A DNA stretch of 64,000 nt from Thermoanaerobaculia bacterium (GTDB lineage: Bacteria > Acidobacteriota > Thermoanaerobaculia > UBA5066), in assembly GCA_022071945.1 (NCBI GenBank), contig JAJVIN010000012.1, positions 1-64,000 on the forward strand, written 5' to 3'. The notes below the pieces were generated by a model. The model saw only the letters and a program-made list of their open reading frames with translations, did no database searches and was not told where the DNA came from. This document shows, in pieces, positions 1 through 64,000 of the stretch; the first letter of the stretch is position 1; every line of letters starts with the position of its first letter. The position numbers and the translations under genes are program-made.

Positions 1-89
1 CTTCCGCAACAGATAACCTCCGCCGCTTCGGTTATCCCCGCCCAGACTGGCATCCTGAAGACCCCTCGGGCAAACAACCGCCTCTGCAT
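1..89 (-). CDS. Partial reading frame running off the left edge, coupled to the upstream NTPase gene
   Basis: The stop codon of the upstream NTPase gene overlaps an ATG in the arrangement TGATG, and the frame opened by that ATG stays open to the window edge (29 codons). Such one-base overlaps are typical of translationally coupled genes; the methylase/helicase pair in this window uses the same junction. Too little sequence is present to name a product. The frame could be chance, since 29 codons is short in GC-rich DNA. An alternative is that the NTPase gene is frameshifted here and this is its continuation. Confidence 0.35.
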   Translation of the reverse strand, partial: MQRRLFARGVFRMPVWAGITEAAEVICCG

Positions 90-790
90 CAAAGATTTGC
101 GACCGGTGGAAAAGAGCCGCTCCCTTCCACGACCACCGGACGCATGCGGAACGCGTGGTACAGCTCATCATCTTCGCTGAGAGCGTTGAAGAGCGGGCGG
201 CGCCCAGAGAGTATGACGACGACCTTCTCGGAGATCGAGTAGGAGAGGAAGTACTTCTTCAGGAATGCCAGGTAGTGTGTGTCCATGTAGTCCAGGTCGT
301 CGAGAAACAGTACGAGCCGTCGGTGTGACGCTATGAAGGAATGCGGGATGCTGTCGAGGTGGGCGCAAATCTTGGCGTAGTGAAGGTCGTAGTTGTGCGG
401 CGTCGGCTCTTCGTTGATAGTCGAGATTGGGCGGTCGATGGCCCGGAAGTACAATTGCATGCGACGAGAAAACTCGCTCATTAGCCCGAACTCATCGCGT
501 GGCCTCGCGCGGCGATAGTCGAGTATTATCGGGAAGACGGTGTCGTTCGCGGCAAGTTGGCTGAAGAGATAGTGCATCAGCGTGGTCTTGCCTTGGCCTG
601 GGCTGCCGATGAGGGCGACGTCGTCGTTGTTCCCGATCGCGTGAGTGATCTGGTCACGATTGCCATATCGATCGAAGAAGAGTTCGGCGAAGACATCATC
701 TCCGAGATCGGCATCGTCCTTCATCGCGAGAAGACTCTGGAACATGAAGTCGAGGATTCGTCCATGAAAGTCGTGCGAAATCACATGCAT
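89..790 (-). CDS. Small P-loop NTPase
   Basis: This 233-residue protein has a Walker A motif GSPGQGKTT around residues 62-70 and a hydrophobic Walker B segment RLVLFLDDLDY around 161-171, followed by an LSGRRP stretch that resembles the sensor region of STAND or AAA-like NTPases. It is short for a complete STAND protein, so it may be an NTPase module whose partner domain is on the next, overlapping reading frame. No signal peptide or membrane segment is seen, so it should be cytoplasmic. It lies 569 bases downstream of the NTPase-nucleosidase gene on the same strand, and its base composition is less GC-rich than the right part of the window. A role in defence is inferred only from its neighbours. 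Confidence 0.6.
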   Translation of the reverse strand: MHVISHDFHGRILDFMFQSLLAMKDDADLGDDVFAELFFDRYGNRDQITHAIGNNDDVALIGSPGQGKTTLMHYLFSQLAANDTVFPIILDYRRARPRDEFGLMSEFSRRMQLYFRAIDRPISTINEEPTPHNYDLHYAKICAHLDSIPHSFIASHRRLVLFLDDLDYMDTHYLAFLKKYFLSYSISEKVVVILSGRRPLFNALSEDDELYHAFRMRPVVVEGSGSFPPVANL

Positions 791-1359
791 CGTACCGTGG
801 TCCTTTCTTCTGCCATGACAAACTGGTTGATCTGCCGATTGAGGCAGAGGCGACGATCGAGGGAGAAGGGACCTAGAAGGTGAGAGCGGAGAGCGGACGC
901 CCCTACACTGTTTCGTCCTGCGGCAGCACTCCGGCGCTGCAGAGCCACGGGCATCCGCCGTTGCTCGGCGTGCGATGCCTACCTACGCGCCGACTTCCGG
1001 CCAGTCGCTCGCGGGTCTGGTGAAGGCCGCGTTCGCCGCGCGAGGTGCGGCCATCAGCACGTACCTTTTCGGACCTCCGAAAACTGTAGAAGACGAGCTC
1101 TTCACCTATGCCGGCTTTGGCGTGGCAAGTTCGCGCCCCTGGAGGCGCTGGGCCTTGGGGAGTACCGGTAGTCCTCGGCGAGCACTGCTCTCTGATCGCT
1201 TCCAGTGGCGAGGTCAAAACGAGCGAAATCGCACGGTCGCGGCGTCTTCGTCTGTTATCGTCCCAGCGAAGGAGGCTAAGAATCCGCTGCGCATCAACTA
1301 ATCAGATGAGCCGTCGCTATGACCGACCGTAGTGGGCATGCGCGGAACGAGAACTCCGT
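791..1359. other. Gap without a recognisable gene
   Basis: This 569-base stretch separates two minus-strand NTPase genes. It contains only short overlapping frames on both strands (for example minus 903-1217 and plus 975-1301), none with a recognisable domain or a good ribosome binding site. An AGAAAGGA element about ten bases before the ATG at 790 is the likely ribosome binding site of the downstream gene. The stretch may hold a decayed gene, but I cannot show which. Confidence 0.4.
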
Positions 1360-4278
1360 CTACTGGGCGCGCCTGCCTCTTCGAGAGAACCCGCCTTTCG
1401 CTATGACGGCGGCGACGAATGCCGCTGCGTTCGTGGCGGCAGTCGTCTGGCGACTCGCCTTGTCGACACTCTTCTCGCCGTCAGCCCAATCGCAGATCGC
1501 CTTGACGATGATCCAGTTCTTGCCGAGATCGGAGGCCGCCGCGTGGAGTCCCGCGCCCTCCATCTCGCCGCCTATTGCTTCAGGCTCAAGCTGTAAGAGA
1601 CTGTCCCTCGTCGCCTTGTTGTCCACCAGCTTCTCACCTGACAGTATCAGCCCGAAGTGAACGTCGTGTGCCGAGCCGTAAGTGGCGGCCCGAAAGCGAC
1701 TAAGGAGGCGTGCAGAGGCCTTCGGCCTATCCCCGCGAGGGTTCCGGCTCGAGCTTCCTTCCGCGGTGCCAAGGCGCTGATGTTCGTACGCCATGATCTG
1801 CGTCGACACAAGGATCTGGCCGATCTCCTGCTGGTCGGGGCGAAGTCCGAAGGCGATACCTGTCATCACAATGTTCTCAGGATTGACCTCGGTGATCGCA
1901 TCGCGAACAGTTGAAAGGGATGCACCCACGCCGCCAGAACCCATCTCGGATTGAACGAGAAAGATCTTGGCGGACATGCTTCCGATCCGGAAGTAGGTGT
2001 GGCGAGCGCCGTGGAATTCGGATACTGAGCATCCGTGGTGGTTCTGGAACGCATCTAGGAGTGCATCGCGCTCGATTCCTGTCGCAACAACGAGGAGCAT
2101 GTCGCAATGGATTCTGTTCACGGGAGCCGGCTGCTTCTGTCTTCTCCGCTTCTTTGCCTCCTTTGGTCGAACGCCCTGGGAGTATGAATAGACGGATAGG
2201 TCGATTGCGTTCCTGATGAAGCGGGCAGGCTCATTGCGGTTGGTTGGATCCCGTAGCTTTCCGAGGGCACGACAGATATTCTTCCCTGTTACATGCGCGA
2301 TTACGACGCCTGGCCCCTTGAAGGCTTGTCTTATCAAATCGAGTTCGGGTCCCTTGCGAATGGTATCGGTTTCCGCCCGAGTGCAAATGAAGACGAGTTT
2401 CGAGTCGCGTCTGGCTTTCGCGTGATCGAGACCATCGGTGATCGACCCGACGGTCAGGGTTCTGTCGTTTCTGACAAGAAAGAGGAGGTGCCCCGTGGCG
2501 AATTCGTCCTGGATACTCCCCCACAGGTCGAAGGTAGAAGTGATCCGGCCGTGCAGTATGTCGCCGGCCCGTTCGAGGTCCCGGACCCCTCCCGAAAGCA
2601 GTGTCCCTAGCGCTTTTGCGGCCCAAGCACAGAAACCGTCATGTTCCTCGTCTACTGGAATGTCGCCGAGTTCGTCGATGATTCGTTGGATTACCTCTCG
2701 ACGCCGGTCGGCCGCTACAGATGTGACGTTGATCGCCCTGTACCGCTCATCGTAGTCGTCGTGGATGTTCTCGGCAGAGCCTTGAGGAAGTTCTTCTCCC
2801 GGCATTACGCCTAGAGCGCGCCAGTAGCAAGGGTGTACCATGATTTCCGCGTCGGCGCCGAAACTGACTCCGGTCAATCGGCCATCGTGGCAGAATGTGA
2901 ATCTTGCGTCGGGCTTTTCCTTGTATCCAATGAAGCCGATGGAATGGAGTTCATGAAGCGTTCCATGGACACCGTAAAGCCGAACCGTCTGGCGCGCTCC
3001 AGGATCTGTGGGCCCGCTCGCGAGAGTCTCGAGTGCCGCACAAGCGGTGTCGGAAGTCAGGAACACCCGGCCACCGGTCACGGCATCAATGATCTCCCGC
3101 AACCCCGGGATGACATCGGAGTACTCCTTTAGGAGGTCTTCGAGCCGGACGCGCGAGATCTCATCGGCGGAAACTTCGACATCGTGCGGACTGATGAGCG
3201 CCGTGCTCCGCTTCGCGGATTGGAAGAAGGCCGAATTGAGTAGGGTAATGAGGTCCCGAGGTCTGTACAAGGTGAGCTGGAGGACTTTTCGGAAGCCGGA
3301 GGGGCCGCGGTACTCTTGTGTGGTGTGTCGATTCCATCTCGCCTGATCCGTGCGGGTCACCGTGAGATCCAGAGTATCTGGGCCACCAGCATCGGGAAAT
3401 GCGGCCTCCAGGCGCCTTGCGACGAGGCATAGGAGCTGTTCTTCACTCCAGTGAAGCCGGAGCAATTGACCCTCGATGTTGCGAGTGTAGTTCTGGTCTC
3501 TCTGTTGGATGGTGCGGAGGATGTTGTCCCGGAGAAAGATCGTCGGGCGAAACTGCGGAAGCGCATTGGTGAGGTCCGTGGCGGCGCTGACAATGCCATT
3601 AACGAAGGCGACTCCAACGTCCTCGGGGCGGAATCCTTCATCTAGTCTGTCAGCTAAGAGCGCGATAGGAGTCTCGTCGGCTTGCAGGGCTCGTTGTAGT
3701 AACGCCAGGACGGGACGGTACTTGAGATCTTGGTTTAGGATGCCAAGTAGCAACCCTGGAGTCTTTGGGGGCTCCAGGAAGGGCAGCACCCGGCCGAATA
3801 GTCTCTCAAAGGTCGTCGTGCCGTGACGGGTCCATTGCTGATGCTGGTCGGTGAGCAGTGAAAGTTGTTCACGGTCCAGAACGTCGAGCAACTGGCGCTT
3901 GCTCTTTGTGACGGACGTCAGGATCTCCATGAGAAGCGCGTACCTGCAGAGCGATGATGCAACCTGGTGTAGCCCATCGTAGTCCGCGTCTTGGGGCGAA
4001 AGCCGCCTAATCAAGTCGTGAACGGGGTAGATCTCGTCGCCATCGGGCTCCAAGGTGAGCAACCGGTGCCGAGGACGCTGACGAATCGCCTTGTTGAGTT
4101 CTCGGAAGAGAGCGCTCTTGCCTGTGCCCCGTCGCCCGACAACGATGGATCCAGAGCGCTGATTGAGAAGCGATTCGAACTCGGGTGTTCGGACGAAGGC
4201 CGATTCAAGAAGAGGGTCTTTTTCCGCCTGAGCGTCTCCCAGTCGACGCCGGATGTCAGGCGCTGCTGCTATGGTCAA
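1360..4278 (-). CDS. P-loop NTPase fused to a nucleoside phosphorylase/nucleosidase domain (putative defence protein)
   Basis: The 972-residue product begins with a P-loop NTPase domain of the Sll1717 type: Walker A GRRGTGKS at 48-55, a Walker B-like LLADRLDEGF at 207-216, then an FLRDNIL segment and a basic stretch as in that family. Residues about 430-700 are unassigned and end in a Lys/Arg-rich linker. Residues about 727-962 form a PNP/UDP-phosphorylase superfamily domain, with GIAFGL near 807, GGEMEG at 903-908 (ribose-binding Glu) and CDWAD at 929-933 (catalytic Asp). Nucleosidase domains of this family act as effectors in bacterial immunity, some cleaving ATP or related nucleotides, so an NTPase that senses infection and triggers nucleotide destruction is a reasonable inference. 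Translation starts at TTG behind AGGGATGAG; a TACAAT box lies at 4350-4355. The target nucleotide and the trigger cannot be read from sequence. Confidence 0.8.
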   Translation of the reverse strand: MTIAAAPDIRRRLGDAQAEKDPLLESAFVRTPEFESLLNQRSGSIVVGRRGTGKSALFRELNKAIRQRPRHRLLTLEPDGDEIYPVHDLIRRLSPQDADYDGLHQVASSLCRYALLMEILTSVTKSKRQLLDVLDREQLSLLTDQHQQWTRHGTTTFERLFGRVLPFLEPPKTPGLLLGILNQDLKYRPVLALLQRALQADETPIALLADRLDEGFRPEDVGVAFVNGIVSAATDLTNALPQFRPTIFLRDNILRTIQQRDQNYTRNIEGQLLRLHWSEEQLLCLVARRLEAAFPDAGGPDTLDLTVTRTDQARWNRHTTQEYRGPSGFRKVLQLTLYRPRDLITLLNSAFFQSAKRSTALISPHDVEVSADEISRVRLEDLLKEYSDVIPGLREIIDAVTGGRVFLTSDTACAALETLASGPTDPGARQTVRLYGVHGTLHELHSIGFIGYKEKPDARFTFCHDGRLTGVSFGADAEIMVHPCYWRALGVMPGEELPQGSAENIHDDYDERYRAINVTSVAADRRREVIQRIIDELGDIPVDEEHDGFCAWAAKALGTLLSGGVRDLERAGDILHGRITSTFDLWGSIQDEFATGHLLFLVRNDRTLTVGSITDGLDHAKARRDSKLVFICTRAETDTIRKGPELDLIRQAFKGPGVVIAHVTGKNICRALGKLRDPTNRNEPARFIRNAIDLSVYSYSQGVRPKEAKKRRRQKQPAPVNRIHCDMLLVVATGIERDALLDAFQNHHGCSVSEFHGARHTYFRIGSMSAKIFLVQSEMGSGGVGASLSTVRDAITEVNPENIVMTGIAFGLRPDQQEIGQILVSTQIMAYEHQRLGTAEGSSSRNPRGDRPKASARLLSRFRAATYGSAHDVHFGLILSGEKLVDNKATRDSLLQLEPEAIGGEMEGAGLHAAASDLGKNWIIVKAICDWADGEKSVDKASRQTTAATNAAAFVAAVIAKGGFSRRGRRAQ

Positions 4279-4442
4279 GGCTCATCCCTATCGGCGGTTC
4301 TCGATGGCGTCATGGTGTCCGGGATGGATGATGTGCTAATCGGAGCAGAATTGTAGCGCCACTGGCTTCTGAGTCTGCCTTTTTCATCGGAGTCGGGCTC
4401 GCAGGCCTCACCCGTTCTCTCGGCGGCGCGAGCCCGTTCGGG

Positions 4443-4715
4443 CCCACTCTCTCCGGTAATCCTCCTCTCTCTCACAACGGTCGAACGGCGCCTCATACCT
4501 CACCACCCGCTCCCTCGGTCCCGCCCGCCTGCGTGTCGTCGACCACTGTCTTCGTCACCGTGCCCGTCTTCATTCCCCGGATCTCGTTCCACCTCGCTCG
4601 GTTGAGGCCCACGCCTGGGAAGCCCTTGTTGCAGGTGAAGACGATCCGGCCCGCCTGGTCGTACCAGGTGTTGGCTTGGTTCTGCTGCAGAACGGGGAGC
4701 TGGATCCGGTAGATC
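4443..4715 (-). pseudogene. Duplicated 3' end of the adenine methylase gene
   Basis: This segment aligns with 7508-7779, the last 273 or so bases of the methylase gene. The encoded peptides are identical at 53 of 61 positions over the block beginning IYRIQ and ending VDDT or LDDT. One extra base near 4518-4545 shifts the frame, so the copy ends early and the last residues of the methylase are lost in this frame. It has no start or catalytic part of its own. It abuts the broken AAA+ gene at about 4716-4720, in a different reading frame from it. It is best read as a scar of recombination between two related methylase genes, or of deletion of a second restriction-modification operon. Confidence 0.85.
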
Positions 4716-5708
4716 GCTCTTCCGATATCGTGGTTCTCGGCAGCCTTCCCGGCGGGCGGCGGCCTGAAGGTGACGAAGGGTGAGGAACTCCTGGCCCGCC
4801 AAGACCATATCTTTGATCGCACGGCGCAGGACGCGCTCGACGTCGGCGTGGGAGGCACCCTTGAAGAGAGTCGAGATGTCCACGTCCTCGATCTCGAACT
4901 CCCGCCGGACGCCGCGGAGCTTGAGCGCTAGCAGCTGAGGCAGCTGCGCCACCGTTGGCGGCGGGAAGACGAAGACCTCCTCGAAACGCCTCCAGATGGC
5001 GACGTCGAGGATCGCATCGTGGTTGGTGGCGGCGATCAGGACCGATCTGCCCATCTATGCGTCCATCATCTGCAGAACCGCGTTCACGACGCGCCGCAGT
5101 TCGCCGTGCTCGGCTTCATCAGCCCGTTCCTTGGCGAGGGCATCGAACTCATCGAACAGCACGGCGGCCGCGGTCGTCGTGGCGAAATCGAAGACCTTCC
5201 GGAGGTTTGCAGCCGTCTCACCCAAGTAGGAAGAGACGACGGCGTCGACTCGAACGACGGCGAGCGGGAGTCCAGGTTCCGAAGCGATGACCTCAGCCGT
5301 CAGCGATTTTCCGCAGCCCGGAGGACCATAGAAAAGAAGCCGATCCGCTGGACGGAGTCCGAAGCTCGCGAGGCGATCCTGGTGGTGGTGCTCCCGCAAG
5401 AGGCTCTCCAGGGCTGCTTGGGTCTCATCCGGCAGGACCAGATCCTCGAGTCTCCGCACGGGCTCCCTGAGATCGACAAGAGAGAGGTTCCGCTCGCGAT
5501 CAACCGGAGGCGGCGCAATGGGGACACTGGGGGACCGGCCGAGATCCCTCGGCCGGCCGTAAAGAAGACGCTCGAGGTCGTTTGCGAGGAGATGGTGCTG
5601 CTTCTCCCGCTCTTCCTTGATGACTTCCTCGGAGGCAGCCCGAAACGCCTCGGCATTGCCTTCCAGGCCGGATTTGATGAGCTGTCTCAGCAGTCTTCCT
5701 GTCGGCAT
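4500..5708 (-). pseudogene. AAA+ ATPase gene interrupted by an in-frame TAG (ietA-like)
   Basis: From the ATG at 5708 (behind GAGGGG) the frame encodes 217 residues with Walker A GPPGCGKS at 128-135 and Walker B VLFDEFD at 183-189, then stops at TAG (5057-5055). The same frame continues at once with sensor-1 (AATNH) and an arginine-finger-like WRRFEE, so one point change splits one AAA+ module. Homology to an ATPase is lost at about 4730, where the duplicated methylase tail begins. The N-terminal helical part and the core resemble the ATPases that pair with subtilisin-like proteases (ietAS-type defence), but no protease gene is present here. Without sensor-1 and the arginine finger the 217-residue product should be inactive. 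A sequencing error at the TAG is the main alternative for the first lesion. Confidence 0.75.
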
Positions 5709-5785
5709 TGCGCTTCCCCTCAGCAAGCGCCGGGATCCCTCTGCTTGTCCCGGAGTCTGAACGGCTCTGATGATATCCGTCGCGC

Positions 5786-6355
5786 CTAAAGCAGCGCCTT
5801 CATCGGCTCGAGTTCCGCGACCGTGAGGGCAAGACCGCAAGCGCGGAACCGGTCCAGGAGTGCCTCTGGCGAGTAGGGTGGGTTCTTCAGGGAAACGCGC
5901 TGCTCGCGAACGGCTGCGCACACCAGCGCTCGATCGATGTGAATGAGATGCTGAACGAACACGTCCGGGTGTTGTGCCTCGATTCCGTGAGGACGCAACG
6001 CGTTCTCGGGGAAGTCTCGGAGGTTGAACGTCACGATTGCGCCTGCCTGGGCTCGGATCGCTGCCGCCAGAACGTGCCGGTCCTTCGGATCGGGAAGGTC
6101 GACCACTTCTGTCAGCGGCTCATACCCGGTGATGAGGCAGTCGGGGACGGCGTCGCGCATCCTCCTGCGAGTGTTCTCGAGCCGCTCCCGGCTGAGATCG
6201 GGCCGCTTCTCGAGCAGAGCTTCGATCCACTCCTCTTCGATCCGCTCGGTCCATCGTGCCCGGAAGAGCTTCGTGAACGTGAGCCGGATCAAGAGGTCTC
6301 GCAGAGAGGCCGGGTAGAGCACGCATGCGTCGTAGATCGCGGTGAAGTTGCTCAA
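5786..6355 (-). CDS. PIN-domain protein, probable toxin
   Basis: This 189-residue protein has the acidic pattern of PIN-domain ribonucleases: Asp9 in IYDACVLYP, acidic residues around 40-42, Asp92 in LPDPKDRHV and Asp114 in TFNLRDF. The N-terminus and length fit the PIN_3 group. PIN nucleases use these acids to hold a metal ion and cut RNA; in VapC-type systems the RNA is tRNA or rRNA. The gene begins five bases after the stop of a small HTH protein on the same strand, the usual antitoxin-toxin order. A C-terminal extension of about 60 residues beyond the PIN core is unassigned. The RNA target cannot be predicted. Confidence 0.85.
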   Translation of the reverse strand: MSNFTAIYDACVLYPASLRDLLIRLTFTKLFRARWTERIEEEWIEALLEKRPDLSRERLENTRRRMRDAVPDCLITGYEPLTEVVDLPDPKDRHVLAAAIRAQAGAIVTFNLRDFPENALRPHGIEAQHPDVFVQHLIHIDRALVCAAVREQRVSLKNPPYSPEALLDRFRACGLALTVAELEPMKALL

Positions 6356-6360
6356 CGGTC

Positions 6361-6816
6361 TCAGTAGTCCAGTCCGAGTTCCTGCGCCTCCCTCGCTAGC
6401 TCGTCCGCGACTCGTTTCCTTCTGGCGAGGTCCTGTTCCTGGAAGCTGAGCAGATCCCTGAACAGGATGCGCCGGTGGGTTCCGACCTTGCGGAAGGGAA
6501 TCCGGCCGTCCTCGAGGAGGGTGATCAGAAAAGGCCTGGACACGTTCAAGAAATCGGCGGCTTGCTGCGTCGTGAGTTCGGCCTCGTACGGCACGATCGT
6601 CACCGCGTTACCTCGAGCCATCTGCGCCAGGATGTCCGCGAGCATCTTGATCACCGGGACCGGGAGCGTGATGTCTCTATCATCGACAACGACGCGAAGG
6701 CGGCGGGATTCGCCCCGGCCGAGACACGCCGCCAGGAAGCGGCTTCCTTCCTCGGCTTGCCGTGCCTCGTCGTCGGTTGGGACAACGGGCGTCCGGAGTG
6801 CGTCGGCTGCAGGCAT
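6361..6816 (-). CDS. Excisionase-type HTH protein, probable antitoxin of the PIN toxin
   Basis: I chose the ATG at 6816 because AGAGAGGA lies seven bases upstream; a longer frame reaches 6912 but runs through direct repeats. The 151-residue product has a C-terminal MerR/excisionase-like helix-turn-helix containing LTTQQAADFLNVSRP and then a basic wing with FRKVGTHRR. Proteins of this type upstream of PIN_3 genes act as antitoxins that bind both toxin and promoter DNA. The short spacing to the PIN gene supports co-transcription. Two direct repeats at 6880-6907 lie in front of the gene and could be its operator. Confidence 0.8.
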   Translation of the reverse strand: MPAADALRTPVVPTDDEARQAEEGSRFLAACLGRGESRRLRVVVDDRDITLPVPVIKMLADILAQMARGNAVTIVPYEAELTTQQAADFLNVSRPFLITLLEDGRIPFRKVGTHRRILFRDLLSFQEQDLARRKRVADELAREAQELGLDY

Positions 6817-6879
6817 GTTCGTCCTCTCTTCTCCCCCTGACGGAGCTTCGGGCTCCAGCAACAGGATATCAGCAACCGA

Positions 6880-6907
6880 AACAAACGAAACAGGTGCAAC
6901 AAACGAA
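6880..6907. repeat. Two direct repeats in front of the HTH/PIN pair
   Basis: The ten-base sequence AACAAACGAA occurs at 6880-6889 and again at 6898-6907, exactly 18 bases apart, between the DUF559 gene and the HTH gene. A related partial copy (CGAAACAAA) overlaps the first. Antitoxins of this class usually bind repeats in their own promoter, so an autoregulatory operator is a fair inference. No strong -10/-35 pair was recognised next to it. Confidence 0.5.
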
Positions 6908-6924
6908 GCCAAGGAGCGGTGGAC

Positions 6925-7293
6925 TCACCGTTCCGCTTCCTCCAGCGCCTTCGAGATCGCTTCCACGACTCCCTCGGTCCCCTCGAGAACCTCGGTATTG
7001 GTGAATCTCACGACTCGAAGGCCGAGCTTCTCGAGGTACTCCTGGCGGCATCGATCGCGCTCTGGCTCGCCCGGCTCGTAGTGAGATGGTCCGTCGACCT
7101 CGATGACCAGGCGGGCTTCAGGGCAATAGAAATCCACCACGAAGCGTCCGATCCCGTACTGCCGTCGGAAACGATGCCCACCGATCTGGCGGCGCCGGAT
7201 GTGCGCCCAGAGCCGCTTCTCCGCGGGCGGCGAATCCTCGCGGAGCTGGCGTCTGATTTCCTTGTTTCGAGTGGTGTTGAAGAGTTCGGTCAA
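6925..7293 (-). CDS. DUF559 endonuclease-like protein
   Basis: The 122-residue protein has the full DUF559 pattern: SPPAEKRLW with Glu25, QIGGHRFRRQYGIG, then FVVDFYCPEARLVIEVDG with Asp54 and Glu65. This family has a very-short-patch-repair/restriction endonuclease-like fold, and the acids form a likely metal-dependent nuclease site. The length is normal for the family. It lies between the methylase gene and the HTH/PIN pair on the same strand. DUF559 genes are often single and found near DNA modification genes; no substrate is established. A palindromic repeat element separates it from the methylase gene. Confidence 0.85.
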   Translation of the reverse strand: MTELFNTTRNKEIRRQLREDSPPAEKRLWAHIRRRQIGGHRFRRQYGIGRFVVDFYCPEARLVIEVDGPSHYEPGEPERDRCRQEYLEKLGLRVVRFTNTEVLEGTEGVVEAISKALEEAER

Positions 7294-7331
7294 TGTTCGC
7301 GTAGCCTGCCACGCTCAGCCCTCCCCGGTCA

Positions 7332-7482
7332 CCTCCCCTTACGAAGGGGAGGTCGGGCCCGCAGGCCCGGGAGGGGTCTTGGCGGTGCCACCAAGGTGAC
7401 CGTTCTCTCGTGCGCGGTCACCCGACCCCTCCGGCGCTCACGCGCCGCCTCCCCTTCGTAAGGGGAGGCAACCGGGGAAGGA
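7332..7482. repeat. Palindromic intergenic repeat element
   Basis: Two near-identical hairpins, each with arms CCTCCCCTT and AAGGGGAGG around a three-base loop, lie at 7332-7352 and 7448-7468. The segment 7424-7482 is almost identical to 12065-12122 inside the methylase gene. The whole unit is an inverted-repeat element between the methylase and DUF559 genes. Elements of this look are common between genes in GC-rich bacteria and are probably non-coding mobile repeats. The DNA could also form hairpins in RNA. Confidence 0.8.
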
Positions 7483-7502
7483 GGGAGCGCCCCCGTGTTC
7501 TG

Positions 7503-10500
7503 TCACCCCCACGCCCTCCGGTAATCCGCCTCCCTATCACACCGGTCGAACGGCGCCTCGTACCTCACCACCCGCTCCCTCAGTCCCCCTGGCATCGTGT
7601 CGTCGAGCACCGTTCTCGTGACGGTGCCCCCCTTCATCCCCCGGATCTCGTTCCACCGGGCGCGGTCGAGGCCCACGCCGGGGAGGCCCTTGTTGCATGT
7701 GAAGACGATCCGGCCCGCCTGGTCGTACCAGGTGTCCGCCTCGTTCTGCTGCAGGACCGGGAACTGGATCCGGTAGATGGTGCAGAGTTCGGCCAGGGTT
7801 AGCCCCAGCGCCTTCGCCACCAGAACGTCGATCTCCACGAGCGCTTGCCGCCTCTCGTAGTCGCTCCGAAGCGGGGTCTCCCAGGTCCAGTCCCGCGTCA
7901 GCGAGGTGAACCGGGTGGGGGAGAGGCGCGGGTCGTCCTTCGTCCACCGGTCGGTGAGGAAGTCCGGGGTGAACGAGGCGGCCCAGAGGTCCGCGTAGTG
8001 GGTCGTGAGGCAGTTCAGGAGGAGGGTGCGGAGGATGAGGGCGGGGGAGGGATCAATCAACGGGAGGCGACGGGCCGTGTCGTTTCGAAAGTGAGTCTTG
8101 CCCGTCGTCTTGAAGAAGAAGTCTGTTGGCAGCGCAGCCGTCAGGGCTGCGAGTGCAAGGATGTCAGGGGTCGCGCAGCCCGCAACGCTGAAGCATCCAT
8201 CAACGTGGGCTGCGTGCCGCGGGAGAAGCGCCGAGATCAGAGTCCGTTCTCCCGCTTGTGAAGCCATCAGCCGAAACGCGAGCCGGTACTCCTCCGTCAC
8301 CGGCTTCTTCTCGCCCCACGGCATCCTCGGCGTTCTCTCGCGGTACGTGTACGGGTCGCAGGCGGGAACGTAGTTCGTCCGGGGCAGGTAGTCGGCCGGG
8401 AGAGTGGTCAGGTCGATCGGGTCGTTGGAGAGGTTGCTCGTCCGCTCGGCCTTCGGCGTCTTGGAGAACGGGTTCGCGACGTAGATGTGAGGTCCCTGGA
8501 GGATCCAGTCCGCGGGCGTGGCGGCGAAGCAGGTCTGAGGTCTTATCGTGCCGTCGTGCTGGGAGATCGTCTCGTTCCAGTGGGTCGTCGCGAACAACTG
8601 GTCTTCGACGTCGCCGAGACGGGTGGGCCAGGCCGCGAAGCGCTGGAGGACGGAGAGAAGCTCCGTCGAATGAAGCGATGGCAGGCGCGCTTCGAGCGGG
8701 GACGTACCGGGTTCGTCGTAGAGCCTCGCGAAGAGCGCGAGTTCCGCTTCTGTCACTTCGATGATGCGAGACGGGTGGCCTGTCGTACACCAGGCGCCGG
8801 AGTCGTCTTTGATTCCAGGGACGGGCACGGGAAAGAGGTTCGAGGAGGCCCGGCTTTGGTCTACCTGGGTCTGAGGTTCCTGGATGGATTCGCGGGTTGG
8901 TGGTGGGGCAGGGGCGGGCTCTAACTCCCCCAACCCCCTCTTGACACAAGAGGGGGCTCTGGAGTCCAGGAGGTCGAAGCTCGCGTCCAGCGTCGCGGGG
9001 GTGAAGAGGTTGCAAACGTGCGTGAATGCTGGAGTCTGGTGAACTGGACCGTAGATGTTGATGCCGTACGGCCGATGGTGGTCGATCTCGGCGAACAGCG
9101 ACAGTTCGTTCTGGAAATGGCCGTGAAGGCGCAGCCGCCGGTACACCGCACGCCTCAGCTCGCCTGCCTTCGGGTCGTCGTAGATGCCCTCCTGATGGAC
9201 GAATCCACTGACGCCTTTGTCGTTCACCACCATCCAGGCCTGCGGCAGGAAGCACTTGTAGAGGTTGGCAGGGCTGCCTTTTAGCACCGCGTAGTTCTGC
9301 TCCGCGTTCAGGAACGCCTGGAGTCCGTTGAACTCCACGAACTCGGCGAGATACGCCTCCCGCAGGCCGGTGAGCTTGGACATCGCCTCGCGCCGCAGCT
9401 CCGCGAGCTTTGGCGCCGAGTGCCCGCGCAGAACGTAGAGCGGCTCGAAGTCGCCCATCACACCGCCCTCGTTCCACTCCACCTTGATCCAGGGCGGGTT
9501 CCCCACGATCAGGTCGAACCCGCCGCGGTCCGCGAAGAGGTCCGCGAACTCCAGCTCCCAGTGGTGGAACCGGTGCCGCTCCGCCACCTCCTTCACCACC
9601 GTCAGCCTCGCGCTCTTTCGCACCAGCCGGTCCACATCCACGAACCCGAACTCGTCCACCATCGAGAGCGCCTGCTGCCGCGGCATCGTCTCGGGAAAGA
9701 GCGTCCCCTGCTCCGGCTCCGTGATCAGCGCCACCCCTTGCGACGTCCCCTCCAGGAGCAACGCCATCTCCAGCAGGAACTCGTCCCGCCCCGGCAACAA
9801 CCCCGCCTTCTCCACGGGCCAGAACCAGAGCGCGCACCAGTAGTCCATCGCCATCTTTAATCGCCGGTACGGGCTCGAGGACTTCACGTTCTCCGACAGG
9901 AACTCCTGCGCAAAGACCCGGTCCTTCTCCTTCGTCGTCAGGACCCGTCCGGGCCGGTAGAACGGATCGTCTTCTTTTCCGAAGATCGCCACCGCGTTGC
10001 GAGTCTCGGCCTTCAGCTTCCGCCGCATCTCGACGTGACGCGTCCAGAGCCGGTCCACCGCCGCGGAGAGCCTCCGGAGCGCCTTGACGTCAGAGCCCGA
10101 ATACGGAGCCCCGAACTCCTTCTTCCACGCCTTCGCCACCGAGACCTCTTTCGGAGCCAGATCCTTCACCACCCGGTCGCCGAAGTCCGCCATCCCGCCG
10201 TCCGGGACGAGGAAGTGATAGACCGCCCCTTCTTCCCGCGCCTCCGGCAGCCGGACCCGCTCCGGCACGCCCGCGAAGACGTACTGGTCCTTCTTCCCCT
10301 TCGCCGGCACGGGGCGGAACACCTGGCGTCGGGCCCCGACCAGACTGTTCCCCACCACGAGCTGGTTCCCGAACCACGGGATCGTGTGCCCCGCGTAGAT
10401 CGTGTTCAGCCAGATCGAGATCTCCGCCAGCTCCACCGCCGTCGGGTTCAGGTCCACCCCGTAGACGTTGTTGTCCGCCAGATACGCCTTGACCTTCTGC

Positions 10501-12548
10501 TTCTCGTGGACGAACTGGTCGTGGGGGATCGCCCTGCCGGTCTCGCGCTGCTTCCTCTCGAGATACGCCTCGGCCAGCTGGTTCACCGCTTCGTTGGCGA
10601 ACGCGCCGCTCCCAAGCGCCGGCTCGCAGATCGCCATTCCGAGAATCGCGTCCGCGAGCTGGTCCTTTAACAGCTCCTTCAGGGCGTACTTCACGACGCA
10701 CCGGGTCAGGACCTCGGGCGTGTAGTACGAGGCGGACTTTTCCCGGTTCCTTCCCGCCAGGCGGTAGATGAACGTGCCCTTCGGATACTTCTTCAACCCG
10801 CCATCGAAGAGCTTCTCCTCATTGCTGTACTTGGCGAGGTCCGCGGCCGAGACGAAGTAGGCATTGGCCAGCTCGTCGTACTCCTCGCCCGCGCGCCGCA
10901 CCTCGTACAGGTCTTCTTCCGCGAAGAATCCCGTGTACGAGAGGAGCCCCTCGTAAACCGCTCCCAGCTGGTTGATGCCGAGTTGCGCGTAGCTGATGCG
11001 TCCGCGCCGCTCGTTCCTCCCCTTTCTCGGACGCGAGAGCGACAGGCGCACGAGGACCTTCTGCAAGACGTGATTCCGGAACCGGACTCGGCCGAGGAGT
11101 GGCGTCCGTTCCGGGTCGAAGAGGTGGCTCCTGAGAGGTTCCATCCGGAAGGTGTGGCGGTCGATGCCGTTACCGTCCGAGCCCAGGACGGCCTGCGCGG
11201 CCTCGTGCGCGAAGCCCTCCGAGACGAGCCGGAACAGCGTCGCGAGAGAGTCGTTGATGAAGAAGCCGTTCTTCGATTCCTCGGTCGCGAGCGGGACGAG
11301 TTCCAGATCGCGCAGGGCCTCCAGGCTGTATCCGGTGCGGAACTCCTCGCTCTTCATCGGCGCGTAGCCCAGCTCGGGACGCGCCTCCACATAGAAGCAG
11401 AAGAGGAGCCTGTAGAGATAGCGAAGACACTCTCCCGTGAGCTGGCGCGCCATCTCGCGTCCGTAGATCCCCTCGTGGAGCCGCTCGCGCAGGTCGTAGA
11501 GCGCCTCGTTGCCCAGAAGCTCCACGGCCTCGCGGACGGCGTATTTCAGGTCATCCGAGACGGCGAAGGCGTGCTTGTGCGAACTCTCGTCGAGGGCGTC
11601 GAGAAGGGAGATCCCGCCCGCCGGAGCCAGGCTGTCACGGTGAAGGAGCGCCGCCATCGCCCGGAAGGTGCCGGGGTTCCTGCGCCCGAAGATCTCCGCG
11701 AGGTCGAAACGCAGCAGCCGCTTCTGGCTCCACTTCGTCCGGTCGACCAGGACGACCTGGCCATGGTTCATCACGATCACCCAGCGCGGCGGCTCGGCGA
11801 GGGTGAAGACGGACTCGGTGAGGAGGTCGTCGAGGGACCCCTCACCCGCCCTGCGGGCACCCTCTCCCCGCTCACGCGGGGCGAGGGGAAGGGAGGGGGC
11901 GTCTGCTTCTTTCCTCCCCTTGCGAAGGGGAGGTGCCTCGGCAGAGGCGGAGGGGTCTGGCGGCGGTGCGAGGGATGGGGTGTCGCCCTCCCCATGCCCC
12001 CGCAGGGGGCGGCAGAGATTAGCCGGGGACAAGTGAAACGCTGTCCCCGGCTCCCCGGGGGCCGGACCCCTCCGGCGCTCGCGCGCCGCCTCCCCTTCGT
12101 AAGGGGAGGCACCGGGGAAGGACAGCGCCGCCAGCATCAGCGGATCCGTCGCGTCGTCGCTCTCGTCGAGCGTCTCGACGATCCAGAGTTCCGGCGCGCC
12201 GTTCGCCCGAGTCAGCTCGAAGAGGATCGGCAAAGTCGTGCCGTCCGGAAGTTCCTTTTCTTGCGGGTCGAGGGAGTAACCGAGCGCCGGAAGGAAGGAT
12301 TCGAAGAAGGTGTCCTGTATCTCGAGCCGCGTCTCGGGGTCACGCTCGCGCGCAAGCTCGGACCGCATCCGCGCCCAGGGACGGGCGAGACTCGCCAGCG
12401 CCTCCGCCGGGGGCTTTCCCTTGCCTTCTTCTTCCGCTTTCGCCCAGGAGGCGAAGAGGTCCTTCAGATCGCCCTCTAGAATCGCCGCGAGGTAGTGGTG
12501 CGTGTAGAACTCGTTTTCGTTCGCGATGCCGGTGAGGTCGAGCGCCAT
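7503..12548 (-). CDS. Eco57I-type N6-adenine DNA methyltransferase with repeat insertions (DISARM class 1 MI-like)
   Basis: The 1681-residue protein has methylase motif I (EPALGSGAFANEA, about 637-650) and motif IV NPPW (about 1017-1020), the signature of N6-adenine methyltransferases in the Eco57I/PglX class. The C-terminus carries YDQAGRIVFTCNKGLPGVG, also present in the duplicated tail at 4443-4715. Residues about 146-236 (11838-12118) and about 1198-1205 (8934-8956) come from palindromic repeats that keep the frame open. The ATG overlaps the helicase stop codon (TGATG), so the two are coupled. Methylase plus SNF2 helicase with this build resembles the drmMI/drmD pair of class 1 DISARM, but drmA, drmB and drmC are absent here. 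It should methylate adenines in a specific sequence to mark self DNA. Activity with the insertions is untested. Confidence 0.85.
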   Translation of the reverse strand: MALDLTGIANENEFYTHHYLAAILEGDLKDLFASWAKAEEEGKGKPPAEALASLARPWARMRSELARERDPETRLEIQDTFFESFLPALGYSLDPQEKELPDGTTLPILFELTRANGAPELWIVETLDESDDATDPLMLAALSFPGASPYEGEAARERRRGPAPGEPGTAFHLSPANLCRPLRGHGEGDTPSLAPPPDPSASAEAPPLRKGRKEADAPSLPLAPRERGEGARRAGEGSLDDLLTESVFTLAEPPRWVIVMNHGQVVLVDRTKWSQKRLLRFDLAEIFGRRNPGTFRAMAALLHRDSLAPAGGISLLDALDESSHKHAFAVSDDLKYAVREAVELLGNEALYDLRERLHEGIYGREMARQLTGECLRYLYRLLFCFYVEARPELGYAPMKSEEFRTGYSLEALRDLELVPLATEESKNGFFINDSLATLFRLVSEGFAHEAAQAVLGSDGNGIDRHTFRMEPLRSHLFDPERTPLLGRVRFRNHVLQKVLVRLSLSRPRKGRNERRGRISYAQLGINQLGAVYEGLLSYTGFFAEEDLYEVRRAGEEYDELANAYFVSAADLAKYSNEEKLFDGGLKKYPKGTFIYRLAGRNREKSASYYTPEVLTRCVVKYALKELLKDQLADAILGMAICEPALGSGAFANEAVNQLAEAYLERKQRETGRAIPHDQFVHEKQKVKAYLADNNVYGVDLNPTAVELAEISIWLNTIYAGHTIPWFGNQLVVGNSLVGARRQVFRPVPAKGKKDQYVFAGVPERVRLPEAREEGAVYHFLVPDGGMADFGDRVVKDLAPKEVSVAKAWKKEFGAPYSGSDVKALRRLSAAVDRLWTRHVEMRRKLKAETRNAVAIFGKEDDPFYRPGRVLTTKEKDRVFAQEFLSENVKSSSPYRRLKMAMDYWCALWFWPVEKAGLLPGRDEFLLEMALLLEGTSQGVALITEPEQGTLFPETMPRQQALSMVDEFGFVDVDRLVRKSARLTVVKEVAERHRFHHWELEFADLFADRGGFDLIVGNPPWIKVEWNEGGVMGDFEPLYVLRGHSAPKLAELRREAMSKLTGLREAYLAEFVEFNGLQAFLNAEQNYAVLKGSPANLYKCFLPQAWMVVNDKGVSGFVHQEGIYDDPKAGELRRAVYRRLRLHGHFQNELSLFAEIDHHRPYGINIYGPVHQTPAFTHVCNLFTPATLDASFDLLDSRAPSCVKRGLGELEPAPAPPPTRESIQEPQTQVDQSRASSNLFPVPVPGIKDDSGAWCTTGHPSRIIEVTEAELALFARLYDEPGTSPLEARLPSLHSTELLSVLQRFAAWPTRLGDVEDQLFATTHWNETISQHDGTIRPQTCFAATPADWILQGPHIYVANPFSKTPKAERTSNLSNDPIDLTTLPADYLPRTNYVPACDPYTYRERTPRMPWGEKKPVTEEYRLAFRLMASQAGERTLISALLPRHAAHVDGCFSVAGCATPDILALAALTAALPTDFFFKTTGKTHFRNDTARRLPLIDPSPALILRTLLLNCLTTHYADLWAASFTPDFLTDRWTKDDPRLSPTRFTSLTRDWTWETPLRSDYERRQALVEIDVLVAKALGLTLAELCTIYRIQFPVLQQNEADTWYDQAGRIVFTCNKGLPGVGLDRARWNEIRGMKGGTVTRTVLDDTMPGGLRERVVRYEAPFDRCDREADYRRAWG
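8934..8956. repeat. Palindrome inside the methylase gene
   Basis: A perfect inverted repeat with ten-base arms CCCCCTCTTG and CAAGAGGGGG and a three-base loop lies in frame in the methylase gene. It encodes part of a Pro/Ala/Arg-rich stretch that does not look like methylase sequence. It differs in sequence from the CCTCCCCTT family at 7332 and 11838, so two repeat families have entered this gene. Confidence 0.7.
11838..12118. repeat. Composite palindromic repeat inserted in frame in the methylase gene
   Basis: About 280 bases of GC-rich palindromic sequence break the methylase between SFPGA and SLDDLLT. Hairpins with arms CCTCCCCTT/AAGGGGAGG lie at 11913-11933 and 12089-12109, and the stretch 12065-12118 matches the intergenic element at 7424-7482. 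The inserted part encodes roughly 90 residues rich in Pro, Arg, Glu and Gly without stop codons. The border positions are estimates based on where methylase-like sequence resumes. Confidence 0.8.
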
Positions 12549-15430
12549 CAGTTCGCCTCCCCGGTGAAGACCGCCGAAAGACGCAGATAGGGCTGGTCCT
12601 CGATCGTCATCGTCTCCTTCACCCAGGTGACGTGATCGTCGAAGACGCGCGCGATCTGCCGCCGCCTCTCGGCTTTCTTCGCGCGCTGCATCCGGTTGAG
12701 TCCGGCCGATTCGGGAAAGTCCTTCTCCAGCTGCTCGCTCTGCCTCTCCTTCAACCGCGTCAGGTTCGCGAGGTGTTCGCTCAGCCGGATCTTGTGCCGC
12801 TCACGGAACTCGTGGCACCTGGCCAGGAGGAACTCCCGGGCGCGCTCGACCGCGTCCTTGACCAAGCTCTGGATCGGGATGAGGTCTGGGGTGACGCCCG
12901 TGTTGGCGAAGACCTTCGTCGCGAATCGCGTGCGGGAAAGGCAAGCATCGAGCGTCAGGGTCCCCGCGAAGACTCCGCGCTCGTAACGGACTCCGAACCA
13001 CGCGTGGACGGCCGGGTGCCCCTTCTGGTTCGGGATCTCGCCCTGCATCAGGAAGATCGCTTCTCCCGGTGCCAGAGCGCCCCGCAGAACCACGACCGGG
13101 GCCTCGCGCCGCTGGAAGGCGACCAGAAGCCGGTGGCCGAGCCACTCGACGAAGGGGTGGAGATCCCACAGGAGGTGAACGTCCGGCCAGCGCCGCTCCT
13201 CGGACCGGCAATCGCGAATCGCCCTCTTCACACGGTCACGATCGATCGTGAACCAGATCGTGCCGTCTTCGGGCAGCGCTTCTTTCGGGAGCGCGCGAAA
13301 CGCTCGCCTCAAGTCCTCGTGCGGCTGGACCTCGAGGGCCTTCATCTCGGAGTCGAAGCGCCACTCGAGCCGGTTCTCCTTCTTCAGCGCGTCGAGCGCC
13401 TGCCGGCAAAAGGCGAGGTCGTCGGTAAAGAGACTCGGCAGGGCGTGGGTCTCCTCCAGGACCTTCGCGGTCCCGGTGGGAGCCGTCGAGCCGAAGAGGA
13501 TCTCGAGGAGGTTTAACGGAGCCTTCTCCGTTCGCTCCACCTTCTTAGAGTCGACCCAGGATTCGAAGCGTTCCGGGCCGACGCCTTCTTCCATGGCAGT
13601 GGCCGTGATCGCCTCCTCGGCGGTTTCCTCATAGACACCGTAGAAGGCAGTCGGGTCGCCGATGTTCTTCTGCGCCTCGGCGTCCTTCATCGCGAGGAGT
13701 TCCAGAATGCGGGCATCCCCCTCGATCCGGTGAGTCTTCGACGTGACGAAGAGATACGCGATGAGAGGCTCCCGCTCCTGCCCATAGCGGTCGATGCGTC
13801 CGTTCCGTTGCTGGAAAACGATGAACGACCAGGGCGTGTCGAAATGGACCATCTTCCGGCAGAGGAAGTGGAGGTTGAGCCCTTCCGACGCCATGTCGGT
13901 GGCGAGGAGAAGCCGGACGGGTGACTTCTCGCGGCCGAAGTCCTCCACCGTCTCCTGGAGTTCACGGTCGGAAGAGTCCTGGCCGTAGATCTCGGCGATC
14001 TGGGAGGCGGAAAGGCCAAGGTCGCGGGCGAGGTTCTCCCGCAGGAACTTCAATGTCTCGATTCGCTCCGTGAAGATGACCAGGCGGTCCTTCGTGTCCG
14101 AGCCCGTCCAACCCACCTCCGCCGGAGAGCGCAGGAGCGTGAGGAGACGCTGGTAGCGGGTGAAGCGGTCCGGAGTGATCGCGGCCACGGCGGTGTCGAG
14201 CCGTGTGAGGGAGTCGCGGTCCTGGCTTGCGGCGTCCGAGGTGAGTCCGTCGAGCTTTCTGAGGCGCTCCCGGATGGTCTGGCGGCAGGCGGCGGGGCTC
14301 GAGAAGAGCGCCTTTTCCAGAACGGTGCGGAAGAGGTGCTGGCCGGGGCGCCGCCTCCGGTCGAAGGACTCGAACGAGAGCCCCGCGAGGACCCCGAAGG
14401 CCGCCTCTTCTTCCGGGCTGGCCGCGACCCGGGCGCGCAGGATGCGCCGCTCCTTCAGCGAGGCCCCAAGCTGGGAGGTGACGTCCTTCTTGAAACGCCT
14501 CACGTGAAGCCCCCGGATGTCGGACTCGCCGTAGTCGGACGGGTTGGCGATGGCGGTCGGGTCCAGCATGTTCATCAGGCTCGCGAACGACTCGGCCCGG
14601 CCGTCGTGCGGGGTGGCGGACGTCATGATGAGCGCGTCGGAGCGGGTCGCCAGGAGGCGGGCGAGCTTGTAGTTGAGCTTGTTGGGGTTGCCGCGCTCGG
14701 CGACCCGGTGGGCCTCGTCGATGACGATGACGTCCCAGGAGGCATTTTCCAGAAAGACGCGGTACTCGTTTTCTTGCTTCAGCGTGTCGATCGAGATGAT
14801 CGCTCGGTCGAAGTGGTGGAACGGGTTGGCGTTGGCGGGCAGGAAATTGCGAATCCGCTGGACCCCGGTGGAATCGAGCCTCACGAGGGGGATGGTGAAG
14901 CGCGACCAGAGTTCCTTCTGGAACTGGGTCATCATGCTCTTGCCCGTGACGGCGAGGATCCGCTTCCCCTTGCCGCGCCGGATCAGTTCGGCGAGGAGGA
15001 TCCCAACTTCGATCGTCTTTCCGAGTCCGACGGCGTCGGCCATCAGGATGCGCGGACGCGGCTGGGCTAGGGCTTGCAGGGCGGGTTCGAGCTGGAAGGG
15101 GAGAAGGTCCATGGCGGCGCGGTGGCCGATCCAGATTCCGGAACCCGTGGGCGGTGACTGCCGCAGCAAGGCCTCGAGATAGAGACGCGTGTCGCGGAAC
15201 TGGGGTGACGGGTCGGGGACGAGGGTGGTTTCCGCCGGATCGAGAAGGACGATGCCTTTCCCCTCGATCTCGGAGAGGAACCGGGCTTCCCGGCCCCGGA
15301 CGAGTTCCGAGACACCCGTGGCGGAGATGGAGACGCCGCCCGTGGAGGTGGAATCGACGCGGCGGACGATCCACTCGACGCCGCGAATCTCGACGCGTGC
15401 CCCGGGGGCGATGGGCGATGCGGGAAGCAT
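12548..15430 (-). CDS. SNF2/RapA-family helicase (DrmD-like)
   Basis: From the ATG at 15430 the product has 960 residues. A small N-terminal module (WIVRRVDSTST) precedes a superfamily 2 helicase core: Walker A AVGLGKT at 133-139, DEAH at 238-241, TSATPHDGR, and motif VI QQRNGRIDRYGQE. A long C-terminal part follows. This build matches SNF2-like helicases of class 1 DISARM and other methylase-associated helicases, which move along or remodel DNA using ATP. The gene is read first and the methylase follows with a one-base stop/start overlap, so they likely form one complex. A longer frame to 15550 exists, but its first 40 residues look like upstream non-coding sequence. No Shine-Dalgarno sequence precedes this ATG; a TATCCT box seven bases upstream could serve a leaderless transcript. 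Confidence 0.85.
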   Translation of the reverse strand: MLPASPIAPGARVEIRGVEWIVRRVDSTSTGGVSISATGVSELVRGREARFLSEIEGKGIVLLDPAETTLVPDPSPQFRDTRLYLEALLRQSPPTGSGIWIGHRAAMDLLPFQLEPALQALAQPRPRILMADAVGLGKTIEVGILLAELIRRGKGKRILAVTGKSMMTQFQKELWSRFTIPLVRLDSTGVQRIRNFLPANANPFHHFDRAIISIDTLKQENEYRVFLENASWDVIVIDEAHRVAERGNPNKLNYKLARLLATRSDALIMTSATPHDGRAESFASLMNMLDPTAIANPSDYGESDIRGLHVRRFKKDVTSQLGASLKERRILRARVAASPEEEAAFGVLAGLSFESFDRRRRPGQHLFRTVLEKALFSSPAACRQTIRERLRKLDGLTSDAASQDRDSLTRLDTAVAAITPDRFTRYQRLLTLLRSPAEVGWTGSDTKDRLVIFTERIETLKFLRENLARDLGLSASQIAEIYGQDSSDRELQETVEDFGREKSPVRLLLATDMASEGLNLHFLCRKMVHFDTPWSFIVFQQRNGRIDRYGQEREPLIAYLFVTSKTHRIEGDARILELLAMKDAEAQKNIGDPTAFYGVYEETAEEAITATAMEEGVGPERFESWVDSKKVERTEKAPLNLLEILFGSTAPTGTAKVLEETHALPSLFTDDLAFCRQALDALKKENRLEWRFDSEMKALEVQPHEDLRRAFRALPKEALPEDGTIWFTIDRDRVKRAIRDCRSEERRWPDVHLLWDLHPFVEWLGHRLLVAFQRREAPVVVLRGALAPGEAIFLMQGEIPNQKGHPAVHAWFGVRYERGVFAGTLTLDACLSRTRFATKVFANTGVTPDLIPIQSLVKDAVERAREFLLARCHEFRERHKIRLSEHLANLTRLKERQSEQLEKDFPESAGLNRMQRAKKAERRRQIARVFDDHVTWVKETMTIEDQPYLRLSAVFTGEAN

Positions 15431-15827
15431 GACTGTGAGGATAGAGGAGAGCCGGAGAGGAACCTGACTCGATCGCGGAGTCTCGGAAGGCGAAGGCTCT
15501 GCCCCCTTGGGTGCCCGACACCCCCTGCGGGACGGGCGCGGAAACCGCACTGGCCCGTTCCGGACATATAAGTGCTGTCGAGGGGGCCTTTTCGAGACAC
15601 ACCCACTGCGGATTTCTTCACTTTTTTCGCAGTATCACGATCGGACGGACCTTCGGAGCTGGGAAACCGACAGGGAGATCGCCTTTGCCACGACCGAGGT
15701 CCCTCCTGGCAAACCAGGCTGCGCGGACCTAGATTCCTCTCCAGCACGAAGAGGGATCCGAGGGCCCGTGCGAGATTGCCCGAACCCCTACTGCGGGCCT
15801 CGCCCGGTCCCGGATGGGAGGACTGCG
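15431..15827. other. Divergent intergenic region, end of the defence-like region
   Basis: These 397 bases lie between the divergent helicase and beta-helix genes. An open frame crosses the right half into the beta-helix gene, but it lacks a signal peptide and reads as translated spacer. A weak plus-strand candidate -10, TAGATT (15730-15735), has CTGGCA 18 bases upstream. No RNA gene or attachment-site repeat was recognised. Base composition and gene content change across this gap, so it may mark the border of the accessory region. Confidence 0.4.
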
Positions 15828-17486
15828 ATGACGTGTCACCGGCTCGCCTCCTGCTCGCTGGCGATCGCACTCGGATTGCCCGCTCTCGCGGGGACCTACC
15901 ACGTCTCTCCTGATGGAAACGACTCCAATTCCGGCACGCTGGCTTCGCCCTGGCGGACGATCGAGAAGGCAGCGGCGTCTCTCCGGCCCGGTGACACCGT
16001 TCTCATACGGGCAGGGACCTACCGGGAACGGCTCGTTCCTCTCACATCCGGGACGGCAGGTGCCGAGATCACCTTCCGGGCCCACCCCGGTGAGACGGCC
16101 ACGATCGACGGGACCGGCGTCGACATCCCGGAGTGGGGAGGCCTTGTCGACCTCACCGGCAGGTCTCACCTGCGGGTTGCGGGTCTCACGGTCCAGAACG
16201 CCCGGACGAACCCGCACAACCCTGGAATCCTCGCAGACGAGAGCGACCACGTCACCATCGAGGAGAACCGGGTGTCCGGAACGAACGACTCCGGAATCGC
16301 CGCCTGGAACAGCTCGTTCGTCTCCATCCTCCGCAACGAGGTCGATCGGTTCTGCCTCTCGGGCTGGAACGAGGGAATATCCGTGGGCAACACGACCGAC
16401 TTCGAGGTCCGGGAGAACGTCGTGCACCACGGCCCAAAGGAAGGGATCTGCCTGAAGGACGGCTCGGCGCGCGGCCGCGCCGTCGGGAACGAGGTCCACC
16501 ACACGGAGGCCGTTGGCATCTACGTCGACGCCTCCGCCCGCTCTACCCGCGACATCGAAGTCAACGCCAACAGCTCCCACGACGGAACCGAGGCGGGAAT
16601 CAGCGTCGCCTCCGAGGTGGGTGGACTCCTCGAGAACGTGACGGTCGTGAACAACATCTCCTTCCGGAACGGCTGGAGCGGCATCGACGTCAGCCGCTGC
16701 TGCATCGATTCGCACCCGATAAAAAACGTCCTCATCGCGAATAACACCGTCTTCGACAACGGACGTGCCGGGTGGGGCGGCGGGGTCTTCGTGGAGAACC
16801 GCGAGGCTCTGGGCGTCGTGATCCGGAACAACATCGCGAGCGGGAATCTGACCTTCCAGATCGTCATTCCGGCGGGACTCCCCGCCGGCCAGGTCTCCGT
16901 GGACCACAACCTGATCGACGGATTCCGGGGCGACGCGGAGGAGATCCGGGGTGAGGCGGCCGTGGAGGGGGACCCGCTCTTCGTCAGCGCGGCCGGAGGC
17001 GACTTCCACCTTCGTGCCGGCTCGCCGGCGATCGACCGCGGAAGTTCCCTCGCCGCCCCGCTCGCCGACTTCGACAATGTGGCTCGCCCACAGGGGTCCG
17101 GGATCGACATCGGAGCGTTCGAGCGGCCGGGAGGCACAACCGGATGCCAGCCCTCGGCAACCGAGCTTTGCCTGAACGCGTCCCGTTTTCGGGTGACGGC
17201 CACCTACCGTGATTACGCGGGGAACGGCGGTGAGGCTCACTCCGTGCCTCTCACCAACGACACGGGCTACTTCTGGTTCTCTCACCGCGACAACGTCGAG
17301 GTGGTGGTCAAGGTGCTCGACTTCTGTGCCGTCAACGGGAGTTGGTCGGTCTACGCCGCTGGCCTGACCGACCTGGACGTCGGCTTGACGGTGACCGATA
17401 CGGCCTCCAGTCTCTCGAGGAGGTACACCAATCAGCTCGGCACGCCTTTCGTCCTCGTCCGCGACGCCCCGTTCTCCTGCCCGTGA
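15828..17486 (+). CDS. Secreted right-handed beta-helix protein
   Basis: The ATG at 15828 follows GGGAGG and gives 552 residues with a signal peptide ending at about ALA-G (residues 1-22). A DUF1565-like start (YHVSPDGNDSNSGT) leads into parallel beta-helix repeats with many Asn/Gly turns up to about residue 430. The last 105 residues form a separate domain (CLNASRFRVTATYRDYAGN, later TGYFWF and VEVVVKVLD) that recurs at the ends of secreted proteins in Thermoanaerobaculia-like genomes. Beta-helix folds of this kind often bind or cleave polysaccharides, but no catalytic residues could be assigned. It is probably exported. The longer upstream frame is not supported by a ribosome binding site. 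Confidence 0.85.
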   Translation: MTCHRLASCSLAIALGLPALAGTYHVSPDGNDSNSGTLASPWRTIEKAAASLRPGDTVLIRAGTYRERLVPLTSGTAGAEITFRAHPGETATIDGTGVDIPEWGGLVDLTGRSHLRVAGLTVQNARTNPHNPGILADESDHVTIEENRVSGTNDSGIAAWNSSFVSILRNEVDRFCLSGWNEGISVGNTTDFEVRENVVHHGPKEGICLKDGSARGRAVGNEVHHTEAVGIYVDASARSTRDIEVNANSSHDGTEAGISVASEVGGLLENVTVVNNISFRNGWSGIDVSRCCIDSHPIKNVLIANNTVFDNGRAGWGGGVFVENREALGVVIRNNIASGNLTFQIVIPAGLPAGQVSVDHNLIDGFRGDAEEIRGEAAVEGDPLFVSAAGGDFHLRAGSPAIDRGSSLAAPLADFDNVARPQGSGIDIGAFERPGGTTGCQPSATELCLNASRFRVTATYRDYAGNGGEAHSVPLTNDTGYFWFSHRDNVEVVVKVLDFCAVNGSWSVYAAGLTDLDVGLTVTDTASSLSRRYTNQLGTPFVLVRDAPFSCP

Positions 17487-17697
17487 CGCGCTGGCAGGCA
17501 ACGAGCCGGCATCCTGAGAATCGATCCGGACATTGACACACATCACTGCAGAATTCGTCGTCCGGCTGCACCTTTCATCCACCCAGAACGAGCCAGCCGT
17601 AACGACGAACGATCGTCCTTTCGACAGCGGGATCCGGGGACCGGGCCATCCGTGAGAGGGACAAGACCAGCGGGTGGCCAGGACAGGAGAGTCGAAC

Positions 17698-18048
17698 GTG
17701 AATTGCCTGAAATCGAAACTGTTTCGCGGAGACGCGCGCCTCGCCGGCGCCCTGGTCGATCATGCCCGGCACGTCACGAAGGGGGACCACGGCCCGCACG
17801 TCAGGAAGATCCAGAGCGCGATCCTGATGCTGGAGGGAGGCGCGATCGACGGCAAGGAGATCGAGGCTCAGCGGTACGGCCCCACGACGGCCAGAGCGGT
17901 CCTCGCCTACAAGAACCGGCGGGGCATCATCAACAGGTCCTACCAGAGTGCCGCCGACGACATCGTCGGGATCATGACGATGAGGACGCTTGATCTCGAG
18001 ATGGCCTGGATCGAATCTCACGACCTGATCGCTGGAGTCCGCACATGA
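17698..18048 (+). CDS. Small peptidoglycan-binding-like protein
   Basis: I chose the GTG at 17698, preceded by AGGAGAG, which gives 116 residues. Residues about 27-100 resemble a peptidoglycan-binding helical domain (VTKGDHGPHVRKIQSAI, then YGPTTARAVLAYKNRRGI). No signal peptide is visible, so export would need another route. The gene is 98 bases upstream of an unassigned gene on the same strand and may be co-transcribed with it. A cell-wall or predation-related role is possible but unproven. Confidence 0.7.
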   Translation: MNCLKSKLFRGDARLAGALVDHARHVTKGDHGPHVRKIQSAILMLEGGAIDGKEIEAQRYGPTTARAVLAYKNRRGIINRSYQSAADDIVGIMTMRTLDLEMAWIESHDLIAGVRT

Positions 18049-18146
18049 CCGGCACGGCGAAACTAGACCCTGTTTCTGGAGACGCCACGGCAGCGGCTGG
18101 CTCCGAACACCGTCGAATCCTGCCGCAAGGCTGAAGGAGCACCATC

Positions 18147-18968
18147 ATGCCGAGCGACATCGATCTGGTCGTCGAGTCCGCGGGGAGTAACTCCTTTCGG
18201 CCCTTCTCCACACCAGGGGTCAACACACAAGGCTATGACCACCTGCTGAAGCTCCGGAATCTCAAACGGACTCTCCTGCAGATCCGATGCGGTGCGGACG
18301 CCGACCTGGCGCCGAACCTCAAGGACCTGCTCGCCGAGGTCGACACGGCCACAGGCGGGGACATGGCCCGCCTCGGAACGATCTGCCTCTACGGAACCAG
18401 CAACGGCGCCGGGTTGATCCTGGCCTTTGCCAAGGCCCTGCAGGACCGGGGTGCGCCGAGAATCCGGTACATCGGGGTGGGCGATCTGACCATGATGCCG
18501 TTCGGCAGAAACCCGGCCGTTCCGGGGATCGGCAACCTGCAACCCGTCAACGCTCCTCCCGTCTCGTTCGGCCTCGCGGTGAACATCCCCAGAGTCGTCG
18601 TGGGCTTCGCTCTGCCGCCCTCCATGAGCGGCGGCGCTCCGCCGCGGATCGCGGATCCCGGAGTCCTCGCGGAGAGGCGAGAGAACTACTTCACGGTGGC
18701 GGGAAACCGGGCGAGGGTGTTCTCGATGTCACCGGCCGGCGCGAACAGCTGGTGGTGGACATCCACCCAGAACTTCGGAGAAGTTCACGGCGAGATCCCG
18801 GGCTGGGACAACATTCCCAGGACCACAACAAGCGACGGCTCGATTCTGACGCGGGGCCCAGGGTCGATCGACGAGAAACATCACGACAACCTGTGCGGGA
18901 TGTCCATGACGGCGATGCAGCACCAGGCTGGCCTCGCCCTCACGACGTCCGTCGCGAAACTCCCGTGA
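18147..18968 (+). CDS. Unassigned protein with a GTSNG nucleophile-like motif
   Basis: The 273-residue product follows a good AAGGAG ribosome binding site. I do not recognise the family. The segment LYGTSNGAGLILAFAKAL has the G-x-S-x-G pattern and following helix of alpha/beta hydrolase nucleophile elbows, and a DEKHHDN segment near the C-terminus could supply an acid and a histidine. No signal peptide or membrane segment is seen. It pairs with the peptidoglycan-binding-like gene just upstream, so a lipase-like or wall-associated enzyme is one possibility. Confidence 0.6.
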   Translation: MPSDIDLVVESAGSNSFRPFSTPGVNTQGYDHLLKLRNLKRTLLQIRCGADADLAPNLKDLLAEVDTATGGDMARLGTICLYGTSNGAGLILAFAKALQDRGAPRIRYIGVGDLTMMPFGRNPAVPGIGNLQPVNAPPVSFGLAVNIPRVVVGFALPPSMSGGAPPRIADPGVLAERRENYFTVAGNRARVFSMSPAGANSWWWTSTQNFGEVHGEIPGWDNIPRTTTSDGSILTRGPGSIDEKHHDNLCGMSMTAMQHQAGLALTTSVAKLP

Positions 18969-19050
18969 GCCCGGGTCGAGCCCTGGATATCGAGCCCTCG
19001 ACCGGCTCCCTCGAGGTGAGGCGCCTTGCTCGGTGGACGCGAATGGGATT

Positions 19051-19929
19051 TCAGATCTCGAGAAAGACACCGTTCCGGCCGAGCGCGGCCAGAAAGGCCT
19101 CCGGCTCCTGCGGCGAGAGAAAGTGCCGCGCGCCGTTCGCCTCGGTCAAAAGAACCCCCTCCTCCAGCGTCGATGCATGGACGAAGGTCATCCTCCCCTC
19201 GAGGCTGAAGGTTCCAGAGTGGTAACCCGGCATCGATGATCCGGAAACGCGGCGCCGGGCTCTAGGGGTGAACCGGGCGGCCCGGCAGCCAGGAAGGCAG
19301 ATCGCCCTGGCGCTCGGGTAACGCTCGATCACGAGCTTCTTCTCTCCGATCGCGTAGACGAGCCTTGAGGGAATCACGAGCAGGAGAACAGGCAGAGCCA
19401 GCGCGCATGCGAACAAGCAGATGACGATCGCGGCCGCGAGGATCGGCAGGAAGCGCGGGGCAGGGCGGGAAGCCGCCCCGAAGTAGGAGTTCGCGTCTTC
19501 CTTCAGGGCCGCCAGGAAGCGATCGGGCATGTAGGGGGACACCACGACCGGGTGCGCTTCGCCCGCGATCCGGAGGATGACGGCGTCCGAGGTGCACGTC
19601 GTGACCTGGAAGACCGTCCCGAGATCCGGGTACTCGTAGTGGCCCTCGCAGAAGTTCGGGAGCCAGGAGCCAGCAATCCGGCGCCCATCCCGCAGCTGGA
19701 TTCGTTCCGCGCGCTCGATCCTCTCGCGGGGGAAGTGCCGGTGCCGGATCGTGCCCATGAGATTCGTCCGGATCGTGAATTCCGTCGCAGAGATGTCGTA
19801 CCCGATCAGGACCGGGGCGAAGAAGAGGGCTCCCAGCGAAGCGCCCGCCGCGAGGAGGACGAGCGACAGCCCGGCGCCCAGAATCAACCGCGGGAGCGGA
19901 TTCTCGAACCTCGGCGGGAAGGTCTCCAA
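19051..19929 (-). CDS. Membrane protein with bacterial PH-like domains
   Basis: Translation probably starts at TTG 19929, eight bases after AGGAGG. The 292-residue product has hydrophobic segments at about 15-40 and 162-188, each followed by a beta-rich stretch (YDISATEFTIRTNLMGTIRHRHFPRERI split over several strands; LVYAIGEKKLVIERYP) like bacterial PH domains of the YdbS/YvbH type. These small beta domains usually face the cytoplasm and their roles are poorly known. It is the last gene of a minus-strand run, 84 bases after the ferritin-like gene. No enzymatic motif is visible. Confidence 0.6.
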   Translation of the reverse strand: METFPPRFENPLPRLILGAGLSLVLLAAGASLGALFFAPVLIGYDISATEFTIRTNLMGTIRHRHFPRERIERAERIQLRDGRRIAGSWLPNFCEGHYEYPDLGTVFQVTTCTSDAVILRIAGEAHPVVVSPYMPDRFLAALKEDANSYFGAASRPAPRFLPILAAAIVICLFACALALPVLLLVIPSRLVYAIGEKKLVIERYPSARAICLPGCRAARFTPRARRRVSGSSMPGYHSGTFSLEGRMTFVHASTLEEGVLLTEANGARHFLSPQEPEAFLAALGRNGVFLEI

Positions 19930-20012
19930 CGGGTGGACCTCCTGTGGCGGAATCTATCCGCCGGGGGATCGCGGCCGGGTCCCTCGTGACCTCGTCGCGG
20001 CAACGGAAAGAG

Positions 20013-20516
20013 CTACTTGCTCCCGCGCGAAACCATTAGCTCGAGGTCTTCCTTCAGGCTCTGCAGGTCCTCCTCGTGCTCGACCTCCTGCGCCAGGATC
20101 GTGAGGGCCATGTTGTAGGTCACCATGTCCTTGTCCTTGGTCGCGTCCATCAGTTCCTTGTACGTCGTGATCGCGCACTGTTCGCCGGCGATGTTCTGGT
20201 CGAGGAGCACGGCGACGTAGGGATCCTCCGGGGCGTCGTACTTGCAGGGACTCATGGCGAGCCAGCCCTCAGGGGAGAGGACGGGAGTGCCGCCGAGCTG
20301 CAGGATCCGGCCCGCCACGAGAACGGCGTGCTGCAGTTCCTCCGTGGCATGCAGGTTGAGTTCCGCGGCGACGGCGTCCTTCATGGGGCCCTTGATGAGC
20401 TTTGCCCCGAGCCAGTACTGGTAGTAGGCGAGCCACTCGCTCGCGTAGGCTTGATTCAAAAGTCTGAGAACTTCCTCGACGTCGATCCCGACGATTTCGC
20501 GGCCTCGTGTACCCAT
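20013..20516 (-). CDS. Ferritin-like di-iron protein
   Basis: The 167-residue protein, with AAGGAG before its ATG, forms a predicted four-helix bundle. Likely iron ligands are Glu27 (ASEWLAYY), Glu60 and His63 (TEELQH), Glu112 (GEQCAITTY) and Glu144/His147 (EVEHEEDL). This is the bacterioferritin/DPS-like pattern found in oxidative-stress and iron-storage proteins; a methionine haem ligand cannot be assigned. It follows the thioesterase gene by 81 bases in the same direction. Soluble and cytoplasmic. Confidence 0.85.
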   Translation of the reverse strand: MGTRGREIVGIDVEEVLRLLNQAYASEWLAYYQYWLGAKLIKGPMKDAVAAELNLHATEELQHAVLVAGRILQLGGTPVLSPEGWLAMSPCKYDAPEDPYVAVLLDQNIAGEQCAITTYKELMDATKDKDMVTYNMALTILAQEVEHEEDLQSLKEDLELMVSRGSK

Positions 20517-20597
20517 TCCTCATCTCCTTGCGTGATGGGTCCCGCGCCCGGTGGGAAAGAGCCTTCCGGATTTGCCCGCCGGTCCAACCATGACAGG

Positions 20598-21053
20598 TCA
20601 CGCGGGGCTCTTTGCAGTATCCCTCTTTTCGGGGTCCTTTCTAAGGACCGCGAGCGTCACGAGGGCCTTGGCGCAGAGGGTTTCCTCGCCGCCGGAAACG
20701 GCGAAAACTTCCGACTCCGCCACGATGAGGGTTCGTCCGGCCCTGAGCACGCGTGCCCGGCAGACGAGGCTGTCCCCGCTGGCGGCGCGGAGGAGGTTGA
20801 TATTGAACTCGGCCGTCAGCGGGTAGGAACCCTTCTCCATGACCGATCCGGCGGCGCCTCCTGCGGTGTGATCGGCCATCGTCGCGATCACGCCCGCGTG
20901 AACGACGCCGTTTTGTTGAAGGTGGTCCGGCCGCAGCCGGAGCGATGTCGCGCACTCGCCGTTCGAGACGGAATCGAGGTCGATCCCGAGGTGGGCGATG
21001 AAGGGAGCGGCCTTGAAGATCTCCCTCAGGACGTCGAGCGGTTCGTGTGTCAC
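20598..21053 (-). CDS. Hotdog-fold thioesterase, PaaI-like
   Basis: The 151-residue protein starts with GTG at 21053 and shows the PaaI/YdiI hotdog signature NGVVHAGVIATMADHTAG, in which the Asp of the long helix is the catalytic acid. Such enzymes hydrolyse acyl-CoA thioesters, often aryl or hydroxylated substrates. It sits 19 bases after the HD-GYP regulator gene on the same strand. The substrate cannot be deduced from sequence. It may link to the acyl-CoA dehydrogenase elsewhere in the window only in a general sense. Confidence 0.85.
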   Translation of the reverse strand: MTHEPLDVLREIFKAAPFIAHLGIDLDSVSNGECATSLRLRPDHLQQNGVVHAGVIATMADHTAGGAAGSVMEKGSYPLTAEFNINLLRAASGDSLVCRARVLRAGRTLIVAESEVFAVSGGEETLCAKALVTLAVLRKDPEKRDTAKSPA

Positions 21054-21072
21054 TTCTTTCTCGATTCCGAGG

Positions 21073-22551
21073 TCAGGCCGGAAAAGAGGGCCGGAGCCGG
21101 GAGACGCCGCTCGCCCACCAGGAGTGGTTCTTTCGGGCGGTCTCGTCGATTTCCTTCACGGCCGTGCGGAACTGGTCGAGCCCCCTGAAGTAGAGCTGCT
21201 GTCTCAAGAGCGACTTGACGCGGGCCACCACCTCGAGCCCATCGAGCGGGAGGGGAAGGAACTCGTCGATTCCGGCCTCCACGGCTTGCTGACGGGCGTT
21301 TCGGGAGTGCGGTCCCGAGCAGAGGAGAAGGGGCCGTTCGGCGCCGCCCGGGCCGGCCTTGAAGCGGCGGATCTCGCCGAACGTCCGGTCATCCAGGGCG
21401 GAGGGCTCGAAGACCGCCAGGTCGAAGTCCTCGGCGAGGGGGTTTCTGAAGTCCGGAAGGGTTTCCAGGTGCAGGACGTGATGGCCAGCGGTCTGGAGCA
21501 TGTGAGAGAGGGTGTCCTTGTTGGCCCTCGTCGCGGCGACGATGGCGATCCTCCCCGGCGAAGACGAAGACAGGGGCGTGACGAGCTCCTGCCAGTCCGG
21601 TGTCGGTCCGCCAGGACGGTAGGGGAGCCGCTCGTCCTCGCGCAGGAATTCGTTGACCAGGTCGAGGCGGTAGGCCTTCTGTCCGGCCGCCAGACGCAAG
21701 TCCTGGCCCGCCTCCTCGGCGCTTTTTCCCGCGAGAAGGAGCCCGTCGAACTCGTTGGTGATCGACACGATCTGGACGCCGAGAGAGGGAAAACCGCCTT
21801 CCAGGGCCGGGAAACCCGAGCCGTCCAGGCGCTGGTGGTGGTTCCTGACGATCTCCCGGACGGCCTCGAATCCCGAGATTCCCGAAAGGAACCGCGCTCC
21901 GGCCTCGGGGTGCGTTTTCCACTCCTGGGAGATCTCGGCATCTTCCCGCCGGAAACCGTGAGGCGAGAGCGAGACCATGCCGATGTCGTGCAGGATGGCT
22001 CCCCACCCCATCGACTCGGCCTCGCCGGCGGGCAGGCCCAGATGAGTCGCGAGCCTGAGAGAGTTGACCGCCACGCGCTCGGAGTGGCCGGACCGCCCCA
22101 GCCGGGCGTCGATGGCCTTGACGAACGTGAGGAGCGTGGCTTCCGCCTGGTCGATCTCGTCCCTCAACCGCTTGATCCGGATGAGGGACCTCACGCGAGC
22201 GATCAGCTCGGCCGGATAGACCGGCTTCGACAGGTAGTCGTCGGCGCCGAGATTCAGTCCGAGCGCCTTGTCGGTCGAGTCCGAGAGCGCGGTCAGCATG
22301 ATGACGGGGATGAAGCGGGTCCGGCGTCTCGTCTTCAGGCTGCGGCAGACGTGATAGCCGTCGAGCCTCGGCATCATGACGTCGAGGATGACGCAGTCGA
22401 AATTCGTCATCTCCGCGGCCTCGAGGGCTTCTTCCCCGTCGATGGCCTCCCGGACCTCGAAGCCCTCGCTTGTCAGGATCTCGGCGAGGAGCTCGAGGTT
22501 CTCGGGCTGGTCGTCCGCGGCCAGGATCCGGCCCTTCTGAGAGCCGTTCAT
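21073..22551 (-). CDS. Receiver-HD-GYP response regulator with a second, Glu-bearing receiver
   Basis: The 492-residue protein has a canonical receiver (phospho-acceptor Asp57, Lys109) followed by an HD-GYP domain with His188-Asp189 and HHQRLDGSGFP at 238-248. HD-GYP enzymes break down cyclic di-GMP, but here the usual HDIGK reads HDIGM and GYP reads GFP. A C-terminal receiver-like domain (about 333-450) has Glu382 where the phosphorylated Asp should be, which may mimic a permanently phosphorylated state. The ATG overlaps the stop of the single-domain receiver gene by four bases, so it belongs with the hybrid kinase upstream. Whether it cleaves cyclic di-GMP is uncertain. Confidence 0.85.
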   Translation of the reverse strand: MNGSQKGRILAADDQPENLELLAEILTSEGFEVREAIDGEEALEAAEMTNFDCVILDVMMPRLDGYHVCRSLKTRRRTRFIPVIMLTALSDSTDKALGLNLGADDYLSKPVYPAELIARVRSLIRIKRLRDEIDQAEATLLTFVKAIDARLGRSGHSERVAVNSLRLATHLGLPAGEAESMGWGAILHDIGMVSLSPHGFRREDAEISQEWKTHPEAGARFLSGISGFEAVREIVRNHHQRLDGSGFPALEGGFPSLGVQIVSITNEFDGLLLAGKSAEEAGQDLRLAAGQKAYRLDLVNEFLREDERLPYRPGGPTPDWQELVTPLSSSSPGRIAIVAATRANKDTLSHMLQTAGHHVLHLETLPDFRNPLAEDFDLAVFEPSALDDRTFGEIRRFKAGPGGAERPLLLCSGPHSRNARQQAVEAGIDEFLPLPLDGLEVVARVKSLLRQQLYFRGLDQFRTAVKEIDETARKNHSWWASGVSRLRPSFPA

Positions 22552-22943
22552 CGTCCGTTCTCCTTTCTTTCGGTCGGAAGGAAGGGCGAGAGCTCCGAGA
22601 GGAACGTCTGGACGTTGATGGGCTTGGAGATGTAGCCCTGAAAGCCGGCCGAGAGGATCCGCTCCCGATCGCCGCGCATGGCGAGGGCGGTGAGGGCCAC
22701 GACGGGAATCCGCTCCCAGGCCGGGCGGCGGCGGATTTCGTAGAGAAGGGAGGTCCCGTCCGAGCCCGGGATGTTCATGTCCATCAGGACGAGATCGGGA
22801 GGATCTCCGGCCATGGCCTCGCGGGCCGTCCGGGCGTCCTCGGCCTTGATGATCCGGGCGTTTGCCTCCTCGAGAAGGAACTCGACGAGCTCCATGTTCT
22901 GCTCGTTGTCCTCGACGACGAGAACGGTGCGGCCCCTAAGCAC
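22548..22943 (-). CDS. Single-domain response regulator (CheY/DivK-like)
   Basis: The 131-residue protein is a lone receiver with acidic pocket EDN (11-13), phospho-acceptor Asp55 in LVLMDMNIPG, Thr/Ala switch residue in VVALTAL and Lys107 in GYISKP. It has no output domain, so it probably passes phosphoryl groups or regulates a partner by contact. It overlaps the upstream hybrid kinase by eight bases and the downstream HD-GYP gene by four, making a three-gene signalling unit. Confidence 0.9.
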   Translation of the reverse strand: MLRGRTVLVVEDNEQNMELVEFLLEEANARIIKAEDARTAREAMAGDPPDLVLMDMNIPGSDGTSLLYEIRRRPAWERIPVVALTALAMRGDRERILSAGFQGYISKPINVQTFLSELSPFLPTERKENGR

Positions 22944-25161
22944 GCGGCGCCTCCTTCTCCGGGCTGCCCACGAGCCCTTCGATGATCTCGACGAGATTCG
23001 CGGGGGATGTGGCGCCCTTCTGGACGAGCGCCGTGATCCGGCCCGCCAGCTCCTGACGGTCGGATCGCGACAGGTCGCGCGCCGTCAGGACGAGGATCGG
23101 CGTCTTCGCCAGGACCGGGTTGGCCCGCATCCTTCGCGCGACCTCGAATCCATCCATCCCCCTCATCATCAGATCCAAAACGACGAGACTCGGCGGGGTC
23201 TGCTGGGCCATGGCGAGGCCCTCCTCGCCGCCATAGGCGTGAAGAAACGTGAAACTCTTGTTCTTCGCCGCCTCGGAGATCATGAGGTGGGCGCTCTCCT
23301 CGTCGTCGATCACGAGGATCGGTCCATCCCGCCTGGGTGAGCGAGCCAGGATCTCGGAGAGCCGCCGGATGAGGTGCTCCCCGTCGACGGGCTTCAAGAG
23401 GTAGTCCTCCGCGCCGAGCGCGATCCCGAGGTCTCGATTGTCGACGACCGAGATGATGATGACGGGGATGTCCCGGGTGACCGGGTCGGATTTCAGGGCC
23501 TTGAGGATTTCCCACCCGTCGAGGCCGGGAAGGACCAGATCCAGCGTGATCGCGGCGGGAGTCAGGGCGTGAGCGAGGGTGATGGCTTCTTCCGCGTTTC
23601 GCGCCCGGAACGGAATGAACGAGGCGGCCAGGATTGTCTGGCCAATCCTCTCGTAGGCGACCGGATCGTCCTCCACGATCAGGATCCGGGGCCGCTTCCC
23701 TTCGGCGCGAAGGTTCGGCGATGAGGCCGAGGAGATCTGCCGCACACCCTGGAAGCGCCGGGGCAGGACCACCGTGAAGACCGCTCCCTTGCCGAGCTGG
23801 GAGTCGACCGTGATGGCCCCGCCCTGGAGCTCGAGGAGCTTCTTGACCAGCGAGAGGCCGAGGCCCGTGCCCTGGTGCTTGCGCGTCGTCCCCCCGTCGA
23901 CCTGTCGGAACTCCTGGAAGATCACCTCGTGATCGCGAGGGTCGATTCCGGCCCCCTGGTCGATGACCTTGACGAGGATCGCTTCCTTGCCGAGCGGCGA
24001 GTTGGCCTCGGGCAGAAGCTGGGCCCGCACCGTCACGCTCGAGCGGGGCGGCGAGAACTTCACCGCGTTCGAGAGCAGGTTGTAGAGCACCTGTTTGAAT
24101 TTGACCGCGTCGGTCTCGAGGGCCGGGAGGTTGGCAGGCACGTCGATGACGAACTCGACTTCGTGCTTGGCCGCCATCCCCTTCATCACGTGACAGACCC
24201 CCTCGACGACGGATTGAACCGAGACGGGCTCGGGGTGGAACTCCATTTTGCCCGCCTCGATCTTCGAGAGGTCGAGGATGTCGTTGATGATCCGGAGCAG
24301 GTGCTGGCCCGATGTGTTGATGTTCTGCAGGAACTTCAGGTGTTTCGGCGGAAGCTGCTCGTTGAGCCGGGTGAGCAGGATGTCCGAGAACCCGATGATC
24401 GAGTTGAGGGGGGTCCGGAGCTCGTGGCTCATGTTGGCGAGGAACTGGCTCTTGAGCCGGTCCGCCTCGAGGATTCGGAGATTGGCTTCCTGGAGTTCCT
24501 TGGAGGACTCGTCGAGGGCCCCGGTGAGGCGCGTCAGCTCGGCGACCTTGCGGGCGTCGTTCTCGCGCAGATGGGCAATGACCATCCTCTTGCTTCTAAG
24601 GTCGGCGACGCCCCAGAGCGTGAAGGAGGTCGCCCCGTGCAGGAACGCCATCTGGCTCAGGGCGGTCATGAAGGTGTGGTCGAACCCCTTGATCTGCCCC
24701 AGGGCGATGAGACCGCCGAAGTAGAAGACCGAGTTCGCCAGCGTCATCCACAGGGCCCCTGGAATGCCCCAGAGGAAGGCCGCGGCACCGAGCGGGGCGA
24801 GGTACCAGATGAACCACGAGCTGGCCAATCCGCCGCTCACGGACATCCCCCAGGTGATGGTGAACGTGTCGGCCAAAAGCCAGAGGGGGTCGATGTTGAA
24901 CGAGGGCTTTCCCCTCAGGGTCCTCCATGCCAGATAAGCGGGGGGCACGGTGGAGCTCGAAGCGAAGGCAAAGATCTTGAAGAGATCGAGGTTGGTGACT
25001 TCGAGGACGCCCGCCGCGCGGAAGATCACCGCGATGACCGTGGCGAGGGCATAGGTGAGCAGGCGGTTCCGCTGCATCGCCAGCCTGAATCGCGCCTGCC
25101 TGTGCTCCCGCTCCCGGGCGGTTGGGTCCAAGACGGCCTCCTCGCGGGTCTTCCCTGACAC
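22936..25161 (-). CDS. Membrane hybrid histidine kinase with two receivers
   Basis: GTG at 25161, four bases after GGGAGG, gives 741 residues. The first 200 or so residues contain several hydrophobic segments (a MASE-like membrane sensor), then a coiled coil, a HisKA domain with His246 in NMSHELRTP, an ATPase domain (GTGLGLSLVKKL), and two receivers: the first around 500-610 (TLDLVLPGLDG) and the second around 622-735 (VVLDLMMRGMDG). It should autophosphorylate and feed its own receivers and those of the overlapping downstream genes. The signal it senses is unknown. A longer frame to 25239 lacks a ribosome binding site. Confidence 0.88.
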   Translation of the reverse strand: MSGKTREEAVLDPTAREREHRQARFRLAMQRNRLLTYALATVIAVIFRAAGVLEVTNLDLFKIFAFASSSTVPPAYLAWRTLRGKPSFNIDPLWLLADTFTITWGMSVSGGLASSWFIWYLAPLGAAAFLWGIPGALWMTLANSVFYFGGLIALGQIKGFDHTFMTALSQMAFLHGATSFTLWGVADLRSKRMVIAHLRENDARKVAELTRLTGALDESSKELQEANLRILEADRLKSQFLANMSHELRTPLNSIIGFSDILLTRLNEQLPPKHLKFLQNINTSGQHLLRIINDILDLSKIEAGKMEFHPEPVSVQSVVEGVCHVMKGMAAKHEVEFVIDVPANLPALETDAVKFKQVLYNLLSNAVKFSPPRSSVTVRAQLLPEANSPLGKEAILVKVIDQGAGIDPRDHEVIFQEFRQVDGGTTRKHQGTGLGLSLVKKLLELQGGAITVDSQLGKGAVFTVVLPRRFQGVRQISSASSPNLRAEGKRPRILIVEDDPVAYERIGQTILAASFIPFRARNAEEAITLAHALTPAAITLDLVLPGLDGWEILKALKSDPVTRDIPVIIISVVDNRDLGIALGAEDYLLKPVDGEHLIRRLSEILARSPRRDGPILVIDDEESAHLMISEAAKNKSFTFLHAYGGEEGLAMAQQTPPSLVVLDLMMRGMDGFEVARRMRANPVLAKTPILVLTARDLSRSDRQELAGRITALVQKGATSPANLVEIIEGLVGSPEKEAPRA

Positions 25162-25262
25162 ACGACCTCCCGTGGTTCCGGTTCTGCGGCCCGTGCCGCG
25201 GACTCCTCTGATCGAGAGCATCATAAGGAAAACGGTCACCCGGCGAGAAGCTTTTCGTCCCG

Positions 25263-25877
25263 CTACACCTCGGCAATCACGCGGGCGGGCGCGGAGTCCG
25301 CTCTGATCTTCAGCGGGAGGGCGAGGAGGCGAAACTCCGTGGCCTCGGGGAGGACCTCGAGCCCGGTCAGATTCTCCAAAAGCAGGATGCCGCGTGAGAG
25401 CAGGAGCCGGTGAACCGGAAAAGGCTCGCGGTCCGGACTCGGCATGTCGATGCCCGCCATCGTGACGCCAAGGTCCGCGAGGACTTCCGCCGTCGCTTCC
25501 GTCAGGACGGGGTGGGACGAGAAGTAGTCCTCTCTCCCGAAGCGCCGGCTCCAGCCGGTGCGAAAGACAAGAGCGCCGCCCGGAATGACCGGGTGCCCGG
25601 ACAGGATGTGGCGACCGATCTCTTCGAGGCCCGAGGCGTCGACGAGCGTCGCGCGTCTCACGAAGCGGTCCGCTGGAATGTCACAGAGGCGGGCGCCGCC
25701 CGGAATGAAATGGGCGGGGGCGTCCATGTGCGTGCCCGCGTGCATCCCGGTGACGAGCCTGGCGTTGGCGAAGCCGTCGGATTCGACCGTGGCGAGAGCG
25801 CCCAGGGCCACGGCAGGGTCTCCCGGATAGACGGGCATGCCGTCCTCCATCGTGAGTGTCAGATCGAAGACCGCCAT
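25263..25877 (-). CDS. Cyclase-family metal-dependent hydrolase (kynurenine formamidase-like)
   Basis: The 204-residue protein has the cyclase signature HAGTHMDAPAHF, with His46, His50 and Asp52 as metal ligands and His56 next to them. The family includes bacterial arylformamidases (KynB) that hydrolyse N-formylkynurenine, and other hydrolases. Length fits KynB. The gene lies 101 bases upstream of the hybrid kinase and is divergent from the SpoIIE phosphatase gene. No other tryptophan-degradation gene is present, so the substrate is not settled. Confidence 0.8.
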   Translation of the reverse strand: MAVFDLTLTMEDGMPVYPGDPAVALGALATVESDGFANARLVTGMHAGTHMDAPAHFIPGGARLCDIPADRFVRRATLVDASGLEEIGRHILSGHPVIPGGALVFRTGWSRRFGREDYFSSHPVLTEATAEVLADLGVTMAGIDMPSPDREPFPVHRLLLSRGILLLENLTGLEVLPEATEFRLLALPLKIRADSAPARVIAEV

Positions 25878-25949
25878 CGGGGGATTCTCGCCTCTCGGGG
25901 CGGTCCGGCTTATCTTTTTCCCTTCGTCCGCGTATCTTGTGGAGGAGCC

Positions 25950-27083
25950 ATGGCGTCGAAGACGGAGTGGGGCAAGCTACTGAAGGAGACCTTCCTGGGG
26001 ATGGACGAGGACGGCGTCCTCGATCTTTACCGGGTGGACATCCGCGGCGCGGCGCGGGAGTTTCTTCTCGATTCTCGAGAAATAGTGGAGGCGGAGAAGA
26101 ATCCCTTTCGCCGAAAGCTGAAGATCGCCAACGCCGTCCTGTTCGGGATGGCAAAACGTCTGCCCGCTCCGCGGCGGCTCGTCTTTCTCGGAGCGTTGGT
26201 TCTCGTGGTTCTGGCGGGGCTATCGCCCCCCCACGAGGACCCGAGGGGAGACGGCGTCACGGGCCTCTTCAGCTTCTACACCCTCATCGCCCTCATTCTC
26301 GTGATGGCGGGGCTTCTCGCCCTCGAGCTCGTCGACAAGCTCCGGTTCAGGGGCGAGCTGGAGATGGCCCGGGATCTACAGGCCGATCTCGTCCAGAAGG
26401 ACCCGCCCGAGGTGGCCGGGTTCGAGCTCGGAGCCTTCAACCAAATCGCGAATACGGTCGGGGGAGACCTGTACGAGTTCGCGCCCCTTTCGGATGGGCG
26501 CCTGGCGGTCCTCTTCGGGGATGCCTCGGGACACGGGATGGCGGCCGGTCTCGTCATGGCGGTCGTCAACGCGGCATTTCGGACGCAGCTGGAGCACGAC
26601 CCGTCTCCGGAAGCCGTCATCGGGGTGCTGAACAAGGTCCTGTGCCGCTCCGGGGCGTGCCGGACCGGAGGCCCCCGATCGTTCTTCTCGGGTGTGGTCT
26701 TTCTGATCGAGCCGAACGGGGATTTTCGGGCGGTGGTGGCGGGACACCCGCCGATCCTGAGGCTGTCGCCGGCGGGTGCTGTGCTCCAGCGGGTCGGGCA
26801 GGGCTCCTACCCGCTGGGCATCCGGGACAGAGGAAACTGGATCGAGGAGCGCGGCTCGCTCGCGCCGCGCGAGACGCTGGTCTTCGTCTCCGATGGCCTT
26901 CCCGAGGCCCGTTCGCTGGCCGGAGAGGATTACGGGTACGAACGGCTGGAGGCCCTGCTGACGGCAAACGCGGGGGCCGCGCCCCAGACGATCGTCAACT
27001 TGCTGACCTCCGAGCTCCGGTCCTTCCTGGGTGGACGGGTCCCGGAAGACGACGTCTCGATCGCCGTCATCCGGAAGACCTGA
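25950..27083 (+). CDS. Membrane-anchored SpoIIE/PP2C-type phosphatase
   Basis: ATG at 25950 follows GGAGGAG and gives 377 residues. Two membrane segments near residues 73-89 and 107-128 precede a coiled linker and a SpoIIE-type phosphatase domain (about 140-377), with metal-binding GGDLYEF, LFGDASGHGMAAGL, VSDGLPEA and EDDVSIAVI. These enzymes remove phosphate from Ser/Thr of anti-sigma antagonists or similar partners. The larger in-frame extension upstream overlaps the divergent cyclase gene and was rejected. No anti-sigma or antagonist gene is adjacent. Confidence 0.85.
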   Translation: MASKTEWGKLLKETFLGMDEDGVLDLYRVDIRGAAREFLLDSREIVEAEKNPFRRKLKIANAVLFGMAKRLPAPRRLVFLGALVLVVLAGLSPPHEDPRGDGVTGLFSFYTLIALILVMAGLLALELVDKLRFRGELEMARDLQADLVQKDPPEVAGFELGAFNQIANTVGGDLYEFAPLSDGRLAVLFGDASGHGMAAGLVMAVVNAAFRTQLEHDPSPEAVIGVLNKVLCRSGACRTGGPRSFFSGVVFLIEPNGDFRAVVAGHPPILRLSPAGAVLQRVGQGSYPLGIRDRGNWIEERGSLAPRETLVFVSDGLPEARSLAGEDYGYERLEALLTANAGAAPQTIVNLLTSELRSFLGGRVPEDDVSIAVIRKT

Positions 27084-27211
27084 CCTTCCGAGAGACGCAA
27101 CCCTCGCCCGCCCGGGTTCGACCGTAGATCCCCGGGAACTTTCCTTCCGCCGCGCCGGTCTATCCGGGCAAGGCTGTCCGGACCAGCGGCTTGAAAGAAG
27201 GAGAGAGAACC

Positions 27212-27991
27212 ATGCGGAACCTGCCCGTTTCCGTCCCTGCCACCGGACTGCCCGGACAGTCCTTCCTCGAATCCGTCGCCCGTCCCCGGCCAAGCCGCAC
27301 GGCCCCGATCGGGCTGGCGCTGCTCTTTCACCTCACCGCGGCGACGGCCCTCACCGTCTCGACCACCCTTGTCCTCGACGACTCGATCGAACCGCCCTTG
27401 CCGAAGATCGAGTTCTTCAGCATGTCCTCGTCGATTCCGGTTTCCGGTCCCGCGAAACCTCCCGCGGATCGGCCTGCCTCGCAAAACCCGCCAGCAGCCC
27501 CGCAGAAGGTCTATGCGCCTCAGGCGATTCCCCAGCACATCCCCGTGGCCCCCGCCGAGGCAGAGGCCGAGGCCCATGTTCCGAGCGCTTCCGGACCCTA
27601 CGTCGAGGGGGGACTCGACCAGGACACTCCCGCCGGAGGAGGAACGGGAATCCTGGGTACGGAGAGTGGAACCACACAGACCGTGGCCCTTGAACCGGCC
27701 GAGCCGATCCGGATCACGACCGGTGTCACGGAGCCGGTCGAGACGTTGAGGGTGAATCCGGTCTATCCCGAGGCGGCACGCAAGGGCCGAATCGAGGGCA
27801 CGGTCATCCTCGAGGCCATCATCTCGGCGTCTGGCCAGGTCGAGTCCGTCCGAGTTCTGCGGTCCGCCCACCCGCTCCTCGACCGCGCGGCGCTCGATGC
27901 GGTTCCGCAGTGGAGGTACCGGCCCGCGCTCTTCAACGGACGTCCGGTCGCCGTCTACCTCTCGGTGGCGGTCCACTTCCAGCTGCGGTGA
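27212..27991 (+). CDS. TonB-family energy transducer
   Basis: The ATG at 27212 follows AAGGAGAGAG. The 259-residue protein has one N-terminal membrane anchor (about 31-54), a Pro/Ala-rich periplasmic spacer and a C-terminal TonB domain (NPVYPEAARKGRIEG, SGQVESVRVLRS, WRYRPALFNGRPV). TonB domains carry energy from an inner-membrane ExbBD complex to outer-membrane receptors. No exbB or exbD gene is next to it, so the partner is elsewhere, or the protein has another envelope role. A 19-base tandem repeat begins at its stop codon. Confidence 0.85.
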   Translation: MRNLPVSVPATGLPGQSFLESVARPRPSRTAPIGLALLFHLTAATALTVSTTLVLDDSIEPPLPKIEFFSMSSSIPVSGPAKPPADRPASQNPPAAPQKVYAPQAIPQHIPVAPAEAEAEAHVPSASGPYVEGGLDQDTPAGGGTGILGTESGTTQTVALEPAEPIRITTGVTEPVETLRVNPVYPEAARKGRIEGTVILEAIISASGQVESVRVLRSAHPLLDRAALDAVPQWRYRPALFNGRPVAVYLSVAVHFQLR

Positions 27992-28076
27992 GGCCGCGTG
28001 GCCGCGGTGAGGCCGCGCACGCGCGGTGGGGCCGCGTGGCTGATGTGAGGCCGCGCACGCGCGGTGGGGCCGTGCG
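27988..28076. repeat. 19-base tandem repeat starting at the tonB-like stop codon
   Basis: Four full units at 27988-28006, 28007-28025, 28026-28044 and 28045-28063, and a 13-base partial unit, repeat the pattern GTGAGGCCGCGCACGCGCG with small changes; units 2 and 4 are identical. The stop codon TGA lies in the first unit. Alternate units differ as if a two-unit block was duplicated. The array ends just before the acyl-CoA dehydrogenase promoter region. Confidence 0.9.
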
Positions 28077-28129
28077 AAAGGCGCTAAACTCCTCTCCTCG
28101 CCGGTATCCGTCCGTTCAGGAGGCCTTCG

Positions 28130-29332
28130 ATGTCGACCAGTCTCGATGCCATGACGCAGTCGAGTGTTTCTGCAGCTTCCCCTTCCGGTTTCAGTTTTCA
28201 GCTCAGCGAGGAACAGCAGGCCGTCAAGAAGATGGTCCGCGAGTTTGCCGAGAGCGAGATCGCGCCTCACGTGATGAAGTGGGATGAATCCCAGGACTTT
28301 CCCCGCGACGTCATGATGAAGCTCGGCGAGCTCGGCATGCTGGGCGTCCTCGTCGCGCCCGAGTACGGAGGGTCGGGGCTCTCCTACATCGACTACATCA
28401 ACGTCGTCGAGGAGCTCTCCCGCGTCGACGGCTCGGTCGGCATCTCGGTCGCGGCCCACAACAGCCTCTGCACGAATCACCTTTACATGTTCGGCAGCGA
28501 GGAGCAGAAGCGGACGTGGGTCGTTCCCCTCGCCCAGGGCAAGCTGATCGGCGCCTGGGGCCTGACGGAGTCGGAGGCCGGGAGCGATGCCAAGGGGACC
28601 AAGACGATCGCCATCCTGGATGGCGACAGCTGGGTGCTCAATGGCTCGAAGAACTTCATCACGCACGGATCCGTCGGGGACGTCGCGGTCCTGATGGCCG
28701 TCACCGACAAGACGGCCGGCACGCACGGGATCTCCGCCTTCGTCGTCGATCTCCACCAGAAGGGGATCCACGCCGGCAAGAAGGAGAACAAGCTCGGCCT
28801 GCGCGCCTCCGATACCGCAACGCTCGTCATGGAGGACTGCCGGATCCCGAAGGAGAACCTCATCGGGCACCTGGGCGGCGGCTTCATCCAGTCGATGAAG
28901 GTCCTCGACGGAGGCCGGATCTCCATCGCGGCTCTCGCTCTCGGCATGGCTCAGGGCGCCTTCGAGTGCGCCCTGGCCTACTCCCGGCAGCGCCAGCAGT
29001 TCGGAAAGCCGATCTCCGAGTTCCAGTCCATCCAGAACTACCTTGCCGACATGGCGACCGAGATCGACGCGGCCCGGCTTCTGACCTACCGCGCCGGCTG
29101 GCTCAAGGACACCGGACGCCCGACGACGAAGGAGTCCTCGATGGCCAAGCTCTACGCGGCCGAGGTCTCCGTTCGGGTCGCCAACCTCGCGGTGCAGATC
29201 CATGGCGGCTACGGCTTCACCAAGGACTTCAAGCCCGAGAAGTACTACAGGGACGTCAAGCTCTGCACGATCGGCGAGGGGACTTCGGAGATCCAGCGCC
29301 TCGTCATCGCCCGGCAGCTCCTTCGCGCATGA
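28130..29332 (+). CDS. Acyl-CoA dehydrogenase
   Basis: The 400-residue protein has an AGGAGG ribosome binding site seven bases before its ATG. It shows the acyl-CoA dehydrogenase N-terminal helical, beta and C-terminal domains, with the FAD/substrate segment [13 protein letters not shown], the HGGYGF segment and Glu383 in GEGTSEIQR as the likely catalytic base, as in short-chain and butyryl-CoA dehydrogenases. It oxidises acyl-CoA to trans-2-enoyl-CoA and passes electrons to electron-transferring flavoprotein. Chain length is not certain. It overlaps the next gene by four bases (ATGA). Confidence 0.92.
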
Positions 29333-30678
29333 CCCAGCCGGCGTCCGGCTCGCCCGGCGAACCACGCGTCCCTGCCGTCGCGACCCTGGACCTTCCCGCC
29401 CTCGTCAGCCGCCTCGCAAACGGCCTGACCGTCGTCGTCTCGGAAGATCCGGCCGTGCCTGTCTTTGGCATGACCGTCCTTTATCGCGTCGGTTCCCGTC
29501 TCGAGCCTCGCGGCCGCTCCGGGTTCGCCCACCTCTTCGAGCACCTGATGTTCGAGGGGACGCCGGGAGCGCCGAAAGGGCTCTTCGACCGCATCTGCGA
29601 GAGCTCCGGGGCGACGAACAACGGGCAGACTCGCCCGGACGCGACGGTGTACATCGAAAGCGGCCTCTCCTCGGCGCTCGAGAGGTTCCTGTGGCTCGAG
29701 GCGGACAGGATGTCCTGCCTCTCCTTCGAGAAGGAGACGCTCGACATCCAGCGCGACGTCGTCAAGGAAGAGATCCGGGTGAATGTCCAGAACGACCCCT
29801 ACGGGCTCTTCGAGTACCAGGAGCTCCCGGCCCTCCTCTTCGACAAGTGGGAGAACGCGCACGACGGCTATGGCGATTTCGCCGATCTGGATGCCGCCTC
29901 CATCGAGGACGTCAAGGCGTTCTTTCAGACCTTCTACCGGCCGAACAACGCCATCGTGTCGATCGTCAGCGACCGTCCGGCGCCAGAAGTGATCGGGCTC
30001 GTCGAGAAGTACTTTGGTCCTCTGCCGCCGGGGATCCTCCCAGCCCATCCGGATATCTCCGAACCTCCGCGGAAAACGGGCGCCGTTTCGGTCAGAGAGG
30101 CCCCCCTCGCCCGTACCCCGGCCCTCGTGGCCGGGTGGCGAATGCCCGGCCCGCAAAACGAGGACGTCCTGCCCCTCCTGATTCTCGGCGAGCTCCTGCA
30201 CGAGGGCCGGAGCGCCCGGCTCTACAAGGGGCTGGTCGAGGGCCGGCAGATCGCGACGGAGGTCATGGGAGGCTTCAACCCCTTTCAGGGACTCTGCTGG
30301 TACACCGGAACGACGCTCTTCCTTTCCCGCATCGCCTACAAGCGAGGCGTCTCTCATGGCACCGTGCTCGGGGCCTTCGCTGAGGAGAGAGACCGCCTCT
30401 TGCGCGAGGGCGTCCCTGCCGCCGAGCTCGAGAGAGTCAAGAGGCGTCTCTTCTCCAGCTATCTCTCGCTTCTCGAGAACCGCCTGGAGCGTTCGCTCGA
30501 GCTGGCCTCCGCCACCGCGTTCGGCGGCACGCCCGTGGCCGCCCTGGAGTTCCCCGCGCGGATCAGCCGAGTCACCAGCGCCGAGGTGGTCCGAGCCGCG
30601 GAGAAGTGGCTCTCGCCCGAGACATGGGCCGTCGTCGTCAAGGAACCTCCCGCCGGAGCGGCAGAGGAGGAGGAATGA
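29329..30678 (+). CDS. M16-family zinc peptidase, catalytic subunit
   Basis: The 449-residue protein starts at an ATG overlapping the acyl-CoA dehydrogenase stop. It has the inverted zinc motif HLFEH (68-72) and the distal Glu in VVKEEIR, the hallmark of M16 (pitrilysin/processing peptidase) enzymes. It lacks an obvious signal peptide. The next gene encodes a second M16-fold protein without the zinc motif, and the two probably form a heterodimer that cleaves peptides inside a closed chamber. The overlap with a beta-oxidation gene is likely only operon convenience. Confidence 0.9.
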
Positions 30679-32063
30679 GCTCCGCCGAACCTTCGACCTG
30701 GCCGCCCGGCCTTCCGCCCCTCCTGCCGGCGGAGCGGCCCGGGGTGAAAGAAGCCGTTCACGTGGACACCCTGTCGAATGGCGTCTCCGTGTGGGTGGTG
30801 AGGCGGCCGGGACTTCCGCTCGTGTCGCTCGGACTCGCGTGTCTGGGGGGCAAGCGGGATGACCCGCACGCCTTGCCTGGTCTTTCTGCGCTTCTCGCCG
30901 AGGGACTGAAGGAGGGGTCGGAGACCCTCACCGCCGAGGCCCTCCACGAGCGGCTGCAAGGCGAGGGAGCCGCCCTTGGCGCCAGCGCCGGGGCGGACGG
31001 CCTCTCCCTGTCGATCCACGGCCTCGCCGACGGGCTCGACACTTTCGTCGACATCCTCTCGCAACTGGTCCGCTCACCGGCCTTTCCCGAGGAGGGAATC
31101 GCCCGGGTTCGCGCCCTGGCGGAGGAGGATCTGGCCACTCAGGAATCGGAGCCCTCTTTTCTGGCGGTGCGGGTCCTTCTTCGGGCCCTTTTCGCGGACC
31201 ACCCGTACGCGACCGTGGCACCCTCCATGTCGACGATCAGTGCCGTCTCGCCCGGGGTCCTCAGAGGCGAGGCGAAGCGGCGGTTCCGTCCGGATCGAAC
31301 GGCCGTCATCGCGGTGGGCGACGTCGATCCTGGTGCCGTCCTGAAGGCGTCCGAGAGGTTCCTGGGAGGGTGGGAGCACGACGCTCTGCCCGAGACGCCG
31401 GTCGAGGGTCCGGAGGTGGGGCGCTTTTCGAGACGGATCCTCGCGGTCGAGCGTCCCGGCTCCGTCCAGACCTACCTGATGGTTGGAAACCCGGCCGTCT
31501 CCAGAAACCACCCGGACTTCTTCGCGCTCTCGCTCGCGATGACGGCCTATGGCGGCGCCTTCACCTCGCGCCTCGTGACGAACCTGAGAACCCAGAAGGG
31601 GTACACCTACTCACCGGGTGCCCGGCTGGCCGCGTTCCGTTATGCGGGCTACGTCAGGACGGTGTCGGCCGTCAGGAACGAGGTGACGGGCGCGGCCCTC
31701 AACGAGATCTTCTACGAGCTCGACCGGATGGGAGCGATCGAACTCTCGGACGAGGAGCTCGAACGGAGCCGGATGCGAGACGTGGGCCTGAGGGCCACGA
31801 ACCTGCAGACGTCCTCCGGGCTCTTCAGTGAGTTGATGAGCCTCTTCTCGAGCGGGCTTGGCGCCGGGAAGCTCGACGAGCCCTCCGAGAAGCTCTTCAC
31901 GATCCAGAGGGACGAGATCAAGAGAGCTTCGAAAAGGCACCTCGCCTCGTACGCCACGACGGTGGTGGCGGTCGGGGACCTCGGGGTGATCGAGGAACAC
32001 CTCGCTCCGTTCGGACCGATCGAGGTTGCCGCCGCCCCCGAACCGGGCTTCGCCGGAACTTAA
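30675..32063 (+). CDS. M16-family protein, non-catalytic partner
   Basis: The 462-residue protein begins at an ATG that overlaps the stop of the catalytic M16 gene (ATGA) behind GAGGAGGAA. Its fold-level sequence fits M16, but the expected zinc motif position reads LSALLAEGL, so the zinc ligands are missing. The conserved GYTYSPGA segment of non-catalytic subunits is present (near residue 316). It should complete the peptidase clamshell with the gene product upstream. No membrane segment is visible. Confidence 0.88.
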   Translation: MSSAEPSTWPPGLPPLLPAERPGVKEAVHVDTLSNGVSVWVVRRPGLPLVSLGLACLGGKRDDPHALPGLSALLAEGLKEGSETLTAEALHERLQGEGAALGASAGADGLSLSIHGLADGLDTFVDILSQLVRSPAFPEEGIARVRALAEEDLATQESEPSFLAVRVLLRALFADHPYATVAPSMSTISAVSPGVLRGEAKRRFRPDRTAVIAVGDVDPGAVLKASERFLGGWEHDALPETPVEGPEVGRFSRRILAVERPGSVQTYLMVGNPAVSRNHPDFFALSLAMTAYGGAFTSRLVTNLRTQKGYTYSPGARLAAFRYAGYVRTVSAVRNEVTGAALNEIFYELDRMGAIELSDEELERSRMRDVGLRATNLQTSSGLFSELMSLFSSGLGAGKLDEPSEKLFTIQRDEIKRASKRHLASYATTVVAVGDLGVIEEHLAPFGPIEVAAAPEPGFAGT

Positions 32064-32134
32064 CGCGCCTTCGCTACCATCCGGCTGGGCACGGCCGGGA
32101 TGGTGCCCGAGACCTCTTTCGAAAGGACTCTCTG

Positions 32135-33205
32135 GTGTCAACCGAATCGATGAAGGCGCGCCCCGCTTGGCTTCGGGAATCGGCGTACGTCCTCGCCGCC
32201 GTGCTGGTCGGGCTGGGAGTGGCCATGGCTCTGAACTCCGTGATGAATGGGGCCGTGGTCGAAAGAGCGAGGCGGGATGTGTCGAGAACTCTGGAGCATC
32301 TCTCACGGCACGTTCTCGAGACCGAGGAATCCGGGGGAGACCTCGCGGCAGCCCTCGGGCGCGAGGCACAGGTCCTGGGGATCCGGCTGACGCTGATCGC
32401 GCCGGACGGGCGGGTGCTCGCTGACAGCAACGTGGATCCTCGCCGGCTGGCGGCAGTCGAGAACCATGGATCCCGTCCAGAGATCCTCGCCGCCAGAACA
32501 TCCGGGATCGGTTTCGACCGGAGGCTCTCCGCCACCGTCGCGGAGCCGTTTCTCTACGTGGCTTACCGGCTGGACCGCGGGGGAAACCTCGCCGGCTATC
32601 TCAGGGGCGCGGTCGGCGAGAACGACATCCGCAGGCTCGAGGAGCCGTTCCGGCGCCGGCTGACGGCCGTCGCCATCCTGACTGGCTTTCTCGCGGGGCT
32701 CCTCCTGCTCGCCATCAGGCGCCGCCACTTCGACGAGCTCCACCTGCTGCGCGAATCGGTGAAGCGGGCTTCTCTGGGGGAGCTTGCCGGAGTCAAGGCC
32801 CAGACTTCCGCGGATTCGGCGGAGATCCTGGCCTCCCTGGCCGATCTCGTCAGGCGCGTTCGTCTTGGGGAAGAGAAGACGAAGAGCCTCGAGGTCTTGC
32901 TCGACACGGTGCTCGAGAGAATCGGGGATGGGGTCCTGGTCGTTCGCCGGGATCTGTCGCTCATCCGGGCGAATTCCGCCGCCGCCACCGTCCTCAAGGC
33001 TTCCCCGGGCTCCTTCCGCCACGGCGCCCATATCCTGGAGGCCTACCGGGATTCCAGGCTGGCGGCGGCCTTCGAGGAAGCCCTGGGAGGAGAGGCCCAG
33101 GTGGAGCTCGGCCTCGAGGTGGCGGGGGAGCGCATCGCGGTCAGGATCACGGGCTTCGGTGCTGGAGAAGCCCGGCACGCCCTCGCGGTCCTCGCTCGCG
33201 GGTGA
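32135..33205 (+). CDS. PhoR-like sensor without a kinase core
   Basis: Starting at GTG 32135 with AAAGGA upstream, the 356-residue protein has a membrane segment (about 19-38), an extracytoplasmic sensor region, a second membrane segment (about 182-198), a HAMP-like coiled region and a PAS-like domain (about 255-350). It stops there: neither a phospho-acceptor histidine box nor an ATPase domain is present, and no such domains follow in any frame. It looks like the sensory half of a PhoR-type kinase. It may act as a receptor for a separate kinase, or be a remnant; its reading frame is intact. Confidence 0.75.
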   Translation: MSTESMKARPAWLRESAYVLAAVLVGLGVAMALNSVMNGAVVERARRDVSRTLEHLSRHVLETEESGGDLAAALGREAQVLGIRLTLIAPDGRVLADSNVDPRRLAAVENHGSRPEILAARTSGIGFDRRLSATVAEPFLYVAYRLDRGGNLAGYLRGAVGENDIRRLEEPFRRRLTAVAILTGFLAGLLLLAIRRRHFDELHLLRESVKRASLGELAGVKAQTSADSAEILASLADLVRRVRLGEEKTKSLEVLLDTVLERIGDGVLVVRRDLSLIRANSAAATVLKASPGSFRHGAHILEAYRDSRLAAAFEEALGGEAQVELGLEVAGERIAVRITGFGAGEARHALAVLARG

Positions 33206-33269
33206 GCGCGGTAGGGGGGCCGGCAGCCCTGCAGCGGCCCGCGGGCGATTCTGGTAGCGTCCGCGAGCC

Positions 33270-34430
33270 ATGCCAATCGAGCTCGTCCACCACCTGGGAG
33301 CCTACGGAGTCCTGTGCCTTCTCTGCGCCGGTCCGGGCGATCTGACGCGGCCGGACCCACCCTCGGCGCGCTGGAACATAGAAGCCGCTGGCGTCTACGC
33401 CACGTTCCAGAGGCCCCTCCTCGACGAGAAGGGAATCGCCGAGGGGCCGGGAGACGAGTTCGACGGAGGAGATACCACGCCCCATGGGGTCGCCGTGGAG
33501 GCGGGACGCCGCTGGCCCTCGACGGCCGGAGCCGGTTCGCCCCGAAAGGAGTTCGCCTTCGGCGTTCTCGAGGCCACCACGCACAACGAGGCCCAGACGA
33601 AGAAGCCCTACGGGACACAGCCCACGATCAACACCACGGGCAACGGCCGGTTCGAGTCCGTCTGGATCAAGGTCCGGTACCCCGTCAGCGAGAGAGGCTC
33701 CCTCGAGCTCGCCGTCGACAGGCCCTACTACACGGAAGCCGACATCGTGGTGGCGGGAGACGACCTCTACTTCGGCAGCTCGCGGCGCAATCTCCTGACA
33801 GACGTCCGCAACACAGCCCTCGGCTACCGCCATTTCGGTGACGGCTACGAGATCGCGGCACAGGCTGTCTGGACCGATGTCCGGACGCAGTACGGCACCG
33901 GACGGGCCTTTCTGAATGGTTCGGGGACGGTTTGGGGGGCCACCGCGGAAGCTCTCGTGACTCTCGGTGCCTGGCGCGGACAGGTCTTCGCCGGTTATCA
34001 ACACGGGACGATTGGCGTGGAGGGCGGCTTCTTTCCGCATTTCGAGCCCTGGACGGGCGATTTCGAGCACACGAGGACATTCGTCGCGACCGCCGCCGGG
34101 AGACGCTGGGGGCGCTGGGGGGCCGCACTCGCTCTTCGGGGCGTCTGGATCAGATCGCCGTACTGGGACTCCGGCGGGTTCGCGAACACCGAGATGTACG
34201 AGATCGACCAGGGGCGGAGCTTTTCCCTCTCGTCGAGGGAGTTCTTCGGGGACTTCACGGGATCGTATGACGTATCCGAGACCCTCCGCTTCTCGGCCTC
34301 CATCCTGAGACGGCACGGCGACGACCAGTCGACGATGGCGCCAACTCTTCCGGGGGTTGCTCCGAGCGGATACCCGGGCCGCCGCCGGGGTTGGGGCTGC
34401 GGCGTGGCGGTTCAAGTCAGGGTTCCCTGA
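33270..34430 (+). CDS. Predicted outer-membrane or secreted beta-barrel-like protein
   Basis: The 386-residue protein has a short hydrophobic N-terminus (LVHHLGAYGVLCLLCAG) compatible with a signal peptide, then many alternating strands with Tyr, Trp and Gly (VWIKVRYPV, ALGYRHFGDGYEIAAQAVW), as in outer-membrane barrels. I do not recognise a named family. It lies upstream of a nucleotidase gene. Its C-terminus is Arg-rich and may reflect frame uncertainty near 34340-34430; the next gene starts 82 bases later. Confidence 0.55.
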   Translation: MPIELVHHLGAYGVLCLLCAGPGDLTRPDPPSARWNIEAAGVYATFQRPLLDEKGIAEGPGDEFDGGDTTPHGVAVEAGRRWPSTAGAGSPRKEFAFGVLEATTHNEAQTKKPYGTQPTINTTGNGRFESVWIKVRYPVSERGSLELAVDRPYYTEADIVVAGDDLYFGSSRRNLLTDVRNTALGYRHFGDGYEIAAQAVWTDVRTQYGTGRAFLNGSGTVWGATAEALVTLGAWRGQVFAGYQHGTIGVEGGFFPHFEPWTGDFEHTRTFVATAAGRRWGRWGAALALRGVWIRSPYWDSGGFANTEMYEIDQGRSFSLSSREFFGDFTGSYDVSETLRFSASILRRHGDDQSTMAPTLPGVAPSGYPGRRRGWGCGVAVQVRVP

Positions 34431-34512
34431 AGACGGGAGCGGCGCGCTCCGAGCAGCCGGGAAAGTTGCAGCTTGCCCGGCGATGCTTCGGGGTGCAAGA
34501 CTCTGCGATTCC

Positions 34513-36180
34513 ATGACCGGCCGTCCGCGCCTGTTCCTCACCCTTCTCGCCGTCCTTTTCACCTCGGCCCGGCTCCTGGCCGCTGGCTCATCCGTCACCA
34601 TCACGATTCTCCAGACGACCGACGTGCACGGACGCCTGATGCCGTGGGACTACTCCCGCGCGGCCGAAGACAACGTCGGTCTGGTCAGGCTCGGAGCCGC
34701 GATCGAGAGGATCCGCAAGGAGACCCCGAACGTCCTCTTACTCGACGCGGGAGACACCATCCAGGGAACGCCCGTCACTTACCTGGCCGCCAGGAACGGG
34801 AAGAACATCAAACACCCGATGGCGGCCGTCATGAACGCCCTGAAGTTCGACGCGATGGCCGTAGGGAACCACGAGTTCAACTACGGCCTGGACGTCCTGC
34901 GGAAAGCGGAGAAGGACTCGAGCTTCCCCTGGCTTTCGGCCAACACCCTCAGGTCGAGCGACGGACGCCCCGCCTTTCAGGAGTACCTCGTCAAGAGCAT
35001 CGGAGGAGTCCGGGTCGGGATTCTCGGATTGACGACGCCGAACATTCCGAACTGGGAGCCGGAGGAGAACCGGGCGGGATTGAAGTGGGAGGATCCGGTG
35101 GTGACGGCGAGCCGCCTGGTCCCCGTCCTGAAGAACAAGGAGAAGTGCGAGGCCGTCATCGTCTTGATCCACAGTGGGCCCGAGGTCGATCTCGTTTCCC
35201 TGGCCTCCGACGGGACGGAGGGTGAGAACCGGGTCTACCGCCTCGCCAAGGATGTCCCCGGGATCGACGTCATCCTCACCGGACACACTCACCGGAAGAT
35301 TCCCTTGACCCGTCTCCATGGGGTTCCGGTCATCCAGCCTGGCCGGTGGGGTGACACGCTCGCCCGCGTCGCCTTGACCTTCTCGGGCAAGGCTGGAAAG
35401 AGAACGGTTGCCTCGGTGACGGGAGAGCTCATCCCGAACGGAGCCGAGATGGGCCTGCACGCTGAAGGCATGAGGCTCTCAGAGCCGTACCACAAAGAGG
35501 CGTCCGAGTTCATGGACAGGGTCATCGCCGAGGCGAAAGAGACGTTCTCCCCAGCGGGGGCCCGCTCTTCCGACACGGCCATCCTCGATCTCGTCAACGA
35601 CATTCAGCTGGAAATCACCGGCGCGGATCTCTCGATGGCCGCGCCGCTCTTCTCGTTCCGGTACGAGGGGCTCAAGAAGGGACCGGTCCGGGTTCGGGAC
35701 ATCTTCGGGCTGTATCCGTACGAGAACCAGCTCGTACTCCTGGAGATCAACGGAGAGATCCTTCGGGCCGTGCTCGAACGCGCCGCCGAGTACTACAGTT
35801 CGGCGTCCTGGAAGGACGGCAAGCTCGCAATCGAGCCACACCCGAGAATGCCGTCCTACGCTTTCGAGACCGTTCAGGGCGTTTCTTACCGGATCGATCC
35901 GTCCGCCCCGCTGGGGTCGCGCATCAAGGACCTCACCTTCAAGGGCAGGCCTGTTTCTCCCTCCGACACGTTCACGCTGGCCACCAATTCCTACCGCGTG
36001 CAGGGCGCCGGAGGGTATGACGCCCTGGCGAAGGGAAAGGTCCTCAAGCGGTTCTCGGGGGAGATCCGCGAGCAGCTGATCGAGCACATGAGGAACAAGG
36101 GAACGGTGGAGCCGCGGGTCGACCACAACTGGATCGTGGCGCCCGACGTCGTCCTCGCCCCCGCTCCCCCTCGCGGGTGA
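34513..36180 (+). CDS. Exported 5'-nucleotidase/2',3'-cyclic phosphodiesterase-type enzyme
   Basis: From the ATG at 34513 the 555-residue protein has a signal peptide (about 1-24), then a metallophosphatase domain with DVHGR (Asp37, His39), AGDTIQGTP (Asp81), GNHEF (118-122), HSG and GHTH, followed by a C-terminal 5'-nucleotidase domain (about 340-540) with the substrate-stacking NSYRVQGAGGYD segment. Members hydrolyse nucleotides in the periplasm for phosphate and nucleoside salvage. Metal-site residues all appear present. An ATG at 34483 or further upstream would extend the N-terminus before the signal peptide. Confidence 0.9.
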   Translation: MTGRPRLFLTLLAVLFTSARLLAAGSSVTITILQTTDVHGRLMPWDYSRAAEDNVGLVRLGAAIERIRKETPNVLLLDAGDTIQGTPVTYLAARNGKNIKHPMAAVMNALKFDAMAVGNHEFNYGLDVLRKAEKDSSFPWLSANTLRSSDGRPAFQEYLVKSIGGVRVGILGLTTPNIPNWEPEENRAGLKWEDPVVTASRLVPVLKNKEKCEAVIVLIHSGPEVDLVSLASDGTEGENRVYRLAKDVPGIDVILTGHTHRKIPLTRLHGVPVIQPGRWGDTLARVALTFSGKAGKRTVASVTGELIPNGAEMGLHAEGMRLSEPYHKEASEFMDRVIAEAKETFSPAGARSSDTAILDLVNDIQLEITGADLSMAAPLFSFRYEGLKKGPVRVRDIFGLYPYENQLVLLEINGEILRAVLERAAEYYSSASWKDGKLAIEPHPRMPSYAFETVQGVSYRIDPSAPLGSRIKDLTFKGRPVSPSDTFTLATNSYRVQGAGGYDALAKGKVLKRFSGEIREQLIEHMRNKGTVEPRVDHNWIVAPDVVLAPAPPRG

Positions 36181-36196
36181 AACCCGGAGGGGGAGT

Positions 36197-36240
36197 CGAG
36201 GCTCCCGGCTCTCGGAGGCCGCTCGCTCGCGAGAGCCTCG
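36197..36240. terminator. Hairpin between convergent genes
   Basis: GGCTCTCG at 36207-36214 pairs with CGAGAGCC at 36230-36237, and an alternative pairing joins CGAGGCTC (36197-36204) with GAGCCTCG (36233-36240). It lies between the ends of the convergent nucleotidase and DUF5777 genes. No T-run follows, so a classical intrinsic terminator is not proven. Confidence 0.5.
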
Positions 36241-36256
36241 AAAGGGGACCGCGGCT

Positions 36257-37060
36257 TCAGGGGGTCGAGAAGACCTCGAACTGCCGGATGATGTTGAACC
36301 CGAGCCGGATGTTGGAATCCCTCACGCCGCCCAGATAGTCGCCCGCCATCTGCTGGTCGACCGTGAGAGCGCCCGAGTTGCCGATCCAGACCGAGAACCG
36401 GTGCATGTAAACGGCCTTCTCGACGGCGAAGGACCACTGGCCCTTCGCGTTCGCCAGGTCCTCGTTTCTGAAGATGTACTCGCCCGTGGCGTACCACGAG
36501 CGGGCCATCTTGAATTGCAGGACCAGGGGGACGTTCCAGACATCCGTGAAGAGCGGCGTGTTGGAGACGTACGTCGGAGCGGCCGCGATCGTGAAGCGCT
36601 CTCCGAGCGTGGCCGAGAGGAGGACTTGAGCAAAGAAGCCGGCGTTGTCCTCGATCTCGGTTTTCGTCATCCAGTTCGCTCCGGCGCGCAGGCCGATGGC
36701 GACGGGTACTTTCTTCGTGGGCCGAAGGGCCGTCCACTTCGCGGCGAACTCGTAGTCGCCCAGGGTCGAGGCCCGGTAGACCTCGAAGGAGAGGTTCTTG
36801 ATGGGAGACAGGCTCAGGCCGAGCCCGATGTTGGCTCCCGAGTCGAGCCCGAAGAGGTTGGTCCCCCCCGCCTCGATCACGGCCTGGTTGAATCGGTGCT
36901 GGAAAGTCGCCTCGAGAATCCCCGGGGCGTTGACGAGAGGCGAGTGTGTCTGCAGAAAGCGGTTGCCGTACCCCGGGTCCAGCTCTTCCGCGACGGCCGG
37001 TCTCATGAGGATGCTCGATAGGGCGGCGAGGAGGATGAAGATGTGTCTCTGCTGTTTCAC
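36257..37060 (-). CDS. DUF5777 beta-barrel protein
   Basis: GTG at 37060 follows GGAGG and gives 267 residues with a signal peptide (ending near AVAEE). The sequence shows the DUF5777 start (NRFLQTHSPLV) and repeated amphipathic strands consistent with an outer-membrane barrel. The family is found next to cytochrome-like or redox lipoproteins in Bacteroidota and Acidobacteriota and has no established function. Here it follows the CX4CH lipoprotein by ten bases. Export and outer-membrane location are inferences. Confidence 0.75.
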   Translation of the reverse strand: MKQQRHIFILLAALSSILMRPAVAEELDPGYGNRFLQTHSPLVNAPGILEATFQHRFNQAVIEAGGTNLFGLDSGANIGLGLSLSPIKNLSFEVYRASTLGDYEFAAKWTALRPTKKVPVAIGLRAGANWMTKTEIEDNAGFFAQVLLSATLGERFTIAAAPTYVSNTPLFTDVWNVPLVLQFKMARSWYATGEYIFRNEDLANAKGQWSFAVEKAVYMHRFSVWIGNSGALTVDQQMAGDYLGGVRDSNIRLGFNIIRQFEVFSTP

Positions 37061-37070
37061 GGCTCCTCCT

Positions 37071-37490
37071 TCAGTCGTTCGGGGCCCCGCGGCGAATCCA
37101 GTCCACGAGAAGGCTGGTTTTTTCCGCCGACAGGTAGGGCCCTCCGAGGGGCATTCTCGAGCCCGTGATGGCCGCATCTCCCCGGACCTTCACGACGACG
37201 TACGAGTCGTTCGGAAGGCCCGGAGCGACGCGCAGGAGTGACGTCTCGGCCGAGACGACTCCCACGATGTTCCGATAAGCCTTCCCCTGCTCGAGGTTGA
37301 GCCCGGCCTGCACGGTGGTGCCGCCGTGGCAACCCGAGAAGGCGCAGGACGGCGTGAAGATCTCGTTCTGGACCCGGGTGAACGTGGCCGTCGCGTCGGG
37401 AGGCTGCTGCGGCTCGACGGGCGTGGCCTTTTCCTTTCCGCAGCCGGCGGCGCCGAGGATCACGAGAAGGGGCAGGAGGAGTTTGTTCAT
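37071..37490 (-). CDS. Lipoprotein with a CX4CH haem-like motif
   Basis: I start at ATG 37490 (GAGG five bases upstream), giving 139 residues. A lipoprotein signal ends in LGAAGC (Cys17). The mature part has PSCAFSGCHGG with Cys49, Cys54 and His55, a four-residue-spaced variant of the CXXCH haem site seen in exported cytochrome-like proteins, and a later RMPLGG that could offer a Met ligand. It is placed between the propeller gene and the DUF5777 gene, so the three may form an envelope redox or binding complex. Haem binding is not proven. Confidence 0.75.
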   Translation of the reverse strand: MNKLLLPLLVILGAAGCGKEKATPVEPQQPPDATATFTRVQNEIFTPSCAFSGCHGGTTVQAGLNLEQGKAYRNIVGVVSAETSLLRVAPGLPNDSYVVVKVRGDAAITGSRMPLGGPYLSAEKTSLLVDWIRRGAPND

Positions 37491-37492
37491 CG

Positions 37493-40072
37493 TCACCTCG
37501 TCATCAGGAGGGGGAGGATGGCATCGGTGTCCCCGGTCTTGCGGTCACCGCGCAGCAGCAGGGCGTGAAAGGGTGAGCCGGCGCTCGAGAAAATGTCGAG
37601 GCGTCCGACGGGGGCTCCGAACCCGCTGACCGAGTAGAAGGCGGCTTCGAGGATCCGGGTTTCTTGCGGTCCGATCTGGATGGTCTTCTCGCCCGCGGGC
37701 TTCCCCTCGTACGACGTCGCCCGCACGGTCACCTCGATCGGGTCGCCCGACGGGTTGGTGAGGTGCAAGTCGGACTGGAAGACGTCCCAGCCCGAGTCGG
37801 TCGCGGCGATGAAGACGGCTCGCGACCCCGATGGGATGGCGGATTCGGGCACCTGGCCCGCAAGGGTGAATCCGTAGCGTCCGCTGTCTTGGTCCGGCGC
37901 CGAGACGCGGCTGACGGCATAGATCGGCTGGTTTGCCGAGAGCTCGATTTCTCCGGCGGCGGGGGTGTCTCCGACGAACTGCCGGAGGATGTCCGTCACG
38001 TTGACGACGGCCTTCTCGGGGACCTCGATCACGACGGGACCGACTTCGACTCCGCTCCCGGGATCTCCCGCGGCAAGCGCGGGGCGGAAGTATGCGGAGA
38101 CGGTCGTCGCTCCCGCGGCGGAGAAGAGCTGAAGGTCCGTCCGGGCCTCATCGCCGAGGGGACCCGTGCGGTGAAAGGCGCCCGGCACCCTCAGACCGAA
38201 GGCCCGGTCCCCGGACTTGAGAAAGGGGAGGTCCGCCGGGTCGTTCGTCGAGTTGTCGATGGCAATCCCGTAAGGCAGGATGCTGCCGCTCGTCAGACTG
38301 AAGACGATGCGGGCATTCGGCAGGGGCGGGAGCCCCAACTGGGAGAAGACCGAGGAGAACTGAACGTGATACCCCTCGGGCCAGCTGAAGGCGTGCCGGG
38401 CCCGGGTCGTTCCCTCCGAGTCGACGATCGTCATTTCTCCCTTTGCGGCCTGCACCATGTACATGCCGGCATTGGTTCGCTCGGAAGACACGTCCGCGGG
38501 CGTGATCAGAAAGCCGGGTTCCTCGACCAGGAAGACTTGCGAAGCGCGAAGTCCGTTTCGGTAGAAGCCGAAGGTGCCGCCGTCCTCGCGTTTCCTGTAC
38601 ACCCGGGCTCCCGCGAAGAGGTCGGAGCCGTTTGCCCCTGGACTGAGGCGGAGGCCTCCGAAGAGGTCGGGGAATCCCATGTCCGTCGCCACGACGTCTT
38701 CCTGCAGCCGGATTGCGCCGGCCGCGACCGGGACCGTCGCCTGGGCGATGAGTCCGGCGATCCACCCGCTCGGCTGGACCCTCTCCGTCACGTCGATGGA
38801 CTTGGTCGCTCCCGACGTGTCCGCGGTCCCGCGGTTCCAGACGAAGAGATCGGTCTGCCAGCGAACGCCGCCGACGCCCGAGATCGATGCCGCGGAGGGG
38901 AAGAAGACGTCGCCGGGGGAGGCCAGCGGCGGCAGGAGCTCGCGGATGCCTCCGATGGTGGCGAAGAGGATCCTGCCCCGTGGTTCGTCGACCACGATTG
39001 CCCACGAGTAGGTCGAACCAGCCAGGTACTCGATGTGCGAGTCCCCGATGACGCCCGAAACGGGTTCCGGCGCCGCGGTGGAGACATCCAGCTCGAGCTT
39101 GGTGGTCTTCTCCTTCGTGGGGATGACGGTCAGGGTCTCTGTCTCGAAAGTGATCTCCGTCGGGGTGTTCGTCTTCGTCTCGCTCGGCCTTGCTCCCTTG
39201 GGGTCGAAAAAGCCGATCGATCCTAGCGACTGCTCGGAGTAGACGATCCTGTCCTTGTAGTTTTGGAGGTCATACGGAAGAGTCGTTTCCGAGATGATGA
39301 AGGTCTTCAGTTCGTTCGTCTGGGGGTCGAGGCGGACGAGACTCGCCAGATCGTAGACCGAGACCCAGATCGCTCCGTCGAACCCCCGGATCACCTTGGT
39401 GGGCGAACCGAACGGATCGGGCAGCTCCCACTTCCACGCCTTGGAACCGTCGGCGGCCACGCGAACGATCCCGGCCTTGCCTGTTCCGAAGTCGGCCATC
39501 CAGAGCGTTCCATCCGGGTCCTTGTAGGGGTAGGAGAGATGGATCAGGGAATCGCTCTTGAAGTAGGTGAACGTGCCCGTTGCCGGGTCGAAGAGCGTGA
39601 GCACGCCGTTCGTTTCCGGGACCCAGAGCTTTCCATCCGCTCTACGGATGATGCCCGTCGCGCGCCTCGCGGCGTCCGAGTAGCGTTCGATCTCGTTGGT
39701 TGAGGGATTGAAGCGCGTCAGCTTGAAGCCCCCGAGCTCGGCGACCCAGAATGTGCCATCCGGCTCGGGAAGCAAGTAGCTGGGAGCTGCGTCCACCGGG
39801 AAAGTCCAGCGAGTCGCCTTCTTGCCGTCGGGAGAAAGCGAGACGACGGCGTTTTCCGTGGTGGAGGCCGAGGCCGTCCAGATCGTCCCGTCGGCCGCCA
39901 GGACCATGTTGGCGGCGTCGTACCGCGAGCCATTCGGGATGGTGTAGGTCCGGGAGGTGGCGGGAGCGGTCGTCGACTGAGAGAACGCGGGGGTGCCCGA
40001 GACGAGTGTCCCCAGGAAGAGAAGCGCGAGGGGTCTGAGCCGTGGCGTTGCGCCGAGTGAGAAACCGATCAC
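37493..40072 (-). CDS. Large exported beta-propeller protein (Vgb/NHL-like)
   Basis: The 859-residue protein has a signal peptide (about 1-31) and six or so propeller repeats in its first 380 residues, with motifs such as DGTIWTAS, DGTFWVAELGG, DGKLWVPE and DGTLWMADFG, like virginiamycin-B-lyase-type propellers. The rest resembles long Thermoanaerobaculia proteins with repeated beta-sandwich modules (RTDLQLFSAAG, QSDLHLTNPSG). No catalytic residues were identified. Its stop lies three bases before the ATG of the lipoprotein gene, and the three genes form a unit. A surface or envelope role is likely. Confidence 0.75.
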   Translation of the reverse strand: MIGFSLGATPRLRPLALLFLGTLVSGTPAFSQSTTAPATSRTYTIPNGSRYDAANMVLAADGTIWTASASTTENAVVSLSPDGKKATRWTFPVDAAPSYLLPEPDGTFWVAELGGFKLTRFNPSTNEIERYSDAARRATGIIRRADGKLWVPETNGVLTLFDPATGTFTYFKSDSLIHLSYPYKDPDGTLWMADFGTGKAGIVRVAADGSKAWKWELPDPFGSPTKVIRGFDGAIWVSVYDLASLVRLDPQTNELKTFIISETTLPYDLQNYKDRIVYSEQSLGSIGFFDPKGARPSETKTNTPTEITFETETLTVIPTKEKTTKLELDVSTAAPEPVSGVIGDSHIEYLAGSTYSWAIVVDEPRGRILFATIGGIRELLPPLASPGDVFFPSAASISGVGGVRWQTDLFVWNRGTADTSGATKSIDVTERVQPSGWIAGLIAQATVPVAAGAIRLQEDVVATDMGFPDLFGGLRLSPGANGSDLFAGARVYRKREDGGTFGFYRNGLRASQVFLVEEPGFLITPADVSSERTNAGMYMVQAAKGEMTIVDSEGTTRARHAFSWPEGYHVQFSSVFSQLGLPPLPNARIVFSLTSGSILPYGIAIDNSTNDPADLPFLKSGDRAFGLRVPGAFHRTGPLGDEARTDLQLFSAAGATTVSAYFRPALAAGDPGSGVEVGPVVIEVPEKAVVNVTDILRQFVGDTPAAGEIELSANQPIYAVSRVSAPDQDSGRYGFTLAGQVPESAIPSGSRAVFIAATDSGWDVFQSDLHLTNPSGDPIEVTVRATSYEGKPAGEKTIQIGPQETRILEAAFYSVSGFGAPVGRLDIFSSAGSPFHALLLRGDRKTGDTDAILPLLMTR

Positions 40073-40146
40073 GGCGCCGATTGTAGACGGACGCTCCCCG
40101 GACCCGTCCTTCAGCGAACCGTCGAGAGTGTGCGCTCCGTCACGGT

Positions 40147-40175
40147 TTGACGCCGCCGGTGCTTGGGCTTAGCAT
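40147..40175 (+). promoter_or_regulatory. Candidate promoter of rho
   Basis: TTGACG (40147-40152) and TAGCAT (40170-40175) are separated by 17 bases, close to the sigma-70 consensus. Transcription would begin near 40182, leaving a leader of about 250 bases before the rho start codon. The stretch 40073-40146 upstream holds nothing recognisable. Confidence 0.55.
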
Positions 40176-40196
40176 TCCCGTGCGGGTGGCAAGTAG

Positions 40197-40272
40197 AGGG
40201 GCCCGCCGGTCTGCTGATGAGAAAAGCCGGACTGAACGCCTCGAGGAACAGAACTCGAAGCGAGTGGCCCCT
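40197..40272 (+). ncRNA. Candidate structured RNA in the rho leader
   Basis: AGGGGCC (40197-40203) pairs with GGCCCCT (40266-40272) to close a 76-base fold, and ACTCG (40253-40257) with CGAGT (40261-40265) forms a hairpin stacked directly on it; CCGG at 40206-40209 and 40227-40230 could pair. It begins about 15 bases after the predicted transcription start. It does not fit tRNA, because the 3' hairpin loop has three bases instead of seven. Rho genes are often autoregulated through their leaders, so a control element is plausible. No known riboswitch class was matched. Confidence 0.4.
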
Positions 40273-40433
40273 GGTTGAGACAAGAAGAAGTTCAGGTCGT
40301 TGGCGAGTCCACCCGCGAAACTAACGAAACGGCAAAGCCTGGAAAGAGCGGATGTGTGGTGTTGCGCTGCCGCTGATCTTCCAGGCGGCCTGGAACGCCT
40401 CTCCGTGTATGAGGGGCGGGTCCGGAGGAAAGC

Positions 40434-41900
40434 TTGGCAAAGCCCGAACGGAAGAACGGGAGGTCGGCGGCCGCCACCCAGATCGTGGAGCCCGTCAATC
40501 AAGTACAGGAACCCGAGATTCCCGTCGACATCGAGATCGACGCGGACGAGACGGACGACTTTTCGGCCGAACCCGATGGGGACGCCGAGGTGGAAACCGT
40601 CCCGGAAGACGGAGAGGGCAGACCCGAGCACCGGCGCCGGCGCCGGCGTAAACGCCGCCGCTCGAAGGGCCGCGCGGGCATCCGCAAGGAAGACGCCCCG
40701 CGCGCCGAGGGCGCTCCCGCGGAGGCACCCGCCGATGAATCCGGCGCGGCTCCCGAGGGGCCCCGCCAGCAGGCGCCCCGCCGCGAACCGGCTCCGGCCC
40801 CGCGTGTCTCCGTCCAGGGCATCGTGAAGCTGCACGGGGATCACTCGGGGCTCCTCGTCTCTCCGGAGGCCCTGTTCGCCGAGCGGGGAGACCCCTTCAT
40901 CCCGAAGTTCCTCATCGAGTCGGAAGACCTCGAGGACGGGCTCCTGATCTCGGCCGAGGCCGTCGCTCGAGGATCGAAGGGCCCGCTGGTCCAGAGAATC
41001 CAGACGATCGAGGGCCTGGAACCCGCCGAGTACCGTTCGCGCTACGTCCAGTTCCACAAGGGAATCTCGGTGGATCCGGATCGCCGCCTCAGGATGGAGA
41101 CCAGCCCCGAGGAGATCTCCGGGCGAGTTCTCGATCTCGTCTCCCCCATCGGGCGCGGCCAGCGGTGCCTCATCGTCGCCCCCCCGAAGGCGGGCAAGAC
41201 GATGCTTCTGAAGACGATGGCCAACGCCATCGCCAAGAACGACCCCGATGTCGTGATCTTCATGCTCCTCGTCGACGAGCGTCCCGAGGAGGTCACGGAC
41301 ATGCAGCGCTCGATCCAGGGCCAGGTGGTCGCCTCCCCTTCGGACCTCAACGCCCAGCACCACATCGCCGTCGCCGAGGCCACCTTCGAACGGGCCAAGC
41401 GGCTCGTGGAGGTGGGCAAGGACGTCGTCATCTTCTGCGATTCGCTCACCCGGATGAGCCGCGCCTACAACAACGAACAGAAGGGAAGCGGTCGGATCCT
41501 CTCCGGCGGAATCGACGCCAGGACCATGGAAAAGCCGCGGCGCTTTTTCGGCGGCGCCCGCAATCACGAGGACGGCGGCTCCTTGACCATCGTGGCGACC
41601 TGCCTCATCGACACCGGAAGCCGGATGGACGACGTCATCTTCGAGGAGTTCAAGGGAACCGGGAACTGCGAGATCGTCCTCGACCGCGGCCTGTTCGAGC
41701 GGCGGATCTTCCCGAGCATCAACATCCATGCGTCCGGAACCCGGAAGGAAGAAAAGCTCTACGACGCCGAGGAACTGCCGCGGATTCACAAGCTCCGCAG
41801 AGCCCTCGCCGCCGTCAAGCCCGTCGACGCCATGGAGCTCCTTCTTTCCAAGCTGACCCGCACGAAGACGAACAAGGACTTCCTCAAGTCGATCGCGTAA
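40434..41900 (+). CDS. rho: Transcription termination factor Rho
   Basis: TTG at 40434, five bases after GGAGG, gives 488 residues. Residues 1-125 are acidic, then Arg-rich ([10 protein letters not shown] at 67-76) and Pro/Ala-rich, replacing the compact N-terminal helical bundle of short Rho proteins. The primary RNA-binding domain (about 126-195) and the RecA-like motor follow, with Walker A PPKAGKT at 250-256, Walker B-like DVVIFCDS and the Q-loop/R-loop segments [11 protein letters not shown] and GTGNCE. Rho forms a hexameric ring that releases RNA polymerase by translocating along RNA. N-terminal low-complexity insertions of this sort are known in high-GC bacteria. The leader may regulate it. 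Confidence 0.95.
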
Positions 41901-41959
41901 CGAGAATGAACGGCGGCGTGCCGCGAATGTTGGGATCGCGCCGCTCGAATCGAGCATGG

Positions 41960-41977
41960 GCCCCGGTCAGCCGGGGC
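41960..41977 (+). terminator. Hairpin after rho
   Basis: GCCCCGG (41960-41966) pairs with CCGGGGC (41971-41977) around a TCAG loop, followed by TTCTGCGTTT. A seven-base GC stem with a weak T-rich tail, 59 bases after the rho stop codon, is a plausible intrinsic terminator. Confidence 0.6.
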
Positions 41978-42021
41978 TTCTGCGTTTGGGGCGTCCGGGC
42001 CTAGGATCCCTCCGCTTCACC

Positions 42022-44760
42022 GTGTCCTTGAACCCTCGCAGAAAGCTCGCCATTCTCGTCGGGATCCTCGCGATCCTGCTGGCACTCGCGGCCGCCCGTG
42101 AGCGGTGGAAGGAGCCCAGCTCGGACCCCCGGGTCCTCCTGCAACTCGTCTTGCCGTCGCTTTCGGCGAGCGGTCTCGCCGTCCTTTTGGCGGGCAGGCG
42201 CGAGGCAGGCGGTCCTCCGGCACCCGTGGGGACGATGCCTCGCTGGCTCTTCCTCGCGATCGCCAGCCTCGTCATCGCCGGGGGCGCCGCCGTCAGATTC
42301 CTCGGCGCGGCGTCCTTTCCTCCGCCAGATGGCATCGGTTACGAGGAAACCGAGATGGCGTCGCATGCCTGGGAGCTCGTTCGCACAGGCTCGAACCCAT
42401 TCGAGCACTGGCTGCCCGTCTGGTCGGGAGCCCTTTCGTTTTGGCTGAAGGGTCCCGGAATCCCACAGGTCCGGATCCCGTTCATGATCCTGAGCGCGCT
42501 CTCGTCGCTCTTCATGCTCGTCGCCGCCCGGCGGGTCGCCTCGCGTGAAATCGCGCTCGTGGTCACGTTTCTCTGGGCCATCGCCTGGTGGCCCTCGCTC
42601 GCGGGCCGGATCGCCGACGAGATCTTCTTCACCGCCCCCCTCCAGCTGGTCGCGCTCGCCCTGCTCTTCGCCGCCAGGGATAGGGGTTCGCTCCTGGCCG
42701 CGTGGGGAGCGGGCCTCTTGTGCGGCCTCTTTCTCACCGAGTACACCGCCTATCACGCCTTCGCGCCGATCGTGCTCTCGGCCGCTGCGATCTCGTTACT
42801 CCGCGAGGTCGCGAAGCGGCGGCGGACGGTCACCGGCGAGTCCGCCGTCGAGTCCGCCAGGGCGGTTGTCGAGCCTGTCCTCCCGATTGCGCTCGCCTTC
42901 CTCCTGTCGTTCCTTGCTCTGGCCTTGCCGGTCGCGGCAATGGCGGTCAAGGACCGGAGCGCGGAGTTCGCGGAGGGCGTGCTGAGGCACACCGCCACCG
43001 AGGGCTCGGTCCTGCGGCTCCCGTGGCCCCAGTACCGGGCTCTCGTGACGAAACGCGTAATCAATCTGTGGCGGGCCACGCATGTTCCGGGTTCGGGAGA
43101 GCTCTCTCCGTGGTTGAACCGGGACCGGGCGCCCATGGTGGACCCCGTCACGTTCGCCCTCCTTGCGAGCGGTCTCGGCCTTCTTCTCCTGACAGGCTCG
43201 AGGCGGCGCCACGGTCTCCTGCTGTCCCTTCTTCTGATACCAACCGCGGTGTTCCTGACGGTGCCAGGAAACGAGAATTTCATGCGGTACTTCGTGGTCT
43301 TGCCGCTGGCGTTTCTCGGCGCGGCCGCGGGCCTGGAAGCGGCTCGCGGCGCTCTCCCGCGCCCGGCCCGCCTGTTCCTCGCGCCGGTCCTCGCCTTCGC
43401 GGCGGCGTTTTCGGTTCGTCCCAACCTCGAGCGGGTCTTCGTCACGGTTCCCTCGGATCGCGACACCCTCGACTCCTATCGAGAGACCGACATCGTCCTG
43501 ACCGCCTGGGCGGCGAGCCGCGAAGAGGGATCACGGACCGTGTTCCTGACCGACACGCGGGACGCCGCATACCCGGACAACGACTCTCTCCGCTGGCTCC
43601 TGAAGGGGCGCCGCGCCTTCCTCGCTTCCACGCTCTCCGACGTCCTGCGGCTGACGCCGTCACCCGAGGAGCCGGTGTACGTCGTCACCTTCGGGATTCC
43701 CGAGATTCCCGGTCTCGAGGAGCTCCTGACTCGCTTTCTCGGTCCCGTTTCCGCGGTGGAGCGCGTCTCGAGCCTGGAGACGAGCATGACGGCGACTGCC
43801 TGGACTTTCGACCTCCCTCCGGCCGGGGACCTTTCGCGACCGAGCGGTGAGGTCGAGGTGCGAGCCTGGGAAGCCCCCGCAGGAGACTTGGCGAGCGGGA
43901 CTCCTCCATCACCCTCGCCGGAGTTCCTCGCGTCCCTGAGGGGTCCCGATTTTTCGGTGATGGCGCTGCCACTCGGTGTGAAAGCGCGCTTCCTCGGGGG
44001 GCCGCAGCCGGATGGGAGTCACCTGTGGGCATCGCTCGAGGGCGTTCCCGACACGGCCCGAGGGGCCCTCCGCGCCGTCGAGCTCTCGGCACGAGGCGGC
44101 GAGGCCTGGCTTCTGTCTCAGGACAAGGTGCTCGGACACCTCCGGGCTCCCAACCAGTGGCAGGGAATCTGTCTCCCATCACCTCCCGCGGGAGCCCGGA
44201 TCCGTCTCGTCTATCGACACGACGGGCCTGGCTTGCCGGGCGTTCAACTCGCCGCTGAGGGAGTGGACGGGCGTTTGAGAGTCGTCACGGCGCTTTCGAA
44301 GGATCCACCTCAGATTCGGCTCACCGATCTGAAGCCCGTGGAGGAACACTGGGGATTCACCCCGCCCGTTCGCAATCTCTCATCCGGAGGCGGCCCCCTG
44401 GTCATCGACGGCATCACCCGCGCGGACGGTCTCGGGCTGCACGCTCCGGGCTCCGCCGTCTGGGAGGTGCCGGCAGCTGCCAGGAAGTTCCTTGCCTGGG
44501 TGGGCTTGCAGCCGATGGAGGGCGCCTGCGCCGGCAAGCAAGCCCGGCTGCGCTTCAGCCTGGACGGCACTCCGGTCCGGAACTTCGTTCTCGCCAGGGG
44601 AGAACCCGGCCACCGGGTGGAGATCGACGTTCGGGGCGCCCGGCGTCTCGAAGTCCTGGTCGAGGAGGGACCGGACGAGAGGGACTGCGATCACGTCAAC
44701 CTGGTCGAGGGGAGCTTCGTCACGACCCCGGAACGACGCGGGCCCGAGAAGAGGAGGTGA
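42022..44760 (+). CDS. Multi-pass membrane glycosyltransferase-like protein with a C-terminal NPCBM domain
   Basis: I prefer GTG 42022 because the rho terminator hairpin covers the start of the longer frame (ATG 41956); neither has a clear ribosome binding site. The 912-residue product has about ten membrane segments in the first 450 residues and an acidic loop after the second (GIGYEETEMASHAW), as in GT-C enzymes of the ArnT/PMT type that use polyprenyl-linked sugars. Residues about 790-912 form an NPCBM carbohydrate-binding module (VIDGITRADGLGLHA, WVGLQ). It should act on the outer face of the inner membrane. The gene overlaps the convergent PD40 gene by 41 bases. Donor and acceptor are unknown. 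Confidence 0.7.
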   Translation: MSLNPRRKLAILVGILAILLALAAARERWKEPSSDPRVLLQLVLPSLSASGLAVLLAGRREAGGPPAPVGTMPRWLFLAIASLVIAGGAAVRFLGAASFPPPDGIGYEETEMASHAWELVRTGSNPFEHWLPVWSGALSFWLKGPGIPQVRIPFMILSALSSLFMLVAARRVASREIALVVTFLWAIAWWPSLAGRIADEIFFTAPLQLVALALLFAARDRGSLLAAWGAGLLCGLFLTEYTAYHAFAPIVLSAAAISLLREVAKRRRTVTGESAVESARAVVEPVLPIALAFLLSFLALALPVAAMAVKDRSAEFAEGVLRHTATEGSVLRLPWPQYRALVTKRVINLWRATHVPGSGELSPWLNRDRAPMVDPVTFALLASGLGLLLLTGSRRRHGLLLSLLLIPTAVFLTVPGNENFMRYFVVLPLAFLGAAAGLEAARGALPRPARLFLAPVLAFAAAFSVRPNLERVFVTVPSDRDTLDSYRETDIVLTAWAASREEGSRTVFLTDTRDAAYPDNDSLRWLLKGRRAFLASTLSDVLRLTPSPEEPVYVVTFGIPEIPGLEELLTRFLGPVSAVERVSSLETSMTATAWTFDLPPAGDLSRPSGEVEVRAWEAPAGDLASGTPPSPSPEFLASLRGPDFSVMALPLGVKARFLGGPQPDGSHLWASLEGVPDTARGALRAVELSARGGEAWLLSQDKVLGHLRAPNQWQGICLPSPPAGARIRLVYRHDGPGLPGVQLAAEGVDGRLRVVTALSKDPPQIRLTDLKPVEEHWGFTPPVRNLSSGGGPLVIDGITRADGLGLHAPGSAVWEVPAAARKFLAWVGLQPMEGACAGKQARLRFSLDGTPVRNFVLARGEPGHRVEIDVRGARRLEVLVEEGPDERDCDHVNLVEGSFVTTPERRGPEKRR

Positions 44761-46609
44761 TCCAGACACTTCCCGCCGGCTCGGCGACGTCGAAGATCAC
44801 CGTCTTGCCACCGGGAGAGAACCTGGGATGCCTCACGGGTCTGTTCTTTCGCGAGAACCGCGTCAGCTGGAGTCGTGACTTCTCGTCTCCGTCCGTCGAG
44901 ATCCAGAAGACGTTCCAGACGCCGTCTCGCTCGCTCGTGAAGAGGACCTTCGAGCCGTCGGACGAGAAGCCGCCGTTTCCACAACGTCCCTTCTCGACGG
45001 TCAACACCCGAACCGGATGGGGACCCGTCGTGTCCACGGGTACGAGGCCAACCCCAGTCCGCCCGTCGTCCAGGCGGACCTGGACGGAGAGCCAACGTCC
45101 GTTCGGGGACCATTCGGGAGAGCCGGCGGATTCCCCCGGGACCGTCAGCGGACGAGTCTGTCCGTCAAGAAGGTCGAGAAGGGCCACGCCGCTCGTGCCG
45201 TCGAGACGCTGGACGTTGAAGGCGATGGCGTTCCCGTCCGGGGAGATCCGGGCGGCCGGGGTCTCGCCCCGGGCACCCTTCAGGGGCTTCTCGTCCTCGC
45301 CTTCGATGCGAAGGGCTAACGGCCGGACGGAGCCCGATCGATCCGAAGTGAAGAGGATCTTCGCGCCGGACGGAAACCAGCTGGGATCAGAGTCCCGGGC
45401 GGGCGATGTGGTCAGCGCTCGCGGATCGGAACCGCTCGCGCTGGCGACCCAGATGTCGGGGGCACCGCCGGCCTCCGAACGAGAAAAGGCGAGGTGTGCG
45501 CCGTCGGGCGAGAAGGCCGGAGTGGTGTCGAAGACCTCCCCGTTCGTCAAAGCTCTCGGCTCGCTGGCGGGCCAGGCGTCTTTCGGGGTGATCTCGATCG
45601 CATGGAGGTGCGAGAACGTCGAGGAGGTGTCGAAGGCCACGCGGCTGCCATCCGGGGAGACCGCGATGTGACGGGGGCGAGAGGACGGGAGCGACAGGAC
45701 TTCACTCGCCAGAGTGGCTGGGCGGCCCTCGGGAGCGATCGGGACCGAGAAGATGCCGCCCTTTCCGGGACCTGCCGCGGAAGCAAACAGGACCTCGGAG
45801 CCGTCCGGTGCCGCGATGGGACTGGAGATCGCGGTCGAAGATGCCAGGATCTTCCGCAGTCTGCCGTCGGAGAGCGAGACGGACCAGATCACCGGTTTTC
45901 CTTTGGCCGATGAGAGAAAAACGATCTCGCCTCCTCTCGGCAGCCAGGCCGGGGCCGAGTGTGCTCCGGGAGGGCTTCCTGGCTGCGTGACGCGGCGGAG
46001 TCCGGTTCCGTCGGGGCGCACCACCCAGATCGTGGCTTCCTCCGGGAGTTCCCGGGACGGGTCTTCGAGAACCGGGGAGGGCCCAGACTGGAAGGCGATC
46101 AGGGAGCCATCCGGCGAGAAGCGCGGGGCGGAACCGGTCGCGGAGAGCTGGCGCGGGGCTCCGCCGGCCAGCGGCACGGCCCAGATCCCCCCGCGAGAGG
46201 CCGAGTGATAGGCCACGAGGCCCTCTTTCGGAGAGGGCGAAGGCTGGATGTTCTGCTGGCCGTCTGACGTCAGGAGCCGTTCGGGCCCGGCTTCTGAAAG
46301 GGCCCGGATGGCGATTTCGTAGCCCGTCTCCGTCTCCGCTGAGAAGAGGAGAGAGCGGCCATCGGGTGTGAAGGCGGGGAAGAGCTCGGGCCTCTGAAGG
46401 CCCGTCAGGCGGGCGGGTGTCTCCCAGGAGCGCTTTCGGGGGGGGCCGAGCCTTCTTTTCTCCTTTCCCCGAGAAGCGTCGAAGACGAGTACGCCGGCCA
46501 GGATCAGGAGGACGGCTCCGAGCGAGAGGGAGCCCCACAAGAGGGAACGTCTCCGGGCGGTGGCGTCGTCATGAGGGGTCCGACCGGGCCGTGTGGGAGT
46601 GGGAGTCAT
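44720..46609 (-). CDS. Membrane-anchored TolB-like PD40 beta-propeller protein
   Basis: From ATG 46609 the 629-residue protein has one membrane anchor (about residues 22-46) and then a long extracytoplasmic PD40 propeller with repeats such as FTPDGRSLLFSAE, FSPDGSLIAFQSG, FSPDGAHLAFSRS and FSSDGSKVLFTSE. It closely resembles the propeller half of the Ser/Thr kinase receptor at 54364 but has no kinase domain. It may be a free sensor or a partner for another kinase. Its last 41 bases overlap the convergent GT-C gene. A longer frame to 46723 crosses tandem repeats and was rejected. Confidence 0.75.
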   Translation of the reverse strand: MTPTPTRPGRTPHDDATARRRSLLWGSLSLGAVLLILAGVLVFDASRGKEKRRLGPPRKRSWETPARLTGLQRPELFPAFTPDGRSLLFSAETETGYEIAIRALSEAGPERLLTSDGQQNIQPSPSPKEGLVAYHSASRGGIWAVPLAGGAPRQLSATGSAPRFSPDGSLIAFQSGPSPVLEDPSRELPEEATIWVVRPDGTGLRRVTQPGSPPGAHSAPAWLPRGGEIVFLSSAKGKPVIWSVSLSDGRLRKILASSTAISSPIAAPDGSEVLFASAAGPGKGGIFSVPIAPEGRPATLASEVLSLPSSRPRHIAVSPDGSRVAFDTSSTFSHLHAIEITPKDAWPASEPRALTNGEVFDTTPAFSPDGAHLAFSRSEAGGAPDIWVASASGSDPRALTTSPARDSDPSWFPSGAKILFTSDRSGSVRPLALRIEGEDEKPLKGARGETPAARISPDGNAIAFNVQRLDGTSGVALLDLLDGQTRPLTVPGESAGSPEWSPNGRWLSVQVRLDDGRTGVGLVPVDTTGPHPVRVLTVEKGRCGNGGFSSDGSKVLFTSERDGVWNVFWISTDGDEKSRLQLTRFSRKNRPVRHPRFSPGGKTVIFDVAEPAGSVWITSSSRARVVPGS

Positions 46610-46634
46610 GTGACAGGGGTCCCCTTCAGCGGGC

Positions 46635-46688
46635 GGCGCGCCAGCCGCAGTTGGCGCGCCAGCCGTAGTTGGCGCGCCAACCATGGCT
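46635..46688. repeat. 18-base tandem repeat with GGCGCGCC cores
   Basis: Three units at 46635-46652, 46653-46670 and 46671-46688 repeat GGCGCGCCAGCCGCAGTT with a few changes, and GGCGCG restarts at 46689. Each unit begins with the self-complementary octamer GGCGCGCC. It lies upstream of the PD40 gene and downstream of korB. It is too short and has no spacers, so it is not a CRISPR array. Confidence 0.85.
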
Positions 46689-46709
46689 GGCGCGGGAAAG
46701 AAGACGAAG

Positions 46710-46740
46710 CGCCCCGGCCGCATGGGATACGGCCGGGGCG
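46710..46740 (-). terminator. Intrinsic terminator of korAB
   Basis: On the minus strand CGCCCCGGCCG (46740-46730) pairs with CGGCCGGGGCG (46720-46710) around a nine-base loop, followed by the T-rich CTTCGTCTTCTTT. It starts 26 bases after the korB stop codon, so it is a good Rho-independent terminator. Confidence 0.8.
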
Positions 46741-46765
46741 TGGAGCCGAAAAACGAAGTCCAGCG

Positions 46766-47644
46766 TCAGAACGGTGGGAAGAAGTTCTTGAAGATTTCTT
46801 GAGTGGTTGGGGCGGGACCCTTCTTGAGGGCCAGTTCCTGTAGGTGGGTCAGGCGATCGATGAGGGAAGGCTGCTGGACTTCGTAGAGCACGCCGGTCGA
46901 GAGGACGTCGGTCTCGCGCGTGTAGGCCATGGCGGCGAAGCGGGACGTCTTGTCGTGGGATTCGGGTATGGCCCGGGTCTTGGCCTTGAGGGTCTTGAAC
47001 TGGTCGTCGCCGCGCCAGGTGACACAGGGCGACATGATGTTGAGGAACCCGAAGCCGTGGTGGGAGAGGCCCTTGACCATCAGGTCGACGGTCGTCTTCA
47101 GGTCTCCGGAGAAGGCGCGGGCGACCCAGGTGGCGCCGAACGAGATCGCGAGCTCGCAGGGGTCGAAGGCGGGCTCGGGGTTGCCGTAGTAGGTCGACTT
47201 GGTCTTGTCGCCAGCCGGAGTGGTCGGCGCGGCCTGGCCCTTCGTGAGCCCGTAGATCTCGTTGTCCATCAGGATGTAGAGGATGTCGAGATTGCGCCGG
47301 GCGGTGTGGAGGAAGTGGTTGCCCCCGATGGCGAGACCGTCGCCGTCGCCTCCGACGGCCACGACGGTCAGTTCGGGACGGGAAGCCTTGATGCCGGTCG
47401 CCATCGTCAGGGCGCGCCCGTGCACACTGTTGAAGCCGTAGGTGGCGACGTAGCCCGGCAGGCGCGAGGAGCAGCCGATGCCCGACACGACGACGGAGTC
47501 CCACGGCTTGATCTGCAGCTGTGCCATGGCCCGGTAGAGGGCCGTCACGACACCGAAGTCCCCGCAGCCGGCACACCAGACGGGCTTGAGATCTGTCTTG
47601 TAGTCCCCGGGCTGGAAGACGGGGGTTTCCACGCTCGACGTCAT
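46766..47644 (-). CDS. korB: 2-Oxoacid:ferredoxin oxidoreductase beta subunit
   Basis: The 292-residue protein has the thiamine-diphosphate binding pattern GGDGDG (98-103) with NEIYGLT, and CAGCGDFG (24-31) with further cysteines that may help hold an iron-sulphur cluster. It pairs with the alpha subunit to oxidise a 2-oxoacid, most likely 2-oxoglutarate to succinyl-CoA, with transfer of electrons to ferredoxin. The ATG overlaps the alpha stop codon by four bases. Length is normal for KorB; pyruvate or branched-chain oxoacids cannot be fully excluded. Confidence 0.85.
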   Translation of the reverse strand: MTSSVETPVFQPGDYKTDLKPVWCAGCGDFGVVTALYRAMAQLQIKPWDSVVVSGIGCSSRLPGYVATYGFNSVHGRALTMATGIKASRPELTVVAVGGDGDGLAIGGNHFLHTARRNLDILYILMDNEIYGLTKGQAAPTTPAGDKTKSTYYGNPEPAFDPCELAISFGATWVARAFSGDLKTTVDLMVKGLSHHGFGFLNIMSPCVTWRGDDQFKTLKAKTRAIPESHDKTSRFAAMAYTRETDVLSTGVLYEVQQPSLIDRLTHLQELALKKGPAPTTQEIFKNFFPPF

Positions 47645-49419
47645 GCCATCACCTCCTCGCGAGTCCGCATCTTCTCGAAGACCTTCCGGACCTCTTCCTC
47701 GACCTCGGCGATCGCCAGGTTCTTGCCGCCGGAGCGCTTGAAGAGGTGCAGATGCTCCTCGGGGAGATCCATGAACGACCGGAGGTACCGGTAGAACTGG
47801 CCCTGGAAGGAGATCTCGACGATCAGGAGCTCCTTGATCGTGGCGAGGTACGCCTTCAGCTGCTTCTCGGGGAAGGGGTGGATCATCTGCGGGACGAAGG
47901 CGGAGACCTTCTCGCCGCGCGCGGCGGCGGCGCGGACGACTTCCTCGACCGGACCCTTCGAGGAGCCCCAGCAGAGGATGCCGACGTCCGCCTGTTTCGG
48001 GCCGTAGTGCCTGAAGAAGTTGTACTTCTCGGCCAGCGGGCCCATTTTGCGGAATCGCTTCTTGGACATCTTCTCGTGGGTCAGGTGCATCGAGGCCGGG
48101 TCACCGTGCTCGTTGTGTTCGAGACCGTTCGTCTGGTAGACGGTGTGCCTCATGCCCGGCACGCTCATCGGGGAAACCCCGTCCGGCGTGTCCTTGTAGC
48201 GCAGGTACTTCTCGTTCGGGTCGTCCGCGGGCTTGATGCGGTCCACGACCTCGTGCTTGAGGTGGTCGAGCGGCACCGTCTCGCGGCGCTGGGCGACGGC
48301 CTGGTCGGAGAGGACGATCACGGGGAGCTGGAATTCCTCCGCGATGTTGAAGGCCTCGACCGTGGTGTGGAAGCAGTCCTCCACGTCACCCGGGGCGAGG
48401 ACGACGCGCGGGGCGTCGCCGTGGCTTCCGAAGACGGCCTGCCAGAGGTCCGCCTGTTCGCTCTTGGTCGGGAGGCCGGTGGAGGGGCCGCCCCGCTGGA
48501 CGTTCCAGATGACGGAGGGGATCTCGGCCATCGAGGAGAGCCCGAGCATCTCGGTCATCAGCGAGAGGCCGGGGCCCGAGGTGGATGTCATCGACTTCAC
48601 TCCGGCGAACGAGGCGCCGATGACGGCGCCATAGGCCGAGAGTTCGTCCTCGGTCTGGACGACCGAGCCGCCGACGCGGGGGAGCCACTCGGAAAGGAAG
48701 TGGAGGACCTCGGAGGACGGGGTGATGGGGTAGCCCGCGAAGAACTTGCAGCCCGCGTGCAGGGCCCCGACCGCGCAGGCCTCGTTCCCGGCCATCAGGA
48801 GCTTGGGCTCGGTCGCCTCGTATGTCAGCTTCTTGTCCGAGACGTCGACGTTGAGGCTCCGCGCGAACTCGGCACCGCCGTCGAAGGCCCTGAGGTTCAC
48901 GGCGAGGAGCTCCGCCTTTTTCTTTCCGAACTTGTACTCGACCGCCTTGCGGATCGAGCCGTGAGGCAGGTTGAAGAGCTCGGCGAGGACCGACAGGGAC
49001 AAGATGTTCTTGGCGGCCTTTGTTCCGGCCAGCTCCGTCGCGAGCTTGGCGAACGGGACGGGAATGAACCGGGCCCGCTCGTCCAGGCCGAGATCGGCGG
49101 GGGACGACGGGTTCGGATCGGCGGCTTCGAAGAGGATGACGACGTCCTTCTTGGGAGCGAGCTCGCCCTTGAAGCGGCCGAAGTCGGCCCAGTTGAAGAT
49201 CGCAATGACATCGAGGTCGTCACCTTGGGCGAAGATCGGGTCGGGGCTCAACCTGACGACGCACGACGATTCGCCGCCCCGGATTTGCGGGCCGTACGCT
49301 TCCACCTTGATGACGTTGAGGCCGTCCTTGGCGGCCGCCTGGGCCACCATGTCACCCATGGTGACGATACCGTCGCCACCCGAGCCAACCATGGCGATGC
49401 TGAGATCTCTCGTGGGCAT
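47641..49419 (-). CDS. korA: 2-Oxoacid:ferredoxin oxidoreductase alpha subunit (gamma-alpha fusion)
   Basis: The 592-residue protein joins an N-terminal gamma domain (GSGGDGIVTMGDM; about 1-180) to the alpha domain (about 200-592) with GYPITPSSE and a CoA/thiamine partner region. This fused build is typical of KorA in many bacteria. A GGGGAGG ribosome binding site lies nine bases before the ATG. It forms the enzyme with KorB for the reductive or oxidative use of 2-oxoacids with ferredoxin. A divergent TetR gene starts 201 bases upstream and may regulate it. Confidence 0.88.
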   Translation of the reverse strand: MPTRDLSIAMVGSGGDGIVTMGDMVAQAAAKDGLNVIKVEAYGPQIRGGESSCVVRLSPDPIFAQGDDLDVIAIFNWADFGRFKGELAPKKDVVILFEAADPNPSSPADLGLDERARFIPVPFAKLATELAGTKAAKNILSLSVLAELFNLPHGSIRKAVEYKFGKKKAELLAVNLRAFDGGAEFARSLNVDVSDKKLTYEATEPKLLMAGNEACAVGALHAGCKFFAGYPITPSSEVLHFLSEWLPRVGGSVVQTEDELSAYGAVIGASFAGVKSMTSTSGPGLSLMTEMLGLSSMAEIPSVIWNVQRGGPSTGLPTKSEQADLWQAVFGSHGDAPRVVLAPGDVEDCFHTTVEAFNIAEEFQLPVIVLSDQAVAQRRETVPLDHLKHEVVDRIKPADDPNEKYLRYKDTPDGVSPMSVPGMRHTVYQTNGLEHNEHGDPASMHLTHEKMSKKRFRKMGPLAEKYNFFRHYGPKQADVGILCWGSSKGPVEEVVRAAAARGEKVSAFVPQMIHPFPEKQLKAYLATIKELLIVEISFQGQFYRYLRSFMDLPEEHLHLFKRSGGKNLAIAEVEEEVRKVFEKMRTREEVMA

Positions 49420-49540
49420 TCTCTGAAGTCCTCCCCATTAACCCAGTGCCGTGGGTCCCCTAGAGTTTGGACCGGTTCGCCCTCCTTTTTCCATGATTCA
49501 AATTGTTCAGAGAACCCAAATCAAACGAACCGTATGACTC

Positions 49541-49558
49541 ACCGGACCGCCGGTCGGT
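49541..49558. promoter_or_regulatory. Imperfect palindrome between korA and the TetR gene
   Basis: ACCGGACCGCCGGTCGGT lies in the divergent promoter region. It has the GACC/GGTC arms often seen in TetR-type operators and resembles the operator inside the TetR gene promoter. It could let the same repressor control korAB. A T-run follows on the plus strand, so a hairpin terminator for an unseen plus-strand RNA is the alternative. Confidence 0.4.
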
Positions 49559-49585
49559 TTTTCTTGGCTTTCTCGCCTCTTTTCC

Positions 49586-49614
49586 TTGAAAAACACGACC
49601 GATCGTTCTAATTT
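49586..49614 (+). promoter_or_regulatory. TetR gene promoter with an operator in its spacer
   Basis: TTGAAA (49586-49591) and TAATTT (49609-49614) are separated by 17 bases. The imperfect palindrome ACGACCGATCGT (49595-49606, ten of twelve positions symmetric) fills the spacer. The ATG of the TetR gene follows the -10 box by six bases, where transcription should start. Autorepression by occlusion of RNA polymerase is a good inference. Confidence 0.65.
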
Positions 49615-49620
49615 GTGGGT

Positions 49621-50352
49621 ATGAGGAAGGGAGAGACGACCCGCCGCATGATTCTGCGCGAGGCTCTCGCGATGGCGAGCGAGGTGGGGCTGGCGGGTCT
49701 GAGCCTGGCCCCCCTGGCGGCCCGGCTGAAGCTCTCCAAGAGCGGGCTCTTCGCGCACTTCCAGTCCAAGGAAGCCCTGCAGATGCAGGTGCTGGATTAC
49801 GCCGCCCTGCGCTTCATCGAGAACGTCATCCGGCCCGCGCTCGCCGTCCCGGAGGGCGAGGAGAGGATCCGGGCGATGTTCGACCACTGGCTCGACTGGC
49901 CCAAGTCGGATCCGCTGCCGGGAGGGTGCTTCTTCGTCTCCGCCGCAACCGAACTGGACGACCGTCCGGGTCCTCTGCGAGACCGCCTCGTCCAACTCCA
50001 GCGCCGGTGGCTCGGCGTCATCGCCGAGATGGCCCGAATGGCCGCGGCGGAGGACGTCTTCCGCTCCGACTTGGACTGCGAGCAGTTCGCCCACGACGTC
50101 TACGGCGTGATGCTCGCCTACCATCACTCTTCTCGCCTTCTGCGCGACCCGAGATCCCGGCAGCGTGTCCGGACGGCCTTCGAGGCGCTCGTTCGCGATG
50201 CCCGAAATCCCGGCGAGCCCTCGCCGAAGCCCTCGAACCCACAAGAGGAAACAGAGCCTGGCGCCCGCGCGGCACGGACGCCTGTCCGCGCCGTTGCCGC
50301 AGTGCCAAGACCGCCGGGGAGCGACCGGACGCTCTCCGGGGATAAGGACTAG
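49621..50352 (+). CDS. TetR-family transcriptional regulator
   Basis: The ATG at 49621 lies at the predicted transcription start, so the mRNA is probably leaderless; a GTG at 49615 would overlap the -10 region. The 243-residue protein has an N-terminal TetR HTH (TTRRMILREALAMASEVG, then LAARLKLSKSGLFAHF) and a C-terminal ligand/dimer domain like the YsiA/AcrR-type group with CFFVSAATELDDRPGP. The C-terminal 45 residues are low complexity. It may repress its own gene and the divergent korAB genes. The ligand is unknown. Confidence 0.85.
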   Translation: MRKGETTRRMILREALAMASEVGLAGLSLAPLAARLKLSKSGLFAHFQSKEALQMQVLDYAALRFIENVIRPALAVPEGEERIRAMFDHWLDWPKSDPLPGGCFFVSAATELDDRPGPLRDRLVQLQRRWLGVIAEMARMAAAEDVFRSDLDCEQFAHDVYGVMLAYHHSSRLLRDPRSRQRVRTAFEALVRDARNPGEPSPKPSNPQEETEPGARAARTPVRAVAAVPRPPGSDRTLSGDKD

Positions 50353-50376
50353 ATTCCGGGAAAGGACCGGTGACCC

Positions 50377-50670
50377 ATGTCCACACTCCTTGACATCCTC
50401 CCCGCCGAAACAGAGCAGGAGAAAAGAGAAGCGCGCAAGAAGGCCGTCCACTGTGTCACGCCCGGCTGTCCCCACATGGTGACGGAGCCGTGGGAGGAAT
50501 CTGGAATGCTCTGCTACGAGTGCGCCATCGAGGGAGAGCTCTTCGATCGCGATGCGCGCTGGCACCACGTCTGCCCGATCCCGGGAACCCACTGCCTTCC
50601 CTGTGAGGAGCGCGAGAAGGAGCGGAAGGCCCACCTGACGCACAAGGCCCGGCATCGCGCCAAGGTCTGA
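50377..50670 (+). CDS. Small cysteine-rich protein, probable zinc-binding
   Basis: The 97-residue protein follows the TetR gene by 24 bases, with GGTGA upstream of its ATG. Cysteines 26, 31, 46, 49, 66, 73 and 76 form several pairs (CYEC, CLPC) consistent with one or two zinc ribbons, and the C-terminus is basic. I do not recognise a family. It is probably co-transcribed with the regulator. A strong hairpin follows the stop codon. Confidence 0.65.
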   Translation: MSTLLDILPAETEQEKREARKKAVHCVTPGCPHMVTEPWEESGMLCYECAIEGELFDRDARWHHVCPIPGTHCLPCEEREKERKAHLTHKARHRAKV

Positions 50671-50765
50671 GCCGGCCCGGGGCGGGCCGCCCGCAACGGG
50701 CCTCCCGCGGCGGGTCTCCCACCGTCCCTCCCTCCGTTCAGTCTTTCCGAAAGGTTCTCTTGCCG

Positions 50766-50796
50766 CCGGGAGGCCCGGGATGACCGGGTCTCCCGG
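50766..50796. terminator. Very strong hairpin between convergent genes
   Basis: CCGGGAGGCCCGG (50766-50778) pairs with CCGGGTCTCCCGG (50784-50796) around a GATGA loop: 13 base pairs with one G-T pair. It ends one base before the stop of the convergent membrane protein gene and can serve both strands. No T-run follows on either side. Confidence 0.65.
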
Positions 50797-51285
50797 TCAC
50801 TCTCCCGAGTCTCTCGTGAGCTTCTCGGTGAGCGGCCTGTGCATGACGAGTGTCGCGTAATAGAAGGGCGACAACAGAGACCCCGACCCCTCGAAGGTGG
50901 GAAGAACGAGGTATGTGTAGAGGGGCCGGCCGAAGAGTGTCCTGAAGACGTGATCGTTGAGAACGACCTCCACGATGGGGCCGGTGATCATCAGGAAGGC
51001 CAGGTGTCCGAAGAGACGAGCCCGTCTCGTGCCCGACTGTCGCGTGAAGGTGTCAAAGAGGCTCGAGAGGGGAACGATGAGGAGGACAGCCAGCGCCCAG
51101 ACGAGGGGGGACGTGATGTCGAGGAAGAGCGGGGCGATCTCGTAGCGCCACAGTCGCACCCCCGCCCACAAGAAGAGGAGGCCTCCGGCCACCTCCGCCA
51201 CGATCCAGGCCAGGCCCGCGATCAAGCAGGCGAGGAAGAACCGGGAGGTCCGGCCGAGCCTTTCAATCCTGCCGCTCTCACCCAT
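50797..51285 (-). CDS. Small multi-pass membrane protein
   Basis: The 162-residue protein has four or so hydrophobic segments (about 16-42, 57-77, 90-110 and 125-147). I do not recognise the family, and no catalytic motif is visible. It is convergent with the small cysteine-rich gene and divergent from the cyclic-nucleotide-binding gene. It should lie in the inner membrane. Confidence 0.6.
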   Translation of the reverse strand: MGESGRIERLGRTSRFFLACLIAGLAWIVAEVAGGLLFLWAGVRLWRYEIAPLFLDITSPLVWALAVLLIVPLSSLFDTFTRQSGTRRARLFGHLAFLMITGPIVEVVLNDHVFRTLFGRPLYTYLVLPTFEGSGSLLSPFYYATLVMHRPLTEKLTRDSGE

Positions 51286-51386
51286 CGGCGGCAGATTCTA
51301 GAGCGGGCGTCCTTCTGGGCCCGGGGATCGGCCCTAATCGGCGGGCGAGGCGTCCCCAAAGGCCCAGATTCCGCTACCATTCCCGC

Positions 51387-52667
51387 GTGGCAGTCGTGGA
51401 CGGAAAGGGCGGTGCTGCCGCGAGGCAGCGGGCCGAAGAGCTCAAGAAGAAGCTGAAGGACTCCCCGGGGGATGTCGCGACGATCCTGGCTCTGGCGGAC
51501 GCCTTGACGCTTTCGGGCGAGAGGCGGGAAGCCGTGTTGATGCTGAACAAGTCCGGGGCGTTCCTGCAAAACCGCGGACGTCAAATGGAGGCGATCGCCG
51601 TCTACAAGAAGGTCCGGCAGGTCGACCCCCAGGGCGATGTCACCATGGGCTACCTCTCGCAGCTCGAGTTGAAGAAGCTCCTCGAGGAAGCGCGCTCGCA
51701 GGCCGAGAAGGCCGCGGCGCAGGTCGAGAGCGGATCGCAGAAGGCCGCTCCCGAGCCGACGCCCGCGGGCGTGCCCGCGGCCCGCCCCGCGGCGCCCGCC
51801 GGTCCGAGCCCGGAGGACCAGAAGAAGATCGCCGAGCGGAAGGCCAAGAAGGAAGCTCTCGCGAGCCTCGTTTCGGGGATCCCGCTCCTGAAGGACATCC
51901 CTCCCTTTCAATTCGAGCTCGTCCTCGACCGCATTCACATGCGCATGCTCGAGAAGGGGGCCTTTCTCTTCCGCGAGGGCGAGGCCGGTGCCTCGATCAT
52001 CTTCATCGCGGCGGGATCGCTCCGCGTGACGATGCGGGCTCACGGAGGCGAGATCGAGGTTACCCGCCTCGGTCCGGGAGACATCGCGGGCGAGGTCTCA
52101 TTCCTGTCGAACATCCCGCGCACGGCCTCTCTGCAGGCGCTCACCGACGTGGCCGTCCTCGAGCTCGAGAGACAGGCCGTCGATCAGGTCGTGAGGCGAA
52201 ACCGGGCCCTGGCAACCGCCCTCACGAACCTGTACCGCGAGCGCGTCCTCGACTCGGTTCTCGTGCGCTGCGTCCTGTTTTCCGGTCTTCCGAAAGATGA
52301 GCGGGACCGCTTCGCCCTGCGCTTCGCTCCGGTCGAGGCCAAGGCCGGCGACCGCGTCGTTGTCGAGGGAGAGCCGGGCGACGCGATCTTCATCCTCAGG
52401 CGCGGGCAGGTCCGGGTTTCTCGGTTCCACCGGGGCTCGGAGATTCCGCTGGCGCTGATGGGGCCGCCGGAAGTCTTCGGGGACGTCGCCGCGATGCGTG
52501 GAACCCCCCGCACTGCGACCGTCACGGCGGTGACCCCCTGCGAGTTCCTCAGGCTCTCTCGGGAGGACCTGCGCGAGCTCCTCGAGCGCAATCCCTCGAT
52601 CCGGGGAAAGCTCGAGGAGATCCAGCTCGCCCGGTTCATCAACACGGCGGAAAAGCTCAACGGCTGA
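51387..52667 (+). CDS. Protein with two cyclic nucleotide-binding domains and a TPR-like N-terminus
   Basis: GTG at 51387 lies seven bases after a TACCAT box (51375-51380), so this mRNA too may be leaderless. The 426-residue protein begins with TPR-like helices (about 15-85), then a Lys/Ala/Pro-rich linker, then two cyclic nucleotide-binding folds: about 170-285 (GPGDIAGEVSFLSNIPRTAS) and 295-415 (VVEGEPGDAIF, GDVAAMRGTPRTATV). Each has the phosphate-binding GE/GD-R-TA pattern. No HTH or enzyme domain is visible, so it is likely an adaptor or second-messenger sensor. Whether it binds cAMP, cGMP or another nucleotide is open. Confidence 0.8.
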   Translation: MAVVDGKGGAAARQRAEELKKKLKDSPGDVATILALADALTLSGERREAVLMLNKSGAFLQNRGRQMEAIAVYKKVRQVDPQGDVTMGYLSQLELKKLLEEARSQAEKAAAQVESGSQKAAPEPTPAGVPAARPAAPAGPSPEDQKKIAERKAKKEALASLVSGIPLLKDIPPFQFELVLDRIHMRMLEKGAFLFREGEAGASIIFIAAGSLRVTMRAHGGEIEVTRLGPGDIAGEVSFLSNIPRTASLQALTDVAVLELERQAVDQVVRRNRALATALTNLYRERVLDSVLVRCVLFSGLPKDERDRFALRFAPVEAKAGDRVVVEGEPGDAIFILRRGQVRVSRFHRGSEIPLALMGPPEVFGDVAAMRGTPRTATVTAVTPCEFLRLSREDLRELLERNPSIRGKLEEIQLARFINTAEKLNG

Positions 52668-52671
52668 CGGC

Positions 52672-54099
52672 TCACGGCCGTCGAGGCTCTCCCCGGGTCG
52701 CGAGCCGCCCGAGGTGCCGGCGAAACGACTTCATGACGGAGAGGTGCACCCGGGCCTGGGTATTCACGTAGATGAACCAGGGCAGAGTCGGCCGGAAGTC
52801 GTGAATGGCCGCCAGGATTGCCTTGCCGTCGAGGACTTCCCGGAACTCCAGCCGGCCCTTCTCATGAGTCTGGGCCAGAAGACCCCCGCGGATGTAGAAC
52901 AGCGGCCTGTTGTCGCTGCTGCGCTCTTCTGAAAAATTGAGGACCAGGAGCTCCCTCGGAACGCCCACGAAGCGGAACTCGCAGCGGCCATCCTCGAGAA
53001 TGCGGACCCTCAGAAAGGGACGGGTGAAATTGGGGAGCCAGCGGAGGTACTCGCGTGAGACGTCGAGGGCATTCCAGCCCTCCGGCAACGGTAGCCGCTG
53101 GACGGACCGGACGGCGTTCCCCGAGGGACGCTGGGCCATCCTGCGAAGCGAGGAGCCGCCGCCGGCGGCGCCCTGTGCCGGGAGAGCTCTCCTCACCGCC
53201 TCGTCGAACGGGATTCCCTCTCCGATCTTCCGCAGCTGAAGAGACCGGTCCCGCGCCACCATCGGGTGACGCAGGCTCATGACCAGGGGCCCCACGAGCT
53301 GGCGAGGCGCTCCCGTGACGGTCGAGACCCACAGGGTCGAGAGGCGCGGGGTCAAGAACGGGAACGCGACGAAGGGGCGCTTCAGCCTCAAGACCTCGGC
53401 CGTCCTGGCCAGCATCTCGCGATAGGTCATGACATCCGGTCCCCCGACATCGGCCGTCTCCCCGAACGTGGAGGGGTCGCCGATCACGGAGGCGATCATC
53501 GAGACCACGTCGTCCAGAGCGACCGGCTGAGTGCGGGTGGACGTCCAGGCGGGGCAGAGAAGGGCCGGCAGCCGTCCGACGAGCCTCACGAGAATGTCGA
53601 ACGAGGAACCGCCGGGGCCCAGGATCAGACCGGCGCGCAGCGCCGTGACGGGCACCCCCGTGCTCCGGAGTTCGCGCTCGACCTCCAGCCGGCTCTCGAG
53701 GTGCCGGGACAGGTCGTCGTTCTGCGGGATGAGGCCGCCGAGGTAGACGATCTGGCGGATTCCCGCCGCCCTCGCGGCTCGAGCGAAGTTGTTGGCCGAG
53801 ATCAGGTCGAGATCCGCGAACGACCCCTGTGTCAGGCGGGCCGCCGGCATCATGTGGTGAACGAGATAGACGGCGAAGTCGGCGCCCGAAAGGGCCTTCT
53901 CGGCCTCCAGGAGCGAGAACAGGTCGCATCCTCGCCACTCGACGCGGCCGATCACGGCATCTCCCGTCTCGCGGTTGCCGCCCGGGCTCCCTTTCCGCGT
54001 CAGCGCGACGACGTGGAAGCACTCCGAAAGGATCGGCAAGAGGGCCCGTCCGACGAAACCCGAGGCTCCGGCGACGGCCACTACCTGGCGGGACTTCAC
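52672..54099 (-). CDS. NAD(P)-binding, NDUFA9/YcbE-like SDR protein
   Basis: GTG at 54099 follows AGGAG and gives 475 residues. The N-terminus has a Rossmann motif VAGASGFVGRAL (9-20), and the first 300 residues fit atypical short-chain dehydrogenases that lack the usual active-site Tyr/Lys and often serve as structural or regulatory NAD(P)-binding proteins. The last 150 residues form a DUF2867-like domain of unknown role. It is convergent with the cyclic-nucleotide gene (4 bases apart). Substrate not known. Confidence 0.75.
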   Translation of the reverse strand: MKSRQVVAVAGASGFVGRALLPILSECFHVVALTRKGSPGGNRETGDAVIGRVEWRGCDLFSLLEAEKALSGADFAVYLVHHMMPAARLTQGSFADLDLISANNFARAARAAGIRQIVYLGGLIPQNDDLSRHLESRLEVERELRSTGVPVTALRAGLILGPGGSSFDILVRLVGRLPALLCPAWTSTRTQPVALDDVVSMIASVIGDPSTFGETADVGGPDVMTYREMLARTAEVLRLKRPFVAFPFLTPRLSTLWVSTVTGAPRQLVGPLVMSLRHPMVARDRSLQLRKIGEGIPFDEAVRRALPAQGAAGGGSSLRRMAQRPSGNAVRSVQRLPLPEGWNALDVSREYLRWLPNFTRPFLRVRILEDGRCEFRFVGVPRELLVLNFSEERSSDNRPLFYIRGGLLAQTHEKGRLEFREVLDGKAILAAIHDFRPTLPWFIYVNTQARVHLSVMKSFRRHLGRLATRGEPRRP

Positions 54100-54263
54100 T
54101 CTCGCTCCTGCCGCCCGCCGCCCGCGGCGGACGGAGACGCCGGCCAGGCCGCCCCCCGGTCACCCTCTGCGCGTGTCCCGAACACGGCCGAATCGTACCG
54201 ATCCGCCGCGGCCAAAGCGATTCCTGTCTTTTCGGGTGATGCCTTTTTGGTCCGGCTTTCTTC

Positions 54264-54292
54264 TTGCATTTCGCTCTGCGCGAGAATAGAGA
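54264..54292 (+). promoter_or_regulatory. Candidate promoter of the kinase-PD40 gene
   Basis: TTGCAT (54264-54269) and TAGAGA (54287-54292) are separated by 17 bases, predicting a start near 54299 and a leader of about 65 bases containing AAGGAGAG. The gene is the first on the plus strand here, so a promoter is expected. Confidence 0.45.
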
Positions 54293-54363
54293 ACGAGAAA
54301 TCGCGATCCTGAAAGGAGAGCCCCGGAGAGGGTGACCAGAGGCGGGCGAGTGCCCGCGAAAAG

Positions 54364-57114
54364 ATGATGGAGTCGCCGCCCTTTTCACCAGGGGTCCAGA
54401 TTGGCCGCTACATGCTCGAGGAGACCCTCGGCAAGGGCGGTATGGGGGAGGTGTTTCGGGCCGAGGACACCGTTCTTCGGAGGCGTGTGGCCATCAAGGC
54501 ACTGCCTATGGAGGTCGTGGCAACGCCGGAGCGGCTGGCGCGATTCGAAAGAGAGGGGAAGCTCGCCGCGGGACTCTCCCACCCGAATCTCGTCCAGATC
54601 CACGACGTCGGGGAGCACAAGGGGGTCCCTTACATCGTCCAGGAGTTCGTGGACGGCGAGAGCCTCGAGGACATCCTGGGCCGTGGTCCCGTCGACCCCA
54701 GGCAGGCGGCCGACTGGTGCCGTCAGGCCGCCCTCGGCCTTTCGGCCGTTCACGAGGCGGGGATCGTTCATCGCGACATCAAGCCCGGGAACATCATGGT
54801 GGGTCTGGATGGCCGGGTCAGGGTCCTCGACTTCGGTCTCGCGACCATGGAATCGGGCCGGCCGGTCGAGTGGACGGCGGAGAGGGCGACCCTCACGCGG
54901 GAGGGCTTCATCCTGGGGACGGCCCACTACATGTCCCCCGAGCAGGCCATGGGCAAGAAGCTCGACGGCAGAAGCGACATCTTCTCCCTGGGCGCCGTCC
55001 TCTACGAGCTTCTGGCTGGAGTCCGTCCGTTCGAGGGGGACTCCTCGATCGACGTCTTGCACGCCGTCCTTCATGAGGAACCCGCCCCTCTCCCTGCAAA
55101 CCACGGGATTCCGCACGAGCTTTCGACCCTCGTTTCACAGATGCTCGCAAAAGACCCGGCCCGCCGCCCGCCTTCAATGAAGGGTCTGGCCGAGTCCCTC
55201 GCGCTCCTCTTCAAGAGGTCCAGATCCATCACACCCGCGACCCTCTCCCCCGGGCCGCCCCGGCCTCGGGACGATGGGAGCGAGACCAGAACGACGGTCG
55301 CCACCCGGACAACGGTCGCCACGGCGAGGCCCCCTCGGGCCAGGGCGGGAATCATGGTGGCCGTCCTCCTGAGCGGCCTGTGTCTCGGAGGCGTTCTGGC
55401 CTGGGGAGTCTTCCGGCCGCGCCCCTCGCCGCCTCTGCCGCCTCCATCCCCCGTACAGCTGACGGCTTCGGCTGGCCTCGACATCTTTCCCAGCTTTTCC
55501 CCCGACGGGGCGAACTTGGTCTACAGCTCGAACCGGTCCGGCGGCTTCGAACTCTACGTGCGCTCGCTCGCTCCCGGAGGCCGCGAGGTCCAGCTGACGG
55601 ACGACGGGCAGGAGAACTTCCAGCCAGCCTGGTCGCCCGAGGGGACGCTCATCGCTTACCACTCGAAAAAGCGTGGGGGGATCTGGGTCCTGCCTTCGCT
55701 GGGAGGCAACGCCCGTCAGGTCTCTTCCTTCGGGTCGCGTCCCGCCTGGTCGCCGGACGGAAAGCTCCTGGCCTTCGAATCGGGCCCCCTCGTCGACCTT
55801 TCCGCGAGCTACCTCGGCACGCTCCCGCCGTCCGTCATCTGGATCTCGAAGGTTGATGGATCCGACGCACGCGCCATCACGGCCGTGGGACGGCCGGCGG
55901 GAGGGCACGGGTCCCCCTCGTTTTCTCCCGATGGGACCCGGATCGCCTTCTCCACCTATGAGCGAGCGTTGAAGGGAGAGCTCTGGACGGTCGACGTGAG
56001 GACCAAGGAGATCGCGAGGGTGGCGACGGGAACGGGTTTCCGGCTGGATCCCGTCTTCAGCGCCGACGGCGGCGAAATCTACTTCGGAGGCGTCAGCGAG
56101 GGCTGGAACTACGGGGTGTTCCGGGTCCCCGTGTCGAAGAAGACGGGCGCCGGAGAAGGAGAAGCCCGCGAGGTCTTCAACTTCGGCCTGGGGCCGATCC
56201 GGCAGCTGGCGGTCTCCCCGGACGGCAAACGGCTCGCGTATTCCTCGCTCACGATGGCGAGCAACCTGATCTCGCAGAGGGTGGTCCCCCGCTCGGGAGA
56301 GCCGGCCGGGCCGCCCGAGAACGTGACACGCGAGACGGGCAGGAATTCCCGCCCCGCGTTCTCTCCGGACGGCAAGCGCCTCGCCCTGACGAAGTGGAAG
56401 CTGGGATCCAGGCAAGACATCTGGATCTGCGACGAGGATGGAGGAAATCCCGTCCAGCGGACGACGCACGCCGCCGATGACGACTTTGCCCAGTGGTTTC
56501 CGAATGGCGAGCGGCTGGCCTTCGTTTCCCACCGGCTCGGCTACACCGCCTTTTTCACGCAGGATCTCGCGACGAGCCAGGAGGCCCTTGCCGCCGACGT
56601 CGGACGGGGCGTTGACTTCCTTCGCCTGGCTCCCGACGGGCTGCGATTCAGCTTTCACCGCGCTCCAGAGGGAGGCGTCATCAACACGTGGATCGGTGAG
56701 TTCGGAAAAGGGGAGCCGCGCCAGATCACGTTCGACCATGAGATGGCCGGGTTCGCCTGCTGGTCGCCGGACGGGAAGCTCCTTGCCCTGGAAGTCAAGC
56801 GCGGCGAGGACGTTCAGGTCGGCATCGTCTCTTCGGGCGGCGGCGCGATCCGGCTGCTGACCTCGGAGCCCGGCCAGGCATGGCCCTACACCTTCTCCCC
56901 GGACGGAAGCCGGGTCGCCTTCGCGGGCCTCCGCGGCGGTCTGTGGAACATCTTCTGGATTCCGGTTTCGGGCGGCTCCGCCGTCCAGGTCACGAAGAAC
57001 ACCCGCCTCAACGCCTATCTCCGGTACCCGGCCTGGTCTCCCCGTGGTGACCGGATCATCTACGAGCACGCCGAGACGTATGGCAACGTCTGGGTGCTCG
57101 AGAACTTCCGCTGA
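54364..57114 (+). CDS. Ser/Thr protein kinase receptor with an extracytoplasmic PD40 propeller
   Basis: The 916-residue protein has a PknB-type kinase domain (about 16-285): glycine loop GKGGMG at 23-28, Lys45, HRDIKPGN with Asp138, DFG at 156-158. A Pro/Thr linker and one membrane segment (329-350) lead to a TolB-like PD40 propeller (about 365-900) with repeated SPDG motifs. This build is a hallmark of Acidobacteriota. The propeller probably senses an envelope ligand and controls the kinase, which phosphorylates Ser/Thr of target proteins. It resembles the kinase-less propeller protein at 44720. Targets are unknown. Confidence 0.92.
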   Translation: MMESPPFSPGVQIGRYMLEETLGKGGMGEVFRAEDTVLRRRVAIKALPMEVVATPERLARFEREGKLAAGLSHPNLVQIHDVGEHKGVPYIVQEFVDGESLEDILGRGPVDPRQAADWCRQAALGLSAVHEAGIVHRDIKPGNIMVGLDGRVRVLDFGLATMESGRPVEWTAERATLTREGFILGTAHYMSPEQAMGKKLDGRSDIFSLGAVLYELLAGVRPFEGDSSIDVLHAVLHEEPAPLPANHGIPHELSTLVSQMLAKDPARRPPSMKGLAESLALLFKRSRSITPATLSPGPPRPRDDGSETRTTVATRTTVATARPPRARAGIMVAVLLSGLCLGGVLAWGVFRPRPSPPLPPPSPVQLTASAGLDIFPSFSPDGANLVYSSNRSGGFELYVRSLAPGGREVQLTDDGQENFQPAWSPEGTLIAYHSKKRGGIWVLPSLGGNARQVSSFGSRPAWSPDGKLLAFESGPLVDLSASYLGTLPPSVIWISKVDGSDARAITAVGRPAGGHGSPSFSPDGTRIAFSTYERALKGELWTVDVRTKEIARVATGTGFRLDPVFSADGGEIYFGGVSEGWNYGVFRVPVSKKTGAGEGEAREVFNFGLGPIRQLAVSPDGKRLAYSSLTMASNLISQRVVPRSGEPAGPPENVTRETGRNSRPAFSPDGKRLALTKWKLGSRQDIWICDEDGGNPVQRTTHAADDDFAQWFPNGERLAFVSHRLGYTAFFTQDLATSQEALAADVGRGVDFLRLAPDGLRFSFHRAPEGGVINTWIGEFGKGEPRQITFDHEMAGFACWSPDGKLLALEVKRGEDVQVGIVSSGGGAIRLLTSEPGQAWPYTFSPDGSRVAFAGLRGGLWNIFWIPVSGGSAVQVTKNTRLNAYLRYPAWSPRGDRIIYEHAETYGNVWVLENFR

Positions 57115-57117
57115 GGC

Positions 57118-59001
57118 TCACGTCTCCGAGCGCTGGGATTCCTTGCGGGCGAGCCAGTGGGAGAGGGTCCGGGCCAGCTGAACTCTCGTGAAGGGCTTGG
57201 AGATGTAGTCGTCCATGCCAGATTCGAGGGCCCGCTGGCGGTCGCCGGCCATGGCGCTCGCGGTCAGGGCGATGATGGGCACCGGACGAAGACTCCGGAT
57301 CGCCTCGTGCTTGCGAATGGTCCGGGTCGCCTCGTAGCCGTCCATGCCGGGCATCTGGCAGTCCATCAGGATGGCGTCGTAGCCTCCGCGCGCGGCGGCC
57401 GCGACGGCCGCGGTCCCTTCCTCCACCAGATCCGCCGTGCATCCCAGATTCTTGAGGTGGGCCAGGACGACCTCGCTGTTGACGGGGTTGTCCTCGGCGA
57501 CCAGGATCGCGGCGCCCAGGTTGATTCCGCCCTCGAGGATCAGGGCGGGTTCCGGGGTCTGGCTCGTCCCGCTGAGATACCGCGCGGGACAGAACCTCAC
57601 GGTGAAGGCGAAAACCGTCCCGTCCGGTTCCGAGCGCTCGATCCAGATGTCGCCCCCCATCAGGCCGGCGAGCTGGCGGCAGATCGCGAGGCCAAGTCCG
57701 GCCCCGCCGGAGCGGCGCGCCGCCGAGTCGTCCGCCTGGGAAAAGGGCTGAAAGAGCAGCGGCTGGACCTCTTTCGGGATCCCTCTCCCGGTGTCGGCGA
57801 TCCGGAACTTCAGCACGCAGGGGTCTTCGTGCGAGATCAGACCCGCCTCCACCCGGATCGAACCCTTCGACGTGAACTTGATCGCGTTTCCGATGAGGTT
57901 CGTCAGCACCTGCTGAAGGCGGTCGCGGTCGCCCAACACGAGCGACGGAACCCAGTCATCGACCGTCCACGTCAGATCCAGCCCTTTCGCCCTGGCCCGG
58001 CCGGCAAAGAGTCCGACCGAGCGCGCCACGACGTCTCGAGGGTCGAAGTTCGAGGTGACGAGCTGGAGCGTGCCAGCTTCGATGCGGGAGAAGTCGAGGA
58101 TGTCGTCGATGATCCGGAGAAGCGAGCGGGCGGACTCCTCGATGGCCTCGGTCTGCCGGCGCTGCTCGGGCGAAAGCCTGCTGTGCATCAGGAGCTCGTT
58201 CATCCCGAGAACGCCGCTGAGAGGGGTCCGGATCTCGTGGCTCATCTTGGCGAGAAACCTCGACTTGGCGAGACTGGCGGCCTCCGCCTGCTCCTTGGCC
58301 TCGGTCAGGCCGATCTCGGCGTTCAGGCGCCGCTCGACCTCTCGCTGGAGGTCCTTGTTCACGCCCGAAACGCGCTCGACGAGATCGGCGTTCTCGAATT
58401 TGAGCGTGAAGCCCTCGACGATCTTCTCGCTGGCCGCTTTCCCAATGGAGGCCATGGCGCCCGCATAGATGATCGTGATGCACCCCGACAGGATTCGGAA
58501 GGGATCGCCACTGGCCAGGAAGAGGTTGACGGCGAAAGGCGTCAGGATCGGGAAGAGGACGGCCGCGTATTGAGAGAAGAGCGGCGTGTTGGCGATCAGC
58601 GCTCCGGCCGGGACCCCCGCGGCGATGAAGACGACGAGCGTGAAGGCCTCCGTCCCCCAGGGCGGAGCCAGGACCGAGACGGCCACTCCCCAGAGGCTCG
58701 CGGCCAGAAGAGATCCTAGGGTGGCGTAGCCGGCCCAGCGGCGCGCCTCGTGAATCGGCGGACGCCTCTTCCAGTAAATCCGGATGCAGGCATACCGGGC
58801 GACCGAAATGAGATTGACCGCGATCCACCATGCCGCCACGACGCGGGCCGTCCGGTGCGTCAGAAGGAGCGCTGCCGTCAGGATCGAGACGGCAACCGAC
58901 GAGATGAGGTTTCTCGGGGTCAGCTGGTAGATCAACTCCACCTGGGCGGCGAACACCCGCTCTCCTATCGACGCCCCGGGTTTCGAGTCCGTCGTTGTCA
59001 T
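57118..59001 (-). CDS. Membrane hybrid histidine kinase
   Basis: The 627-residue protein begins with five or six membrane segments (residues about 25-200), followed by a coiled coil, HisKA with His255 in KMSHEIRTP, an ATPase domain (GGAGLGLAICRQ) and one C-terminal receiver (about 495-618; LMDCQMPGMDG, Lys in YISKPF). No periplasmic domain is evident. It is divergent from the receiver-Ser/Thr kinase fusion and may feed that protein, directly or through the kinase-Hpt protein at 61223. Confidence 0.88.
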   Translation of the reverse strand: MTTTDSKPGASIGERVFAAQVELIYQLTPRNLISSVAVSILTAALLLTHRTARVVAAWWIAVNLISVARYACIRIYWKRRPPIHEARRWAGYATLGSLLAASLWGVAVSVLAPPWGTEAFTLVVFIAAGVPAGALIANTPLFSQYAAVLFPILTPFAVNLFLASGDPFRILSGCITIIYAGAMASIGKAASEKIVEGFTLKFENADLVERVSGVNKDLQREVERRLNAEIGLTEAKEQAEAASLAKSRFLAKMSHEIRTPLSGVLGMNELLMHSRLSPEQRRQTEAIEESARSLLRIIDDILDFSRIEAGTLQLVTSNFDPRDVVARSVGLFAGRARAKGLDLTWTVDDWVPSLVLGDRDRLQQVLTNLIGNAIKFTSKGSIRVEAGLISHEDPCVLKFRIADTGRGIPKEVQPLLFQPFSQADDSAARRSGGAGLGLAICRQLAGLMGGDIWIERSEPDGTVFAFTVRFCPARYLSGTSQTPEPALILEGGINLGAAILVAEDNPVNSEVVLAHLKNLGCTADLVEEGTAAVAAAARGGYDAILMDCQMPGMDGYEATRTIRKHEAIRSLRPVPIIALTASAMAGDRQRALESGMDDYISKPFTRVQLARTLSHWLARKESQRSET

Positions 59002-59192
59002 GTTCTGCCCCAGGAAAGATGTGCCGCCGCGTACTGCGCCAGACCGCCTCGGAGTGACCAGATCTCAAACATGCAGGCGGCCCGATATTCTACCGCCGCG
59101 GAGTGCCCGGTCCTAGCAGGTCCCGGTTTGTGTTCCGGATGGCTTCGGGGGAATACTTGTCGGGAGATGATCCTCGTCCGGAGAGTATTGAG

Positions 59193-61211
59193 ATGAGAGT
59201 CCTGATTGCCGAGGATGATCCGACGTCTCTCTTGATGCTGAAGACGGTGGTCTCGGGGTGGGGGCATGCGGTGACCGCCGCTTCCGACGGACTGGAGGCA
59301 TGGTATTGCCTGCGCGAGCCCGACTCTCCTCCGCTCGCCATCCTGGACCGCGAGATGCCAGGCTTGAGCGGGACCGAGATCTGCCAGCGCGTCCTCGTGC
59401 TCCGCCCGGACGATCCTCCCTACCTCATTCTCCTGACGGCGAAGGGGGAGAAGCGGGATGTCGTCGAGGGCCTGAATGCGGGGGCGAACGACTACATCGC
59501 TAAGCCCTTCGATCTGGAGGAGCTCAGGGCGCGCATTGCCGTGGGCTGCCGGGTTGTCGAGCTTCAACAAGCCCTGGCCCGGAGACTTCTCGAGATCGAG
59601 GAGGCCCACCGGCGAGAGGAGGAGCTCAGGCTCAAGCTCGAGGCGGTCGGCGGCTGGCTGGGTGGGAAGGGGGCCACGAGTCCCGAGGGACTGACTTCCA
59701 TCTCCGCCCTCGCCCAGGAGGTGGCCGACGCGATCGGGGCCGCGGGCATCCAGATCCACGTCTTGCAGGGAGACCGGCTGCTTCCGCTGACAGAAACGGG
59801 CCCTTCCCCCTTCATCTGGCCGGCCCTCCTCGAATCCGTTCTGAACTCGACGGAGATGCTGCAAATTCCGGGATACGTCCTGCTCCCGCTGAGCGCGGCC
59901 CCGGGTTCGAGTCTCGGGGTCCTGGTGGTTCACGGACTCGGGCGGGGCGGGCTCCTCAATCAGGAGCTGGGACTCGTGAAGCTCCTGGCCAGAGAGACGG
60001 CGTCGGGGCTCGAGCTCCTCAGACTGAGGGGGGACTTGGAGGACTTGAGGCGCCGCCAGGAATCCGAAGGCAGGAGCCGGACCGAGGAGACCGCGGAAAA
60101 GCTGGGGGTCTGTCCGAGCTGCATGCGCTGCCATGGGGAAAGGCAGAATACGTGCCCCCGGGATGGGGCCGCCCTGCAGGTCCTGCCCGACGTTCCCTTC
60201 GAGGTGGCTGGACGGTACCGCTTCGAGCGCCGGCTCGGCGTGGGCGGGATGGGAATGGTCTTTCGGGCCCACGACATCCAGCTCGACCGCCGCGTCGCTC
60301 TGAAGGTCGTCCGGCTGCGCCAGAGCCTCATGGACGCCGAGACCAACAGGCGGCGGTTCAGCGTGGAGACGAGGATCCTCGCGGGCCTCAACCATCCAGG
60401 GATCATCACGCTTCACGATTCCGGCGAGCTGGCCTCGGGAACGATGTACATCGTCACGGAGCTCCTGACGGGCCTGGATCTGGAGAGGGTTCTTTCGCTC
60501 TACGGCCCCGGGACTCCGGCGCAGGTCGCCTCCATGATCCTCGATGCCGGAGCGGCACTGGATGCCGCCCACGCTCTCGGGCTCGTCCACAGGGACGTCA
60601 AGCCCGCGAACATCTTCATCGTCCCCGAAGCCCGAGGATTCAGGGCCAAGTTGATCGACTTCGGCCTGGCCCGGTCGCAGGCCGAAGTCCGGATGACCAA
60701 CGACAGCTGCGTCGTGGGAACGCCGCGGTACATGGCTCCCGAGATCTTCAGGGGCAGCGAGGGCACCGCCCGCTCGGATCTCTATTCGCTGGCGGCCGTC
60801 GCGTACGAAGCCCTGACCGACAGGCCCGTGGTCCGTGGATCGCAGATCGGCGATGTTGTCTTGGAGGTTCTCTCCGACGATCCGGCGCCGCCTTCCGAGA
60901 TTCTCGGCGAGTCGGCCCGGCCGCTCGATTCGATCTTCTACCAGGGGCTCGCGAAGGAACCGGATGTGAGACCGGCCTCGGTTCTCGAGTGGGCGTCCGA
61001 AGTCGCCGGGAGGCTCCGGACCGTCGTCGCCATGGGAAGCGGCTGGCCCGAAATACGCGAGACCTCGGCGGCCCTGCGCGTCGACGATGGCGGACCCGGG
61101 CCGCGAGTTTCCCTCCTGGCCGGGATCTCTCCGGCGATCAGGGAGTCCGTCCTTGGTCCGCAGCCCGAGACGACTTCGCATCCACCTGACCCCAGCGGCC
61201 GGCGGAGCTAG
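59193..61211 (+). CDS. Receiver-GAF-zinc ribbon-Ser/Thr kinase fusion
   Basis: I start at ATG 59193, with GGAGAG seven bases upstream, giving 672 residues. A receiver (Asp52 in LDREMPG, Lys104) is followed by a coiled coil, a GAF-like domain (about 165-270), a cysteine cluster (Cys307, 310, 313, 321) and a full Ser/Thr kinase (about 340-600) with GVGGMG at 349-354, Lys371, HRDVKPAN with Asp468 and DFG at 489-491. It joins two-component input to Ser/Thr phosphorylation in one protein: phosphorylation of the receiver should tune the kinase. The flanking genes encode histidine kinases, likely donors. It is predicted to be cytoplasmic. Confidence 0.88.
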   Translation: MRVLIAEDDPTSLLMLKTVVSGWGHAVTAASDGLEAWYCLREPDSPPLAILDREMPGLSGTEICQRVLVLRPDDPPYLILLTAKGEKRDVVEGLNAGANDYIAKPFDLEELRARIAVGCRVVELQQALARRLLEIEEAHRREEELRLKLEAVGGWLGGKGATSPEGLTSISALAQEVADAIGAAGIQIHVLQGDRLLPLTETGPSPFIWPALLESVLNSTEMLQIPGYVLLPLSAAPGSSLGVLVVHGLGRGGLLNQELGLVKLLARETASGLELLRLRGDLEDLRRRQESEGRSRTEETAEKLGVCPSCMRCHGERQNTCPRDGAALQVLPDVPFEVAGRYRFERRLGVGGMGMVFRAHDIQLDRRVALKVVRLRQSLMDAETNRRRFSVETRILAGLNHPGIITLHDSGELASGTMYIVTELLTGLDLERVLSLYGPGTPAQVASMILDAGAALDAAHALGLVHRDVKPANIFIVPEARGFRAKLIDFGLARSQAEVRMTNDSCVVGTPRYMAPEIFRGSEGTARSDLYSLAAVAYEALTDRPVVRGSQIGDVVLEVLSDDPAPPSEILGESARPLDSIFYQGLAKEPDVRPASVLEWASEVAGRLRTVVAMGSGWPEIRETSAALRVDDGGPGPRVSLLAGISPAIRESVLGPQPETTSHPPDPSGRRS

Positions 61212-61222
61212 GGGAGGGGGGG

Positions 61223-62761
61223 GTGGGGGATCGCCTCGGGCGTCCGTCCGGCCGGGTTCCGGTGTGGGGACTCCTCTTGGTCACGGTCCTCTCGCTGACC
61301 GCCGGCGTTCTGAGCTTTCTCCTCGGGACACTCCCGGATGGGGTCCGGGCGCTCGCCGTTGGGTTCGGCTGCGCCGTGGCAGGCACGGCCGGTCTCGCGG
61401 CGGCCGCTCGCGGGACCGGCAAGGAGACGCCTGATTCGGCGTCTCGCCCCCTCGACTCGTCGGGCCCGGTTTCTCGAGGGACCGGCCTCCTCCAGGGGTC
61501 CCGCGGGCAAGACGAAGCCCGCGAGGCCGGTCAGGGAGAAGCCGTCGGGTCAGGGTCTGGCGCGAGTCTGCCGGATCAGCTGCCCGGACGGGCACCCGAG
61601 ACCGGGGCCGCACCGTCGGGCCGGGTGATCACATCCGAGTTCCTGTCTGCTCTCGGCCACGAGATCCGGACTCCCCTCAACGGCATTCTCGGAATGACCG
61701 AGCTGATGTTGGGGACGTCTCTGGACGCCAGGCAGAGGCGGTATGCCGAGGCGGCGTTCGGCGCGGCCGAGGATCTCGCCGCCATCGCGAGAGATCTCCT
61801 CGATTTCTCCAAGGGAGAAGGGGGCAGACTGAAGCTCCGGGTATCCGAGTTCGATCCCGGAGCCGTCCTTTCCGGGACGGTCGAATCCCTTCGGCCCGAT
61901 GCGCGGAAAAAGGGGATCTCGCTCGCCCTGAAGATCTCGGAGGATCTTCCGGCCCGAATTCAGAACGACGAGGCCCGGATCCAACAGCTCGTCGAGAACC
62001 TCCTCGACAACGCGATCAAGTTCACGGACAGAGGCGGGGTCACGGTGAGCGTGGGGCTCGACGCCCGTCCCGTGGCGAGCCCTCACCTTCGGGTAGAGGT
62101 CCAGGACACGGGGTGCGGGATCGAGGAAGACCTGCAGCCCAGGATCTTCGAGGGTTTCGTGAGGGGCGACATCTCGACGAACCGGCGGCACGGCGGCACG
62201 GGTCTCGGACTCGCGGTCTGCCGCCACATCGCCCGGCAAATGGGAGGCGACATCGGCTTCTCGAGCGAGGCCGGGTCCGGATCGTCCTTCTGGTTCTCCG
62301 TGCCCTGCCGGGTGAGACGGGACCCCGAGGAGTCCTGGGACGACTCTCCGATTCCACAGAGCCGGCGGGCGTCGCGGAGATCAGGCGGATTCCGTGCGAA
62401 CCAGGGCTCTGAAACGGCCGTGGCGTTCGATCCGTCCGTCCTGGCGAATCTCCGCACCCTGGGTCCCGAGGCTGGCGAGGGGTTCGTTTCCCGGCTGGTG
62501 TCGGTCTTCATCACGGACACCGAGCGGATGCTCCGGGAGATGCGCCAGACGCTCCAGGCAGGCGAGCGGGAGACGCTGGCCCGGATGGCCCACCGCCTGA
62601 AGTCGGGGACGGCGAATGTGGGGGCCCTCGGGATGACGGCAGCCTGCAAGAGGCTCCAGGACCAGGCCGCATCCGCCGAGGCGGAGACAATCCTCGACGA
62701 CCTCGAGAAGCAGTTTGGCGAGGTTCGGCCTCTTCTCCTGGCGGAGCAGTCGAAGTCCTGA
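61223..62761 (+). CDS. Histidine kinase with a C-terminal Hpt domain but no receiver
   Basis: GTG at 61223 starts 11 bases after the receiver-kinase gene. The 512-residue protein has two membrane segments (about 13-36 and 42-62), a low-complexity linker, HisKA with His146 in ALGHEIRTPLNG, an ATPase domain (GTGLGLAVCRH) and, after a spacer, an Hpt domain with His457 in MAHRLKSGTANVG. Usual hybrid kinases have a receiver between kinase and Hpt; here it is absent, so phosphate must pass through a separate receiver, possibly the one fused to the Ser/Thr kinase upstream. Confidence 0.85.
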   Translation: MGDRLGRPSGRVPVWGLLLVTVLSLTAGVLSFLLGTLPDGVRALAVGFGCAVAGTAGLAAAARGTGKETPDSASRPLDSSGPVSRGTGLLQGSRGQDEAREAGQGEAVGSGSGASLPDQLPGRAPETGAAPSGRVITSEFLSALGHEIRTPLNGILGMTELMLGTSLDARQRRYAEAAFGAAEDLAAIARDLLDFSKGEGGRLKLRVSEFDPGAVLSGTVESLRPDARKKGISLALKISEDLPARIQNDEARIQQLVENLLDNAIKFTDRGGVTVSVGLDARPVASPHLRVEVQDTGCGIEEDLQPRIFEGFVRGDISTNRRHGGTGLGLAVCRHIARQMGGDIGFSSEAGSGSSFWFSVPCRVRRDPEESWDDSPIPQSRRASRRSGGFRANQGSETAVAFDPSVLANLRTLGPEAGEGFVSRLVSVFITDTERMLREMRQTLQAGERETLARMAHRLKSGTANVGALGMTAACKRLQDQAASAEAETILDDLEKQFGEVRPLLLAEQSKS

Positions 62762-62768
62762 GCGGCGC

Positions 62769-63740
62769 TCAGCCCCGCAATCGCTGGCGCTCCCAGAGGA
62801 GCGCGGATTCGACGATCTCCTCGAGGCTCGAGTGAGAAGGCCGCCAGCCCGTCGCCTGCATGAGAGCGGCTGGATCCGCGACGAGGGCGGGGGGGTCGCC
62901 GGGCCTGCGCGGCCGCATCTCGATTGCGGGATGGATTCCGAGCGTCTTCCCGGCCACCTGGATCACCTCGAGGACCGAGTAGCCGGTCCCCGTGCCCACG
63001 TTGAAGGCGGACTGGGCCGGCAGGTTTGCTGCCTCGATCGCGATGACGTGCGCGTTCGCGAGGTCGGTCACGTGGATGTAGTCACGAACGCAGGTGCCGT
63101 CCGGAGTGGGGTAGTCGTTTCCGAAGACCTGGGCGGGGAGACCGGACGAGAGCCCGCGAAGGACACGCGGGATCAGGTGTTCCTCCGGTTCGTGCTCCTC
63201 GCCGGTTCGCCATTCCGGGTGCGCGCCGCTCGCGTTGAAGTACCGCAGGGCGACGGCCCTGAAGCCAAAGAGGCGGGAGGCATCGAAAAGGGCCGTCTCG
63301 AAGGCGAGCTTGGCCGAGCCATATGGATTGATCGGCCGAAGCGGGGCGCTCTCGGGAATCGGTGTCGTGTCCGGGGCGCCGTACACGGCGGCCGTCGACG
63401 AGAAGAGGAAGGCCGAGATCGGGAAGCGCGCGGCGCAGAACAGGAGATTGATGCCGGCACCGAGGTTGTTCTTCCAGTACATCTCGGGTTCACGGGTCGA
63501 CTCCCCGACACTGATGTAGCCGCCGAGGTGGATGACGGCCTCGGGACGGTGACGCTCGAAGACCGAGAGGAGGGCCGCCGCATCCTCGAGGGCGATGCGC
63601 TCGAGGGGAAAGGCGCCTTCTCGTCCGGGGCGGCTCCGCCGGAAATCGTCGACGATGAGGGGCGCGTGGCCGCGCTCGGCAAGGGCTCTCACCACATGCG
63701 CCCCGATGTACCCAGCTCCACCTGCAACGAGTACCTTCAC
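62769..63740 (-). CDS. galE: UDP-glucose 4-epimerase
   Basis: The 323-residue protein is an extended SDR with NAD-binding GGAGYIGAH (7-15), the Ser-Ser-Thr of the active site in SSTAAVYG and the catalytic YxxxK in NPYGSAKLAFE, plus NASGAHPEW and PRRPGDPPAL of the GalE group. It interconverts UDP-glucose and UDP-galactose for cell-surface polysaccharides. The gene is convergent with the kinase-Hpt gene and divergent from a secreted-protein gene. No other sugar-nucleotide gene is adjacent. Confidence 0.92.
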   Translation of the reverse strand: MKVLVAGGAGYIGAHVVRALAERGHAPLIVDDFRRSRPGREGAFPLERIALEDAAALLSVFERHRPEAVIHLGGYISVGESTREPEMYWKNNLGAGINLLFCAARFPISAFLFSSTAAVYGAPDTTPIPESAPLRPINPYGSAKLAFETALFDASRLFGFRAVALRYFNASGAHPEWRTGEEHEPEEHLIPRVLRGLSSGLPAQVFGNDYPTPDGTCVRDYIHVTDLANAHVIAIEAANLPAQSAFNVGTGTGYSVLEVIQVAGKTLGIHPAIEMRPRRPGDPPALVADPAALMQATGWRPSHSSLEEIVESALLWERQRLRG

Positions 63741-63845
63741 GGTGACCTCCAGAGATGGGGATTCTGAGGGCAGAGGGCACGGGGCGGAAGGGCTCGTTGC
63801 AGGAGGAAAGGCGCCCCGGGTACGCTCGGGGGAAAGAGGTGTGAC

Positions 63846-64000
63846 ATGAAACGCGCTCGTCTTCTTCTGGCCCTGACTGTTCTCTTTTCGCTTCCCGTAC
63901 TGGCCGAGACGGCTCCCACCCCGACGGCGAAGAAGCCGGAACCGCCGAGCGGGATGGAGCGGTACGTCTTTGGCCTCATCAAGAAAGGGCCCGCGTGGAC
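63846..64000 (+). CDS. Start of a secreted protein, cut by the window edge
   Basis: The ATG at 63846 follows AGAGGTG. The 51 visible residues have a signal peptide (RARLLLALTVLFSLPVLAE) and then a YVFGLIKKGPAW segment, which resembles the start of exported YciI-like domain proteins. The rest is beyond the window, so this assignment is tentative. Confidence 0.5.
   Translation, partial: MKRARLLLALTVLFSLPVLAETAPTPTAKKPEPPSGMERYVFGLIKKGPAW

Follow-up and report, generated by a model that had tools for sequence, protein, structure and literature searches.

Whether a His-Asp phosphorelay may end in a Ser/Thr kinase is the question raised by three adjacent genes, here called A, B and C, in a 64,000-nucleotide stretch of DNA from a Thermoanaerobaculia bacterium (the window, to which all coordinates refer). 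The original prediction described a fusion of receiver (REC), GAF, zinc and kinase domains, lying between a hybrid histidine kinase and a histidine kinase (HK)-Hpt protein devoid of REC. This arrangement was confirmed by the three open reading frames and by their Pfam domains, which were called above gathering cut-offs. The features are as follows.

57118-59001, minus strand: gene A, membrane hybrid histidine kinase of 627 aa, HisKA-HATPase-REC without Hpt (Pfam and residues)
57166-57507, minus strand: REC of A, grouping with receivers that directly precede Hpt (REC tree, 99/89 clade of 14)
58072-58269, minus strand: HisKA (DHp) of A, HisKA match
59002-59192, no strand: divergent intergenic region between A and B, 191 bp
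59193-61211, plus strand: gene B, 672 aa, composed of REC, a GAF-like domain, a ribbon with four Cys and a Ser/Thr kinase of Hanks type; no membrane segment is proposed
59199-59537, plus strand: REC of B with full quintet (E7/D8, D52, T82, K104), proposed terminal receiver
59691-60056, plus strand: GAF-like domain of B, recognised through homologues
60111-60164, plus strand: ribbon motif CxxCxxC...C of B, invariant in nine homologues
60216-60845, plus strand: protein kinase domain of B, Pfam match positions 1-201 of 263, with G-loop, K371, HRD 466-468 and DFG 489-491
61223-62761, plus strand: gene C, HisKA-HATPase-Hpt without REC, two hydrophobic N-terminal stretches, 512 aa
61634-61825, plus strand: HisKA (DHp) of C, His146
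62495-62716, plus strand: Hpt domain of C, His457

C follows B on the same strand after a gap of 11 bp, and A is transcribed divergently, with 191 bp between it and B. A is not in one operon with B and C, which speaks against a split relay.

According to Pfam, A displayed HisKA, HATPase and REC matches at residues 245-310, 357-469 and 499-611, respectively, with H255, N372, D547, T580 and K602 present, plus four hydrophobic stretches. Its closest relatives by kinase-core comparison included further HK-REC proteins without detected Hpt, so that A is not alone in lacking Hpt once other genomes are considered. In C, the Hpt domain covered residues 425-497 and no REC match was encountered; C was the sole HK-Hpt protein without REC among the 17 Hpt-bearing histidine kinases of the genome.

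B displayed REC and Pkinase matches above the gathering cut-offs. Its receiver carried the residues of a phosphorylatable REC (acidic pair, Asp, Thr/Ser and Lys, here EDDTK), and its kinase domain displayed the G-loop, Lys, HRD, DFG and APE of Hanks-type kinases. The PDB relatives of this domain were PknB and PknA (E = 6.4e-72 for PknB in a profile search). The GAF and zinc labels of the prediction were retained in qualified form. The GAF match was sub-threshold in B itself (GAF_3, E = 0.02), and the label was upheld through its aligned homologues, six of nine of which matched Pfam GAF (best E = 5.9e-6). The zinc label corresponds to a motif of four cysteines (C307, C310, C313 and C321), which were invariant in the nine aligned homologues and presumably bind metal. 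Judged from sequence, the catalytic residues of A, B and C look intact.

The three proteins displayed complementary parts: A has H and D without Hpt, C has Hpt without D, and B holds the remaining D. The reading preferred here, with a probability of roughly 0.5, is a split multistep phosphorelay running from the His of A to its Asp, then to the Hpt of C, the Asp of B and finally the kinase. A would autophosphorylate, and its own REC would receive the phosphoryl group (H to D) before it moved on to the Hpt of C and then to the REC of B; phosphorylation of the latter would act through the GAF/ribbon linker on the fused Ser/Thr kinase and change its activity. The intact-looking kinase core of C may let signals in at another point or work as a phosphatase. 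We infer every phosphotransfer step, as well as the substrates of the kinase and whether it is activated or inhibited.

The original prediction had assigned the receiver missing from C to B. The REC of B would then be the intermediate between HisKA and Hpt of C, having in effect moved from C onto the kinase, and both the absence of an internal REC from C and the position of B as its direct operon neighbour are in keeping with this. A tree of 127 of the 131 REC domains of the genome nevertheless made it highly improbable, as pre-Hpt receivers grouped with the REC of A and not with that of B. The REC of A belonged to a supported clade of 14 (99/89), all 13 other members of which directly precede an Hpt. 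This clade holds 13 of the 16 pre-Hpt receivers of the genome, and the REC of A is the only one of 19 C-terminal histidine kinase receivers inside it; that of B was placed elsewhere in the tree. The receiver missing from C is therefore more likely to be that of A than that of B, though the tree places receivers by descent and the type assigned to A's would reflect relatedness rather than measured transfer. The Hpt of C clustered, with weak support, with Hpt domains of proteins whose receivers are nearest that of A.

In trees of kinase cores, A and C each fell in the clade of HK-REC-Hpt proteins, with the own genome (95/91) and with relatives added (96/96). As sisters, A and C would point to duplication and complementary loss. 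This grouping was obtained with own-genome cores alone (94/87) and in 0 % of 200 bootstrap trees once cores of relatives were added, so that only the derivation of both from the HK-REC-Hpt class was retained.

These placements also bear on a simple two-component pair, in which HisKA of C would phosphorylate the REC of B directly, the Hpt of C would serve other receivers or act as a phosphate sink, and A would be separate. The tight B-C spacing on one strand, the divergence of A and the intact H, N and G boxes in the kinase core of C would suit such a pair. It is nonetheless unlikely, given that the core of C lies among HK-REC-Hpt proteins, kinases which normally feed an intermediate receiver, and that A has a REC of the Hpt-feeding type but lacks an Hpt of its own.

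Conservation of the three-gene cluster, which had been proposed as a check, was not encountered. No orthologue of A-B-C was found with B as query in 60 relatives or in 396 genomes of the phylum, nor with A and C as queries in 119 relatives. One scan of a collection of genome contigs with B yielded 12 loci and no orthologue of the cluster; at eleven of these loci the match was confined to the kinase part, and at the twelfth to the REC. The prediction had further taken a lack of linkage between homologues of the fusion and histidine kinases as evidence against it, and this is what was observed: none of the seven nearest full-length homologues of B (one in its own genome and six in relatives) adjoined HK or Hpt genes, two of the seven being on contigs of 4-5 kb.

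Such isolation is compatible with a coincidental neighbourhood, in which B would be an orphan kinase whose receiver serves dimerisation or a scaffold, or is fed by distant histidine kinases. The abundance of potential partners (84 HisKA and 131 REC matches in the genome) and the degeneracy of several other fused receivers point the same way: key residues were missing in four of ten REC/Ser/Thr kinase (STPK) fusions, the full quintet being present in the other six. The receiver of B is itself intact, however, as is the quintet in each of the four fusions that have an Hpt gene no more than 3 kb away in this genome. Moreover, Hpt adjacency was enriched in the fusions. In this genome, HK or Hpt genes lay within 1 kb of three of the ten fusion genes and of one of the 93 other STPK genes (Fisher P = 0.0026); for Hpt genes alone, the figures were 3/10 and 0/93 (P = 0.0007). 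The association of fusions with Hpt was marginal when compared with stand-alone RECs (3/10 versus 4/67, P = 0.043). Among relatives, HK or Hpt genes occurred within 3 kb at seven of 36 STPK-REC loci, two of these seven with Hpt. Together with the retention of Hpt adjacency as an operon elsewhere, this enrichment renders coincidence distinctly unlikely.

That operon is carried by relatives and belongs to a related family, f7, in which an Hpt-bearing gene directly precedes STPK-REC in six out of eight full-length cases. The HK-REC-REC-Hpt gene comes first, followed by STPK-REC. Among 30 loci gathered by the f7 search, Hpt was present within 1.5 kb in six of ten STPKs with REC, as opposed to none of 20 without REC; the six operons count as about one event because they are orthologous to each other. 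Like A-B-C, the f7 operon places an Hpt-bearing histidine kinase gene next to a receiver-Ser/Thr kinase fusion. Unlike A-B-C, its relay lies in one unsplit protein, the histidine kinase gene leads the operon and the receiver sits on the C-terminal side of the kinase. With its N-terminal REC and GAF, and with the relay divided between A and C, the present locus is not a member of this type. The neighbourhood described here and the conserved f7 operon support the predicted His-Asp relay ending in a Ser/Thr kinase, even though, judging by the REC tree, the receiver had probably been assigned to the wrong partner. In the phylum as a whole, Hpt phosphorelays may as a rule end in receiver-Hanks kinase fusions, put together several times in different layouts, with His-Asp phosphate directly setting Ser/Thr phosphorylation; this extension is put forward tentatively, with slightly less confidence than the relay itself. 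The layouts concerned are split A/C with REC-GAF-STPK, HK-REC-Hpt beside STPK-REC, and f7 HK-REC-REC-Hpt with STPK-REC.

Signals could also flow in reverse, the kinase of B targeting Ser/Thr residues of its own receiver or of the histidine kinases and thereby tuning the relay. Response regulators phosphorylated by Ser/Thr kinases are described and form one of the bacterial links between the two phosphorylation languages in the literature consulted (PMC12471899, PMC4601284). Reverse flow would nevertheless leave unexplained both the receiver-kinase fusion and the presence of Hpt genes beside STPKs with REC but not beside those without, and is considered very unlikely here.

In relay logic, the proposed A-B-C system resembles RcsC/RcsD/RcsB but ends in a kinase. 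As outlined in PMC7418988, Rcs comprises a hybrid kinase with REC and without Hpt, as is A, another membrane protein which, like C, combines Hpt with a kinase-like core and has no REC, and a separate protein with the terminal receiver, a place that B would take by domain layout. RcsB is a transcription regulator, whereas B ends in a Hanks-type kinase; the HATPase of RcsD is inactive according to the same source, while C retains His146, N263 and the G1 and G2 motifs. RcsC and RcsD have been suggested there to derive from duplication of one ancestor. In the HptB-HsbR-HsbA system of Pseudomonas, an Hpt protein likewise phosphorylates the REC of a protein governing Ser phosphorylation of a target, as presented in PMC6482189. 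HsbR, however, combines PP2C with a kinase/anti-sigma domain of GHKL type and not with a Hanks-type kinase, such GHKL-type anti-sigma kinases being the other link between both languages in the literature consulted (PMC6482189); Pfam detected neither output in B. Fungal Rim15 is a protein kinase with a receiver domain, but from the description in PMC8510515 this receiver is C-terminal, of apparently unstudied role, and devoid of the Asp in Ascomycota.

The literature searched, which leaves out most subscription journals, yielded no Hpt relay with a Hanks-type kinase as its output. REC-protein kinase response regulators appear in response-regulator censuses and B has the same domain combination; none tied to a relay was present in the literature found. 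In eukaryotes, a relay feeds MAP kinase cascades. If the reading is true, capping an Hpt relay with a Hanks-type kinase would make a catalytic cascade out of an otherwise stoichiometric relay of phosphate, and one signalling language, His-Asp, may be translated directly into another, Ser/Thr. The f7 operon offers a conserved and compact two-gene system suited to testing this relay-to-kinase idea.

All three open frames of the locus were present where the original prediction had placed them. Pfam matches above curated cut-offs gave HisKA, HATPase and receiver (REC) for A, REC and Pkinase for B, and HisKA, HATPase and Hpt for C.

57118-59001, minus strand: A, membrane hybrid histidine kinase (HK), divergent from B with 191 bp between them
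59193-61211, plus strand: B, fusion of a receiver, a GAF-like domain, a four-cysteine ribbon and a Ser/Thr kinase (STPK), starting at 59193
61223-62761, plus strand: C, membrane HK with a terminal Hpt, 11 bp behind B

Key residues were found in A (H255, N372, D547, T580, K602), in the receiver of B (E7/D8, D52, T82, Y101, K104), in its kinase (K371, HRD 466-468, DFG 489-491, APE motif) and in C (H146, N263, G1 and G2 motifs, Hpt H457). The GAF match of B itself was weak (GAF_3, E 0.02), Pfam GAF being matched by six out of nine aligned homologues, while the four cysteines were invariant across all nine. In PDB profile searches, the kinase of B was nearest to PknB/PknA and its receiver to PleD. 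A further Ser/Thr kinase, with PD40 beta-propeller repeats (Pfam), lies at 54364-57114 on the plus strand, convergent with A and ending 3 bp from its end. The window also holds another two-component cluster at about 22189-24453 (minus strand), in which REC frames occur separately from a HisKA-REC-REC frame.

The receiver of B had been proposed as the one missing from C, which was indeed the only one of 17 Hpt-bearing HK frames of the genome without a receiver. The REC tree makes the receiver of A the likelier candidate for this role, leaving B as the proposed end of the relay. This tree comprised 127 of the 131 receivers, four short fragments being omitted; its columns were few and its bootstrap had not settled. 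The receiver of A fell inside a clade of 14 (support 99/89). The genome has 16 receivers located immediately before an Hpt, and 13 of them make up the rest of this clade, which included none of the other 18 C-terminal HK receivers. The receiver of B was outside every starred set, among stand-alone and other terminal receivers. The Hpt of C was weakly placed (85/84, open fork) among those of proteins with receivers nearest to that of A, and the kinase cores of A and C fell within the HK-REC-Hpt clade (95/91; 96/96 once relatives were added). On the strength of these three trees, the favoured reading is that an HK-REC-Hpt relay has been split between A and C, with B as the putative terminal receiver. 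Intermediate and terminal receivers are discussed in PMC9981736, which cautions that the former are not one monophyletic group. A sister relation between A and C (94/87) was lost when relatives were included and was dropped.

The 6.17-Mb assembly (96 % complete) displayed 131 REC, 84 HisKA, 24 Hpt and 106 Pkinase matches, and ten open frames joined an STPK to a receiver (six STPK-REC, four REC-STPK). Neighbourhoods of these fusions are compared below.

Genes near STPK-receiver fusions and near other frames
HK or Hpt gene within 1 kb: fusions 3/10; other STPK frames 1/93 (P 0.0026)
Hpt gene within 1 kb: fusions 3/10; other STPK frames 0/93 (P 0.0007); REC frames without STPK, HK or Hpt domain 4/67 (P 0.043)
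Hpt gene within 3 kb: fusions 4/10; other STPK frames 2/93 (P 0.0006); REC-only frames 10/67 (P 0.077)

The association was strong with other kinases as the reference and marginal relative to stand-alone receivers, which is what would be expected of fusions acting as ordinary response regulators do. Receivers were intact in all four fusions (C30, C13 and two on C19) that had an Hpt gene no more than 3 kb away. Both C19 loci repeated the pattern of the window cluster.

L065 7868-9103: STPK-REC, convergent with a HisKA-HATPase-REC-Hpt gene (9117-13463, minus strand)
L066 6318-7721: STPK-REC, 9 bp before an Hpt gene (7731-8519, plus strand)
L066 8988-12497: hybrid kinase with NMT1-type sensor, beyond the Hpt gene and on the strand opposite to this pair

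The product of L066 7731-8519 matched Hpt and not REC (Pfam, E 0.001); a local model found its N-terminus receiver-like and degenerate, the usual aspartate being absent by eye. Elsewhere in the genome, L074 (C3:252593-255498) and L073 (C41:8554-11459) are near-identical, equally spaced HK-REC-REC-Hpt and REC-HisKA pairs (tree distances 0 to 0.09), reflecting recent duplication or assembly redundancy.

No orthologue of B above 43 % identity was detected across 60 relatives or 396 genomes of the phylum, and a scan of the genome contigs database gave partial matches only. Its full-length relatives were a second copy in this genome (C4:8251) and six proteins of the family (G003, G004, G005, G006, G011 and G013); identities were 35-36 % with B and 45-95 % among themselves. 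Contrary to the linkage originally predicted, no HK or Hpt gene was detected beside any of these seven in the flanks retrieved, which for G013 and G006 came from contigs of 4-5 kb. The GAF-ribbon-kinase half of B was closest (43 %) to a protein of the same genome.

L039 5459-9385, plus strand (C13:132849): 1308-aa protein with C-terminal GAF-ribbon-Ser/Thr kinase, a REC-STPK gene being next

This protein, taken to be the one of nine aligned homologues with a Y_Y_Y domain, resembles a periplasmic propeller/Y_Y_Y sensor in which a Ser/Thr kinase occupies the position usual for a histidine kinase. A single output module thus seems, from these alignments, to be plugged into different inputs. Labels of the ten fused receivers changed at least twice on the REC tree by starred branches and five times in the best tree, so that either more than one origin or repeated loss of the fusions is implied.

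According to the available parts of the sources, RcsC/RcsD/RcsB (PMC7418988) is the closest relay layout, RcsD being thought to share an ancestor with RcsC. The kinase core of C is intact, however, and B is no transcription factor; with these two defining features unmatched, the locus was not classed among Rcs systems. HptB-HsbR (PMC6482189) is the nearest known Hpt control of Ser phosphorylation, with a kinase fold unlike that of B. Rim15 (PMC8510515) likewise combines a kinase and a receiver, and the source calls the role of that receiver unstudied. The available parts of PMC12471899, PMC9239204, PMC6944256, PMC9953108 and PMC4601284, on Ser/Thr kinases and receivers, describe no such relay.

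STPK-REC proteins matching query P0005 across both domains (by aligned range) were present in 13 out of 14 genomes of the family. The majority of STPK-REC genes lacked an HK neighbour: only seven of 36 loci fetched from relatives had one, or an Hpt gene, within 3 kb (Hpt in two, both of genome G037). Fusion receivers could be fed by distant kinases, or be active without phosphate. A search with P0009, one of these two G037 fusions, gave eight full-length STPK-REC proteins among 18 genomes of that family, six of which (G037, G046, G043, G429, G423 and G055, four genera) had an Hpt-bearing gene directly upstream on the same strand; no HK was nearby in G058 and G425. The upstream gene was HK-REC-REC-Hpt in five cases, the contig of G043 stopping inside it with a partial REC and the Hpt visible. 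Pfam confirmed the G037 STPK-REC, the G429 pair and the G423 HK. By eye, Asp and Lys were kept in all eight aligned receivers and His in the six Hpt domains. Among the 30 loci stored, an Hpt lay within 1.5 kb of 6/10 STPKs with a receiver and 0/20 without (P 0.00035, which overstates independence since the six operons are orthologous). A REC-STPK-REC protein, with a receiver on either side of a single Ser/Thr kinase (local models), was also encountered in a relative (L118 838-2664, minus strand, G084:C10).

Because the operon was kept over four genera, a functional link is supported. The proposed route from His-Asp signalling to a Ser/Thr kinase is partly borne out: judged from gene order and domains, the principle, an Hpt relay with a receiver-STPK fusion, is conserved, though the window cluster is not.
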